Positions 1-48,091 of a stretch of 48,091 nucleotides of DNA are shown here, one piece after another; position 1 is the stretch's first letter, and each line of letters begins with the position of its first letter. The position numbers were made by a program, and so were the translations under genes. A model generated the notes under the pieces. It saw only the letters and a list, made by a program, of their open reading frames with translations. It ran no database searches and was not told where the DNA came from. Origin of the DNA: a virus; IMG/VR virus record IMGVR_UViG_3300017727_000020, positions 1 to 48,091 of that record; one strand, 5' to 3'.

Positions 1-832
1 CAACAGTTCCAAATAGTCCTTCTAAAACTAATTGATTTACACCTGATCCATCTAGTGTTCCAGTAAAACCAATTCTATGTTTGCAGTTATGCAACTTAGT
101 CATAATTTGTACTAGAGACTTTGCTTTAAACTGATGAGCCTCATCTCCAATTACACAATCATATTTTTCAAACCATTTTTTTGGCATTTTATAAATTGAT
201 TGCCAAGTTGTTATAGTAATTTTTTTAGAACTATTTTTATCTTTACCAGCATATATTTTGTGACACTTATCGTCAGGTTGCCATCCATATTCTGTGAAGT
301 CCCCCACCAACTGTTCTACTAATGATGTAGTAGGTACAACAATTAAAATATTAGATCCTTGATCGTAAAACCATCTTACGATACAATAAATCATTAAAGA
401 TTTACCTGATGCCGTTGGTGATAATAAAAGTTTGCGATTATATCTAAGTGCTTTATAAATTGCTGAAAGTTGATAATCTCTTACTTTAAATGGAATCTTT
501 AATGATTTAACATAATCAAAAATTTCACCTGGCGTGATAGTTTTATTTTTTTCATTTGGAGATCCATAGTATTCATTATGTACATCTTCAAATGTATATC
601 CACGTATGTTTAACCATTCTGTCAAGTATCCATATAAACCACAATATATTTGTCCGTTTGCAGGACTAAACAATTTAATCTTACCATCCCATATTCGTTT
701 CTTATACTGAGGCATAAATTTTGCCCCTGGTACATCAAAACTAAAATACTCTGAAAGTTCGTATTTTATATGAGGTTCACAATCGACTGATAGATAAACT
801 TCATTGCGTTTCTGAATCTTGACATCAGTCAT
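1..832 (-). CDS. uvsW: DNA helicase UvsW, C-terminus cut off by window edge
   Basis: Superfamily 2 ATP-dependent helicase that in T4 unwinds R-loops and remodels stalled forks, switching replication from origin- to recombination-dependent. Translation from the ATG at 832 gives about 277 residues before the left edge. An N-terminal substrate-binding part (RIWDGKIKLF near residue 45) leads into a Q-motif-like KVRDYQ, Walker A SPTASGKS near 137-144, motif Ia IVVPTTSLVEQL, a DEAH box (GDEAH, near 229) and motif III-like GFTGTLDG. T4 UvsW is about 500 residues, so the second RecA lobe lies beyond the window. The start codon overlaps the uvsY stop (TAATG), implying translational coupling. Identification rests on motif order and on the uvsY neighbour. 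Confidence 0.93.
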   Translation of the reverse strand, partial: MTDVKIQKRNEVYLSVDCEPHIKYELSEYFSFDVPGAKFMPQYKKRIWDGKIKLFSPANGQIYCGLYGYLTEWLNIRGYTFEDVHNEYYGSPNEKNKTITPGEIFDYVKSLKIPFKVRDYQLSAIYKALRYNRKLLLSPTASGKSLMIYCIVRWFYDQGSNILIVVPTTSLVEQLVGDFTEYGWQPDDKCHKIYAGKDKNSSKKITITTWQSIYKMPKKWFEKYDCVIGDEAHQFKAKSLVQIMTKLHNCKHRIGFTGTLDGSGVNQLVLEGLFGTV

Positions 833-1263
833 TAAATACTACCTTGCATAAATTTTTGCCAATCGATACTATTTTTAATTTGGAAAGTTCGATTGTTCAA
901 TTGTTGGATAATTTTTTCAAGAACAAAAATTACCTCTTCATAATAATTTATACGGGTTGTAACATTTTGTATTTCTGGATCGGAGTCAATATACATTGGA
1001 ACATCCTGTTTCAAAACTTTTAAGTCAAACGGATTTTCCTGATAAACTTCGTCCGAAGCCTTACCAGTGTAGTATTCAAATTTTTCTCTGATAAGAACTT
1101 TATACTCTTGTTCCTTTCTCAGTTTAATTAATCTTACGTCAGTCAAGTAATTTAAATACTTACTGTGTAATTGTGGAATTTTTGTTGACTCGTTATCGAG
1201 TAGGTCATTATCAATTTTTGAATCTTCAGCCCATTGGGATTTAATATCGTCAAGTGTGATCAT
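832..1263 (-). CDS. uvsY: UvsY-like recombination mediator
   Basis: A 143-residue protein resembling T4 UvsY (137 residues). UvsY helps load the UvsX recombinase onto gp32-coated single-stranded DNA during recombination-dependent replication and repair. Family hallmarks seen: the opening MITLDDIKSQWAEDSKID, a central Lys/Arg-rich helical segment (KLRKEQEYKVLIREKFEYY) followed by a short Gly/Ala stretch, and a C-terminal amphipathic helix ending in DWQKFM; T4 UvsY shares the corresponding YYSG and C-terminal pattern. It starts six bases after the preceding structural gene and shares its stop with the uvsW start, so the recombination pair sits at the end of a late structural operon. No separate promoter is visible. 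Confidence 0.88.
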   Translation of the reverse strand: MITLDDIKSQWAEDSKIDNDLLDNESTKIPQLHSKYLNYLTDVRLIKLRKEQEYKVLIREKFEYYTGKASDEVYQENPFDLKVLKQDVPMYIDSDPEIQNVTTRINYYEEVIFVLEKIIQQLNNRTFQIKNSIDWQKFMQGSI

Positions 1264-1269
1264 AAAGTA

Positions 1270-2898
1270 TTAGAGCGTTGTGTCAAAGTCTGAAATCCAA
1301 TCCTCATTTCCATTCGTAACTACGATAACGGACATGTTTCTTGCAGTTAACTGTGCAATTAAACTATCGTATGCTGCTTGAATTGTTGCTGTTGTCATAC
1401 TTCCTGAGTTGTCAACAAACAAAGCAACGTCAGAACCATCTGCAAGTTGATCTAAATTACAGATAGAATAGATATCTGATGCATTAGCAGAATTACCATT
1501 GTCTCTATTAATATGAATAGGACCAAAAGTTTTCCCTGTATGATTTAGGCCCACATAAGATGTGTCATTAATGGTAATTGATGGTGATGTTGCTACAACC
1601 TTATTACCAACTTTAATATCAAATATTAAAGTTTCTACACCTTCAGTTCTACCATCTCTTAATACGGGAATAGAAAATGTTGCTGTATCACTATTTACAG
1701 TTGCTGATGGAATAGCACCAACATCTAAACTACTTCCTGTGGAAGTAGATTTGATTGATGCAGTCAATACAGTTCCATCATTAACACCAGTAGTTGCAAT
1801 GTTTAAACCAACATTGGCAGTACCTGTTAATGGTTCGTTTATACTTGTTGATGCTGCAGTACATGTAACTGTAAATGGTGTATCTGATACAGTAACTGTA
1901 GTAGAAGAAACAATAGTACCACCAGTACTACCAAGTCTTACCTGGAAAGTAACTGTCTCGTCATTTTCCACTTCAAAATCTTGTTGTGCAGTTACAGTTA
2001 CAGTACCAGTGTTACTATTAATTGTGAATTGACCACTATTAGTATTAAATTCACCAGTTGGATCTAGTGTATAATATAAAGTTGTATTATCTGGAACTCC
2101 AGTTGTGGTGGTAGTAAACGTAATAGAACTATCTTCAGCAACTGTCGCACTTGCACCAGCAACACTATAAGTTGCTGCAGATGTATCTGCTACTGCAATC
2201 TGAGTTCCAGTTGCAATTACATTACCGCCACTATCTGATAATGTGATAGTAAAATTTTCTGCTCCTTCACTAACAGTCAGATCATTAGTAAGTGTTCTAG
2301 TAAATGATGCTGCATTATTACTAATTGAAACTGATCCAGATACAGCATTATCAGTGAAATCAACACCACTCACTGTGCCAGTAGTGGACCAATAAAGAAC
2401 TGTTCCATTTGCCGCATTAACACTGGAAATAGTAAACGTTGCAGTTTCTCCTTCATTTAAACTTGTAGTACTCTGAGTCATCGTATATGTTGGAGCAGGT
2501 GTGGATTGATACAACCCACCACCAATATTAATAAGTTCTAATCTATATCCACCAACCACATAATAATTTCCTACAACTTGACCAGTTACATCACCATTGA
2601 CATCAAAATTAAAATCAGCATAAGCACTACCATTCTGTAGTCTTACCTTGTCATTACTAGTTCCTGGAAGATAAACATAGTCACCATCGATTAATTTATT
2701 TGCAACATTAACTGTTTCATTATAACCAAAAAGAATAACTTTGATTGGTGTTAGTGCATCAGTTCCAGTTGGGAATGTTCCACCCAAAACTGGCAAAATA
2801 TCATTCATATATGCTGGAATGATGTTTTCTTTAAATGCTGATTTATTATTTTTTAAGTACTCTTTAAAACCGAGTACATTGTTTGTAGTTACTGTCAT
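1270..2898 (-). CDS. Calx-beta repeat virion-type protein with short C-terminal vWA/MIDAS segment
   Basis: A 542-residue predicted structural protein. Residues 1-130 hold a unique beta-rich head. Three roughly 100-residue Calx-beta-like repeats follow (about 136-235, 242-340 and 345-447), each beginning with a pattern like TSLNEGETATFTI or ATVAEDSSITF and running to (V/E)SEGAENFTITLSD-type strands. The C-terminus is a von Willebrand A beginning: hydrophobic strand DVALFV, intact MIDAS signature DNSGS (496-500), an amphipathic helix, strand SVIVVTN, then a stop after only about 53 residues where a complete vWA needs 170-200. Calx-beta and vWA modules usually bind metal ions and mediate adhesion. 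The ATG overlaps the preceding stop (ATGA). It probably sits on the virion surface or tail, but which part is unknown. Confidence 0.8.
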   Translation of the reverse strand: MTVTTNNVLGFKEYLKNNKSAFKENIIPAYMNDILPVLGGTFPTGTDALTPIKVILFGYNETVNVANKLIDGDYVYLPGTSNDKVRLQNGSAYADFNFDVNGDVTGQVVGNYYVVGGYRLELINIGGGLYQSTPAPTYTMTQSTTSLNEGETATFTISSVNAANGTVLYWSTTGTVSGVDFTDNAVSGSVSISNNAASFTRTLTNDLTVSEGAENFTITLSDSGGNVIATGTQIAVADTSAATYSVAGASATVAEDSSITFTTTTTGVPDNTTLYYTLDPTGEFNTNSGQFTINSNTGTVTVTAQQDFEVENDETVTFQVRLGSTGGTIVSSTTVTVSDTPFTVTCTAASTSINEPLTGTANVGLNIATTGVNDGTVLTASIKSTSTGSSLDVGAIPSATVNSDTATFSIPVLRDGRTEGVETLIFDIKVGNKVVATSPSITINDTSYVGLNHTGKTFGPIHINRDNGNSANASDIYSICNLDQLADGSDVALFVDNSGSMTTATIQAAYDSLIAQLTARNMSVIVVTNGNEDWISDFDTTL

Positions 2899-4484
2899 GG
2901 TACTAGGGTAAGAGTATTTCCATTTGCATCACCAGTTGTGATGAGGTAATTATATAGAGCGAGATTTCCTGCTTTTAAATTTTCAGCAGTAATCCTTAAT
3001 TCAAATTTTGTATCTTGATAAGCATCTAAGTTTGATATTCCTCCAATAGGCTCTCCTTTACTAACTTTAATAGTTTGACCAACTTGTTCCAACACAACAA
3101 TTGGTAGAATTGTTGCTACAAAAAATGAATTAGCAGGAGACATATCAAGAAGAACACCTAGAGAATCTGCAGTTTGTTGATCAAACGTAGACGCTACACT
3201 ATTCAAAAAGGTGTCTGCCGATGCGATAGAACCACCTTTACCAAAACCATAATCTTCTGAAATTATAATTTCATTAGTTGATGTATCAATTGTAGGAGCA
3301 GTAGTATCACCACGATTTAACATCGTCAAGAACCAACCCCAATCAGGTTGATTTGTATCTGGATTTTGTGGTGTTGTTTCTGGAACACCATTTACAAAAC
3401 CTCCACTATTTTCTGTTAAAGTTCCAGCAAGATAACTTGCATATCTTTTTTGGTCTGCAATTGATGGTCTCCATTTATGTGGATTTGCAGCAGAACCAGT
3501 TGCATTTGGATCAGTTATAAATTTGAAGTTAGGTACAAACCAACCATTGATAAACAAATCTGCAGCGGAAGGAACAGCTCCAAGAATACCAGCAGTTGCA
3601 ACTGCTGCGGCGTCTTTTTCTGCCGCAGATGCAGTTGCTAAACCTGCAGTATAGTCGCTAAGATTAGTAATAACATTACCTAATGCAGTTACAGAATCTC
3701 CTAACCAACCAAGTAGAGTGTTGTTTAAATTTGGTGACGACAGATCACCACCAGGACCACCAGGACCTTCATTAGCACCACTTGTTAAATTATCAATCAA
3801 AACCCCCAGAGGACCACCATTACCACCACCTAAAGCAGCTTGCAGCGCACCTAGAGCACCACTAATTAAAGAACTAAGATCGGACAAGAGTCCTGGTGAT
3901 TTTTCATTAAGTTTGGTCTCATCTGGATAACCAGGATCTGGTTCTTCGGGAGTATCAGTACCAACTCCACATGTTCCACCCCTAATTGCATGATCGATTA
4001 ATTTAATCCATCTAAACAAAAATAATCCCAAATATACTGGTGGTTCAAATAAATTGATTGAACTACTTTGATAATTACTAATAGCAACTTCAATAGTGAT
4101 ACTTGGATTACTAGCAACCATCTGGTCTTTAGCTGTAATTCTTACCTTTCCGCACTTGGCCCACCACTCACTATTTTCCTCATACGGTTCTAATGGTGAT
4201 CTTGGGTAATCGTACCAACATTGTTGCACGAAACCAACACCTCCAGTTCCTTGATCAATAACAATTCTTCCAGAAGTACCATCAAGTTTTCTACAATATG
4301 GTCCTAAGATCCAACTATTATTAACAATCTGTTGATCAAAACTTCTAAATGGTGCTACATATCCACTACCAAAAGTCCAGCCACTAGGATTCGTTCCAAT
4401 ATTCCCCTGTACAGGAGGATATGATGGAAAAAATGTACTTATAGTATGATTTCCTACAGGAACTGGACTGTTATAAAGGGACAT
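2895..4484 (-). CDS. Uncharacterised virion-type protein, Gly/Ala-rich centre
   Basis: A 529-residue protein I cannot assign to a named family. Visible parts: an aromatic, Pro-rich N-terminal domain (about 1-120) with NSWILGPYCRKLDG and GFVQQCWYDYPRSPLEPYEE; a hydrophobic stretch near 145-165 (VYLGLFLFRWIKLIDHAI) followed by a CGV turn; a low-complexity Gly/Pro/Ala/Leu linker at about 200-295 that looks helical then flexible; and a C-terminal domain (about 305-529). Its place between a tail-tube-fold gene and the Calx-beta gene, with an ATGA overlap to the latter, suggests a structural role. A GATAAATA late-promoter-like box lies about 20 bases upstream of the ATG. Confidence 0.72.
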   Translation of the reverse strand: MSLYNSPVPVGNHTISTFFPSYPPVQGNIGTNPSGWTFGSGYVAPFRSFDQQIVNNSWILGPYCRKLDGTSGRIVIDQGTGGVGFVQQCWYDYPRSPLEPYEENSEWWAKCGKVRITAKDQMVASNPSITIEVAISNYQSSSINLFEPPVYLGLFLFRWIKLIDHAIRGGTCGVGTDTPEEPDPGYPDETKLNEKSPGLLSDLSSLISGALGALQAALGGGNGGPLGVLIDNLTSGANEGPGGPGGDLSSPNLNNTLLGWLGDSVTALGNVITNLSDYTAGLATASAAEKDAAAVATAGILGAVPSAADLFINGWFVPNFKFITDPNATGSAANPHKWRPSIADQKRYASYLAGTLTENSGGFVNGVPETTPQNPDTNQPDWGWFLTMLNRGDTTAPTIDTSTNEIIISEDYGFGKGGSIASADTFLNSVASTFDQQTADSLGVLLDMSPANSFFVATILPIVVLEQVGQTIKVSKGEPIGGISNLDAYQDTKFELRITAENLKAGNLALYNYLITTGDANGNTLTLVP

Positions 4485-4503
4485 GAACGCACACGTTTAT
4501 TAG

Positions 4504-4511
4504 TATTTATC
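4504..4511 (-). promoter_or_regulatory. Late-promoter-like box for the 529-residue gene
   Basis: Minus-strand GATAAATA, one mismatch to the T4 late consensus TATAAATA. Its first bases belong to the TGA stop of the upstream tail-tube-fold gene (TGATAAATA), and it ends about 20 bases before the next ATG. Confidence 0.5.
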
Positions 4512-5565
4512 AGATATCAATAGTATTTGGATCGGACTCTTCCAGGAATTGTGCTGGTGTCTTTAGTGTGGAAATGGAATCACTATAGTTTCCCTGATTT
4601 GGTTGTAGTAAATAGAAAATTCTATCAGGATAATTTGTCCTAAATTGTGACCATCTTGTCGCCATCGTAGTCAAATTTTGTGAATCGGATTCGTCAATGA
4701 TTGCAATACAGACTCTGTTCACACTAGTAGATACACTCTCACCCGCCAATGTGATATTAACTGATGATGTAATTGAAGCACCATTAAATCCAGTTGCAGT
4801 AATAGTAAATGTAATACTATCTTGCGATCCTGTTGCAAGAGCTTTTGCTTTTAGATCTGGATAATCGATAGTGATAGTGCCCTCATTTGGATTCACAACA
4901 CCTACATTATTATCAATGGCGAGGAATCTAGAATTTGTAGAAAAGTAATTTAAAACTAAACTTTCATTTAGTACAGGAGAAGTGTTAGCAGCAGTTAATA
5001 AAACGGATGGTGCCGTAATTGTAGATAATTTTGTAGATGTTTCTAGATCTACAATTTCGTAAATAGTATATTTAAATGTTACATCCGAAGCAAAATATTC
5101 TGTATCTGTATATGTGGAATCAAATGTCAGATCACTTAAAGTAACAGGAAATAAATCTTTAAACTTTACAGCAAATTTTCTTCTGAAATTGGAATCAAGA
5201 ATGAAGAGAGTACCGTCAGAATAAGTTTTCTCGTCGTAGTCTTCGCCAATCAAATATTCATTGTAATCATTACCTGATTCTGGATGACCTAATCCACGAA
5301 TCCAATTGTGAATTGCACCATAGTTTTTTAACTGTTCATCTACAAGAAATCTTAATTGCAGATCACCAAAATTAATCTCATCTCCTGGATGTGGAATTGC
5401 ATTCATCCTAGTTGCTTGAACTGTGTTTGCTAAATTTAAACTAGGAACATTAGCAGATTGACAGTAAAAAGCTACCTGTGGATACTTTGTTAACTGAAAT
5501 TGAAATCCAACACCAGACAGAAAATTCTGTGGACAGTTTGGGTTGTCAATAAAATTTGCAGCCAT
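4510..5565 (-). CDS. Tail-tube-fold (gp19/gp54-like) protein with Ig-like and short vWA-like extension
   Basis: A 351-residue protein. Residues 1-175 resemble T4 gp19-type tube proteins: FLSGVGFQFQL, FYCQSANVPSLNL, an IPHPGDEINFGDLQLRFLVD strand pair, then IHNWIRGLGHPES, and a C-terminal YTDTEYFASDVTFKYTIYEI strand pair. That pattern is shared by gp19, the initiator gp54 and tube-capping proteins. Residues about 190-280 look like a cadherin/Ig-type beta-sandwich. The last 66 residues look like the start of a vWA domain: strand VCIAII, MIDAS-like DESDS (291-295), a helix, strand RIFYLLQ. gp19 itself is encoded separately at 10695-11327, so this is a paralogue-like second tube-fold protein. No Shine-Dalgarno is visible. 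Role inferred: tail tube end, baseplate hub or virion decoration. Confidence 0.75.
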   Translation of the reverse strand: MAANFIDNPNCPQNFLSGVGFQFQLTKYPQVAFYCQSANVPSLNLANTVQATRMNAIPHPGDEINFGDLQLRFLVDEQLKNYGAIHNWIRGLGHPESGNDYNEYLIGEDYDEKTYSDGTLFILDSNFRRKFAVKFKDLFPVTLSDLTFDSTYTDTEYFASDVTFKYTIYEIVDLETSTKLSTITAPSVLLTAANTSPVLNESLVLNYFSTNSRFLAIDNNVGVVNPNEGTITIDYPDLKAKALATGSQDSITFTITATGFNGASITSSVNITLAGESVSTSVNRVCIAIIDESDSQNLTTMATRWSQFRTNYPDRIFYLLQPNQGNYSDSISTLKTPAQFLEESDPNTIDI

Positions 5566-5581
5566 GAGGAGTTTTTCTAAC

Positions 5582-5589
5582 TATTTAGA
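5582..5589 (-). promoter_or_regulatory. Weak late-promoter-like box after the gp23 terminator
   Basis: Minus-strand TCTAAATA just downstream of the terminator and 17 bases before the ATG at 5565. It could restart transcription past the hairpin. The match to TATAAATA is one base off. Confidence 0.4.
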
Positions 5590-5591
5590 CA

Positions 5592-5618
5592 TAAAAAAAG
5601 AGGGTCCGAAGACCCTCC
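5592..5618 (-). terminator. Intrinsic terminator after gp23
   Basis: On the minus strand a 7-bp perfect stem GAGGGTC / GACCCTC closes a UUCG-type tetraloop (TTCG) and is followed at once by seven T residues. It lies about 25 bases past the gp23 stop. This is the only classic rho-independent terminator I found, and it should sharply define the 3' end of the abundant capsid transcript. Confidence 0.92.
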
Positions 5619-5640
5619 AGTATAATCTTGTGAGATTAGA

Positions 5641-6969
5641 TCACATGAGGTTAAGAACTCTCGTGCGACGATAGTAGACGTTATCGTTAGCGGTGAGTGC
5701 GCCAGAGCGCTGTGTTGTACCACCTGCGAAGGGGTTAGCAACCATACCGTAACGAGTCTTGAATCCAATCTTGGGTTGGAAGGTGTCCTGACCGATGGAA
5801 CGAACCATCTGGAGGGGAACGTAGGGGCAGTAGAAGATTCCTGCATCATATGCAGAAGAACCCTTATAACCCATGACGTAGTAGTGATCGTTTGCGATGT
5901 TAGCAGAGTAAGGATCAACGTAGACCTTAATACGACCGTTAAGTACACCAGCAAGGGTGGACTCGGTGTCGTCAGGAGTACCACTAGTAGAAAGAGCAGG
6001 GGTGTAATCAAGTACACCAGCCATGTTCAGGGCAGAAGCAACGTCAGCAGAGCAGACGATGAAGTTACCCTTCCCTCTACGAGTCTCTTGACCAATCGCG
6101 TTGGCATCTCTTTCGATCTGATAGATAAGTCCTTTGAACTTCTCAACGGACCAACGACCATTCGAGTCAACGTCAAGGTCGAATGAACCAGCGTTAGCAA
6201 CGTTGTTCTGAGCACCAGGTTTTGCAACGGTGTAGATGGTACGAACGACTTCACGGTTGATCTCGGCAAGAACCTCAGTTGAGAGGATGTTGGCGAGTTC
6301 AGTCTCTGCATCAAGACCGTGGATTGCTTTCAAGTCTTGAGCAAGTTCGAGACTGTACTCAGCTTTCAAAGCACGTGCTTTCGCTTCTACAGTAACTTTC
6401 TCGATCGAGAATGACATCTCGCGGAAAGCAGCAGTATCACCGAGACCCTCAAGGGTTCCAGTTTGCATACCACCAACAGCGGCGTAGTTACCAGGTGAAG
6501 CAGCGTTAAGAACTGAAGGATTAGTTGCAGTTTCTCCAGTTGCAGCACTGTAAGCACCACCACCAGCAGAGAAACCAGAAGGAACTTCGTTGAAGAAGGT
6601 CTCAGTACCAGACTGATCTCCTCTCAGAGCGCGCATTGCGAAGATCAAGCCAGTAGGACCAGACATTGGCTGAACACCAGCAATGTCATATGCCATCAAC
6701 TTGGGCATCGAGCGACGGATGAGACTGATCAGTACAGGGTCGAAACCTGCAACAGGACCAGTGGCGGTAGCACCACCTGTGAATCCACCATTACCAGCAG
6801 AGTTGGTAGGATCTTCATACAAGATCGAACGCTCTTCGCGCAAGAACTTCTCTTGGTTCTCAAGAAGAATGGCGGTAACAGCTTTTCTATGATTATCTTT
6901 GATATCGTCCAGGCCGTTGTGCTCCAAAATGGGAGTCCACTTCTCCTGTAATTTTTCCGAATTGTACAT
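5641..6969 (-). CDS. gp23: Major capsid protein gp23
   Basis: HK97-fold hexamer-forming capsid subunit, 442 residues (T4 gp23 is 521). Typical cyanophage gp23 features: N-terminal KLQEKWTPILEHNGLDDI, then RRSMPKLMAYDIAGVQPMSGPTG across the assembly domain, FSIEKVTVEAKARALKAEYS, and the C-terminal IGQDTFQPKIGFKTRYGMV with PFAGGT. T4-type capsid proteins are trimmed by gp21 after an L/I-x-E site; LYE at 50-52, just before a Gly-rich turn, is a plausible site (inference). By eye this gene is more GC-rich than its neighbours, consistent with codon tuning for high expression. A CATAAATA late box and a weak AAGGG lie upstream; a strong terminator follows. Confidence 0.97.
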   Translation of the reverse strand: MYNSEKLQEKWTPILEHNGLDDIKDNHRKAVTAILLENQEKFLREERSILYEDPTNSAGNGGFTGGATATGPVAGFDPVLISLIRRSMPKLMAYDIAGVQPMSGPTGLIFAMRALRGDQSGTETFFNEVPSGFSAGGGAYSAATGETATNPSVLNAASPGNYAAVGGMQTGTLEGLGDTAAFREMSFSIEKVTVEAKARALKAEYSLELAQDLKAIHGLDAETELANILSTEVLAEINREVVRTIYTVAKPGAQNNVANAGSFDLDVDSNGRWSVEKFKGLIYQIERDANAIGQETRRGKGNFIVCSADVASALNMAGVLDYTPALSTSGTPDDTESTLAGVLNGRIKVYVDPYSANIANDHYYVMGYKGSSAYDAGIFYCPYVPLQMVRSIGQDTFQPKIGFKTRYGMVANPFAGGTTQRSGALTANDNVYYRRTRVLNLM

Positions 6970-7012
6970 GTTTTTGTAACCCTTTTAGTGTGTTAAGTTA
7001 GGAATCCGTAAT

Positions 7013-7020
7013 TATTTATG
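7013..7020 (-). promoter_or_regulatory. Late promoter-like box for gp23
   Basis: Minus-strand CATAAATA, one mismatch to TATAAATA, about 44 bases upstream of the gp23 ATG in the gp22-gp23 gap. Confidence 0.6.
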
Positions 7021-7026
7021 CGGAGA

Positions 7027-8034
7027 TCATTTCCAACGATCAATAGCTGCCTTGTAAGCTGCCATTGGTCCTTCGATAAGACCTTCTCTTGTTTCTTCTA
7101 CCAGATCTTCAGTGTGTGCGATCTGAGACTTAGGGAAATAGTTTTCCTTAATGGTCTCAACTTTTTCGCGGAAAGATTCTTCACTATCAAACTCAACACC
7201 TTCTGAGAGGGAGGCGAACTTTTCTTTTTGTGTATGAGCAAGACCCTCGGATACGTCACTTACGATTCCATTTTTGATATAAGTTCCGAGTTTCTGATTT
7301 AGCTCAACGTTAGTTTCGATTTGTTCATTGAGTTTTGTTTCCATTTCATCAAGCTCGGAGGTCATGCCTTCGAGCACATCATATTTATCATCTGGAATTT
7401 CAATGTAGCTTTCAGTGAAGAGGTTCTTCAAACCAGTGATGAACTCTTCAGTGATTTCATTGCGAAGACCCGAATCAATGGCGAGTTGGTTCTCTTTGAC
7501 CCACTGTTCGGAAACATAATCTAAATGAGCGTCAACGCGAGTCTCCATGGACTCTTTAAGAGTTGCAGTTTCAGCTGCAAGTTTCTCTTCGTAGACAGTC
7601 TCAAACTTTTCGACTTGCTCAACAACTTTAGCCTTTACAGCGGCTTCAAAGATTGTGGCAGCCTTAAACTTGAAGTCCTCAGAAAACTCTTCTCCATTGA
7701 GTAAGGCTTCAACATCGGCCTTAACATCAACTTCGATTTCAGTCTTCTCGGCGACGACTTCTTCTTCTACTTCAGTCTCTTCCATTTTTGCGGAAGCGGC
7801 AGAAGGTTTAGCATTGAGAGATTTACTTCCCTCATGTGCCTGTGCAGCGGCAGCTTTCTTGCCGATAGAGGCGGTGTCGTCAGGTTTGACAACAGGTCCG
7901 CCTAAATCTGTAGGGGATGTTGAATTACCTGGCGTTTCGCCTTCTAGTTTTTTAGGAGCTTTATCTCCAGCGTTCGCATTTGCGGTAACTGGATTTTGCT
8001 CTTCTAGAGTTTCGATCTCTTGTTCAACAGACAT
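7027..8034 (-). CDS. gp22: Prohead scaffolding core protein gp22
   Basis: A 335-residue, highly charged, largely alpha-helical protein in the scaffold position between protease gp21 and capsid gp23 (T4 gp22 is 269). The N-terminal 90 residues are Ala/Pro/Gly/Thr-rich and low in complexity. From about 95 on it is Glu/Lys/Ala-rich coiled coil (ELDEMETKLNEQIETNVEL, EESFREKVETIKENYF), with the conserved-looking C-terminal MAAYKAAIDRWK. In T4 it forms the inner core that shapes the prohead and is then degraded by gp21. Good Shine-Dalgarno GAGG nine bases before the ATG. Confidence 0.9.
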   Translation of the reverse strand: MSVEQEIETLEEQNPVTANANAGDKAPKKLEGETPGNSTSPTDLGGPVVKPDDTASIGKKAAAAQAHEGSKSLNAKPSAASAKMEETEVEEEVVAEKTEIEVDVKADVEALLNGEEFSEDFKFKAATIFEAAVKAKVVEQVEKFETVYEEKLAAETATLKESMETRVDAHLDYVSEQWVKENQLAIDSGLRNEITEEFITGLKNLFTESYIEIPDDKYDVLEGMTSELDEMETKLNEQIETNVELNQKLGTYIKNGIVSDVSEGLAHTQKEKFASLSEGVEFDSEESFREKVETIKENYFPKSQIAHTEDLVEETREGLIEGPMAAYKAAIDRWK

Positions 8035-8072
8035 TGAAAAATCCTCTTGGAAAGTATAGTATTTTCTTATAA

Positions 8073-8080
8073 TATTTATC
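8073..8080 (-). promoter_or_regulatory. Late-promoter-like box for gp22
   Basis: Minus-strand GATAAATA overlapping the TGA stop of gp21 (TGATAAATA), about 39 bases before the gp22 ATG. Confidence 0.55.
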
Positions 8081-8729
8081 AGACTTGGAAGTTACGAAGT
8101 AAATTCTCAAAAGCTTTGAGTTTTTTACTCGCAAGATCGTTCATCGAAGAGTTATCAATGGACTCTTTAACTGCGGCAATATCAGACTCTTTCCAGAGAC
8201 CGTTATTCCAAACCCATTCTCTACCTTCCATGATGCCTTCAACGAAAGCATCTGGGGCAGATGGGTCGGCGACAATATCCGCGGCGGTAGACAACATAAA
8301 ATCGTCTTTGACGATATTAGTATCACCCCTTCGTTCGATAGAACCAAGGCCTCTAGATGAAACACCAAGTCTTACACCTTCTTCAAGAAGATTTTTGGCA
8401 ATTCTCCCCATTGGGGTTTCTAAGAGTTTAGCTTTACCGATGAAATTATTACCCTTTTGTTCTAATGAAACAATTTTATGGGATACTCTATCTAGGTTGA
8501 TTGAAGGGCCATCAGGATGACCGAGTTCACCAAGAGCACGACCTTTAGTAACATAACTTTCGTTATAATTTGCTACTTCTCTGCACAGAGTCCCAATAGG
8601 ATACATTCTCCCATTGCGATTTTTTAGTTCCGCTTGGAGAAAAATACCCTCAATGAAATGACTTTTCTTACCGTTAGTATCTTCAGTTAAGAAAGAAACA
8701 TCGATAATTTCTTCTGCAATGAGCTTCAT
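8079..8729 (-). CDS. gp21: Prohead core protease gp21
   Basis: Serine protease (T4 gp21 family, MEROPS S77) that matures the prohead by cutting gp22, gp23 and core proteins. At 216 residues it matches T4 gp21 (212). The likely catalytic His lies in GELGHPDGP (His71; His84 in RVSHK is the alternative) and the nucleophile Ser in LGVSSRGLG (Ser124/125). The fold begins IIDVSFLTED and continues with a FIEGIFLQAELKNRNGRMYP segment typical of the family. It starts on the stop of the gp67-like gene (ATGA), so its synthesis is probably coupled to that core protein. Confidence 0.94.
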   Translation of the reverse strand: MKLIAEEIIDVSFLTEDTNGKKSHFIEGIFLQAELKNRNGRMYPIGTLCREVANYNESYVTKGRALGELGHPDGPSINLDRVSHKIVSLEQKGNNFIGKAKLLETPMGRIAKNLLEEGVRLGVSSRGLGSIERRGDTNIVKDDFMLSTAADIVADPSAPDAFVEGIMEGREWVWNNGLWKESDIAAVKESIDNSSMNDLASKKLKAFENLLRNFQV

Positions 8730-8992
8730 GGTTGTTCTTCTGGTTGTTCTTCAGTATCTTCACTCTCATTATCTTGAACAATGGGTTCTACCTCATCGTA
8801 AGCATCCACATCGGGTTGCTCTTGATCAGGACCATTGAACATGGTTCTAGCAATTTGAGCTTTTCTCGCAGTAATATATTCAGAGCTCTTCCCGTAAAGC
8901 GCATTATAAATTTTTTCATTTGCATTGACATTATCCTTATCGAGGATATCATCAATTACACTACTCACGGGTTGATCAACTTCAGTTTCCAT
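8726..8992 (-). CDS. Small acidic prohead core protein, gp67-like
   Basis: An 88-residue protein lying between portal gp20 and protease gp21, where T4 encodes core proteins gp67 and gp68. Residues 1-55 are helical (EKIYNALYGKSSEY, then ARKAQIARTMFNG), similar in tone to the gp67 segment around its AIARNF motif; the last 30 residues are almost purely acidic (Asp/Glu-rich, ending EEQPEEQP), as in gp67. Known gp67 role: part of the scaffold core that controls head shape and is degraded to internal peptides. Assignment rests on position and composition more than sequence. Confidence 0.7.
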   Translation of the reverse strand: METEVDQPVSSVIDDILDKDNVNANEKIYNALYGKSSEYITARKAQIARTMFNGPDQEQPDVDAYDEVEPIVQDNESEDTEEQPEEQP

Positions 8993-9017
8993 ATTAAATA
9001 TTATGTATTACAAATAT

Positions 9018-9025
9018 TATTTATC
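9018..9025 (-). promoter_or_regulatory. Late-promoter-like box for the gp67-like/gp21 pair
   Basis: Minus-strand GATAAATA overlapping the TGA stop of gp20 (TGATAAATA), about 26 bases before the ATG at 8992. Confidence 0.55.
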
Positions 9026-10655
9026 AAATATTCCCCTTACCGTAGTCGTCAGGAGAGATCATGGATGAAAATGCAGAGTCTAAATCTCCACCTCCACCTC
9101 CTTCAGGTGGTGCTTCTCCACCCTCTTCGGGAGCAGCTCCACCCATCTGATCCATTGCTGCCATTGGATCTTGAATGATACCCATTTCTTTTTCTTTGAT
9201 GATTTGGTCATCAATCTCTTCGATCTCATCTTCAGTTTGCTTCAAGATTTGTCTGCGGACATAATCTACGGAATAGTACTTACCAAGGAATGGTTCACAT
9301 AGGTTAACCGCATTGATACGTTCGGTTAACATCTCAATTTCCTTCAACTCAGTGAAGTGATTATCAAAGATAAAATCGTATTGAATATCTTCTTTCAGTT
9401 CATCCCAGTCTTCTGGTGTAACAATTCCTTTGAGAATTAGTTGTGTCTTTAAAACATCATGGAATAATTCAGAAAAACGCTTACGCAAACGACCAACGAA
9501 TTTGGCAAATTTAAGTTCATCGCGAGTGATTTCATTGGAACGACCAATTGTAAATGAAGATTCTTGTTCAAGTCTCGATAGTGGAATATTCAGAGACTTA
9601 TATAACTTCTTCTGAAAATACTTAACATCTTCCAACTCACCTAAATTCTGACCACCAGGTAAAGTTGTGATCTCTGTACCACGACCACCTTCTCTACGAG
9701 GCAACCAGAAATCTTCAAGCATACTCATATGCTTGCGATCATCTCTCATCTCACCAGTAGAAGAATCGTATACTAGTTTATTACGATAACGACCCATGAC
9801 TTCACGGAGGTATTGTTCCGCTTTCATCTTAGGTAAGTTACCAACATCGATGTAGAAGATTCTACGTTCTGGTGCTCTGGAAATTCTGTAGATAACAATA
9901 GAATCTTCAATCATTCTAAGCTGATTGACAGGTTTAATTGCTTTGTGTAAATGGGACAGAACCATATTACGATTATGATCCATTACACCTGAAGGAACAT
10001 ATGAGATTGCATCTGCTGCAATCTTAAGTCCTTGATTGTCACTACCTTTATAACCTTTGGGGAAATAAACATAGTAATCAACAGTTTCGCCGTAATCCAG
10101 TTTTAAACCAGTTTCTAACTCAACTCCTCTCTGTCTTTCTTTTTTAACTTCTCTTACTCTCTTAATTTTAAGAGCATCAACATATCTCAATTCTTTGATA
10201 CCTTCTTCAGGTTTATCAAAATCGATTAATTTATGGTAGAACAATCTACCGTCAATATACCAACGACGGAAAATTTGATGTGCTTTTTTATCAAAATCTA
10301 GTAGACGAACAATGTACTTAAATTCTTCTCTAATTGATTTTTTAATCTTGTCACTCGCTGACAAGTTAGATAACTCAATCTCTACAGGTGCATAATCTAA
10401 GTGACTACTAATAGATTCATTGATGATATCATCAATTGCAGAATCAGTTTCTGGGTGCAATGCTACTTCTCTATATTTACGAATAAATTCAAAATCATTA
10501 TTATGCTTTCCTACGCCATCCAGATCTAAGTACTGACCAAAATAGGCACCTGCAGCTACTGCTGAGGTGCCATCATCACTATCTGGGGGAGCAGGAGAAT
10601 AAACTTTCCCCTGCTTTTTTCTAGCCTCGATAGAAAATCCAAATAGTTCAGCCAT
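9024..10655 (-). CDS. gp20: Portal vertex protein gp20
   Basis: Dodecameric portal through which DNA is packaged and to which the neck attaches. At 543 residues it is close to T4 gp20 (524). Cyanophage gp20 signatures seen: REVALHPETDSAIDDIINE near 65-83, FRRWYIDGRLFYHKLID, KELRYVDALKIKRVREVKK, IVIYRISRAPERRIFYIDVG, then SMLEDFWLPRREGGRGTEI and the LPGGQNLGELEDVKYFQKKL stretch, classic targets of cyanophage g20 typing. The C-terminal 50 residues are Gly/Pro/Glu/Met-rich and probably disordered. A late-promoter-like box overlaps the preceding gp19 stop. Confidence 0.97.
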   Translation of the reverse strand: MAELFGFSIEARKKQGKVYSPAPPDSDDGTSAVAAGAYFGQYLDLDGVGKHNNDFEFIRKYREVALHPETDSAIDDIINESISSHLDYAPVEIELSNLSASDKIKKSIREEFKYIVRLLDFDKKAHQIFRRWYIDGRLFYHKLIDFDKPEEGIKELRYVDALKIKRVREVKKERQRGVELETGLKLDYGETVDYYVYFPKGYKGSDNQGLKIAADAISYVPSGVMDHNRNMVLSHLHKAIKPVNQLRMIEDSIVIYRISRAPERRIFYIDVGNLPKMKAEQYLREVMGRYRNKLVYDSSTGEMRDDRKHMSMLEDFWLPRREGGRGTEITTLPGGQNLGELEDVKYFQKKLYKSLNIPLSRLEQESSFTIGRSNEITRDELKFAKFVGRLRKRFSELFHDVLKTQLILKGIVTPEDWDELKEDIQYDFIFDNHFTELKEIEMLTERINAVNLCEPFLGKYYSVDYVRRQILKQTEDEIEEIDDQIIKEKEMGIIQDPMAAMDQMGGAAPEEGGEAPPEGGGGGDLDSAFSSMISPDDYGKGNI

Positions 10656-10688
10656 CTTGTAATTGTAATAGTATTTCTATATCAATAC

Positions 10689-10696
10689 TATTTATC
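10689..10696 (-). promoter_or_regulatory. Late-promoter-like box for gp20
   Basis: Minus-strand GATAAATA fused to the gp19 stop (TGATAAATA), about 34 bases before the gp20 ATG. Confidence 0.55.
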
Positions 10697-11327
10697 AGTT
10701 CTGTAAAGAGTTCTTTGTAACTTCAAAGTAGTTGAATTGGAATTCAACTGTAAACTCTTCAATCTGATCATTCGATTCGTATGAAAGATCGATTGCAGAA
10801 ATTGCGGAAGGCCAGGAATCATAGAAACGATATGCACGAATAACGTCCATACCATCGACACCTGGTGCTTCAATGTTTGCAGGGGTTTTGGAAGGTCTCT
10901 GACCATCGCGGCTTAACTGATAAACCGTCATGTCTCTGCAATATGTCTCACCACCATCAGCGCCGTAACCCAATTGGGCAACGTTTTCGGTATGAGCATT
11001 GATTCCGCGAGACCACTTCTCGAATGCTTTACGAATGTTGTAATCACCATCGTTAACAACAGTTACCGACCATGGTTCAAAGGTTCTGTCTCCAGCAACC
11101 TTGAGCATTCTACCTCTATAAGGAACTTCAATCACACCCACATTAGATGCGGGAATCTGTGCAGTTTTAACTAAAAACTCTGAAGTTTCTGTAGCAGCCT
11201 TGGATGAGTCTGAACCGATATCAACAACCCCAGCGAGGTTGGGGAAGTTGAGTCTTACCAAGAATAGATTGGGGCGGGCGCCCCCTCTGGTAAGTTTTGA
11301 CTTAAATTCTGAAATGCCTTTTGCCAT
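10695..11327 (-). CDS. gp19: Tail tube protein gp19
   Basis: Inner tail tube subunit, 210 residues (T4 gp19 is 163). Matches the T4 gp19 family: GGARPNLFLVRLNFP at the start, EFLVKTAQIPASNVGVIEVP, the strand pair GRMLKVAGDRTFEPWSVTVV, NIRKAFEKWSRGINAH, and C-terminal YRFYDSWPSAISAIDLSYES followed by EEFTVEFQFNYFEV. It lies directly after the sheath gene, as in T4. A GGAG lies about 10 bases before the ATG and an AATAAATA box sits upstream. Confidence 0.96.
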   Translation of the reverse strand: MAKGISEFKSKLTRGGARPNLFLVRLNFPNLAGVVDIGSDSSKAATETSEFLVKTAQIPASNVGVIEVPYRGRMLKVAGDRTFEPWSVTVVNDGDYNIRKAFEKWSRGINAHTENVAQLGYGADGGETYCRDMTVYQLSRDGQRPSKTPANIEAPGVDGMDVIRAYRFYDSWPSAISAIDLSYESNDQIEEFTVEFQFNYFEVTKNSLQN

Positions 11328-11348
11328 TTTCTTTTAGCTCCGTGTGTT

Positions 11349-11356
11349 TATTTATT
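11349..11356 (-). promoter_or_regulatory. Late-promoter-like box for gp19
   Basis: Minus-strand AATAAATA, one mismatch to TATAAATA, about 22 bases before the gp19 ATG and just past the gp18 stop. Confidence 0.5.
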
Positions 11357-11360
11357 AAGA

Positions 11361-13646
11361 TTAACCAATTAATTCATTGAAAGAAACACCCGTTCTTGTG
11401 GCAACGAAGGTGATCGTAATAAAGTTGATCGTTCTAGCAGGTTTGATGTAAATCTCTGCTTGGAACTCGTTACGGTCAACGACATCGGGAGTGTTATTAG
11501 AGTCATCACATACGACCAAGAAGTCGTAGATACCTCTTCTTCCCTGAACATTTCTCAGATAAGGATCACATGCACCTTTAAATCCAGAGCGTGTAATTTC
11601 ATCGTTAATCTCGAATAATTGGAATTTCGAGAATCTAGCAATGTTCTTCTCTAGTTCAATAAACAAACGACGAACGTTAATTCTATCGAATGCCGATGGA
11701 GAAGATAGTGCAGTCTTATCACCGAATAAGACAATACCTTGACCTGGGAAAGAAACAACAGGGTTGATTCTCGCAGTGTAAAGTCTATCTCTTTCAGACT
11801 GTCTTGGGGAATATGCAAGTTTAGTTGCATTTCTTAGGTTTCCTCTGTTGTAACCAGCAGGAGAGAACCATGTTTCCGAATTGATCGTTGTGTTGATGCA
11901 GAGACCTGCAACATCAGCAGCGCAAGGAAGATAACGGTAAGTATCGTTGTACTTGTCGTAAACGTACTTATAACCACTATCAAAAATTGCATAAGAAGTA
12001 GACTGAAGTGTATTGAAGAAATCAATAATTGAGTCAGTTTTCTTTGTAGAAGTGTTGGAGTTGATTACATCAGTTCTCTGTGGAGAAACAACTGCAATAC
12101 AATCCCTTCTAGATTCTGCAACACTGATCAGTTTTGCAGCACCAGAAGCAGTAATCTTACCTGGAACTAAGAAATCAATATCAGCAAATTCTTCTGGATC
12201 TAGAACCAGATCATAAGATGCTTCAACTTGAGATTGAATTGAAGATGCAGCACCAGCCCAATTGTAGTCAGCACCACTCGCAAGTTTTTTGGAAATAACG
12301 TTGTTGAATACTGGGTAAACTGCGTTAGCAGAAGGACCACCAATTGCAGTTGCGGAAGCAACATTGGAACTATCATCTACTGCAATGATATCAGAAGTCT
12401 GTGCAAGAGTTCTATCACCACCATAGATGAAACTAGAACTCAACTCAAGAACTTTCTTCCAGAACTTGGTATCACCCTCTGTACTCTTAGCATCACTTGC
12501 TTTAGACAGATAGGTAAACGATTCGATCAGTGTACCTGGATTACCAGTTACATTACCATCAGTGTCAACTAGGACGATGTGTAATTCATCGAACTTACCA
12601 CCACGAGATTTAACGAATGGGGAAGTTCCTGGTTGGGGAGCAATAGATACCCACTTCTTACCAGATGCATATTCTTTACTGGAGTAAAGATCATTACTTG
12701 TAATTGCACTAACAGTAGCAATAGTTGCACCTGTATGATCCTGAATTACAGAAGATGCAGCAAGTCTCTTAGTCGTGTCCCAAAGGGTAACGTCGTAAGA
12801 ATCACTACCATTATTACTGTAAACAGTACCTTCATATGTGTTGGAACCACTTACCCACTTGATGTAAGAACCAGCAGCTGCAAGACTTGCACCAACCGTT
12901 GCGATATCAAATGTTAAATCAGCACCACCACCTGTACCGAGTTGAGCATCAGCAACAGTGATTGTATCATCAACCGCATATCCTGAACCACCACTTACAA
13001 CAGTGACTGTAGCAGCACCACTTCCATCAACTACGATGGAGAAAGTAGCACCAGTACCTGCACCAGCAGCTGTGTAGTCAGAAGCACCGATTGTATATGT
13101 ACCAGCTGTTCTACTTGCATCTGCAGCACCAACGGTGTCTACAGTTAAAGTTTGTCCTACTGCAGGTGTAACAGTTACCTGTTGGTGAGCACCAACGTCA
13201 ATCATGGAAACTGTAATTCCATTATGGAATGTACCGCCGTATCTACCTGCAAAAGTAAATGCGCTGGTTACTCCTCCATATGTTTCTTCATAATCAGATT
13301 GATTGTTAATTAGGAGTGTGGTTGAAGTTGTACCATCACTGTCAACATTAGCCGTTCTCAATGCCAAATCATTAGCCTGTCCTGGTTCTCCACCAGCAGG
13401 TCTAATAACAGCAGCAATACCACCGTACTGAATAATAGTAGCAGCGGCAAACCAAGACTCATAATTATATTCGGAGGGTTCACCGAAAATGTCTACCAGC
13501 TCTCTTTCGCTGGATACATAGGTGACCTCATCCGTAGGTCCTTTCGCCGAAGCGATAGAAACAACACCAATGTTTTGGTCCGAGACGTTAATGGTGGCTG
13601 TTAAGTCAACCTCCTTTATTTGTACTCCTGGTGAAGCAAACGCCAT
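11361..13646 (-). CDS. gp18: Contractile tail sheath protein gp18, with inserted GSGY-type module
   Basis: Sheath subunit whose contraction drives the tube into the host; 761 residues against 659 in T4. The N-terminus (FASPGVQIKEVDLTATINV) and C-terminus (FIELEKNIARFSKFQLFEIN, then RNEFQAEIYIKPARTINFIT) form the conserved sheath core that anchors neighbouring subunits. Residues about 165-255 are an insertion rich in Gly, Ala, Ser and Thr containing TGATFSIVVDGSGAATVTVV and SGGSGYAVDDTITV, a module also seen in other proteins of this window and likely surface exposed. Shine-Dalgarno GAGG lies eight bases before the ATG; an AATAAATA box lies upstream. Confidence 0.96.
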   Translation of the reverse strand: MAFASPGVQIKEVDLTATINVSDQNIGVVSIASAKGPTDEVTYVSSERELVDIFGEPSEYNYESWFAAATIIQYGGIAAVIRPAGGEPGQANDLALRTANVDSDGTTSTTLLINNQSDYEETYGGVTSAFTFAGRYGGTFHNGITVSMIDVGAHQQVTVTPAVGQTLTVDTVGAADASRTAGTYTIGASDYTAAGAGTGATFSIVVDGSGAATVTVVSGGSGYAVDDTITVADAQLGTGGGADLTFDIATVGASLAAAGSYIKWVSGSNTYEGTVYSNNGSDSYDVTLWDTTKRLAASSVIQDHTGATIATVSAITSNDLYSSKEYASGKKWVSIAPQPGTSPFVKSRGGKFDELHIVLVDTDGNVTGNPGTLIESFTYLSKASDAKSTEGDTKFWKKVLELSSSFIYGGDRTLAQTSDIIAVDDSSNVASATAIGGPSANAVYPVFNNVISKKLASGADYNWAGAASSIQSQVEASYDLVLDPEEFADIDFLVPGKITASGAAKLISVAESRRDCIAVVSPQRTDVINSNTSTKKTDSIIDFFNTLQSTSYAIFDSGYKYVYDKYNDTYRYLPCAADVAGLCINTTINSETWFSPAGYNRGNLRNATKLAYSPRQSERDRLYTARINPVVSFPGQGIVLFGDKTALSSPSAFDRINVRRLFIELEKNIARFSKFQLFEINDEITRSGFKGACDPYLRNVQGRRGIYDFLVVCDDSNNTPDVVDRNEFQAEIYIKPARTINFITITFVATRTGVSFNELIG

Positions 13647-13680
13647 GTGTATATCCTCTACGAGATTTATTTCTCAAAAC

Positions 13681-13688
13681 TATTTATT
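13681..13688 (-). promoter_or_regulatory. Late-promoter-like box for gp18
   Basis: Minus-strand AATAAATA about 35 bases upstream of the gp18 ATG, in an 82-base gap otherwise free of genes. A second, weaker AAATAAAT element lies at about 13665-13672. Confidence 0.5.
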
Positions 13689-13728
13689 ACTCGCTATCTT
13701 TTCATCGGGGAAACAATGCATGAACACA

Positions 13729-13953
13729 TTACCAGTCAGGATATACATCCCTATTTTTCTTTAAATTTCTGGATTCAATTATCCTTTTAATAGTACAAGA
13801 TTTACATTCATAAGAATATGAAGATGGATATTTTCCTCTATCTTTTCTTATCAAATAATAGTCTATTAATAGTTCTTTTTTCTTACCACAAGTTCTGCAT
13901 CTTCTTTCTTTGAAGAGGAGATGTTCTAAATTAAATTGATCATCAATGTTCAT
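13729..13953 (-). CDS. Small C4 zinc-binding protein downstream of gp17
   Basis: A 74-residue protein. Two CxxC pairs (Cys19/Cys22 in CRTC and Cys50/Cys53 in CKSC) separated by 27 residues form a probable zinc ribbon, with the spacing and KKKELLIDYYLIRKD context seen in the N-terminal part of endonuclease VII and some HNH-type phage proteins; no nuclease core follows. The ATG at 13953 overlaps the terminase stop (ATGA); a GTG 12 bases further upstream would add four residues but has no advantage. A DNA-binding or packaging accessory role is inference from position and the zinc motif. Confidence 0.7.
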   Translation of the reverse strand: MNIDDQFNLEHLLFKERRCRTCGKKKELLIDYYLIRKDRGKYPSSYSYECKSCTIKRIIESRNLKKNRDVYPDW

Positions 13954-15596
13954 TTGTAGTCCCACATATATGATCTGTCTCCGTATTCATCGACCTTCCA
14001 TACATCACCACTTGTATCCACAAAAGTACTTTCTTCAAATCCATCGTTAATAAATCCAAAAGGGGCCATATCTTCTTCAATTGATTCTCTCTGATCTTCA
14101 AAAATTCTCTTCCTGATATCATCAGAAGTAAGTTCTCGGAAATAATCAGAAGTACATAACCAAGCAAAAATTACCAAACACATTGCAAGGTCATCATTAC
14201 ATCCTTCCTCTGCTTCAAATGATTGTTTCTTCTGGATGAATGTAGTTAGTTCTGCAATAACATCATAATCGGTAACGATTAATTTATCATCTTCGATAAG
14301 TGCTTTTAAGTTAGAACAACCAGTCTTCTTGACTGTAGATGTCATCTTTACACCTAACTGTGATTTGTGAGAGAATCCTTGACCAACTAATTGACCAGCA
14401 CGTCCTCTCATTGCACACATAAGAAGGTTGTCATACTCCAAATCAAATTGCATAATGTCTGCAACCTGACCTCCAATATCATTAACTTCTACCATAACAA
14501 ATGCATGATTGTAATTTTTTGCAACCTGATTTATAATGTTTGGAAATATAATAGGTTTAATATTATTATTTTTATATTTACCTACTAGCTTATAAGGTAT
14601 AGTTGTAATATCAATTAGAGCAAATGCAGAATAATCATTACTGACGCCTCTAGAAACGTCAACTGTCATTATATAAGTATGATCTTTTTTAACATTCTCA
14701 TAAATCTGTAATCCATTACTAGATTCAATAGCTTCTTCATACACCATCATTTTAAGTTTTGATGGTGCAATCAAAGTATCTACAGATCCTAAGAATTCAC
14801 ATTCAAATTCTTGTGTGAACTGACGTTGTGATGTGTTTGCAATTGTCTGTTCTTTCCATACAGCATCTCTACCAGGAACTTGAGACCAGTGAACTTCTGT
14901 TGTTGTATATTCATTTCTACCAAGTTCGGCATCATGCCATAACTTATAGAACATGTTCATCCCATTTGGAGTTGAGATGATAATAACTTTAGTAGATTTA
15001 CCAGAAGAAATCGTAGGATATACAGACGAGAAAAACTGTTCTGCGATATGATTTGGAACGAACGCAAATTCGTCCAAGAAGATGATATTAAATGACATAC
15101 CTCGAACAGCAGAACTGGAGGTTGATGCTGCAAGGATTTTAGACCCGTTCTCTAATTCTACATTACCTTTGTTCCATGCAAGAATACCATGTTGCATCCA
15201 TCTTGGTAAATTCTCATATGCTAATTGTAAACGAGATAATAGTTCTCTTGATGTTGATGCTTTGTTAGCAAGAATACCAATATTTACATTGTCATTAAAT
15301 ATGATATAATGAAGCAAGTAAGAAACAACAGTAGTAGACTTACCAGTTTGCCTGGGTAGTTTTGCAATGTTAAACCTATTTTTGTGAAACCTTTCTACCA
15401 TTTCCTCTTGGAAATCGTACATACTAAAAGGTACTAGACCTTCATCAAGAGAAACAATCTTAATATAATTTTTAGCAAAATATACAGGATCGTCTTTACA
15501 CTTCAAAAATTCGATTACCTGTTCTTCGGTAAATTCAATTGGTGTATTTGCTTTTTTTAGATTGGGATTACCTAGATAAATCGAATCGGATGCCAT
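13950..15596 (-). CDS. gp17: Terminase large subunit gp17
   Basis: DNA-packaging motor: N-terminal ATPase and C-terminal RNase H-fold nuclease, 548 residues (T4 610). ATPase motifs: Walker A RQTGKST (82-88), Walker B IIFLDE (171-176), coupling motif STPNG (208-212). Nuclease acidic triad candidates: Asp313 in TVDVSRG, Glu370 in VEVNDIGG and Asp468 or Asp469 in CNDDLAM, corresponding to T4 D401, E458 and D542. It docks on gp20 and works with gp16. The ATG lies two bases past the stop of the small upstream gene. All catalytic residues are intact. Confidence 0.97.
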   Translation of the reverse strand: MASDSIYLGNPNLKKANTPIEFTEEQVIEFLKCKDDPVYFAKNYIKIVSLDEGLVPFSMYDFQEEMVERFHKNRFNIAKLPRQTGKSTTVVSYLLHYIIFNDNVNIGILANKASTSRELLSRLQLAYENLPRWMQHGILAWNKGNVELENGSKILAASTSSSAVRGMSFNIIFLDEFAFVPNHIAEQFFSSVYPTISSGKSTKVIIISTPNGMNMFYKLWHDAELGRNEYTTTEVHWSQVPGRDAVWKEQTIANTSQRQFTQEFECEFLGSVDTLIAPSKLKMMVYEEAIESSNGLQIYENVKKDHTYIMTVDVSRGVSNDYSAFALIDITTIPYKLVGKYKNNNIKPIIFPNIINQVAKNYNHAFVMVEVNDIGGQVADIMQFDLEYDNLLMCAMRGRAGQLVGQGFSHKSQLGVKMTSTVKKTGCSNLKALIEDDKLIVTDYDVIAELTTFIQKKQSFEAEEGCNDDLAMCLVIFAWLCTSDYFRELTSDDIRKRIFEDQRESIEEDMAPFGFINDGFEESTFVDTSGDVWKVDEYGDRSYMWDYK

Positions 15597-15598
15597 AA

Positions 15599-15805
15599 TT
15601 AATTTTTATAAAATGTGTAATCAGTTAACATTGCAAACATTCTCTTCTTCATTATATCTAAGAGTATTTGCTCTTCGTAAGGACGTGCAGGAGAACCTGG
15701 CCACATCTTGATAGAATAATCAAAGTGATCGTACAGACATCGGACTTCATCGATTCCTAATGTCATGGTACAATACCATTCATTTTCTTCAGATGAGGGT
15801 TCCAT
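15599..15805 (-). CDS. Conserved-looking small protein upstream of gp17
   Basis: A 68-residue protein of unknown function: acidic N-terminus (MEPSSEENEWYCTMTLGIDE), then a likely helical, aromatic segment (CLYDHFDYSIKMWPGSP, LLDIMKKRMFAML). No recognised domain. AGGAG precedes the ATG, within the end of the nuclease-like gene, which overlaps it by 17 bases; gp17 starts two bases after its stop. This tight embedding between nuclease and terminase suggests co-translation with gp17. It is not gp16, which lies at 18074-18487. Confidence 0.7.
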   Translation of the reverse strand: MEPSSEENEWYCTMTLGIDEVRCLYDHFDYSIKMWPGSPARPYEEQILLDIMKKRMFAMLTDYTFYKN

Positions 15806-16247
15806 GTTTTCTCCTTATCTCCCTGAGTGCTTCAAGATTCATATCTTTAGTGCCACCATCGTATGCGTGAGCATATCCCTCTTCAATCATTTGTTCGTTG
15901 AGGGACAAGTTGCTGTCCCCAATGTAAAGCCAACCAAGAAGACGGCCATATTTACCGACGCCACCAACAAGTTCAGTCCTAACAGACAACTCATCATCAC
16001 CAGCGATAGTGCTCTCCAGTTTTTCTTTGAGCCAGTTGGTTGCGTCGATTCCAAGAGCCTTCTCCTCTAGATTTCTCGTTCTTTTCTCTGGCGTATCAAC
16101 TCCTGCAACTCTAACTCTTTCTTTCTTGTATAAATCGAACCCAAGATCAATAGTGACATCAATAGTATCACCATCAAGTACACGATTGATCTCCGTCACT
16201 CTGAAGTTGTAACAACTCTTCCTGCTCGGTGGTGTCATTGCTCCCAT
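15789..16247 (-). CDS. Staphylococcal-nuclease-like (thermonuclease) protein
   Basis: A 152-residue SNase-fold protein, with the catalytic set of the family in place: calcium ligands Asp25/Asp27 in VLDGDT, Arg46 and Glu54 in RVRVAGVDTPE (equivalents of SNase Arg35 and Glu43, with Asp51 as the Asp40 equivalent), and Arg102 in YGRLLGW (Arg87 equivalent). It therefore looks active as a calcium-dependent phosphodiesterase on DNA or RNA. No signal peptide, so it should act inside the host. I start at the ATG at 16247; the reading frame extends to a TTG at 16265, which I judge unlikely. The first 74 bases overlap the membrane-protein gene in another frame. Lying between gp16 and gp17, it may trim DNA ends or degrade host nucleic acid (inference). 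Confidence 0.88.
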   Translation of the reverse strand: MGAMTPPSRKSCYNFRVTEINRVLDGDTIDVTIDLGFDLYKKERVRVAGVDTPEKRTRNLEEKALGIDATNWLKEKLESTIAGDDELSVRTELVGGVGKYGRLLGWLYIGDSNLSLNEQMIEEGYAHAYDGGTKDMNLEALREIRRKHGTLI

Positions 16248-16380
16248 GGGATTCTCTCTTATCAACTCCTAGTATATAGTAAATACTATAACCCGCCATA
16301 CAAAGAGAAAGAAAAACCATAAAGATCACTGACCACACAGGATCGTTCACATTAGTATGTGGTTGTAATAATAAATTCAT
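16174..16380 (-). CDS. Small single-pass membrane protein
   Basis: A 68-residue protein with one clear transmembrane helix (about 15-39, PVWSVIFMVFLSLCMAGYSI region) and an acidic, Gln-rich soluble tail. Its ATG overlaps the preceding stop (TAATG), which supports translation. The last 25 residues are encoded within the start of the nuclease gene in a different frame, so part of the tail may be constrained by that gene. Function unknown. The overlap leaves some doubt about whether the full length is used. Confidence 0.6.
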   Translation of the reverse strand: MNLLLQPHTNVNDPVWSVIFMVFLSLCMAGYSIYYILGVDKRESHGSNDTTEQEELLQLQSDGDQSCT

Positions 16381-16682
16381 TATAAATCTTTAAATTTATC
16401 CCTCATCTCTTCCATCTGTTTTTTCTTTTCAGAAAATATACCGTCGATATATCCAGCACGGTATTCCCAAGTTTGTCCACCATCTTTTCCCTTTTGGGGA
16501 TTGATACATTGATCGTCACCTAATTTGTTGCAAACAAGACCAGCAAGGTCAAGCTCACTAGAATCAGATGAACCGCCAGTGCCACGCCAAACGTGTTGTC
16601 CATTAACCCATGTCGCACCGCACTTCTCGCATTCTTTCCGTTCTAATTTCAGGTCGGAAAACTGTCGATCGGGATCGGTCAT
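16380..16682 (-). CDS. Small zinc-ribbon-like protein
   Basis: A 100-residue protein with Cys18-xx-Cys21 (ECEKCGATWV) and a second cysteine pair at 51 and 59 (VCNKLGDDQC), compatible with a zinc-binding ribbon or knuckle, and a Lys/Glu/Met-rich C-terminal helix. It has the best Shine-Dalgarno of the cluster: AAGGAG seven bases before the ATG. Unknown function; part of the run of small genes between gp16 and gp17. Confidence 0.7.
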   Translation of the reverse strand: MTDPDRQFSDLKLERKECEKCGATWVNGQHVWRGTGGSSDSSELDLAGLVCNKLGDDQCINPQKGKDGGQTWEYRAGYIDGIFSEKKKQMEEMRDKFKDL

Positions 16683-16700
16683 TGTAAATCTCCTTATTTT

Positions 16701-16958
16701 TTAATTGGTATAAGCGATTGCAGTCGCCCATACTTCACCTCCAGATGTTGTAACATCCAGAACTGCAGCAGCTTCCTTATCAATAATAATTCCCGTGTTA
16801 GGAGGAATTACTACAGAAGTTGGAACCGCGCCAGCAATAGTTACTTTGTTAGCAGCTGTATGGGCATTAACAACCCAAGCAAGAGTACCCGAAGTAAGAG
16901 TACCAGTACTCGGAGATGCTTGAATATCCTGTGCTTCAGCTAGTGGTTTGATGTTCAT
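16701..16958 (-). CDS. Small beta-rich structural-type protein
   Basis: An 85-residue, Thr/Ala/Val-rich protein with no Cys and only one Trp pair, predicted to be all beta (TLAWVVNAHTAANKVTI, SVVIPPNTGIIIDKEAAAV, SGGEVWATAIAY). The composition resembles a jelly-roll or Ig-like virion decoration protein. No family recognised. It has its own upstream GATAAATA box, suggesting separate late expression from the Lys/Cys-rich gene before it. Confidence 0.65.
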   Translation of the reverse strand: MNIKPLAEAQDIQASPSTGTLTSGTLAWVVNAHTAANKVTIAGAVPTSVVIPPNTGIIIDKEAAAVLDVTTSGGEVWATAIAYTN

Positions 16959-16976
16959 TGTAGTTTCTTTTTTAAT

Positions 16977-16984
16977 TATTTATC
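16977..16984 (-). promoter_or_regulatory. Late-promoter-like box for the 85-residue gene
   Basis: Minus-strand GATAAATA fused to the TGA stop of the mosaic gene (TGATAAATA), about 19 bases before the ATG at 16958. Confidence 0.5.
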
Positions 16985-17783
16985 AGCAATTCCAAGCTCT
17001 AAGAGACTTGTTTATCCTGGAATCGGGATCTGATGCAGTTTTTTTGGAAGTTAGTTTCTTTTTCATTCCTTTCATTCTTGCACAGAATGATGATCTTCTT
17101 TTATTACCTTTCTTTTTAGATGGTGCTTTCAGGTCAGAACCAGGATTCTCTGCTTCATAAGACTTGCGTCCTTTTTCATTGAGACCACCTTCTTTATTTT
17201 TACCAGACTTTTTTGTCCACGCTGCACCTTCACTAACTTCGTCCTGTTCTTTGACGCAGTTATTTACAACTTTACCACCTTTCATTTTGGTGCCTTGTTT
17301 CTTATATCCTTTCCAACATGACAATGCTTTTTCAGAAATTTGTCTAAATTCACTGAAATCCACACCTTCTTTCTTGGACTTATTACCCCAGTTCTTAGCA
17401 CCTTTTTTACGACACTTGACCAAAGCACCAGATGCATATGCAGAAGGCCAAACATCATAACGTGATTTTACTTTATGATAACAAGCATCTTTCTTTTCCA
17501 ACATTGTTTCTTCTTGAGTCACGTTTTTTGCCTTCCCTTTTTTGTTTGGATTTGGATCTTCTGATCTTTTCTTAGCAGCTCGTTTGTTTCTTTCGTCTTT
17601 ACTCATTGATGCACGGTCATCTGCATCACGACAATATGGTTTTGTTGTTTGTCCTGGTTGTTTTGCACATGGTTTCCCATCGTACTTACCACCAGTTTGT
17701 TTCCAACCACCACCCTTAAACCAATCTTTAAGAGAATATCCTTTGTCCTTAGAGGACTTACCATCACGTTTTTCGTTAATCAT
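16983..17783 (-). CDS. Mosaic Lys/Cys-rich protein with marine-virus modules (DUF5872/DUF6321-like)
   Basis: A 266-residue, strongly basic protein built of four short modules. Module 1 (about 16-53): LKDWFKGGGWKQTGGKYDG then CAKQPGQ and YCRD, the DUF5872 style. Module 2 (about 93-135): ACYHKVKSRYDVWPSAYASG then LVKCRKKGAKNWGNK, a tag found on many marine phage proteins. Module 3 (about 155-178): CWKGYKKQGTKMKGG and VNNCV. Module 4 (about 188-266): GGLNEKGRKSYEAENPG, FCARMKGMKKKL, and DPDSRINKSLRAWNC, the DUF6321 style. Family names are from memory. The start is the ATG at 17783, one base after the previous stop; the same frame reads further upstream only through the Gly-rich coding of the previous gene. 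Its charge and place in the packaging cluster suggest nucleic-acid binding (inference). Confidence 0.82.
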   Translation of the reverse strand: MINEKRDGKSSKDKGYSLKDWFKGGGWKQTGGKYDGKPCAKQPGQTTKPYCRDADDRASMSKDERNKRAAKKRSEDPNPNKKGKAKNVTQEETMLEKKDACYHKVKSRYDVWPSAYASGALVKCRKKGAKNWGNKSKKEGVDFSEFRQISEKALSCWKGYKKQGTKMKGGKVVNNCVKEQDEVSEGAAWTKKSGKNKEGGLNEKGRKSYEAENPGSDLKAPSKKKGNKRRSSFCARMKGMKKKLTSKKTASDPDSRINKSLRAWNC

Positions 17784-17784
17784 T

Positions 17785-18057
17785 TTATTCTCCACCACCA
17801 CCATCTCCACCACCATCACCGCCGTCACCAGTAATACCAGATTCTGCTGCAGCAGCAGATTTCTCACTATCACTTACATCATTAACGGTATATTTATCCC
17901 ACATAGATCCACCATATCCACATGTACCACGTTTTTCACGTTTTTCACACAAACGACAATATTTTTCTTTTCCGCCATCAGAACACTTACTTTCAACCCA
18001 AAGATCAAAGTCAGCATGAACTAAATTTTGTACTCGGACCCAAGTGTTGGATTTCAT
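17785..18057 (-). CDS. Small Cys-containing protein with Gly/Asp-rich tail
   Basis: A 90-residue protein. The N-terminal half is compact and charged (NTWVRVQNLVHADFDLWVES) with four cysteines, CRLC and flanking CSDG and CGYGG, suggesting zinc binding. The last 20 residues are an Asp/Gly-rich low-complexity tail ending GGDGGGGE. No family recognised. It is followed one base later by the mosaic Lys/Cys-rich gene; its acidic tail beside a very basic product could mean the two interact, but that is only inference. Confidence 0.62.
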   Translation of the reverse strand: MKSNTWVRVQNLVHADFDLWVESKCSDGGKEKYCRLCEKREKRGTCGYGGSMWDKYTVNDVSDSEKSAAAAESGITGDGGDGGGDGGGGE

Positions 18058-18073
18058 TTATTTTGTCTTTCTT

Positions 18074-18487
18074 TTATTTATCTGAATTCATTTTTTTCAA
18101 CATCTTTTGAAGTTCAGATGTACTGCCAACAAACATGGCGTTAGTTACATTAGTTGGTCCTTTTTGACTTTTCTCCTCTTCAATATCTTTAAGTTTCTTT
18201 TGATTATCTAATAATTTTTCTGTAATATCGGCAACGTGTTTAATGAGGTTGCCTGCGACTTCATACGCTCTTGGGTGATCACTACTCTGAGCGACTTCCA
18301 ATGCTCCCTGGATCGCTTCCTGACCCTTCTCAACTAGGTTATATAGTTGTGCTCGACTATACTCATAGTCATTTACAACATCCGACCCTTCTTTAGGTTT
18401 TACTCGTACTTCTTTTGTTGGAGTTTCTGTTACAATTTCAGCTTCAACATTCAATGCTTCGTTTAGTTTATCAAATGGGTCAGACAT
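18074..18487 (-). CDS. gp16: Terminase small subunit gp16
   Basis: Regulates gp17 ATPase and recognises concatemeric DNA for packaging. A 137-residue protein (T4 gp16 is 164) with the same layout: an acidic N-terminal arm, central coiled-coil oligomerisation helices (ARAQL-like YSRAQLYNLVEKGQEAIQGA, then SDHPRAYEVAGNLIKHVADI), and a C-terminal segment FVGSTSELQKMLKKM that parallels T4 VFMGSPTELMDEI. It follows gp15 by two bases, and gp17 lies far downstream after seven small genes rather than adjacent as in T4. Confidence 0.9.
   Translation of the reverse strand: MSDPFDKLNEALNVEAEIVTETPTKEVRVKPKEGSDVVNDYEYSRAQLYNLVEKGQEAIQGALEVAQSSDHPRAYEVAGNLIKHVADITEKLLDNQKKLKDIEEEKSQKGPTNVTNAMFVGSTSELQKMLKKMNSDK
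18075..18082 (-). promoter_or_regulatory. Late-promoter-like box for the gp16-gp17 accessory cluster
   Basis: Minus-strand GATAAATA embedded in the last codons of gp16 (GAT AAA TAA), about 17 bases before the ATG at 18057. Confidence 0.5.
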
Positions 18488-18489
18488 AA

Positions 18490-19554
18490 TTAATAGTTGG
18501 TAAAGGATTCGTTGAAACCAAAATCGTCATCTGCTTCAACTAAGATATGATCTGCATCATTAATGACTGAGAACTTGTTATCTCCACCAGTACCTTGGGA
18601 TGTAATATCAACTGCAAATCCTTGTCTTGCATAAGACTTAGATTTTGCAACTCTAAAATTACTATCATCAATTCTAATGACAAAGTAATTTTGTTTATCT
18701 GTTAAACCACCGACAACTTGACCACTCGCGTCTTTATTGTAAGTAACTTTGTCTCCTGTAATAAATCCATGACTAGGGAGAGTAATAGTATTACTTGCAA
18801 CATTGAATGATCCGAACGGGATTGAAGATCCATCTCTGTTGAGATCTGTTGGAGCAGCAGGTGTTGCACTGTATCTGACATACCTGGAACCAACTTCCAT
18901 AGCGGCACTGATATCGACGTTGACCTTTTTGATAACGTCTGCAGTTGTGACAGGACCGTAGAGATATGTTTTAGCAGTAAATTGTAACGTATGAATCAGA
19001 GTTCTTCTTGTAGTAAAATCTGATTCATAATCGTCTTGAATACCGACACTGTTCAAGATGATTGGAATATCTTTCTTTTCACTCATTTTTGAAATGAGAT
19101 TAATTGTAATATTAAATACTGGCTGAAAATACGGTAAAATTTGTTCTAAAATTTCTACAGAATCTTCATTATTTTTACTAAGAATACTTAATTCAAACTC
19201 AACATTATATGGTACTGGAGCATATGTAGAGTAAGATTTTTTAGTATCACCTTCTTTTTCAGCCCTAGATAACTGAATAGGTCCAAGTTTTCTTGTAGGA
19301 TCATATTGAATACCCTTCATTTCAAATGACATTCTTGGTAATGTTATTTGAGTATCTGCACGACCATCTAAAGTTGGTTCAGCTTCAATACGGGCAAGAA
19401 ATTTTTCTCTCGGTCCATAATTAAGAGGAACTTTGAGAGTTTGAATTACTTGTCCTGCATTATCAGTTCTATGCAGTTCAATATTATTGAACAGAGTACC
19501 AAAACCAATAATGGTTTTTCTGATAATTTCGTGATAAAAGTGTGTACCTAACAT
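18490..19554 (-). CDS. gp15: Proximal tail sheath stabiliser gp15 with adhesin-like insertion
   Basis: Tail terminator ring that caps the tube and sheath and joins the neck. At 354 residues it exceeds T4 gp15 (272). Residues 1-225 follow T4: start FYHEIIRKTIIGFGTLFNNI, VPLNYGPREKF, the strong shared motif ILEQILPYFQPVFN (135-148; T4 has QIVEQILPYFQPHFN), RRTLIHTLQFTAKTYLYGPV. Residues about 255-331 are extra: NTITLPSHGFITGDKVTYN, GGLTDKQNYFVIRIDDSNF and VDITSQGTGGDN, which looks like a repeat unit common in giant bacterial surface adhesins. The start codon overlaps the gp14 stop (TAATG). Confidence 0.93.
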   Translation of the reverse strand: MLGTHFYHEIIRKTIIGFGTLFNNIELHRTDNAGQVIQTLKVPLNYGPREKFLARIEAEPTLDGRADTQITLPRMSFEMKGIQYDPTRKLGPIQLSRAEKEGDTKKSYSTYAPVPYNVEFELSILSKNNEDSVEILEQILPYFQPVFNITINLISKMSEKKDIPIILNSVGIQDDYESDFTTRRTLIHTLQFTAKTYLYGPVTTADVIKKVNVDISAAMEVGSRYVRYSATPAAPTDLNRDGSSIPFGSFNVASNTITLPSHGFITGDKVTYNKDASGQVVGGLTDKQNYFVIRIDDSNFRVAKSKSYARQGFAVDITSQGTGGDNKFSVINDADHILVEADDDFGFNESFTNY

Positions 19555-21392
19555 TAGAAGCTACCTGTTTGATTTCCGAATTCACCGAATGGATTACCTT
19601 CTGTCCAATCAACAATACCGTCTGCTTGAGTCTCGAAGTATGTATTTTCGGAAATATCGGAATTTTCAATTTCTATGGAACTAAAACTATCTATCACAGT
19701 TTCAGCCCCACTAGTTTCACCGATTAAAGTATCATCATCGGAAAAATTACCAACAATGTCAATTAATTCCAATTCTTTATTAGTAACATCATATCTTGCA
19801 ACCTTACCTGTAGGTTCACTTGGAGAAGGTGTAATAGTTATTCTTGGTGCAGTTGTATAACCAGCACCAGTATTTTGTAACGTTATAGATGAAACTGTAC
19901 CATTTGTTAATGTAGTCGTTGCAGTTGCTTGAGTTCTGGTTGGGGATGTAATAGTTACAGTTGGAACCTCTGTATATCCCAAACCTCTATTTGAAATATT
20001 GATAGAAGTAACAACACCATTTGAAATAGATGCAGATGCAGTTGCTTGAGTACCACCAGCAGGCGGAGCAGATAAAGTGACAGTTGGTGCAGTTGTATAA
20101 CCAGAACCAGCAGTGCCGACAACACCAGTATTCACATCCGAAGTTATAGCAGTAACTCTGAATGTTGGTTGATCTACAACACCAGAAAGAGCAACTGTTA
20201 CAATATCACCAACAACATAATTGATACCATCATTAGTTCCATTGATTGCAACTGTTGCAACATCACCATTTGCATCAGCAGTAAAGTCAATCCTCAATCC
20301 AGTACCAGAACCACCAGTTGTAACAATATTGTTTAGGACACTTGCAATACCAGTACCGTTATTAACAATTTCTAATGCTGTTACAATACCATTCTGTAAT
20401 GTTGCAGTTCCTGTTGCATCTACTGCATCGGGAGCACCAATTTTTACAAGTGGTGCGGTTGTATAACCAGTTCCTGCCTTCCTAATTGTAAAATTATTAT
20501 TTAATGTATAAACCGAAGATACTCCATTCTGTAAAATATCAGCAGTAAACTTAGTTCCATGAACCTTTTCACCAAACTCAAATACACCACCTGCAGTTAG
20601 AATTGCTTCAGCTGTTGCACCAGTTCCTGTTCCAGTAATTGCTACTGTAGGAGCGGTTGTAGTATATCCAGAACCTGGATTTGAAATACTAATTTCAGAT
20701 ACTCTGGTATTCGTAATTGTAGGTACGACAGTAGTTGGTGCAATAGTACCAGTAACATTACCGATAGTTACTACAGTATTTCCACCATATCCAGTTCCCT
20801 CATTAATCATCCTGATATACTTAATACCACGAACCCAATTATGAACAATTGAGTATGCATTTTCTGTGGCAATCTTATCAATCTCATCAATACCAGTCTC
20901 AAGTCTTTCATCAGAAAACTCCATGAGTTCACATGTAAGACTATAAGTAGGGACATCACCTAAAGGTCTTAAAGGTGTTTCATTTTCTACAAATTTAATT
21001 TGAAATAATTGTTGAGTAAGAGGGAAGTAAATTGCATCACCCTCATTTGGTCTTTCTGCAGAAACCAAATTATTGGATTTTGATTGTACCAAGTCTTCCC
21101 ATCTACGTCTGGAAACTATAAAGGTTGCTTCTTCAGCAATCCTGACACCAAACTTGGTTAGGAGTGTTCCATCTCCCTCGAAACCATCATAGTTTTGTAA
21201 ATATACTTCTATGAGATAATTCTCGTCAAATTTAGAAAGTACATCCTCTCTGAATAGTCTATCTGTTGTCACCATTTCTCTGGGCAAGTAATAAATATCT
21301 TGCCCATAGATCTGCATCGATTCGATGATTAGATCTTCATAGAGTAGTTGTTCGGATCTTGTTCCTTGAGAGAAATATACGTTCTTAGCCAT
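19554..21392 (-). CDS. gp14: Neck protein gp14 with large GSGY-repeat insertion
   Basis: Neck protein that, with gp13, joins the filled head to the tail and supports whiskers in T4. 612 residues against 256 in T4. Residues 1-195 are the gp14 core: EDLIIESMQIYGQDIYYLPR, DENYLIEVYLQNYDGFEG, TKFGVRIAEEATFIVSRRRW, GDAIYFPLTQQLFQIKFVE; T4 has the equivalent SIQMRGVECYYVPREY and GDLIYFPMDNSLFEI. Residues about 200-545 are an insertion of some six beta repeats built on GxGYTTAPTVTI. The C-terminal 60 residues return to the core (LELIDIVGNFSDDDTLIGE, then NPFGEFGNQ). The stop overlaps the gp15 start. Confidence 0.93.
   Translation of the reverse strand: MAKNVYFSQGTRSEQLLYEDLIIESMQIYGQDIYYLPREMVTTDRLFREDVLSKFDENYLIEVYLQNYDGFEGDGTLLTKFGVRIAEEATFIVSRRRWEDLVQSKSNNLVSAERPNEGDAIYFPLTQQLFQIKFVENETPLRPLGDVPTYSLTCELMEFSDERLETGIDEIDKIATENAYSIVHNWVRGIKYIRMINEGTGYGGNTVVTIGNVTGTIAPTTVVPTITNTRVSEISISNPGSGYTTTAPTVAITGTGTGATAEAILTAGGVFEFGEKVHGTKFTADILQNGVSSVYTLNNNFTIRKAGTGYTTAPLVKIGAPDAVDATGTATLQNGIVTALEIVNNGTGIASVLNNIVTTGGSGTGLRIDFTADANGDVATVAINGTNDGINYVVGDIVTVALSGVVDQPTFRVTAITSDVNTGVVGTAGSGYTTAPTVTLSAPPAGGTQATASASISNGVVTSINISNRGLGYTEVPTVTITSPTRTQATATTTLTNGTVSSITLQNTGAGYTTAPRITITPSPSEPTGKVARYDVTNKELELIDIVGNFSDDDTLIGETSGAETVIDSFSSIEIENSDISENTYFETQADGIVDWTEGNPFGEFGNQTGSF
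19800..20790 (-). repeat. In-frame GxGYTTAP repeats within gp14
   Basis: Degenerate coding repeats of about 45-60 residues each, marked by GTGYGGN, GSGYTTTAP, GTGYTTAP, GSGYTTAP, GLGYTEVP and GAGYTTAP, with linking segments of the type NGVVTSINISN and NGTVSSITLQN. At DNA level the GGTTATACAAC-type core recurs (seen on the plus strand as gttgtataacc at about 19853, 20093 and 20459). Probably expanded by in-frame duplication. Confidence 0.85.
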
Positions 21393-21393
21393 A

Positions 21394-22233
21394 TCATCCT
21401 ACAAAGTCTAAAGGTGGTAATTCATATGTAGTGGACATCTTATCCTCGATGGCCTGTAGTTCACTAATGGCGTCATCATAAATTTGTCTACCATTAAATT
21501 CTACACCTCCAGGCATTTTAATTCCCTGGAATTTAATTAAATTCATACCCCATTGTTTCTTGATAAGAGATGTGAGATATTTTTTAACAAAAATTTCGTT
21601 ATAAACTTTAGTAAATTCAGTAGGATCTAATGCTCTATAACAATCAATAATAACGTAATCATCTACTGCAGCAAGATCCCAATCAATATCTAAATATAAT
21701 CTATTGTGTACTTTATTATACCTAATATCTTTATTACCTTCAATTAAGAAATCTAATGTTTCCAGATATTGCATAGTCATTTCCATGTTAAGAATGTCAT
21801 ATGCATAGAAGTTGTAGAAATCATTCAAGAAGAATTGATATCTAAAACCAAACATATTATTGACCATGGAATTAGAGATTTTTTTAATCCCTTCAACTCC
21901 AAGAACATGATCGGGTAGAGTTAAAAATCCTCTACCTTCTTCAAAATTAAGAGTTCTTGATGAACCATTAGCACCAGCATTTGTATCTGTTGATGTAGTG
22001 GTAAAGTTTCTTCCAGATCCTCCTTTACCACCATTAGTAACATCATCAGCAGTTAGTTTGTACTTAAGGTACATTCTTTCTGCGCCATTATAAGTCCTTT
22101 CACTAAACAACTGAAGGGTATCATCAATGAGATCTTCAACTTGATCTTCATCAACATTGATCTCAATGACAGGTTTACCTAGCTGCCTCAAGCAGTATTC
22201 TTTTAATGTGGATCTACTACTTGGTTTTGCCAT
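21394..22233 (-). CDS. gp13: Neck protein gp13
   Basis: Forms the head-to-tail connector ring with gp14. 279 residues against 309 in T4. Family pattern: LKEYCLRQLGKPVIEINVDE at the start, QVEDLIDDTLQLFSERTYNG, LTLPDHVLGVEGI, a central FRYQFFLNDFYNFYAYDILN, and the strand-turn RLYLDIDWDLAAVDDYVIID, then YRALDPTEFTKVYNEIFVKK and a C-terminal GQRIYD-like GRQIYDDAISELQAI. A short Gly-rich loop interrupts residues 72-93. The start codon overlaps the stop of a 57-residue gene (TAATG). Confidence 0.94.
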   Translation of the reverse strand: MAKPSSRSTLKEYCLRQLGKPVIEINVDEDQVEDLIDDTLQLFSERTYNGAERMYLKYKLTADDVTNGGKGGSGRNFTTTSTDTNAGANGSSRTLNFEEGRGFLTLPDHVLGVEGIKKISNSMVNNMFGFRYQFFLNDFYNFYAYDILNMEMTMQYLETLDFLIEGNKDIRYNKVHNRLYLDIDWDLAAVDDYVIIDCYRALDPTEFTKVYNEIFVKKYLTSLIKKQWGMNLIKFQGIKMPGGVEFNGRQIYDDAISELQAIEDKMSTTYELPPLDFVG

Positions 22234-22406
22234 TATTCTTCCGTTGTGTAAGAATCTTCTTTAGATGTTTCAGGATTGGATTGTAAATCTGATAAGAGTT
22301 TATTTAAATAAATGATTTTAGACTCAAACATCAGATTTTGTTGCGTCAATTGGTTAATTTTAGTACTCATGACTTGCATGAGTGCATTTGCTTCATCAGT
22401 GTTCAT
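22233..22406 (-). CDS. 57-residue helical protein upstream of gp13
   Basis: A small ORF starting at the ATG at 22406 and ending TAA, which overlaps the gp13 ATG (TAATG). The product begins MNTDEANALMQVMSTK and has a heptad-like Leu/Ile/Met pattern through residues 8-42 (KIIYLNKLLSDLQ), so it is probably one long coiled-coil helix with an acidic tail (ETSKEDS). No family recognised. The coupling to gp13, its filling of the whole fibre-gp13 gap, and clear coding composition argue that it is real. Confidence 0.75.
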   Translation of the reverse strand: MNTDEANALMQVMSTKINQLTQQNLMFESKIIYLNKLLSDLQSNPETSKEDSYTTEE

Positions 22407-22421
22407 AATGTTTATATTATA

Positions 22422-24599
22422 TTAGTATGTGCCACCATCAAGAGTAGTTGACCAAACTGGAACACCCGAACTAGTTACAGTTAAGAGCTGGTAGGATGTG
22501 TCTTGGTCAGCAGAACCTGCAGCAACAGTTCTTGTCAATCTCTTGTATTGATCGAAGAATGCAACACCATTCAAGATACCATCATCAAGTTTGACAGTCT
22601 TGAACCATGCAGCACCTCTAGTTCCAGCAAATACATTTGCATTATTTGTTGAATCTGGAATGTAACTGAAATACTTCTCACCTTCTGTTGTTGTGGTTTC
22701 GTCATAACCGAAGAAACCTAGTTTGGAAGATGATCCATCCAGATACTTAAACTGAATACCACGATCCATGTTATCGTCAGATGCTTGACTGATAGTCAGT
22801 TTCGCTTCTGCATCAATTCCAGCGGAGATCGCATTGGAAACTGTAATGGTAGTAGTATTGAATACCTTAGTATTTACTTTAGTAATCGATGCGAGTTGAG
22901 CACTAGCCGGAGTACCAGTACCAACACTAGAGAGTGAGTTACCATTGTAGAAGTCATCACCACGAGTGGAGATATTAGAAGCAAGATCTAATGTTACTTC
23001 ACTTGCCGTTTGAGAAACGAAAGTACCGACCTCAGCGAAACTCTCTCCATTATAGAAGTATAGAGTTGCACCAGAAGAAGGAGCAGAACCGAAGTTCTGG
23101 GAAACGTTGAAAGAAATTCTAACGTTGGAAATTGTTGTAGAGTTTGGAATCGAAGTTCCAGTAATAGATGCACCTTCTACGATAGAAGAAGGATTGTCGA
23201 TAACAAGATCAGTAGCACCCGAAGATGCTGCACTCATTACAGTCTTTTCGGAAACAGTATCACCAATCGTAAATACTGGATCATTAACCGACATTTCAGT
23301 CGAGTTAACAGTTGTAGTAGTACCAGCAACTTGTAAGTTACCACGGATGATAACATTACCACCTGCATCACCTGCATCGGGGAATGGATCAAGAACCAGA
23401 TCCTGTGCATTCAGGTTATCTGTGGAAATCTCATTACCTTGAATACGGATGTGACCCAGATCCAACATGGTACTTGCAGTACCCATGTTAATTGTAGTTG
23501 CTGCACCAAATGCATTAACTGTAGTTGCTGTAGTATTTAAGAGGTTGAAAGATGTCTGGTTGGTTGTGATGTCTCCACCATCAACATTCAAATCAAGATC
23601 AATATCAAGGTTATTATTAATACTTGTAGTACCTGATGCGGCACCGATATCAATTGCAGTAGCAGCGCCGAAAGCGTTTACACTAGTTGCAGTTGTGTTG
23701 TACAGATTTTGAGTTGTCTGTGTACCAACAACAGTCGGATTACCGATTGTCATCGTACCAGAGTTTGCACCCACATTCAATCCAGTTGCAGCACCAAAGG
23801 CATTGACTGTAGTGGCGGTAGTATTGAAAACGTTTTGTGTAGTTTCAGTACCATCAACAGTGTTATTGCCGAAAGTAGTTGCACCAGCACCAGAAGCACC
23901 AATGTTAATATCACTACCAGCACCGAATGCATTTACTGTAGTAGCAGTTGCATTGAATACGTTTTGAGTAGTTTCCGTACCAACTAAGGTTCCCGATCCA
24001 AGAGTGGTGGTGTTAGCACCAGATGCACCAATATTAATTGCAGTAGCAGCACCAAACGCATTGATTGTGGTTGCGGTGGTGTTTAACAGGTTAAATGATG
24101 CTTGATTGGTGGTCAGATCACCACCATCAATATTGACATCGTTATCGAAGTCAACGTTACCACTTCCAAATGTGATTAGTTCAGAACCATTGGTGGTATC
24201 AATTGCGATATATTGATTACTACCTTCTTTAACCTCAAAGGCATCTGCAGTATCATCAGGAATACTGGTTGAACTAGTTCCTGTTGTTACTAAGTTACCA
24301 GTGATAGTAACATTAACATTGTTATATGTCCAATCAGCACCAGTTACTTGAACTTGGTCAGATGAATTCTCGTCATACTCGATCTTTGCGTCTTTGTCCG
24401 AACCAAACGAGAGAAATGTATCATCAACAATATTAATTTCACCAGACCCAGCAGGATCTAGGATGATGTCACCATTCGAGTTAGTCGAAGAAATGGTGTT
24501 TGAATCAAATCTAAGATTATCAACATTAAAAATGTCAATTTTTGAATCTTGGTCAATGACCAAGGCAGAGTTTGCAGTCAAAGTACCATGTTGATGATC
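22422..24599 (-). CDS. Repeat-rich fibre-like virion protein, main part (frameshifted from its N-terminus)
   Basis: About 725 residues without an ATG start of its own. It begins in frame at DHQHGT then LTANSALVIDQDSKID, exactly where the upstream 87-residue frame should continue; restoring one base would give a single protein of about 806 residues. Contents: a DNLRFDSNTISSTN head strand region, five units containing TTATTVNAFGAAT (about 165-370), then a NVIIRGNLQVAGTTTTVNS beta-prism-like region and a globular C-terminal part with RGIQFKYLDGSSSKLGFFGY and FFDQYKRLTRTV. This order, with TGGT-rich triplet strands, is typical of trimeric cyanophage tail-fibre or structural proteins. A TTG at 24581 could serve as start, but homologue logic makes that unlikely. 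Confidence 0.85.
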   Translation of the reverse strand, partial: DHQHGTLTANSALVIDQDSKIDIFNVDNLRFDSNTISSTNSNGDIILDPAGSGEINIVDDTFLSFGSDKDAKIEYDENSSDQVQVTGADWTYNNVNVTITGNLVTTGTSSTSIPDDTADAFEVKEGSNQYIAIDTTNGSELITFGSGNVDFDNDVNIDGGDLTTNQASFNLLNTTATTINAFGAATAINIGASGANTTTLGSGTLVGTETTQNVFNATATTVNAFGAGSDINIGASGAGATTFGNNTVDGTETTQNVFNTTATTVNAFGAATGLNVGANSGTMTIGNPTVVGTQTTQNLYNTTATSVNAFGAATAIDIGAASGTTSINNNLDIDLDLNVDGGDITTNQTSFNLLNTTATTVNAFGAATTINMGTASTMLDLGHIRIQGNEISTDNLNAQDLVLDPFPDAGDAGGNVIIRGNLQVAGTTTTVNSTEMSVNDPVFTIGDTVSEKTVMSAASSGATDLVIDNPSSIVEGASITGTSIPNSTTISNVRISFNVSQNFGSAPSSGATLYFYNGESFAEVGTFVSQTASEVTLDLASNISTRGDDFYNGNSLSSVGTGTPASAQLASITKVNTKVFNTTTITVSNAISAGIDAEAKLTISQASDDNMDRGIQFKYLDGSSSKLGFFGYDETTTTEGEKYFSYIPDSTNNANVFAGTRGAAWFKTVKLDDGILNGVAFFDQYKRLTRTVAAGSADQDTSYQLLTVTSSGVPVWSTTLDGGTY
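23485..24110 (-). repeat. Five coding repeats of the NTTATTxNAFGAA type
   Basis: Units near 24040-24100, 23910-23970, 23785-23840, 23650-23710 and 23490-23555, each encoding F/YNTTATTVNAFGAAT or a close variant followed by INIGASG-like residues, linked by VGTETTQNV-type segments. The period is about 40-45 residues. The pattern suggests a fibrous beta-structured shaft whose length can change by recombination between units. Confidence 0.88.
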
Positions 24600-24841
24600 A
24601 ACATGTCGGTAAAATACTTACCACCGATTACATCGATATTTGCAGCATGACCGCTTCCATCCTCGGTGCCCTGACCGACGAATAGTTTACCACCTGCATT
24701 GACTGAAGAACCACCACCGGCCTGCACCTTATCAGGATATGTACCAGCACCATAACTGTATGCGGGTTCACCGTTTCGTAGATTACCTGGTGTTGATGTT
24801 GGAGAAGTACTAGACCTCTTTAACTTTAAAAACGTACTCAT
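24578..24841 (-). CDS. N-terminal piece of the fibre-like virion protein, out of frame with its remainder
   Basis: An 87-residue frame: STFLKLKRSSTSPTSTPGNL, NGEPAYSYG, GGKLFVGQGTEDG and IGGKYFTDML, a well-known cyanophage fibre N-terminus, then six residues (IINMVL) and a stop. In related proteins as I remember them, GGKYFTDML is followed by DH..GTLTANSALV, which is present here in the next frame. The likely cause is loss of one G in what would be TTGGAT (minus strand, about 24599-24600). It could be a sequencing or assembly error, a true mutation, or a programmed shift; I see no canonical slippery heptamer. Confidence 0.85.
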   Translation of the reverse strand: MSTFLKLKRSSTSPTSTPGNLRNGEPAYSYGAGTYPDKVQAGGGSSVNAGGKLFVGQGTEDGSGHAANIDVIGGKYFTDMLIINMVL

Positions 24842-24863
24842 TGTTGTATCCTAGTAGAAAGAA

Positions 24864-25076
24864 TTAATAGAATCCTGCGTTGATCGTAAGACCGTCATTT
24901 TCAAGAATATTTCTCGCTACCCATGTTTGAGTTGCAAGATCATACTGCAATACAGCACCATCTCCAGCACTTTGTAGGTTTACATCTGTCAGAGATGATA
25001 GTCTGCCTGAAGAACCACCAGAGGCGGCAACAGTAATCACTTTTGGTATATTTGAAACGGTGACCTTCGTATTCAT
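24864..25076 (-). CDS. Small fibre-associated structural-type protein
   Basis: A 70-residue protein. The core LSSLTDVNLQSAGDGAVLQ then YDLATQTWVARN is a motif that recurs as repeats in cyanophage tail appendage proteins, where it forms short beta hairpins; here it occurs once, before a short tail. The ATG overlaps the stop of the preceding gene (ATGA). It lies just upstream of the fibre gene and may be an attachment or capping piece (inference). Confidence 0.68.
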   Translation of the reverse strand: MNTKVTVSNIPKVITVAASGGSSGRLSSLTDVNLQSAGDGAVLQYDLATQTWVARNILENDGLTINAGFY

Positions 25077-25405
25077 GTTGTTACTCCTGGATTAACAGTA
25101 ACGACGCCCTCGATCACTCTCGTTTTAGTTCCTCCTGCGGAGGTTACAACAACATCGTACAGATACCTTCCGGCTTCTAACGTTGATGTTGCAGACGCAA
25201 GTAGTGTAAGTACCACAGTTCCAGCTTCAGTGCTAGAAACTGTTGCAACAAAACTAGTCGATGTAGAACTAGAAAATGATTTCTTGAGTTTTGCTTCGGC
25301 ACTATAGCCGGTCAAATCCCAAGCAGCATTGCTGTCATCATAGACGCCGACTTGAACAGTAAAGTCCGAGCCTTGGTCTATGTATAAGTTATGTACTGCT
25401 GCCAT
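25073..25405 (-). CDS. Ig-like (BppU-N-type) appendage or baseplate protein
   Basis: A 110-residue all-beta protein: NLYIDQGSDFTVQVGVYDD, WDLTGYSAEAKLKKSF, a STEAGTVVLTLLASAT strand, LEAGRYLYDVVVTSAGGTK, and a closing EGVVTVNPGV. This order (polar strand, DLTGY, T-x-LEAGxYxYDV, G-x-V-x-V-x-P-x-VT) resembles the N-terminal domain of siphophage BppU-type baseplate proteins that plug receptor-binding parts into the baseplate. It has two TATAAATA boxes upstream, the best promoter matches in the window together with that of gp8. Role: adapter for the adjacent fibre (inference). Confidence 0.7.
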   Translation of the reverse strand: MAAVHNLYIDQGSDFTVQVGVYDDSNAAWDLTGYSAEAKLKKSFSSSTSTSFVATVSSTEAGTVVLTLLASATSTLEAGRYLYDVVVTSAGGTKTRVIEGVVTVNPGVTT

Positions 25406-25426
25406 TGAGGTTTTACCACTTACCTT

Positions 25427-25434
25427 TATTTATA
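25427..25434 (-). promoter_or_regulatory. Perfect late promoter box TATAAATA (appendage genes)
   Basis: Exact T4-type late consensus on the minus strand, 21 bases before the ATG at 25405. Confidence 0.72.
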
Positions 25435-25449
25435 CAGAGAGTTTGTCTC

Positions 25450-25659
25450 TCAAGTATTTATATGGTTAACTACTTGTTTGAGTAAATCTTTGAGTTCGCC
25501 AATTTCTTGCTCGATTTTATCGAGTCTATCTTCTTTTTGAATTCGATTTTTATATGCTTCCATATATTGTTCATAACTATGGACATTGGTATTTACAATA
25601 CCCCCAGATGTTTTATCTCTCGATAAATCTGGGTGTCCATTCACATGAATATTTGTCAT
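25450..25659 (-). CDS. Small helical protein between DUF4815-type and appendage genes
   Basis: A 69-residue protein. The first 27 residues look unstructured or extended (NGHPDLSRDKTSGGI); residues about 28-69 form a coiled-coil-like helix (YEQYMEAYKNRIQKEDRLDK then EQEIGELKDLLKQVV). Its ATG overlaps the stop of the 2042-residue gene (ATGA). No family recognised; probably a tail accessory or assembly helper (inference). Confidence 0.68.
   Translation of the reverse strand: MTNIHVNGHPDLSRDKTSGGIVNTNVHSYEQYMEAYKNRIQKEDRLDKIEQEIGELKDLLKQVVNHINT
25455..25462 (-). promoter_or_regulatory. Second perfect TATAAATA box
   Basis: Exact consensus, but inside the last codons of the 69-residue gene; 28 bases upstream of the other box. 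It may be a tandem promoter or chance codon use (CAT ATA AAT ACT). Confidence 0.45.
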
Positions 25660-28600
25660 ACTGCAAGTGCGAGTGATCTAAAGTTTCTAATTTTAGGCGC
25701 ACTGCTTTGATTGTCAGAAATCATTACTATTTTGACCGCAAATTCTTTGAATTTTTCAAGTCCAGTAATTTCATAATCAAAAGCCTTAAACCCTTGATCA
25801 TCTGTAGAAATTGGATAACCATTAGAAGAAACTGGAACTTCTACATATTCAATAAGATTAAATGCGTCAATTTCATCATCACTTTTTGTTCTAACAAAGA
25901 CTTTGATATCAGAACCTTGTCTTCTGATAGCATCAAACATAACCCTAACAGAAGTTGCAGATGTTTCAAGATTAACTTTTTTTGTAATATAAACAGCATC
26001 ATGTAAAGAACCAGATGGTTCTAATTCACTGGTAAGATTCAATGTTCCATCAAGATTGGATATCTTGTTAATTCTATTCATTGCAGTAATAACGGAAGAA
26101 CCAGAAATTTGTAGTAACGGACTTACGTTATCGAATAGAGATGTCATAGTTGTGTTCAAAGCAAAACTTTGAGCACTACCATAGTTATCTTGATTTGGTT
26201 TAGAAATAATGACTCTAGAAGAATCTAATTCATTTACCTTTAAGTTTTCTAAAGAAACTGTTGGAGTTTTACTAAATGTACCCAATGTTTTCTCAGAAAC
26301 AGATGCACCAGCAACAGCGTCCATAGTTACAGAAAGATTAGTTCCTGGCAATACCAATTGATTAAATTGTGGTGTAATACTTTCAAACTGCAAGTTTCTA
26401 GAAGCGTTAATATTTTTACCACCAGATTGAATGGTTTCATTTGCTTTAGCAGTTGTATTAATTTTATATCTATCCATATCAATAACATCAGACAACTGAT
26501 GTCTGTTATTGATTTCGGTTAATGGAATACCATTAAGTGAATAGAATTCAACCGTATTGTTTGTATTATGGGCAACAATTGTAGTATTAGATAATCCTCT
26601 ACCACCTGCAGGAATAGTTAATGTATTTCCAGAAATTGATTTGTAGCCGATAATTTCACTACCAATACGAATCAATCCAAGATTTGATGCACTAACTGCA
26701 GCGTTATTAATCTGTGATGGTGCAAATGTAGCATCAGAAAGTGTGATAACAGTATCAACAGTGAACTGTTGATTTGTAATATTTGTTTGTAATTTTACTG
26801 GTGGGATATCAGATACCACACCAGAAATATCAACATAGTTTTGCAAAGTATGCATACAATGATTTGGATGCAATACAGTTACCGATGCAACATTGTCGGT
26901 AAAGTATAAAGAATTTGCTGGTAACTTTACTTCTGGAATAATGTTATTTCCAATATTAGCAGTTGCATTACTGTTAATACTAAATTTACATCTATTAATT
27001 GTGAATTTAATATCTTCAAATTGATCTGGAGTCCAGATACTCATATTTTGCGACTTAAACAAACTACCAACAGCTGGTTGTTTGTTAATAACTTGATTTG
27101 TAGTAACATCATTTTCATTTAGTCTGGACACCCAAACTTTATAGTTCAAAGATCTAGTTCTAAGAACAAAACAATAATCATTACCTTCAGAAAGGTATAC
27201 TGGAGTTTCAAATGTAAATCTAGTTGCAGTTGAAGCAGTTGAAGAAACGTTGATCTGAGAAGCTTCTAAAGTTACTTTACTTAGAGGAACAATTTCTTCA
27301 GTTGGGAAACCATTTTTAATAGTTCTGATATCGATATTTACAGGAGCGGTATTATCCTTAGACTGGAAGAAAACATCGATAGAAGACAAGAATACACCAC
27401 CTTCTTTATTAATAAAGAAAGATTGGGCAAGTGGATCACCACGACGTGGCGGTGGTGGTGGTGGATCAGGAATGAATCTAGTTCTAGTTTCTGAAATTGG
27501 GGTAGAAGTGATTTCGGGAATTTGGAAATCAATACTTAAACTTGTCAATTCAAGTAAAGTTCCATCGGAATCATAGTTAGCAACTGCATTGGTATCAGAT
27601 ACACCAGCAATTGTTGTGTTATCTTTTTGATCAGTTAATACAAATCTGGATTGACCAGTTTCAATTGTACCTGGAGGAACAATAATAAATGAATGAATTT
27701 CACCAGAAGAATTTGTTGTCAGTCTAGGATTAGATAGTTTTACTTCTGCAATTGCACCAGTTGTCTGACCTTCAAATGTAATGCTGTCACCAGGATTAGT
27801 TGGATTAATCAAAGATCCATCATTAACTGTTACATCTTTAATTGCTAAAACTGTAGTTGATGCACTATAAGATGATCCTAATGTGGAGTCGTAATCAGAT
27901 GGTGAAACAACAGTTGCTTCTAGGTTCCTTGGAGAAACGCCAACTTGGGGTAGAGTTGGAGTAATAGTTACTTTTTCACCTACAACAAAAGCAGTACTAT
28001 TAACAGTTCTAGTTACGTTGGATAACAATCTAGGGAAAATAACATTGTTTGAATCTTCACCATCAATGAAGAAATACATCTCAGTATTTGGTTTTAATCT
28101 ATTAGCGAACGCATCAATAACAATAGATCTGGCAAATCTTAGTGATTCGACTGAATCAATTCTATCACCAACTTCTATATTCTGTGTCGTAGTACTAAAT
28201 TCATTATTTACTCCATCTCTCTGTTGAAAAATGTTTGTACCACCACCTGTTCGACTTGATCCAGTTCTATTCCAAGATCCCCACTGGTTGCCATCGGCAC
28301 CACTTTGATCATACAAGAACTTGATAGGACCAGATAAATCAATCTCTGGTACATTTTCAGGAGCAGTTCTCCTAGTATCATACCAAACATCTCTAGATGG
28401 ATTTATTTGGAAATCACCAATCCATGTCGTAGTATTAAATGGATTTAAATTTACAACCCTACTTGCATAAGGATTTGATTGCAATTCAACTTGAGTGTAA
28501 GGTAAAGTTAAGTAATCTCCAGTCTTTTGAAGAATAGAACTACCAACTACAGCTATACTTACATCGGGAGCATCAAACTTTAAACCAACATTATTTACAT

Positions 28601-31600
28601 AAGGATATGGTCTAATAAGAGATTCATCGATATCCAATGACATCTTAAAGTCAACATTGTTAGTGTCGGCAAAATTTCTAGATTTAAAATTATCAACTAA
28701 GAATCCATTCTTAAATCTGTTGTTTCCACCACTATCCAGAACGAGCATATTGTTCGTATCTGTTTCAAGTAAACTTAATGAAGTATAATATTCAACATTA
28801 TCAAGTCTACTCTCAAGACCACCAATATCTTTCATGGTGTATCTTTTGTTATCTTCCGTCTGAATTTTAACAGTTTTTACATCTCTCAAATATGCTGGTA
28901 CTGAAAGTGTAGCAAGACGCAAAGAATTTGAAAGATCTTCTGGTGCTGAAGGATTAGCAGATTCAGCACCAATAGAAATTACAAATTTACCAGACTTATC
29001 TAGATATACTCTGTCAATTCTGTTTGCATAGTAGTTATAATCATAACTAATAAACTCTGATGGATATGGGAAAACCTGCGTAGATTTTGTAGTCCCAAAA
29101 ATATCAAACGCAGAAATTGCATTAGAACAAACATAAGGTGCAATAGCAACACCAGTACCAGTAGATAATGATGTAGAAGCTGTAGTTCTAAAATCAAATA
29201 CATCAGTATATGGAGATCCATCAAAATTATATGGAATATCTCCATAATTGATATCATTTACAGTGTCATAAGAAGCAACCGAAAAGAAATCATTATTTGT
29301 TTGACCATGTTCAAAATAATCAAATACTACTGTAATTTTATTTCTAGGAGTAGGTCTGTTTCCAAGTCTTGTTAACTTAGAAATTCTATAAACATCTTCA
29401 GTATCATTTTTACTTAAAGCAAAGTTCTCAGTAATATCAACATATGATCCATAAACAACTTCAGTTAAAAATCTACCGACTAAATCTGGATTTGTATATA
29501 CAACAATCTGTGTTGTTAAATTAGTTCCTTCTACAAATTTTTCTTCTTGTAAGAACTTAACATATACAGTAACACCATCAATATTGATTACTCTAGCAAG
29601 AATATTATTCTGTTTTAGAATATCTCCAACAACAAGTCCTGTTGTGGAATTCATAAGGACACGATCAAACATATCTACATCTGCAACTCCAGAAACAACT
29701 GCTTCATGGATAGCATGTACTTTGAAAACATCTGGAAATTTTAAATTAATTTCTTTGTCATCAAACCTATTTCCATAGACACCAAATGAAGGTCCTTTAG
29801 CATTTTTCGCACTAAGGAAATTATATGTTTTAAGTGTCTTCTCTTTAATTGATGTGTTGTTTACTCTAAGCTTATAGTAGATATCAACAGTAGTTGGTGA
29901 ACCACTAATACCAGAGAGAACAAGAGTTTGTCCGTTAATAGATGCAGTAGCAGTATGAGTTCCAGTGGAAGAAGTGATTAAATATCCACTTGGAAGTGGA
30001 GTAAAATTATTAGGAACAGAAATTGAAACTTCACCACCAACAACACCCTTAGATATTTTTTCTAATTTTGTGTATGAAAAGTCACTGATAGATTTTGTTG
30101 GTAAATTAGCAGAAGATACAAAGAACTTTTTATTTGCAGACTGGAGTCCTACACTACCATTGATAGTAGCAGTAAATGAAGCACCATTATTAACGATATT
30201 ATCGATATTAGCAATAGTATAAACCGTTAATGAACTAATTGTGTAAGTTACACTGTCTTTACTATTACTAAAGACATCTCCTTGTGTAAATTTACCACTA
30301 ACTTGTCTTACTTGAATAATTGAATTTGAACCAGAAACAGTAACACCATTTACTACTGCTCTTGTTCCTCTACTATTAAAGATAAAATCACCTTCTACCA
30401 AACCAGTAGAATTATTAGCAACTGTAATTGAATTATATGTACTTAAATCTTGTAAATATAATTTTCCACTAGTTAAACTAATTGCTCTAGCTTGACCAAT
30501 ATTATTATTACTACTATTTCTTAATGAAAGGATTTCACCTGCAGTAACACTACCAGTAGTAGCAGTCGTTGTTAGGTATTGTCCAAAATTAATATTAGTT
30601 GCTTTATTATTTACTTCAAAAGAAGATCTTGGTTTTTCTACAAGTACATATTTTTTGGAAATTGTAGAAACTTCAAATCCTCTAACATATGCTTTACCAG
30701 GACCAATTTCTATAGTATAGAAATTATCACCATTAATAGAATTTTCGGGATCTGTTGCAATAGGGTCTCGTGAAAGAATAGTTCTTCCATCCTCAAGTAC
30801 TTCATTAGGATTATACACACCCCCGTTCGCACCATTATTTAAAGCTTCTTTGACTCTAATACTAAAATCTCTTGTTGTATAATTTCCAGACTCATCAAAA
30901 GTTCTTCTCGCAAGATTTTTTTCGAGTTCACTATAAAAAGAACGATCTACAATTTCTTCAAGTTCACCAGAAGATAATCTAAGTAATTCAATAAAATCTG
31001 CGTTATCAGAAAAAGAAGTAAGTTCTTTACTTAAAGTTGCTGTAATTTTCAGTCTGTCTGCACCAGGAGCTGCAAAGTTAGTAGATCCATTAGCATTATC
31101 AAATAAGGTAGAATCGTCATCCGTAGAAACTTTAGACTCTGCAATAGACAAACCAACTTTGTATACTGGTTTATTTGAATATTGATCAAGAATAAGAGTT
31201 TGATCAAGAACTTCTACAAAATATCCACGAATATAATAGATACCGTTTGTAATATAAGCAACACTACCAGTGTATTCAGTAGCATTTTGTAGATATGTTA
31301 CTGCAACTGCACCAACTGTGTCTGTATTGATAAGAGTTTCATTGTTTGCAAACCTTGTTTGCTGAGAACCATCAGAATTTATTCCAGATTTTGTATACTT
31401 AACATACAACGTTAAAGCATTTTTTTCAGAAGTTTCTACTGAAACAGTATTTACAACAATAGCTTCAACTTCAGAGTTTTGTCCTCTTAGAGTAGTGCCA
31501 ACCAAAGCTTCTCTATAAGATTCAACTTCAATACCATTAACAAGGTTCTGTACTAAGACAGCATGATATTCCAAATCATATCCCACCTGACCAGGAATTA

Positions 31601-31784
31601 CAACCGAACCATCTTTAAAAGTATGATTGGCAAAATTCTCAATCTGATTCTGCAACTGTGTTTGCAGTTGAGTTAATTCTCTAGCTTGGACTGGTCGTCC
31701 TGGTTTGAACAGAATCTTTTGATAGTTCTTAGAACTATCAAAGTCATCAAAATATGGCGCCAGTTTAAGGTTGGTCTTCTGCAT
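25656..31784 (-). CDS. Giant DUF4815-type baseplate/tail virion protein
   Basis: A 2042-residue structural protein. The N-terminus (LKLAPYFDDFDSSKNYQKIL then PGRPVQARELTQLQTQLQNQ) is the DUF4815 hallmark of cyanophage and other myovirus virion proteins; this part spans several hundred residues. A beta-rich middle follows. At about 1437-1446 a poly-Pro hinge (PDPPPPPPRRGDPLAQSF) leads into a C-terminal receptor-like block: GGVFLSSIDVFFQSKDN, YLSEGNDYCFVLRTRSLNYK, WTPDQFEDIKFTINR. It lies straight after gp8, where T4 has gp9, gp10 and gp11, none of which I find here, so it plausibly replaces part of the outer wedge and fibre socket (inference). A CATAAATA box lies upstream. Confidence 0.87.
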   Translation of the reverse strand: MQKTNLKLAPYFDDFDSSKNYQKILFKPGRPVQARELTQLQTQLQNQIENFANHTFKDGSVVIPGQVGYDLEYHAVLVQNLVNGIEVESYREALVGTTLRGQNSEVEAIVVNTVSVETSEKNALTLYVKYTKSGINSDGSQQTRFANNETLINTDTVGAVAVTYLQNATEYTGSVAYITNGIYYIRGYFVEVLDQTLILDQYSNKPVYKVGLSIAESKVSTDDDSTLFDNANGSTNFAAPGADRLKITATLSKELTSFSDNADFIELLRLSSGELEEIVDRSFYSELEKNLARRTFDESGNYTTRDFSIRVKEALNNGANGGVYNPNEVLEDGRTILSRDPIATDPENSINGDNFYTIEIGPGKAYVRGFEVSTISKKYVLVEKPRSSFEVNNKATNINFGQYLTTTATTGSVTAGEILSLRNSSNNNIGQARAISLTSGKLYLQDLSTYNSITVANNSTGLVEGDFIFNSRGTRAVVNGVTVSGSNSIIQVRQVSGKFTQGDVFSNSKDSVTYTISSLTVYTIANIDNIVNNGASFTATINGSVGLQSANKKFFVSSANLPTKSISDFSYTKLEKISKGVVGGEVSISVPNNFTPLPSGYLITSSTGTHTATASINGQTLVLSGISGSPTTVDIYYKLRVNNTSIKEKTLKTYNFLSAKNAKGPSFGVYGNRFDDKEINLKFPDVFKVHAIHEAVVSGVADVDMFDRVLMNSTTGLVVGDILKQNNILARVINIDGVTVYVKFLQEEKFVEGTNLTTQIVVYTNPDLVGRFLTEVVYGSYVDITENFALSKNDTEDVYRISKLTRLGNRPTPRNKITVVFDYFEHGQTNNDFFSVASYDTVNDINYGDIPYNFDGSPYTDVFDFRTTASTSLSTGTGVAIAPYVCSNAISAFDIFGTTKSTQVFPYPSEFISYDYNYYANRIDRVYLDKSGKFVISIGAESANPSAPEDLSNSLRLATLSVPAYLRDVKTVKIQTEDNKRYTMKDIGGLESRLDNVEYYTSLSLLETDTNNMLVLDSGGNNRFKNGFLVDNFKSRNFADTNNVDFKMSLDIDESLIRPYPYVNNVGLKFDAPDVSIAVVGSSILQKTGDYLTLPYTQVELQSNPYASRVVNLNPFNTTTWIGDFQINPSRDVWYDTRRTAPENVPEIDLSGPIKFLYDQSGADGNQWGSWNRTGSSRTGGGTNIFQQRDGVNNEFSTTTQNIEVGDRIDSVESLRFARSIVIDAFANRLKPNTEMYFFIDGEDSNNVIFPRLLSNVTRTVNSTAFVVGEKVTITPTLPQVGVSPRNLEATVVSPSDYDSTLGSSYSASTTVLAIKDVTVNDGSLINPTNPGDSITFEGQTTGAIAEVKLSNPRLTTNSSGEIHSFIIVPPGTIETGQSRFVLTDQKDNTTIAGVSDTNAVANYDSDGTLLELTSLSIDFQIPEITSTPISETRTRFIPDPPPPPPRRGDPLAQSFFINKEGGVFLSSIDVFFQSKDNTAPVNIDIRTIKNGFPTEEIVPLSKVTLEASQINVSSTASTATRFTFETPVYLSEGNDYCFVLRTRSLNYKVWVSRLNENDVTTNQVINKQPAVGSLFKSQNMSIWTPDQFEDIKFTINRCKFSINSNATANIGNNIIPEVKLPANSLYFTDNVASVTVLHPNHCMHTLQNYVDISGVVSDIPPVKLQTNITNQQFTVDTVITLSDATFAPSQINNAAVSASNLGLIRIGSEIIGYKSISGNTLTIPAGGRGLSNTTIVAHNTNNTVEFYSLNGIPLTEINNRHQLSDVIDMDRYKINTTAKANETIQSGGKNINASRNLQFESITPQFNQLVLPGTNLSVTMDAVAGASVSEKTLGTFSKTPTVSLENLKVNELDSSRVIISKPNQDNYGSAQSFALNTTMTSLFDNVSPLLQISGSSVITAMNRINKISNLDGTLNLTSELEPSGSLHDAVYITKKVNLETSATSVRVMFDAIRRQGSDIKVFVRTKSDDEIDAFNLIEYVEVPVSSNGYPISTDDQGFKAFDYEITGLEKFKEFAVKIVMISDNQSSAPKIRNFRSLALAV

Positions 31785-31808
31785 TGCCTACAAGGAGTTC
31801 CTTTCTTT

Positions 31809-31816
31809 TATTTATG
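31809..31816 (-). promoter_or_regulatory. Late-promoter-like box for the 2042-residue gene
   Basis: Minus-strand CATAAATA, one mismatch to consensus, 25 bases before the ATG at 31784. Confidence 0.55.
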
Positions 31817-31822
31817 GGTATA

Positions 31823-33388
31823 TCAGAACTCGATAACGAGTTTGATGTCTTCTGTCTGATCGTCAGATCTGATAATGGTTTTTCTGTTTTCAATATACAA
31901 AATAGAACCACTAAACTTTTGTACTTCAGAAACTGCATAACCAGTAGTAAAACTAATACCAGCAATATTTACAGTTCCTGATGCTGTGGTATCTGGAGTC
32001 AAAACTGTTCCAGAAGTAGCACCAGTAATTGCATTTGCACCACTAAAGTTAACTAGTTCATATTTTTGGTTACCAGTTTGTGTAGCAGCAACATATTCAT
32101 TTTGATAGTATCTCAAAATCTTGTTAACAGAATCCCAGTGAACAACAACACCTTTAGCATTAGTTGTCGCCTGTGTGATTGTTTCACCAATACTATAATT
32201 TACATTTGTTGCAGTTGGAAACTTAATTGCTTTACAAACTGCAGCAGTACTGGACGTTAAATCTTGACCACCTGGAGTCTGAGGATCTGAAATCAAACCA
32301 AATCTTCTGAACTCCATATTTACTGGAACGTCACCACCACCATCAAGGAATTCAACTGCCTTATTGATCATAACTCTGTATCCACCCATCTCTCTAACAA
32401 TGTTAGATCCATGACCATCTGGGGGTGGAATGATAGCATCAATAGCAGGAGAACCACTCGATAAATTAAGAGGGGTTGTACTTCTTGCCTGTGCTGCAGA
32501 GAGAGTAGTATATGACTCTTCAAGGTCGATCTTTCCATGTGTATAACCACTACCAACTACAACCATTGACACGGTAGAGGGGTCGATCTGACCTGATGTG
32601 GGAGCAGTAGAAGAAATAGTGAATGTTACAATTGCACCCGTACCATCTCCAATTACTGGACAGAAATATGTATTGGCAGTAATACCAGAACCTACATTTC
32701 TCACAAGTGCTTGTTCGATAGCACCAGATACTGCAGCAGTCTGAACTGTTGTATTTGTTTTAACTGGCATAAAGTCACTTGAAACAAACTTAACGAAATC
32801 ATTGATTCCGAGAGTATACATATATTTCCATCTATAAGTATCTGCAGTTGTGAAAATAGATGTCAATTGACCTGTTGGTTCTACGGTAGAGATTACACCA
32901 TTAGGATTTGCAGGAGTTTCACCATTGTAGATACACTTATAAACGTCAAAGTTACTATTCATGACGTAAAACTGTGAGTCATACAGTTTATTTCCACCAG
33001 TAGCAGATGTATAAGCAACAGAATAATTGTGCTTATACATGTCATAAAGAGTATTGGTAGTCCAAGTTCTCTTTCTAATAACTTGATTGACATCACCACT
33101 AGTGATACGCTTCATAGCGATCATATCATCATAAATTTCACTCAGTTCATCAAAAGAATCCGTGGGAGAAGGAATCTGATCAATATCATTAAAACCTAAC
33201 CCAGCATATCTCTCCGAGTTCCATGTTTGAGAACGGCCGATAAACACATAGATTTTACTTCTATCTCTAAGTGCTTCCGTAGAAGAATCGGCAAGAGCAT
33301 TTCCAGCAGCATCAAGTGGTTCCGCAAGGGATTCCATGAACTGTTCTGCAGCAAATATTCTAAAATTGTCAGCAACTAATGATGCCAT
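31823..33388 (-). CDS. gp8: Baseplate wedge protein gp8
   Basis: Wedge subunit that in T4 dimerises and binds gp10, gp7 and gp6. 521 residues against 334 in T4. Matches T4: N-terminal IYVFIGRSQTWNSE (T4 IFITFGRSEPWSSN), DMYKHNYSVAYTSATGG region, the CIYNGETPANP loop, ADTYRWKYMYTLGINDFVKF, and a C-terminus SILYIENRKTIIRSDDQTED matching T4 MIYMENRPPIIMAMDQTEEI. The extra length includes a beta insertion (about 220-280) with VVVGSGYTHG, the same module seen in gp14 and gp18. A TATAAATA box lies 31 bases upstream of the ATG. Confidence 0.93.
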   Translation of the reverse strand: MASLVADNFRIFAAEQFMESLAEPLDAAGNALADSSTEALRDRSKIYVFIGRSQTWNSERYAGLGFNDIDQIPSPTDSFDELSEIYDDMIAMKRITSGDVNQVIRKRTWTTNTLYDMYKHNYSVAYTSATGGNKLYDSQFYVMNSNFDVYKCIYNGETPANPNGVISTVEPTGQLTSIFTTADTYRWKYMYTLGINDFVKFVSSDFMPVKTNTTVQTAAVSGAIEQALVRNVGSGITANTYFCPVIGDGTGAIVTFTISSTAPTSGQIDPSTVSMVVVGSGYTHGKIDLEESYTTLSAAQARSTTPLNLSSGSPAIDAIIPPPDGHGSNIVREMGGYRVMINKAVEFLDGGGDVPVNMEFRRFGLISDPQTPGGQDLTSSTAAVCKAIKFPTATNVNYSIGETITQATTNAKGVVVHWDSVNKILRYYQNEYVAATQTGNQKYELVNFSGANAITGATSGTVLTPDTTASGTVNIAGISFTTGYAVSEVQKFSGSILYIENRKTIIRSDDQTEDIKLVIEF

Positions 33389-33418
33389 TATACGCCCCGA
33401 TAACTCGTTGTTTACTGT

Positions 33419-33426
33419 TATTTATA
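33419..33426 (-). promoter_or_regulatory. Perfect late promoter box TATAAATA for gp8
   Basis: Exact late consensus on the minus strand in the gap after the 3824-residue gene, 31 bases before the gp8 ATG. Confidence 0.72.
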
Positions 33427-33431
33427 CTGTA

Positions 33432-36400
33432 TCAATTAGCGAAATATACTTTGTCGTCAGTTGCACCCGTTTGAGCGGTGGTTCCTACAACACCTCTGGT
33501 CACACCTTTCAATTCATTGGAAAGTTTAGTTGTGTATTCAATACACTCATTACCGATAAATGCACGATAAGAGTCATAACCAACACCTTCATTCACGACA
33601 GTAATACTAGTGATAGTACCAGAACCATCCAGTGTGGGTTCTAGAACAGCACCAGTACCACCGCCATTATTTACCGAAAGACTAAGTGATGGGTCCAAAG
33701 CATTTTGATATCCAGATCCACCATTTACAATTTCTACTTTAGTCAGTTTACCGTCAACCACAAATGGTTGGAAAACTGCACCACTACCACTATCAGCAGA
33801 AGTTGTGATAGTAATATCACTTCCTGATGCCATAGAAGTTCCAGTAACTCCAATTAATTCTGCGGTAGTTGTAATACTACCACTCAATTTAGTACCGAAA
33901 GTAACTTGGTTAGAATCTAGAAGTGTACTTCTTACAACTGCAGATTCATATGTTGGGACAAGAACAAATCCATTTGGCGAGGCATTACTAAGATTGGGAA
34001 GATTCCATCCTTCCTGGTCAATAGTTGTAGAAGTAACAACATTACCATTGATTGGATCAATTAAGATATTTGCAGATGCATTAGTACCAATACCATATGT
34101 TTTTAATTTAGTATTTCTTGGATATCCAAGTCCACCATTATTAATGGTAATACCTGTAAGAGACCCACCAGAAACAGATGCAGTAGTAGATAGTCCAGAT
34201 GGACCAGTCAAACCAGTTGGACTTGTTACTTCCATCACAGAAGGAGAGTGTACCGCTGTAACCTCTCTTGACATAGATTCACCAGGAATTTGAATAGTAT
34301 CACCAACAGAAACTTGAGAACTATAAGATTCTGTCTTGACATCTAATCTCTCGCCATAATAATCACGAATTCTAATGGCGTTACCAGAAGAAATTACATT
34401 ACCCCTGAAGTTAATTGTATCTCCCAAAACATAATAATCTGTTCTAGGATCTAAAATACTACCATTAGATGTAACCAATAATTGATTTTCTAATTCTTTT
34501 GGTCTACCAATCAAAGCATCTGGATAATATGCAGCATTTAATTCAGTAATTTCAACACTTAATGTTGCAGTGTTGGTAGATCTACCAAATAACAAAAGAT
34601 CTGTATTTACAGGTGAAAATGTTGTGGTGGTAATTCCATTAGAAGTTCTAATTATAGTTGGATTCAGACCTGTAGTACCAACAGAAATTCCAACATTGCT
34701 GGAACCAGTATATCCAGATACTGTAAATTTCACTGTATATTGGCGTCCAATCACAAATACATTGGGGATGTGGAAATAACTTGCACCAGAACTATTACCA
34801 CCACCCCAACCAACGGTAGAGTTATTAGCAACAGTCCAAGATCCTCCTGAATTATGTGTTAAACTGCTTCCACCCATACCACCTGGACCAAAACCCTCAG
34901 CACCAGTATTAGCATTAACTGTAGTACTAATATCAGTACTCAAATTGTAAGTTGTTGCAGAAGTTGCGGTAATATTATTTAAAGTATCCATAACGCCATG
35001 TGTACTAATAAAGATATTATCACCCGATTGTGGTGCAGTAGTGAAATTAACTCTGGATTTGATAGTACCATCTAAAGTGTAATCAGATACAGGGTTAAGA
35101 ACAACATTATTTTTAACAACAATGATATTTTCTGAGTGTGGATCAGTACCACCATATTGTTCTGCTGGAACGAAATTTTCATCATCCAGGAACATATTGA
35201 AAGACAACGTTGTACTATTAAATGGTGTATTGATGTAATCCATCACAGTTCCAGATTTTGTCAGGATACCAAATGGAGTACCAGATGTAGTTGGTACATT
35301 CAACTGAATCTGACTATTACTGAGGAAGGAATATCCCTTACCTTCAGCAAGTCTGACCTGATCATTTTGAATAATGATTAGACCTTCATCTTCATAATTA
35401 GCAAGAGTCCTACTCAAATTGAAGATAGTATTTGATCCACCATTAGATGTTAGAGTAATTACCTCATTTTCATGCATCATGATAGTGAAAATTTCATCAC
35501 TAGCAATAGGTGCTACTGTAAAGTCGATACAACCCTTTGCACTATCTGTTGCATGTCCACCAACATCTGTAAGATGATAATCGACATCTGGTTGCAGAAC
35601 AACATTATTTTTTGAAACAATTAAATCTTCATGGCCGGTATAAGTATTGTCCTTAACACCATCTAGGGTAACTCTGAATCTAGTTCTAGTTCCATCATAT
35701 GACTGATTGATCTCGTTAGTCATATACTGTCTAGTATTACCAGGAGCAAACTGAACGAGATCAATCGCAGCAAGATATCCAACTCCCATAGGAATTGTCA
35801 TATTATCATATGTGTTACCATTTCCAATACCAGAACTTGCAGCAGTTGCAGTTCCAGCGTGATCATATGCAACTCCAGGTTCTTGAATGACACCGCCAAA
35901 TGCAACAAAGGTATTTGCTGGGTCATCATGCATTACACTTGCATTTAGATTGAGAAGTGTAATCAAGTAGAACTGAGATGCAATTGTGATCGTACCAGAT
36001 CTTTGTGGTACATTAACTACATCAGTACCAGTGATTGTAGTAGAACCAGTTCTCTGATTTACTGTAAATGTGTTATTGACAGTTGCAATCTTTACAGTAT
36101 TTGCATTTCTTTGTAGGACTAATAACCAAGCATTCAGAATATCTCCAAATACATGTGCTGGACGTAAGTCACCAGTCTTGGCATGGAATTCTAATTGATC
36201 AGTCGCAACAGTTGGTAGATTTGTACCACTAAATGTTAGTGTATTTGCAGCACCATCCCAAGTGTAGGAATTTTGATCTTGATACACACCATCAACATAC
36301 ATGAAAGGAACTTTCGTTGCATGATTAGCAATTGCAGTAGTATAAGAAAGAACAGTAGATGATGTTTGTGTTAACTCATCTGTTCTATCTGCAAAGTTTG

Positions 36401-39400
36401 CTGCAACAAATTCGTGGAAAAGAATAAATACATCTTCAGTTGCAAAAGGTGCTGTTGGAGTTGTAAATACAATTCTGTGAGTGGATGGACCGTCATTGAT
36501 ATCATATGTATCTGTCTCAAGAAGTAGATTATAATCAGTAGTAGGTTTTTGATATACCCCATTTCTAACTACAACTAAAGACTCTTCACTTGGTTCCTCG
36601 TTCCTAATTTCCTCACATTTTTTACCATTAGTATTAGTATTATCATGAAGCAGTGTAAATTCTCTTCTTACTCCATCAAATGTTTCATTCCTATCATAGA
36701 CCCAATTTCTGTAATTGCTTGGAAGAAGATATCTACCGAAAGACAACATGTGAATATCGTCTGACAATATAGGAGCAGTAGTAAAAGTAATTTTATTGTT
36801 ACTAACTGTTTGTAGTTGAATATTACTTCTAGATTCATCAGCGTTTAAATGAATATCTGGTCTTACCAGAACACCATTCTTTACATGGAATATATCTGTG
36901 TTATTAGTTGCCGTAGAAGGAACGCCATAATCAGAAGTATTAAATTGAGTTCTTACACCATTAAATACATTAAATTGATCTAATTCAGCACTCTTTTTAG
37001 TGCTGTCATTTGCCAAATAAGAACTCTTAAAATCTCTTATATTGACTATAATACCAGATGCAGGAGTAAGAGTTGTAAAGGTAATTTGACTACCAGAAAC
37101 ACTATACTCATCTTTTGATATGTAATTACCATTTAATTCAACCATGAGGGAATTCTCACCGTCCCAAGGTGTATAATCATCGTCCTGGTTTATCTTCAAG
37201 TTAAATGTAGATAGAGCACCATTAAACTGAGAACTGATATCATTAATTACCTCTACATGACTAGAGGAGAACTCAGGATTTGAGTACTTAAATCTACTGT
37301 TAATGCCATAAGCAGTTGTACCATCTAGGAATAAAGTACCATCTAAGGATTCTTTGTTTAATTCAAAGAATCCTTTTGGTTTCTTAGCAGTATTAGATTC
37401 AATTTTTAGAGTTACATTTTTTTCTTGATTACAGATTTTATTCAAACCTCTAACCATATCTTCACGAAGTCCAGTAACTGTGAGATCTGTACAATTTACA
37501 GTTTCATCAATGTACCAACCAAAAATTTCTGAAGGATCAACTGTTTGAGGGAATGTAATTGTAGAACCACTAACTGTAAAATCAGTTAATACATGTGTTT
37601 GATTAACACCAACAAAGAACATAAGTAACTGACAATCTGATGATGGAGTTACACCAAGATCAAATGCAGTACCAGCAGACCCAGTAATTGTTAAAGGTTG
37701 TAATGATGACTGTTCAAGAATAAAAGTAGTATCTCCTTGAATCGTACTACTAAACAAAAGAGTTTTACCACCATTTGTTAGTGTATAATTTGCATGATTT
37801 TGTACAACACCATTAATAGAGACTAAAAGATGATTTTTATTAGTTACTGTGTAAAGATCGCCAGCATCGAAAATGTTAATTTGGTTGCCATTATTAACAC
37901 CAGATCCCTGTAAAACTTTAAATGTGTTAGTTAAAAATTTACCACTCAATTCATCTGCAGGAAAAACTGCAAAATTTGGCGTAACATTATCTCCTATTAC
38001 TTCGTAAGAAGTACCAGGTGATTGTAAAATGCCATTAATACTTAATAGTGTTTTATTAGTAGATGATGTGTATGGTAAGTCAATTGATACATTTACATTA
38101 TTGACAATATTAACAATATACTCATTAATCTGAATTTCATCGGATGTCAATAACAATACAACAATATAATTTTCACCAACTTCAATAACTCTAGCTAAAT
38201 TTTCAGTTTGTGAACTGAAAATTAAATCATTAATTTGATATGGATTTGGATTTGGTAGACTATTAAACCAAAGAATTTGTTTATTACAACCTGGTGTTTC
38301 TACACTCAAATCAAGAAGACTTTGAATTTTAGTTTGAAACGTAACTGCGCTTCTAACTAAATTTTGTGATCTGCCAAGTAATGACTTTCTACTATGAATT
38401 CTATGCTTACCAAATAACTTAAATCCTGAAGGATGGGTGTTTTCATTTACCTCAGATCTCCACTCAGTAGTATTTCTTTCATTGGTAATAGAATATGAAA
38501 AATCTTGATAGTAGATACTATCTTCTACCTTTTGGAAATCATCACTGATAAATCCAACAGTTCCCAAGAAAGATTTTGGAATATTACCATAAGAATTTGA
38601 TTTGCTATAAGCACGAGAACTATTAACTTCAACAATTGTTCCATACTCTCTTCCATCAGAAGAAAGAATAACATCATTGACTTCAAATTTACCAGAAGTA
38701 ACTAAAAGTTCAATAGTAGATGACCTTGCATCACAAGCCAAAATCTTTGCATCTGCAGATTTATTTTTAACAGATACAGTATCTTTCAGTGTCAAAGATC
38801 TTCTACGCAGTTTAGGAACAATAACAGCACCAGATCCGCCATCTTGACTAAACACTTCAATTGTAGGAGTTTCACTAAAACCACTACCACCATCAATAAC
38901 TTCCAAATCAACAAGTTTACCAGCACTATATGTTGGATTATATAATGCGGTAGTTAATGAGTTATTTGTCTTGATAGATGGATTTAATTTATAACCATTA
39001 CCAGTATTAGTAATATCAACAGATTCAATTTCAAAATTTGATTTTACTCTAACAGTGATAGGTAAATTTAAGTAGTTTCTTACCGTTCTAGAACCATAGA
39101 ATTTATCACCAAATGTAACAAAATTAATTTTATTTAATCTACCGATAGATTTAGAATTTGCAAGTAAAACTGCTCCAGTACCACTATCACTAGTTACAGT
39201 ACTAATACCTGGTAAAATTTGATATCCTTCACCACCTCTAACAACATTGACAGTCTTGATTGGTCCCGTAGCACCTCTTGATCTAATAGAGAAGTCAATT
39301 TGAGGGATATCTATTACAGTAGCTTTACTGTTAATTCTAAATTTTGTTTGATCAGACTCAACAACTTCGTATCTACCGATAATTTCAGCTTTTTCAACTT

Positions 39401-42400
39401 TTAATTCAAAAATTGAAGTAGGTGTGTGAATATAAACAATACTAGGAATTTTTTCAGGATCAATACTAACAGAACTGTTAGTGATAACAGAGTCTCTTTG
39501 GAAGAATGGATTGAAGTTTAAAATATCAAAAGACAGATTAAAATCTGTTGCACTAGCAAATTGTAAGTCATAAACTTTATGACTTTCTAGAGTTACTGGA
39601 AAAACCTGTTTATTATTAATAACTGTAGGAATAGTTCCAATAGCACTTAAATTAACTATAGTTGAAGTTGTATTTTTCTTATACTCAATTTCTACAATAT
39701 CAGAATCTGATAAAAGATGATTACCAGTAAACTCAAATTCAATTTGATTGTTTGAAGAATCAACAGTGTAGCTTAAAATAGGTGGAGTATCAAGAGAACT
39801 TACATATGCAATCGCACCAGAACCAGCTGTATTATCATTATCAAAAATTAAGTTATCACCAACTTTATAGTTAATACCAGATTTTTCAATAATTACCGAT
39901 TCAACTTCTCCGATAGAAGATGAATTTGAAGTAAGAATTGATTTATAAACATTTTTTACTTCTTCTGGATATTGTACATTATCAGAATCATTTACCCTAG
40001 TAAATATTGAAGGAATAACATCATTGTCTCTGTTTGGACATGTATTGTAAACATCTGGGTCTGAGAAGTATTTGATTCCAATTACATGTGGGAACTCATC
40101 AACCATAAAGTAGCAATATGCACCATCTGGAAATTCTGGAGTTACACAAAATCTACCATTATATTCATCTAGAGTTCCAAGACCTTTTACATATTCATAG
40201 TCTTCGATAAATGATCCCAAAGGATAATCTACAATCGAAGGACCATTGGTACGAGTACCAATAATTTTCCAAGAAGATGTTTGCTCAGCAATTGATGATG
40301 TTTTATCCAACGCAGTTGAATAACCATATTTACAATAAATTGGATGTCCATCATAAGACCAGCCAACCACCTTAGAGTGATTAGAACTTGTGATATTATA
40401 ATACGTCTCAAATTTAGACGTATTGATCATCTGCAGATATTGATACTTAAGTCTGGATTTAGGGAAGTTTGAAGGTAGTACTTCAGAAACTTTTAAAGTA
40501 CCTCTAATCCTATCGTCACCTTGAGTAAACGTCACTAAAGCGTTGATAAGTTTACTATTAGTGGTTTGACTCAAACCACCTTTAGATAAAGATACAACTT
40601 TACTTGCAGTATCAACAGCTGCAACAAACGTTCCTGGTTGAAGTTCCGAGCTGCTTGCTTCCATACCAACAACAATGTTGGTAACATCTTCTAGTGTTAA
40701 AGTATCACTTGTGAAAGATACTACTTTTCTGTTATATCCTTCCTGTTCGTCAAATACATATCCACCGAATTCATCAATACCAGTAATAAATCTATTTGCA
40801 ATATTAAATGTCCATGTATTGATAGTAGATTCTATCAATCCATTATTATCATTAACATTAACTGTCAACACAGGTGGAATTGTATATCCACTACCAGGAT
40901 TTACAATATCAACACTAACAATAGAACCATTTAAAATTACAGGTTTCAGTACAGCATCTTTACCTATACCACTAAGATTAATTGTTGGTAAATTAAAGTA
41001 GTTTTGACCACCACTAAGAATTTGAACTGCTGCTACAGAACCATTTGCAACAGAAGCCTGGAGTACTGCACCAGAACCAGAGTTAATTTCTACAGTAGGA
41101 TTATAAACATAATTAGACCCTAACTGAGTTGTAAGAGAGATCTTAGGGGATGCACTCTTTGAAGAAATTAACGGACCTGAAATTGTAACTATGATATCAC
41201 CTGTTGAATTATTTACAAATGGGATATCCCAAAAACCTAGCTTACCACCACCAATAACTCGAATAGTCGGTGATTCAGTGTAACCAAATCCCTTATCAAC
41301 AATTTTAAAATTTGTAACATTACCAGATTTAAATTCTACATTAATTACAGCGTCCCTAAACCCAGACGGATTTTGTTGGACAGTATTAACAATTGGATTA
41401 TTATTAATAACCTCAATTTTAGGTTTTGTAGAGAATCCCTGCAAATTAACCAAACTTGCAGTTTCAAATTTGTTAATATCAATTTTGTCAATGCCAGCTG
41501 CAATCTCAAAAATAGATTCGGTGATAGTAATATCACTAGACTCCATTCCATTCTTTTTCAAGATAGCTTTTGGATAACCAGCTTTATCAAATGCATTTGA
41601 TGATGTATATGGAACAATATATGTACCACCGTCGGCAATAGTGACAGTATTTACGGCACCATATAATACTCTATTACCCCTAATACTTTGATATTGGATT
41701 CCATCTACAGAAATACCTATTGATTTACTTGTATCAACTGGAGAAAGAGATTTTGAAGTTCTTAAAATATTTTGATTAAGAATACTTGCTGGATAAGGAA
41801 TTCTCTTTAATAATTTTTGTAATTTATAATTATTTCTATCTTGATTAATTCCATCAAGAGTTGAAATAGTGGATGAAGTTAATGCATTACCACAATCAAT
41901 TACAGTAATAGTTTTTCCAGCATTTACTTCAGTAAATGTAAGGGTAGATCCAGAAATTGTATAAGAGACTTCTGGTTCTTGAACAACACCATTAATTGCT
42001 ACAAATACACTTTTAGTAACTGCAGAACTATAATTACTACCACCATCTTGCAGGGTGTAAGTTAAAGATGATGTGGATGTAATAGAATCTAACTGTTGTG
42101 CTTGTTGCACCCAGAAGACCATGATATCATCTGATGCAGATACAGTTTCTCCAGTAAAAGTAAATGTTTTCGATGTATCATCATAAGTATACCCACTAAC
42201 TTGTAAGACACCATTCAAAAATACAAACAAATGATCTGTTGTAAGATCAATTGTTGATGCTGTAGTAAGAACAATTGAATTATTAGTTGCACTGGGGATA
42301 TTAAACTGTAGTTTTGTCGCTTGACTTGTAGTATTAAAATACCTTAAGTAAATTGTTTCGTGAGTTAATGGTGTATCAGTGAAACTAATGATATTATTTA

Positions 42401-44906
42401 CGATGTCGTAATCGGTTAATGAATCTTGCAGAATCGCATTTCTAAACACGTAAAGATCATCTTCACTAACAGGAGAAGCAAGACTATCTAAAGTAAATGC
42501 ATTTGTATAGTTATCAAATACATTAGATAAAACTCGATTTTTAGCATATGTACTGCCATCGAATTGATATCTTGGAATAGCAGAAGATGCTGTATAAACG
42601 TGATTTAAAACATTGTTTTTATATGCATATCTACCAGCAACACCAATGTAATCGTTATCAGTGTCTAAAGTATGATTACTATTTACATTCCATGAAGAAT
42701 ATTCAATTCCTTCATAATCGTTAAAAGTTTTATCATCAAATTCATATTTTTGATTACTATAGAGAGCTCCCGAAGATTCAACTGTTACTTCACCAACCAG
42801 TCCAACAATTCTACCTCTTGCTCTAGAGAAGTTTACAGAACCAGTGACCAACGAAGTATTTGGTAAAGATAACGTAACTACTTTACCAACAATAGTTCTA
42901 ATTCTTGCACCCTCAGCAATACCATTACCAACAGCAAGTTGACCAATGCTTAACTTTTTGGCACTATCAACAATAATAACTAATTCACCTTGATTACCAG
43001 ATGCACCAATTTCAGGATCGCCAACAATACAATCTACAAAATAATCTACCTTACTATTTCCAATATATTCCCACTCGATTCTGCCAAGTTTACTAACTCC
43101 AGATGTATGAGTTGGATTACCAGAAGATGCTGTTAAACCTTTTGTATTAGATTTATATAGATTATTGCCAAAATATCTTTCTTGACCAATCTCTACATAT
43201 TCACTTTGACTGTATTCGGATCTTGTTCTATACCTACCATAAGAAATTACTTCAGTATTGACGATTTTAGTACCAGTTGATGTTGTACTACAACCAATAA
43301 ATTGATTAATAGTTCTTTCTTTATACTCTACAATAAAATCATCAATATAGATTTGACCGTTTGTGACAGGAAAACCTGTTGCATCATCAACAGTTACAAT
43401 AGTATCAGTATTTGTGTAAGGATGTGTTAATTGTGTAGAAGCTGGTAAGTAAATTTTATCAAAATCTTCATTGATCTCAATATCAATTTCATATGTTGGT
43501 TTGCCAATATTATCTACCTTTAAGATTTCTCCAGACTCAATTTGTACAGATTTTACGCCAAAAACTGTATCATCATCTTGAACAATACTTAAAAGTTTTG
43601 GTGGAGAAATGATACCATTGATATCTTCCTCTAAAGATCCTTCAATAATTTCAAGTCTAGCTAATTTTTTACCTCTGAAATTAGATTCAGAAGGTCTGAA
43701 AAGATAATCTTTAGGAAACTCAATTTCTGGGTCTTGAGCAATAATTTCAAATGATTTAATAAAACCATTAGCTTTTTCGCCAGTTTGAGACGTTAACTCT
43801 TCATTGTTGGTAAAAAATCCGACAGTATTGATTAGAGTTAATTCACCTGTATTAAAATCCCAACTTTCTACAACTCCACTTCCATTTGATGAAATTACAA
43901 TTTCTTCTTCACCATAGTCTGCTTCTCTAATTACACCTCTGATAGGACCAACATAATTAGAACCAGCATCGCTAATAGTAATACCAGTGTAAGAAGTATC
44001 AATAGTAGATCCCAGTGGAATTCCGCCACCAACGATAGAAGTTACATCAATTACTGCTGTCTTATTTGCAGTTTGTTGTCCTTGTCCACTACCAAAAATT
44101 TCTATGATCGGTGGATAACTGAGATTATTATTTGCATCTAATTTATCGTTATAGCCACTTCCAGTTGCAGTAATTTGAGCATTACCAACAGAACCATCGA
44201 AGTTAATAATTTTAACAGTCGCCCCAGTTCCTCTGGGTTTTAACTTAAATCTAAATTTCTTGTCATTAAACAAAATTCTGAATAAAATTTTGTGTGAATT
44301 TAGACTACCTTTAGATCCATAAAAAGACTTAATTTTGGACAAAAAGGAAGAAATATCTAATTCTTCTACAAGGTTTTCGGGAATACTGTTAGCAACTTCA
44401 CTTTTAACTCTACGCAAAAATTCATTAGTATAATCAAATGCAATATTTTTTACTTCATCATTACTATAGTGAATATCTTCAATACTAGATTCTAATAAAA
44501 CTTCGGATAAAGGAATGCTGGAAAGAACAAGTGCAGAAGTTCCCCTGACACAATTTTCAAATGCAAAGTTAGTTTTAGATCTATAATAAATGATTTCATT
44601 ATTAATTTTAATATATCCTCTTTCAGGGAACCCAGTAGTATCGGCCACAGAAATAGTGGTATCGACAACTGCAACATCACTGGATAATTTAGTTTTTTCT
44701 ACTAGTTCATCTTTCCTGAAATGAGAAATATTGTAGTATTCAATTAAATTTTTTGCAATATCAAGAGGCTGGTTTTTTAACTCCAGAGACTCGTAATAAG
44801 ACTTAATAAATTCTATGAACTTCTCTGCATCTTCCCTCACAAATTGAGGGAATTGATTTTCTATTAAAACCGAGAGATCTACAGTTTGGTCCCTTAAATT
44901 TTTCAT
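33432..44906 (-). CDS. Giant gp7-position baseplate wedge protein with repeated beta modules
   Basis: A 3824-residue protein between gp6 and gp8, the place of T4 gp7 (1032 residues). Its first 220 residues resemble the C-terminal core of T4 gp7: ENQFPQFVREDAEKFIEFIK, YTNEFLRRV, and FYGSKGSLNSHKILFRILFN, against T4 FYSTKGIEASYKFLFKVLYN. The rest is mostly beta: about ten GSGY-type motifs (for example GSGYTIPPVLTV, GGSGFSETPTIEV), about fourteen NGVxQ-type modules (about 815-1000 and 2290-3490), and a divergent YHYH-like domain (about 1510-1610; DGHPIYCKYGYS then LDEYNGRF and GAYCYFMVDEFPHVIG). I start at the ATG at 44906, which overlaps the gp6 stop (ATGA); the frame also has a GTG at 44912. 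Probably spans the wedge and the periphery (inference). Confidence 0.88.
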   Translation of the reverse strand: MKNLRDQTVDLSVLIENQFPQFVREDAEKFIEFIKSYYESLELKNQPLDIAKNLIEYYNISHFRKDELVEKTKLSSDVAVVDTTISVADTTGFPERGYIKINNEIIYYRSKTNFAFENCVRGTSALVLSSIPLSEVLLESSIEDIHYSNDEVKNIAFDYTNEFLRRVKSEVANSIPENLVEELDISSFLSKIKSFYGSKGSLNSHKILFRILFNDKKFRFKLKPRGTGATVKIINFDGSVGNAQITATGSGYNDKLDANNNLSYPPIIEIFGSGQGQQTANKTAVIDVTSIVGGGIPLGSTIDTSYTGITISDAGSNYVGPIRGVIREADYGEEEIVISSNGSGVVESWDFNTGELTLINTVGFFTNNEELTSQTGEKANGFIKSFEIIAQDPEIEFPKDYLFRPSESNFRGKKLARLEIIEGSLEEDINGIISPPKLLSIVQDDDTVFGVKSVQIESGEILKVDNIGKPTYEIDIEINEDFDKIYLPASTQLTHPYTNTDTIVTVDDATGFPVTNGQIYIDDFIVEYKERTINQFIGCSTTSTGTKIVNTEVISYGRYRTRSEYSQSEYVEIGQERYFGNNLYKSNTKGLTASSGNPTHTSGVSKLGRIEWEYIGNSKVDYFVDCIVGDPEIGASGNQGELVIIVDSAKKLSIGQLAVGNGIAEGARIRTIVGKVVTLSLPNTSLVTGSVNFSRARGRIVGLVGEVTVESSGALYSNQKYEFDDKTFNDYEGIEYSSWNVNSNHTLDTDNDYIGVAGRYAYKNNVLNHVYTASSAIPRYQFDGSTYAKNRVLSNVFDNYTNAFTLDSLASPVSEDDLYVFRNAILQDSLTDYDIVNNIISFTDTPLTHETIYLRYFNTTSQATKLQFNIPSATNNSIVLTTASTIDLTTDHLFVFLNGVLQVSGYTYDDTSKTFTFTGETVSASDDIMVFWVQQAQQLDSITSTSSLTYTLQDGGSNYSSAVTKSVFVAINGVVQEPEVSYTISGSTLTFTEVNAGKTITVIDCGNALTSSTISTLDGINQDRNNYKLQKLLKRIPYPASILNQNILRTSKSLSPVDTSKSIGISVDGIQYQSIRGNRVLYGAVNTVTIADGGTYIVPYTSSNAFDKAGYPKAILKKNGMESSDITITESIFEIAAGIDKIDINKFETASLVNLQGFSTKPKIEVINNNPIVNTVQQNPSGFRDAVINVEFKSGNVTNFKIVDKGFGYTESPTIRVIGGGKLGFWDIPFVNNSTGDIIVTISGPLISSKSASPKISLTTQLGSNYVYNPTVEINSGSGAVLQASVANGSVAAVQILSGGQNYFNLPTINLSGIGKDAVLKPVILNGSIVSVDIVNPGSGYTIPPVLTVNVNDNNGLIESTINTWTFNIANRFITGIDEFGGYVFDEQEGYNRKVVSFTSDTLTLEDVTNIVVGMEASSSELQPGTFVAAVDTASKVVSLSKGGLSQTTNSKLINALVTFTQGDDRIRGTLKVSEVLPSNFPKSRLKYQYLQMINTSKFETYYNITSSNHSKVVGWSYDGHPIYCKYGYSTALDKTSSIAEQTSSWKIIGTRTNGPSIVDYPLGSFIEDYEYVKGLGTLDEYNGRFCVTPEFPDGAYCYFMVDEFPHVIGIKYFSDPDVYNTCPNRDNDVIPSIFTRVNDSDNVQYPEEVKNVYKSILTSNSSSIGEVESVIIEKSGINYKVGDNLIFDNDNTAGSGAIAYVSSLDTPPILSYTVDSSNNQIEFEFTGNHLLSDSDIVEIEYKKNTTSTIVNLSAIGTIPTVINNKQVFPVTLESHKVYDLQFASATDFNLSFDILNFNPFFQRDSVITNSSVSIDPEKIPSIVYIHTPTSIFELKVEKAEIIGRYEVVESDQTKFRINSKATVIDIPQIDFSIRSRGATGPIKTVNVVRGGEGYQILPGISTVTSDSGTGAVLLANSKSIGRLNKINFVTFGDKFYGSRTVRNYLNLPITVRVKSNFEIESVDITNTGNGYKLNPSIKTNNSLTTALYNPTYSAGKLVDLEVIDGGSGFSETPTIEVFSQDGGSGAVIVPKLRRRSLTLKDTVSVKNKSADAKILACDARSSTIELLVTSGKFEVNDVILSSDGREYGTIVEVNSSRAYSKSNSYGNIPKSFLGTVGFISDDFQKVEDSIYYQDFSYSITNERNTTEWRSEVNENTHPSGFKLFGKHRIHSRKSLLGRSQNLVRSAVTFQTKIQSLLDLSVETPGCNKQILWFNSLPNPNPYQINDLIFSSQTENLARVIEVGENYIVVLLLTSDEIQINEYIVNIVNNVNVSIDLPYTSSTNKTLLSINGILQSPGTSYEVIGDNVTPNFAVFPADELSGKFLTNTFKVLQGSGVNNGNQINIFDAGDLYTVTNKNHLLVSINGVVQNHANYTLTNGGKTLLFSSTIQGDTTFILEQSSLQPLTITGSAGTAFDLGVTPSSDCQLLMFFVGVNQTHVLTDFTVSGSTITFPQTVDPSEIFGWYIDETVNCTDLTVTGLREDMVRGLNKICNQEKNVTLKIESNTAKKPKGFFELNKESLDGTLFLDGTTAYGINSRFKYSNPEFSSSHVEVINDISSQFNGALSTFNLKINQDDDYTPWDGENSLMVELNGNYISKDEYSVSGSQITFTTLTPASGIIVNIRDFKSSYLANDSTKKSAELDQFNVFNGVRTQFNTSDYGVPSTATNNTDIFHVKNGVLVRPDIHLNADESRSNIQLQTVSNNKITFTTAPILSDDIHMLSFGRYLLPSNYRNWVYDRNETFDGVRREFTLLHDNTNTNGKKCEEIRNEEPSEESLVVVRNGVYQKPTTDYNLLLETDTYDINDGPSTHRIVFTTPTAPFATEDVFILFHEFVAANFADRTDELTQTSSTVLSYTTAIANHATKVPFMYVDGVYQDQNSYTWDGAANTLTFSGTNLPTVATDQLEFHAKTGDLRPAHVFGDILNAWLLVLQRNANTVKIATVNNTFTVNQRTGSTTITGTDVVNVPQRSGTITIASQFYLITLLNLNASVMHDDPANTFVAFGGVIQEPGVAYDHAGTATAASSGIGNGNTYDNMTIPMGVGYLAAIDLVQFAPGNTRQYMTNEINQSYDGTRTRFRVTLDGVKDNTYTGHEDLIVSKNNVVLQPDVDYHLTDVGGHATDSAKGCIDFTVAPIASDEIFTIMMHENEVITLTSNGGSNTIFNLSRTLANYEDEGLIIIQNDQVRLAEGKGYSFLSNSQIQLNVPTTSGTPFGILTKSGTVMDYINTPFNSTTLSFNMFLDDENFVPAEQYGGTDPHSENIIVVKNNVVLNPVSDYTLDGTIKSRVNFTTAPQSGDNIFISTHGVMDTLNNITATSATTYNLSTDISTTVNANTGAEGFGPGGMGGSSLTHNSGGSWTVANNSTVGWGGGNSSGASYFHIPNVFVIGRQYTVKFTVSGYTGSSNVGISVGTTGLNPTIIRTSNGITTTTFSPVNTDLLLFGRSTNTATLSVEITELNAAYYPDALIGRPKELENQLLVTSNGSILDPRTDYYVLGDTINFRGNVISSGNAIRIRDYYGERLDVKTESYSSQVSVGDTIQIPGESMSREVTAVHSPSVMEVTSPTGLTGPSGLSTTASVSGGSLTGITINNGGLGYPRNTKLKTYGIGTNASANILIDPINGNVVTSTTIDQEGWNLPNLSNASPNGFVLVPTYESAVVRSTLLDSNQVTFGTKLSGSITTTAELIGVTGTSMASGSDITITTSADSGSGAVFQPFVVDGKLTKVEIVNGGSGYQNALDPSLSLSVNNGGGTGAVLEPTLDGSGTITSITVVNEGVGYDSYRAFIGNECIEYTTKLSNELKGVTRGVVGTTAQTGATDDKVYFAN
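34430..42460 (-). repeat. NGVxQ-type beta modules in the gp7-position giant
   Basis: About fourteen degenerate coding units of 60-100 residues: a hydrophobic strand, N-G-V/I-x-Q/L-x-P-x-x-D/S-Y, then I-x-F-T-x-A-P and a G-D/E-x-I strand. Examples: VFLNGVLQVSGYTYDD, VAINGVVQEPEVSYTI, LVVVRNGVYQKPTTDYN, MYVDGVYQDQNSYTW, VSKNNVVLQPDVDYHL, VVKNNVVLNPVSDYTL. Copies are dispersed: one cluster near 41900-42460, the rest between 34430 and 38060. Confidence 0.8.
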
Positions 44907-46936
44907 GAGCACTTATTAGGATCTTGTTCTGGCGTAAAGTCGTCAATTGTAATAATATTATTTGGATCATCAATATCACCAACAATACCATCAGTATCAC
45001 CACCATTTACATCTGTAATAGGTGTGGTCAAATCTCCATTGGTATCACCTGGATCAGGCGTCGGTAAATCATCTTCTGGGGACAAATCACCACCATCAGT
45101 ACCATCACCATCGTCATCACCATTTACATCAATGACAATAACATCATCGATGCTAATATCAGGATATGTCTCGTCATCTAATTCCAAATTTGGATCATCA
45201 GGCACCGCACAAATATTTATTGGTTCATCAGAACAAGCTGTCACGGAAAAACTATATTCACCAGTTTCATAATTAATAGTTCCAACAACACCTAACAAAT
45301 TGCCCTTAATATCAATTAAATACAAATTAGTATCAACTATACATGCATTTTCACCATAAGAAGGTGTACCAATAATAACTGGATCTCTTTGACCAGGGGT
45401 ACAGAAAAATTCACTTACAATAGCATACTTACTTTCTAGTTTATTTCTAACAGATGTGAAGAAAGAACCCGTATATTTTGTTTCAATGTTATTATTAATT
45501 TCTAAATTAATTTCCGAACAAACTATAGTTTTAATGTTTGATGAAATAATTGAATTGTCAATATTTTGAATTTCAGCAATAATAGAAGAGTTAGAATATC
45601 TTCCACCAAAATTTTTAAATAAGTCAGTATACTCATACTTTACAACAATATCTCTAACAAGTTTTTTAAGTGTTGATACGCTCTTTCTTGTCTTATTTTT
45701 ATTATAAACAATTTGTGGTTTAAGTTTAATACCAAGCTTTCTTGGATCTCTAATAACAGGTGTGACAGATCCTACAACAAAGTCTCTTAACTCCCTTACA
45801 ATTCTAGATTTTTCAGTATCACTAACTACAGATCCTACTTTTGGTTTAATTGTGATAAAAACTTTACCATATTCTGGTGGATTTAATCTCTCTCCACCAA
45901 CAACTTTTACAAGTTCAGCATTACCATAAATTTGCATAATTAATGACTCATAGTCACTAATTGTCACTGCCCTTTCTTGAGCTGCAAAATATCTAGGTGC
46001 TCTAAACTTAATTGATGCAATATCTTCAAAATTAGAACCACCAAAAGAAGATTCAGTATTGAGAGTGAAGTTAATATCACTTAAAGCCACTTTACCAGTA
46101 ACATTATTTGAATCTACATATTGAATTGTACCAATAAAAGATAATGCATTACTTTTTACATTATTAACTGATCCACCAGCGGTAATAATATATTGAATAG
46201 TTACAATTTCACCATTTTGCAACTTTCTACCAATTACATCATCACCAAAAATAATTTCGTACTTTTGATCCTGAATTTCTTCTACAAAGAAAACTGTATC
46301 AGAAGGACTAACATTGACAATAGTATTTTTTCTGGCATATGTCGTAGATGTAGATGATCCAGAATCAGCCTTAACAAATACTTTTACAGTATCAGAATCA
46401 ATGTAATTATTGGGAATGATAAATCTTTGATTTTCATTAGATGTATCTACAACATAATTAATATTAAAAACTGTACCTTCATACAGGTCAACATCTCTAA
46501 AGGTTGCAGTATCACTGTTAACAGTTAAATTAAGTGGATCTCTTAATACAAATGTATAATTTTTACCTTGGATAGTAGTTGATAAAACTGGACCAGATTT
46601 TAAACCAATCCTATCCACTGCTAATGCATTCAATCCACTTACTTCAATATCAACTTGTACTCTCGATGAAGAGTATGAATTTGGATTATAACCTAACTTT
46701 TTTGCATGAGATACAATATTATCACGAAGAACTGCCGTATCGAGATTTAACTCGTTAGAAGCCATGTTAAGATTATAATTTGTGTACAAAGTATTGTACG
46801 CAAGAATATCAACCAACATTGACAAGTTGGAACCTTCAAAATCATAGTCACTAAAATCTGACTTAGTTTTGATATAATTTTTAATCGACGCCCTTAATTG
46901 ATTAAATTCTAAAGCGGCAACTGATGGTAATTCCAT
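44903..46936 (-). CDS. gp6: Baseplate wedge protein gp6 with acidic DxNxDxDG tail
   Basis: Forms the wedge ring and is homologous to the J protein of phage P2-type baseplates. 677 residues (T4 660). Family features: DFSDYDFEGSNLSMLVDILA with YNTLYTNYNLNMASNELNLD, RDNIVSHAKKLGYNPNSYSS, FRAPRYFAAQERAVTISDYE, IMQIYGNAELVKVVGG, and GKVFITIKPKVG. From about 590 to the end it departs from T4: a very acidic, Gly/Pro-rich tail with IDVNGDDDGDGTDGGD, PDPGDTNGD and DVNGGDTDG, resembling calcium-binding DxNxDG loops. The stop overlaps the start of the gp7-position gene; its start adjoins the gp25 stop. Confidence 0.95.
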   Translation of the reverse strand: MELPSVAALEFNQLRASIKNYIKTKSDFSDYDFEGSNLSMLVDILAYNTLYTNYNLNMASNELNLDTAVLRDNIVSHAKKLGYNPNSYSSSRVQVDIEVSGLNALAVDRIGLKSGPVLSTTIQGKNYTFVLRDPLNLTVNSDTATFRDVDLYEGTVFNINYVVDTSNENQRFIIPNNYIDSDTVKVFVKADSGSSTSTTYARKNTIVNVSPSDTVFFVEEIQDQKYEIIFGDDVIGRKLQNGEIVTIQYIITAGGSVNNVKSNALSFIGTIQYVDSNNVTGKVALSDINFTLNTESSFGGSNFEDIASIKFRAPRYFAAQERAVTISDYESLIMQIYGNAELVKVVGGERLNPPEYGKVFITIKPKVGSVVSDTEKSRIVRELRDFVVGSVTPVIRDPRKLGIKLKPQIVYNKNKTRKSVSTLKKLVRDIVVKYEYTDLFKNFGGRYSNSSIIAEIQNIDNSIISSNIKTIVCSEINLEINNNIETKYTGSFFTSVRNKLESKYAIVSEFFCTPGQRDPVIIGTPSYGENACIVDTNLYLIDIKGNLLGVVGTINYETGEYSFSVTACSDEPINICAVPDDPNLELDDETYPDISIDDVIVIDVNGDDDGDGTDGGDLSPEDDLPTPDPGDTNGDLTTPITDVNGGDTDGIVGDIDDPNNIITIDDFTPEQDPNKCS

Positions 46937-47386
46937 TTAACTTTCTCTTACGAGGATAAAATCTACGGTTTGCGATGCTTCAGGAATGCCAACAATAAAA
47001 TATTCAATAAAACATTCAAAAGAACTTTCATCGTCTATCGCATTTACTGTGATATTGGATAAATTAATTCTTGGTTCATTTGTTTGTAAAACAGCATCAA
47101 TTTCTTGAATTAATGCATTTTCAGCAAAACTATTAGATAATTCAAATAAGTACGATGTAGTGTTGGTTCCTAAATAAGGATTAAAAAATCTTTCACCAAC
47201 TTGAGTGAGAACTAGATTTTTTACCGACTGTTTAATAGCCTCTTCATTTTTTAAGACAACAAGATCCTTAGTGACAGGATTTTTAGAGAACGTCATGCTG
47301 ATGTCCTTAAAAGCCCTGGATGTTTTACCCAGGTATCTGTCTACTATTTGTGTTGGAGCTGTTGATCTTGAAACGTTGAAAGACAA
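46937..47386 (-). CDS. gp25: Baseplate wedge protein gp25
   Basis: Lysozyme-like-named but structural wedge protein (GPW/gp25 family) that nucleates the sheath on the baseplate. 149 residues (T4 132). Signature: KDISMTFSKNPVTKDLVVLK, then EEAIKQSVKNLVLTQVGERF, FNPYLGTNTTSYLFEL, IDAVLQTNEPRINLSNITVN, and a final IEYFIVGIPEASQTVDFIL. The frame has no upstream ATG: it starts with TTG at 47386 and I see no Shine-Dalgarno. The next ATG (in DISMTF) would cut into the conserved domain, so I keep the TTG. gp6 follows directly. Confidence 0.88.
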   Translation of the reverse strand: MSFNVSRSTAPTQIVDRYLGKTSRAFKDISMTFSKNPVTKDLVVLKNEEAIKQSVKNLVLTQVGERFFNPYLGTNTTSYLFELSNSFAENALIQEIDAVLQTNEPRINLSNITVNAIDDESSFECFIEYFIVGIPEASQTVDFILVRES

Positions 47387-47418
47387 GGCACTAATCAGTA
47401 TCTATCATACTATATATG

Positions 47419-47553
47419 CTAGCTTTTAGGTTCTTTCTTTTTATTAATCTCTTCTTTACTTTTTTTCATGTGTCTATCAGAATCAAGTTGAGTGATCAAA
47501 GTCATTCCAGATTTGATAAATTCTTTACTTTTGTCTGTTGGTGAAATTCCCAT
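47419..47553 (-). CDS. 44-residue basic orphan upstream of gp25
   Basis: A small ORF: ATG at 47553, stop TAG at 47419, product starting MGISPTDKSKEFIKSGMTLI and ending in a Lys-rich tail (KKKEPKS). It has a good GGAG seven bases before the ATG and an AATAAATA box upstream, so expression is likely. One amphipathic helix is predicted. Function unknown; the distance to gp25 (32 bases) has no other feature. Confidence 0.68.
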   Translation of the reverse strand: MGISPTDKSKEFIKSGMTLITQLDSDRHMKKSKEEINKKKEPKS

Positions 47554-47570
47554 TAGTTACTCCATTTTAA

Positions 47571-48091
47571 TTATTTATTTTCGTATTCCTCATCTTCTGT
47601 TTTGTAACTCCATTTTTCTGTATGGCCAACAGACCATTTAGGTGTGTTTTCCACAGTAAAATTTTGTGTGCAAACATTAAAGTCTGGTACTTTAACCTCT
47701 AGAGGAATAAGACTTTGATCTGACCATACCACCCTATTATTAGGTTGAGCTGCAAACTGACCATTACTCATTTTAATCACATTAAATGACTTATGTTCTG
47801 GATCATGTTCAGAATAATTTTGATTTAATGCAGACCTGTCACGGTGGGCCGAGTCGATGGTAAATATATAATCTCCTTCGTGCATTTTCTTATCCTTCCC
47901 GAAAAAAGAGCAGCTTCCGAGAAGAGGCTTTCTGATGACAGTGATATCGTAGTCAACACAATCCCATATTTGCAAATGATCCAAAGGCAAGAGCTCACCG
48001 TGATCAGTTTTCCACAAAAATGCGCTGATAGGAAGTTTATCATACAAGGCTCCATATTCTGTTAATAGGGTCTCGAAATAAAGTGCTTTAC
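47571..48091 (-). CDS. Unidentified protein, N-terminus beyond the right edge
   Basis: The frame is open to the right edge: before the TTG at 48047 it reads KALYFETLLTEYGALYDKLP, which looks like real coding sequence, so I treat the gene as 5'-partial with at least 172 residues. Visible: a Trp/Asp-rich core (SAFLWKTDHGELLPLDHLQI, CVDYDITVIRKPLLGSC) then EGDYIFTIDSAHRDRS and a C-terminal KWSYKTEDEEYENK. No family recognised. Upstream of gp25 in T4-like phages such genes are often tail or baseplate related, but I cannot assign it. Confidence 0.72.
   Translation of the reverse strand, partial: KALYFETLLTEYGALYDKLPISAFLWKTDHGELLPLDHLQIWDCVDYDITVIRKPLLGSCSFFGKDKKMHEGDYIFTIDSAHRDRSALNQNYSEHDPEHKSFNVIKMSNGQFAAQPNNRVVWSDQSLIPLEVKVPDFNVCTQNFTVENTPKWSVGHTEKWSYKTEDEEYENK
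47572..47579 (-). promoter_or_regulatory. Late-promoter-like box for the 44-residue gene and gp25
   Basis: Minus-strand AATAAATA in the last codons of the right-edge gene (GAA AAT AAA TAA), 19 bases before the ATG at 47553. Confidence 0.48.

Follow-up and report, generated by a model that had tools for sequence, protein, structure and literature searches.

A one-base frame break at a hairpin-forming palindrome in a tail-fibre-like gene of a T4-like virus record

Does a fibre-like gene that is split between two reading frames reflect programmed translation, a lesion in the virus or a fault in the assembled sequence? The question is raised by a 48-kb virus record, IMGVR_UViG_3300017727_000020 of IMG/VR (positions 1 to 48,091, hereafter the window). 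The window is of T4-like type: capsid, sheath, neck and baseplate genes were found, and its large terminase subunit and portal match those of Synechococcus phage S-CREM1 (77%) and S-SM1 (65%). Judged from the sequence and the list of open reading frames (ORFs), a fibre-like gene that runs on the minus strand from 24841 to 22422 changes frame after codon 81. We conclude that the change is probably a one-base loss private to this contig, located at a hairpin-forming palindrome, not programmed and most likely of technical origin.

One gene in two frames

The upstream ORF (24841 to 24578 on the minus strand, 87 amino acids) ends with GGKYFTDML, then IINMVL and a stop, and the frame after the join continues in the −1 register as DHQHGTLTANSALV... 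to a stop at 22422. The frames join at 24598/24599 and overlap there by about 40 bases; the 81 and 725 codons on the two sides make 806 together (Table 1). The initial annotation had described the two frames and their shared join at 24578–24620 in the same way, and had interpreted them as one fibre-like gene split by a one-base frameshift. This interpretation holds. When both halves were searched for a single family, both matched the profile phrog_15769 in the right order, residues 1–81 aligning to profile positions 1–64 (E = 3.6e-11) and the C-terminal part to positions 371–560 of 560 (E = 4.5e-62). The same 806 codons form one uninterrupted frame in a near-identical contig, so two unrelated frames have not simply come to lie side by side by chance. 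Profile order, together with the conserved neighbourhood beside neck and baseplate genes, suggests that the gene belongs to PHROG 15769, a family of T4-like virion or fibre-like proteins. Translation could possibly reinitiate at a TTG that overlaps the upstream TGA.

Table 1 Features of the fibre-like gene and its neighbours in the window
Feature	Coordinates	Strand	Basis
N-terminal part of the fibre-like gene, 81 codons (MSTFLKLKRSS...GGKYFTDML)	24599..24841	-	100% identical to residues 1–81 of L002, the homologue in the near-identical contig; phrog_15769 profile 1–64
Off-frame tail IINMVL and TGA stop, after the lost base	24578..24598	-	Missing from 80/80 homologues
Remainder of the fibre-like gene, 725 codons plus stop, read in the −1 register (DHQHGTLTANSALV...)	22422..24599	-	L002 has both parts in one 806-codon frame
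Downstream ORF as an ORF caller would give it, TTG start overlapping the upstream TGA (TTGA), 719 aa	22422..24581	-	ORF list
Perfect inverted repeat, 9-bp arms and 1-base centre (9-1-9), spanning the deletion	24587..24605	.	Sequence inspection
Upstream neighbour, 70 aa, intact (phrog_13853, function unknown)	24864..25076	-	Profile match
Upstream neighbour, LtfC-like, 110 aa, intact	25073..25405	-	Profile and domain match
Protein of 2042 aa with DUF4815; its gene opens the syntenic block	25656..31784	-	Profile and domain match
Neck or head–tail adaptor protein (gp13-like), intact, downstream	21394..22233	-	Profile match; position as for gp13 downstream of the P-SSM2 orthologue

We predicted the structure of the first 260 residues of the intact protein (L002). 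In this model of moderate to weak quality (mean pLDDT of 71.7), a helix spans residues 75–81 and confidence falls below 50 at residues 81–83, which would place the break at the end of a small N-terminal domain, near residue 81. The model lends slight support to the earlier view that both parts look fully functional. No solved structure matched the N-terminal domain by sequence, or by fold at E < 0.001 with the same model. Several predicted viral structures that resemble the model bear the name Mtd_N (PF18454), an N-terminal domain type of phage receptor-binding proteins; the window protein has no Pfam match to Mtd_N at the gathering score, and among 40 homologues a single one gave a match (E = 0.012).

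Intact homologues and a near-identical contig

A scan of IMG/VR with the N-terminal part returned 340 relatives, the best 80 of which were fetched and examined. The join is read through without a stop in all 80, and the orthologues in the isolates P-SSM2, P-HM2 and Pelagibacter phage Mosig also read straight across it (3/3); the two-frame layout was not found among these best 80 of 340 homologues or the three isolates. The initial annotation described continuity in cyanophage homologues, and the metagenomic sequences, the isolates and the near-identical contig alike support it. Homologues split at this point with independent starts, which would have spoken for separate genes, were not seen among the best 80 of 340. 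The orthologues are not limited to cyanophages, and the best named isolate match for the N-terminal part is Mosig. The join falls within the most conserved motif of the family, GGKYFTDMLDHxHGTLTA, and IINMVL has no counterpart in the relatives (best 80 of 340).

The isolate orthologues (PHROG 15769) are PSSM2_118 of P-SSM2 (T4-GC 114), PHM2_092 of P-HM2 (T4-GC 509) and Mosig_00068, annotated as ‘putative tail fiber protein’. They share with the window gene the N-terminal motif and a similar C-terminal end (DGGTF/DGGTY), but each is one continuous frame, about 530 to 570 codons long, whereas the window gene adds up to 806 codons with the break after codon 81. Gene order in P-SSM2 and P-HM2 matches that of the window: a very large protein, small genes, the orthologue, a small gene and a baseplate or neck gene. 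At the DNA level, the similarity of the window to the isolates is too low to inform the question of alleles.

The most telling comparison is with IMGVR_UViG_3300049810_002303 (G001; its homologue locus is L002), which carries the gene intact at 806 codons. Over an overlap of 28,646 bp, it differs from the window by seven substitutions and exactly one indel, which is the one in the fibre gene. Both alleles were sought in viral_contigs, where only the intact allele was found outside the window, and in genome_contigs, where there was no match; G001 is the only near-identical contig found to span the break, in a search from which records very near the window may be missing.

Five of these substitutions alter a protein sequence (5:2 nonsynonymous to synonymous). 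They fall in the ferredoxin-like protein (window position 47957), the gp6-like baseplate protein (46123 and 45631) and a 3826-amino-acid protein (41342 and 36608). At all five sites the window residue is the odd one, and G001 and most or all close relatives differ from it. At 47957, 41342 and 36608, G001 and the closest relatives share another residue; at 46123 the nearest relatives carry either the residue of G001 or an acidic residue like it; and at 45631 the window residue occurs in none of the relatives and the G001 residue in several. Relatives vary at the codons of the two synonymous differences, which therefore give no polarity, and counts of private residues per relative are too affected by distance to add to this result. 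The 5:2 ratio would fit unselected changes, and the window contig appears to carry such changes on its own side (five of five substitutions and the indel, a small sample). Changes that ignore conservation in this way favour errors of consensus or amplification, as selected variation does not usually do so.

The palindrome and the origin of the break

The site at 24587–24605, a perfect inverted repeat in the window, is an imperfect palindrome in the intact contig, with one unpaired base in one arm; this is the affected base, and its loss makes the palindrome perfect. A small change that perfects an imperfect inverted repeat is the common trait of quasipalindrome-associated template-switch mutations (PMC7202029). 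Template switching at quasipalindromes, which produces more perfect palindromes, was first seen in yeast CYC1 and T4 rIIB, and the cases described include Ripley 1982, a hotspot in Escherichia coli thyA and T4 rIIB (PMC7202029). Unlike those mutations, the present one is deduced from two natural alleles only. Each allele is predicted to form a hairpin as DNA, with energies of −6.7 and −5.8 kcal/mol and z of −3.8 and −2.8. Depending on the strictness of the definition, 3 to 156 of the 28,646 shared bases occupy such a quasipalindrome position, giving a random indel a probability of about 0.0001 to 0.005 (0.01 to 0.5%) of falling on one, in a test that was framed after the site had been seen. 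The pattern points to a polymerase template switch as the origin of the indel, an event that could have taken place in the phage or in the tube. Inverted repeats have been reported as Illumina error sites, a cause that is disputed (PMC4787001).

In related viruses (loci L003 and L005), the same motif also spells a short near-palindrome, with slightly different bases. A hairpin may therefore recur at this conserved run of codons.

The initial annotation offered a recent lesion, a sequencing error or a programmed shift, and the last of these fares poorly. A programmed −1 ribosomal frameshift would yield both a short and a full-length fibre protein, and the −1 register of the continuation, the frame overlap and the hairpin at the join are in its favour. 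However, no canonical X_XXY_YYZ heptamer lies in register in the overlap, the palindrome sits at the shift itself rather than a short distance 3′ of a slip site, the break lies inside the most conserved motif, and no shift is needed in any of the 80 homologues (best 80 of 340), the three isolates or the near-identical contig; we regard programming as exceedingly improbable. It is just as hard to credit two genes, one for a small protein of 87 amino acids and one for a long fibre protein with its own TTG start. The overlap of start and stop would permit translational coupling and the N-terminal domain of the model stops close to residue 81, but this arrangement occurs in 0 of 80 homologues (best 80 of 340), and the break interrupts the conserved motif to leave a tail without counterpart. 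It is also very unlikely that the motif-coded hairpin is a mutational hotspot through which natural populations inactivate and restore the fibre gene at an appreciable rate, as a contingency locus for an appendage protein.

Error and lesion both remain in contention, with error favoured. The window would contain an ordinary T4-like (cyanomyovirus-type) tail-fibre-like gene in which one base is gone in this contig only: on reaching the imperfect palindrome within the gene, which can form a hairpin, a polymerase would have dropped the base and so perfected the palindrome, probably during amplification, sequencing or low-coverage assembly. The other unselected changes in this contig make an error of the contig the most likely origin. 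Two marks of a consensus error are present, namely a near-identical sequence without the change and further unselected changes at conserved sites. One study reported viral assemblies with fewer than 2 indels per 100 kbp from short reads and 22.78 from polished long reads (PMC6487183); the window, at one indel in 28.6 kb, falls within this span and would need no special explanation. Less probable is a real and recent loss-of-function lesion in the sampled virus, formed when the phage replicated and its polymerase switched template at the quasipalindrome; it would leave a stub of 81 + 6 residues (87), perhaps with small amounts of a C-terminal fragment from a weak restart at the TTG. The signature is known in vivo, phage T4 included (PMC7202029), an otherwise undamaged gene means that any lesion is recent, and the seven substitutions could be true strain differences; a true lineage with several slightly harmful changes would give an identical pattern. 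However, selected polymorphism would not be expected to place all the amino-acid differences on the window side and against conservation, selection should act against the loss of a conserved virion gene, and no other carrier was found in viral_contigs. Error is favoured over lesion because the five changes against conservation are in the window contig and absent from the near-identical one.

The window thus carries a known gene with an unremarkable break, which is private to one contig as far as searched and most likely of technical origin. The two ORFs should be annotated as one broken gene, neither an 87-residue protein nor a fibre-less virus should be deduced from the contig, and the window consensus should be treated with care. 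Comparison with a near-identical contig, with attention to the side that carries the conservation-breaking residues, is a rapid way to check for consensus errors. Were the deletion real and common, it would represent quasipalindrome mutagenesis in a structural gene of an environmental phage. A host-range or regulatory role, as first proposed for the break, found no support. A structural YadA-domain protein mutates in cyanophage adaptation experiments (PMC6224464); it is a different, larger protein than the fibre-like protein of the window.

Other features of the window

A second suspected frame break, at overlapping ORFs in 16983–18057, seems to be a normal boundary between two genes, with a separate ATG, and no lesion is seen there. 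The single frame of 3826 codons at 33432–44912 has patchy matches to baseplate-wedge and several virion structural families and may encode a very large composite structural protein. At 47571–48047, the ferredoxin-like protein (phrog_3704, auxiliary metabolic) adjoins gp25-like and gp6-like baseplate genes. The tail sheath (761 amino acids, 11361–13646) and the gp14-like neck protein (612 amino acids, 19554–21392) have extra stretches that match fibre or structural families, which suggests fibre-like insertions. Finally, two genes (4510–5565 and 10695–11327) match the tail-tube family phrog_45, the 351-amino-acid one over only about 200 residues, consistent with a possible tail-tube duplication with an added domain.
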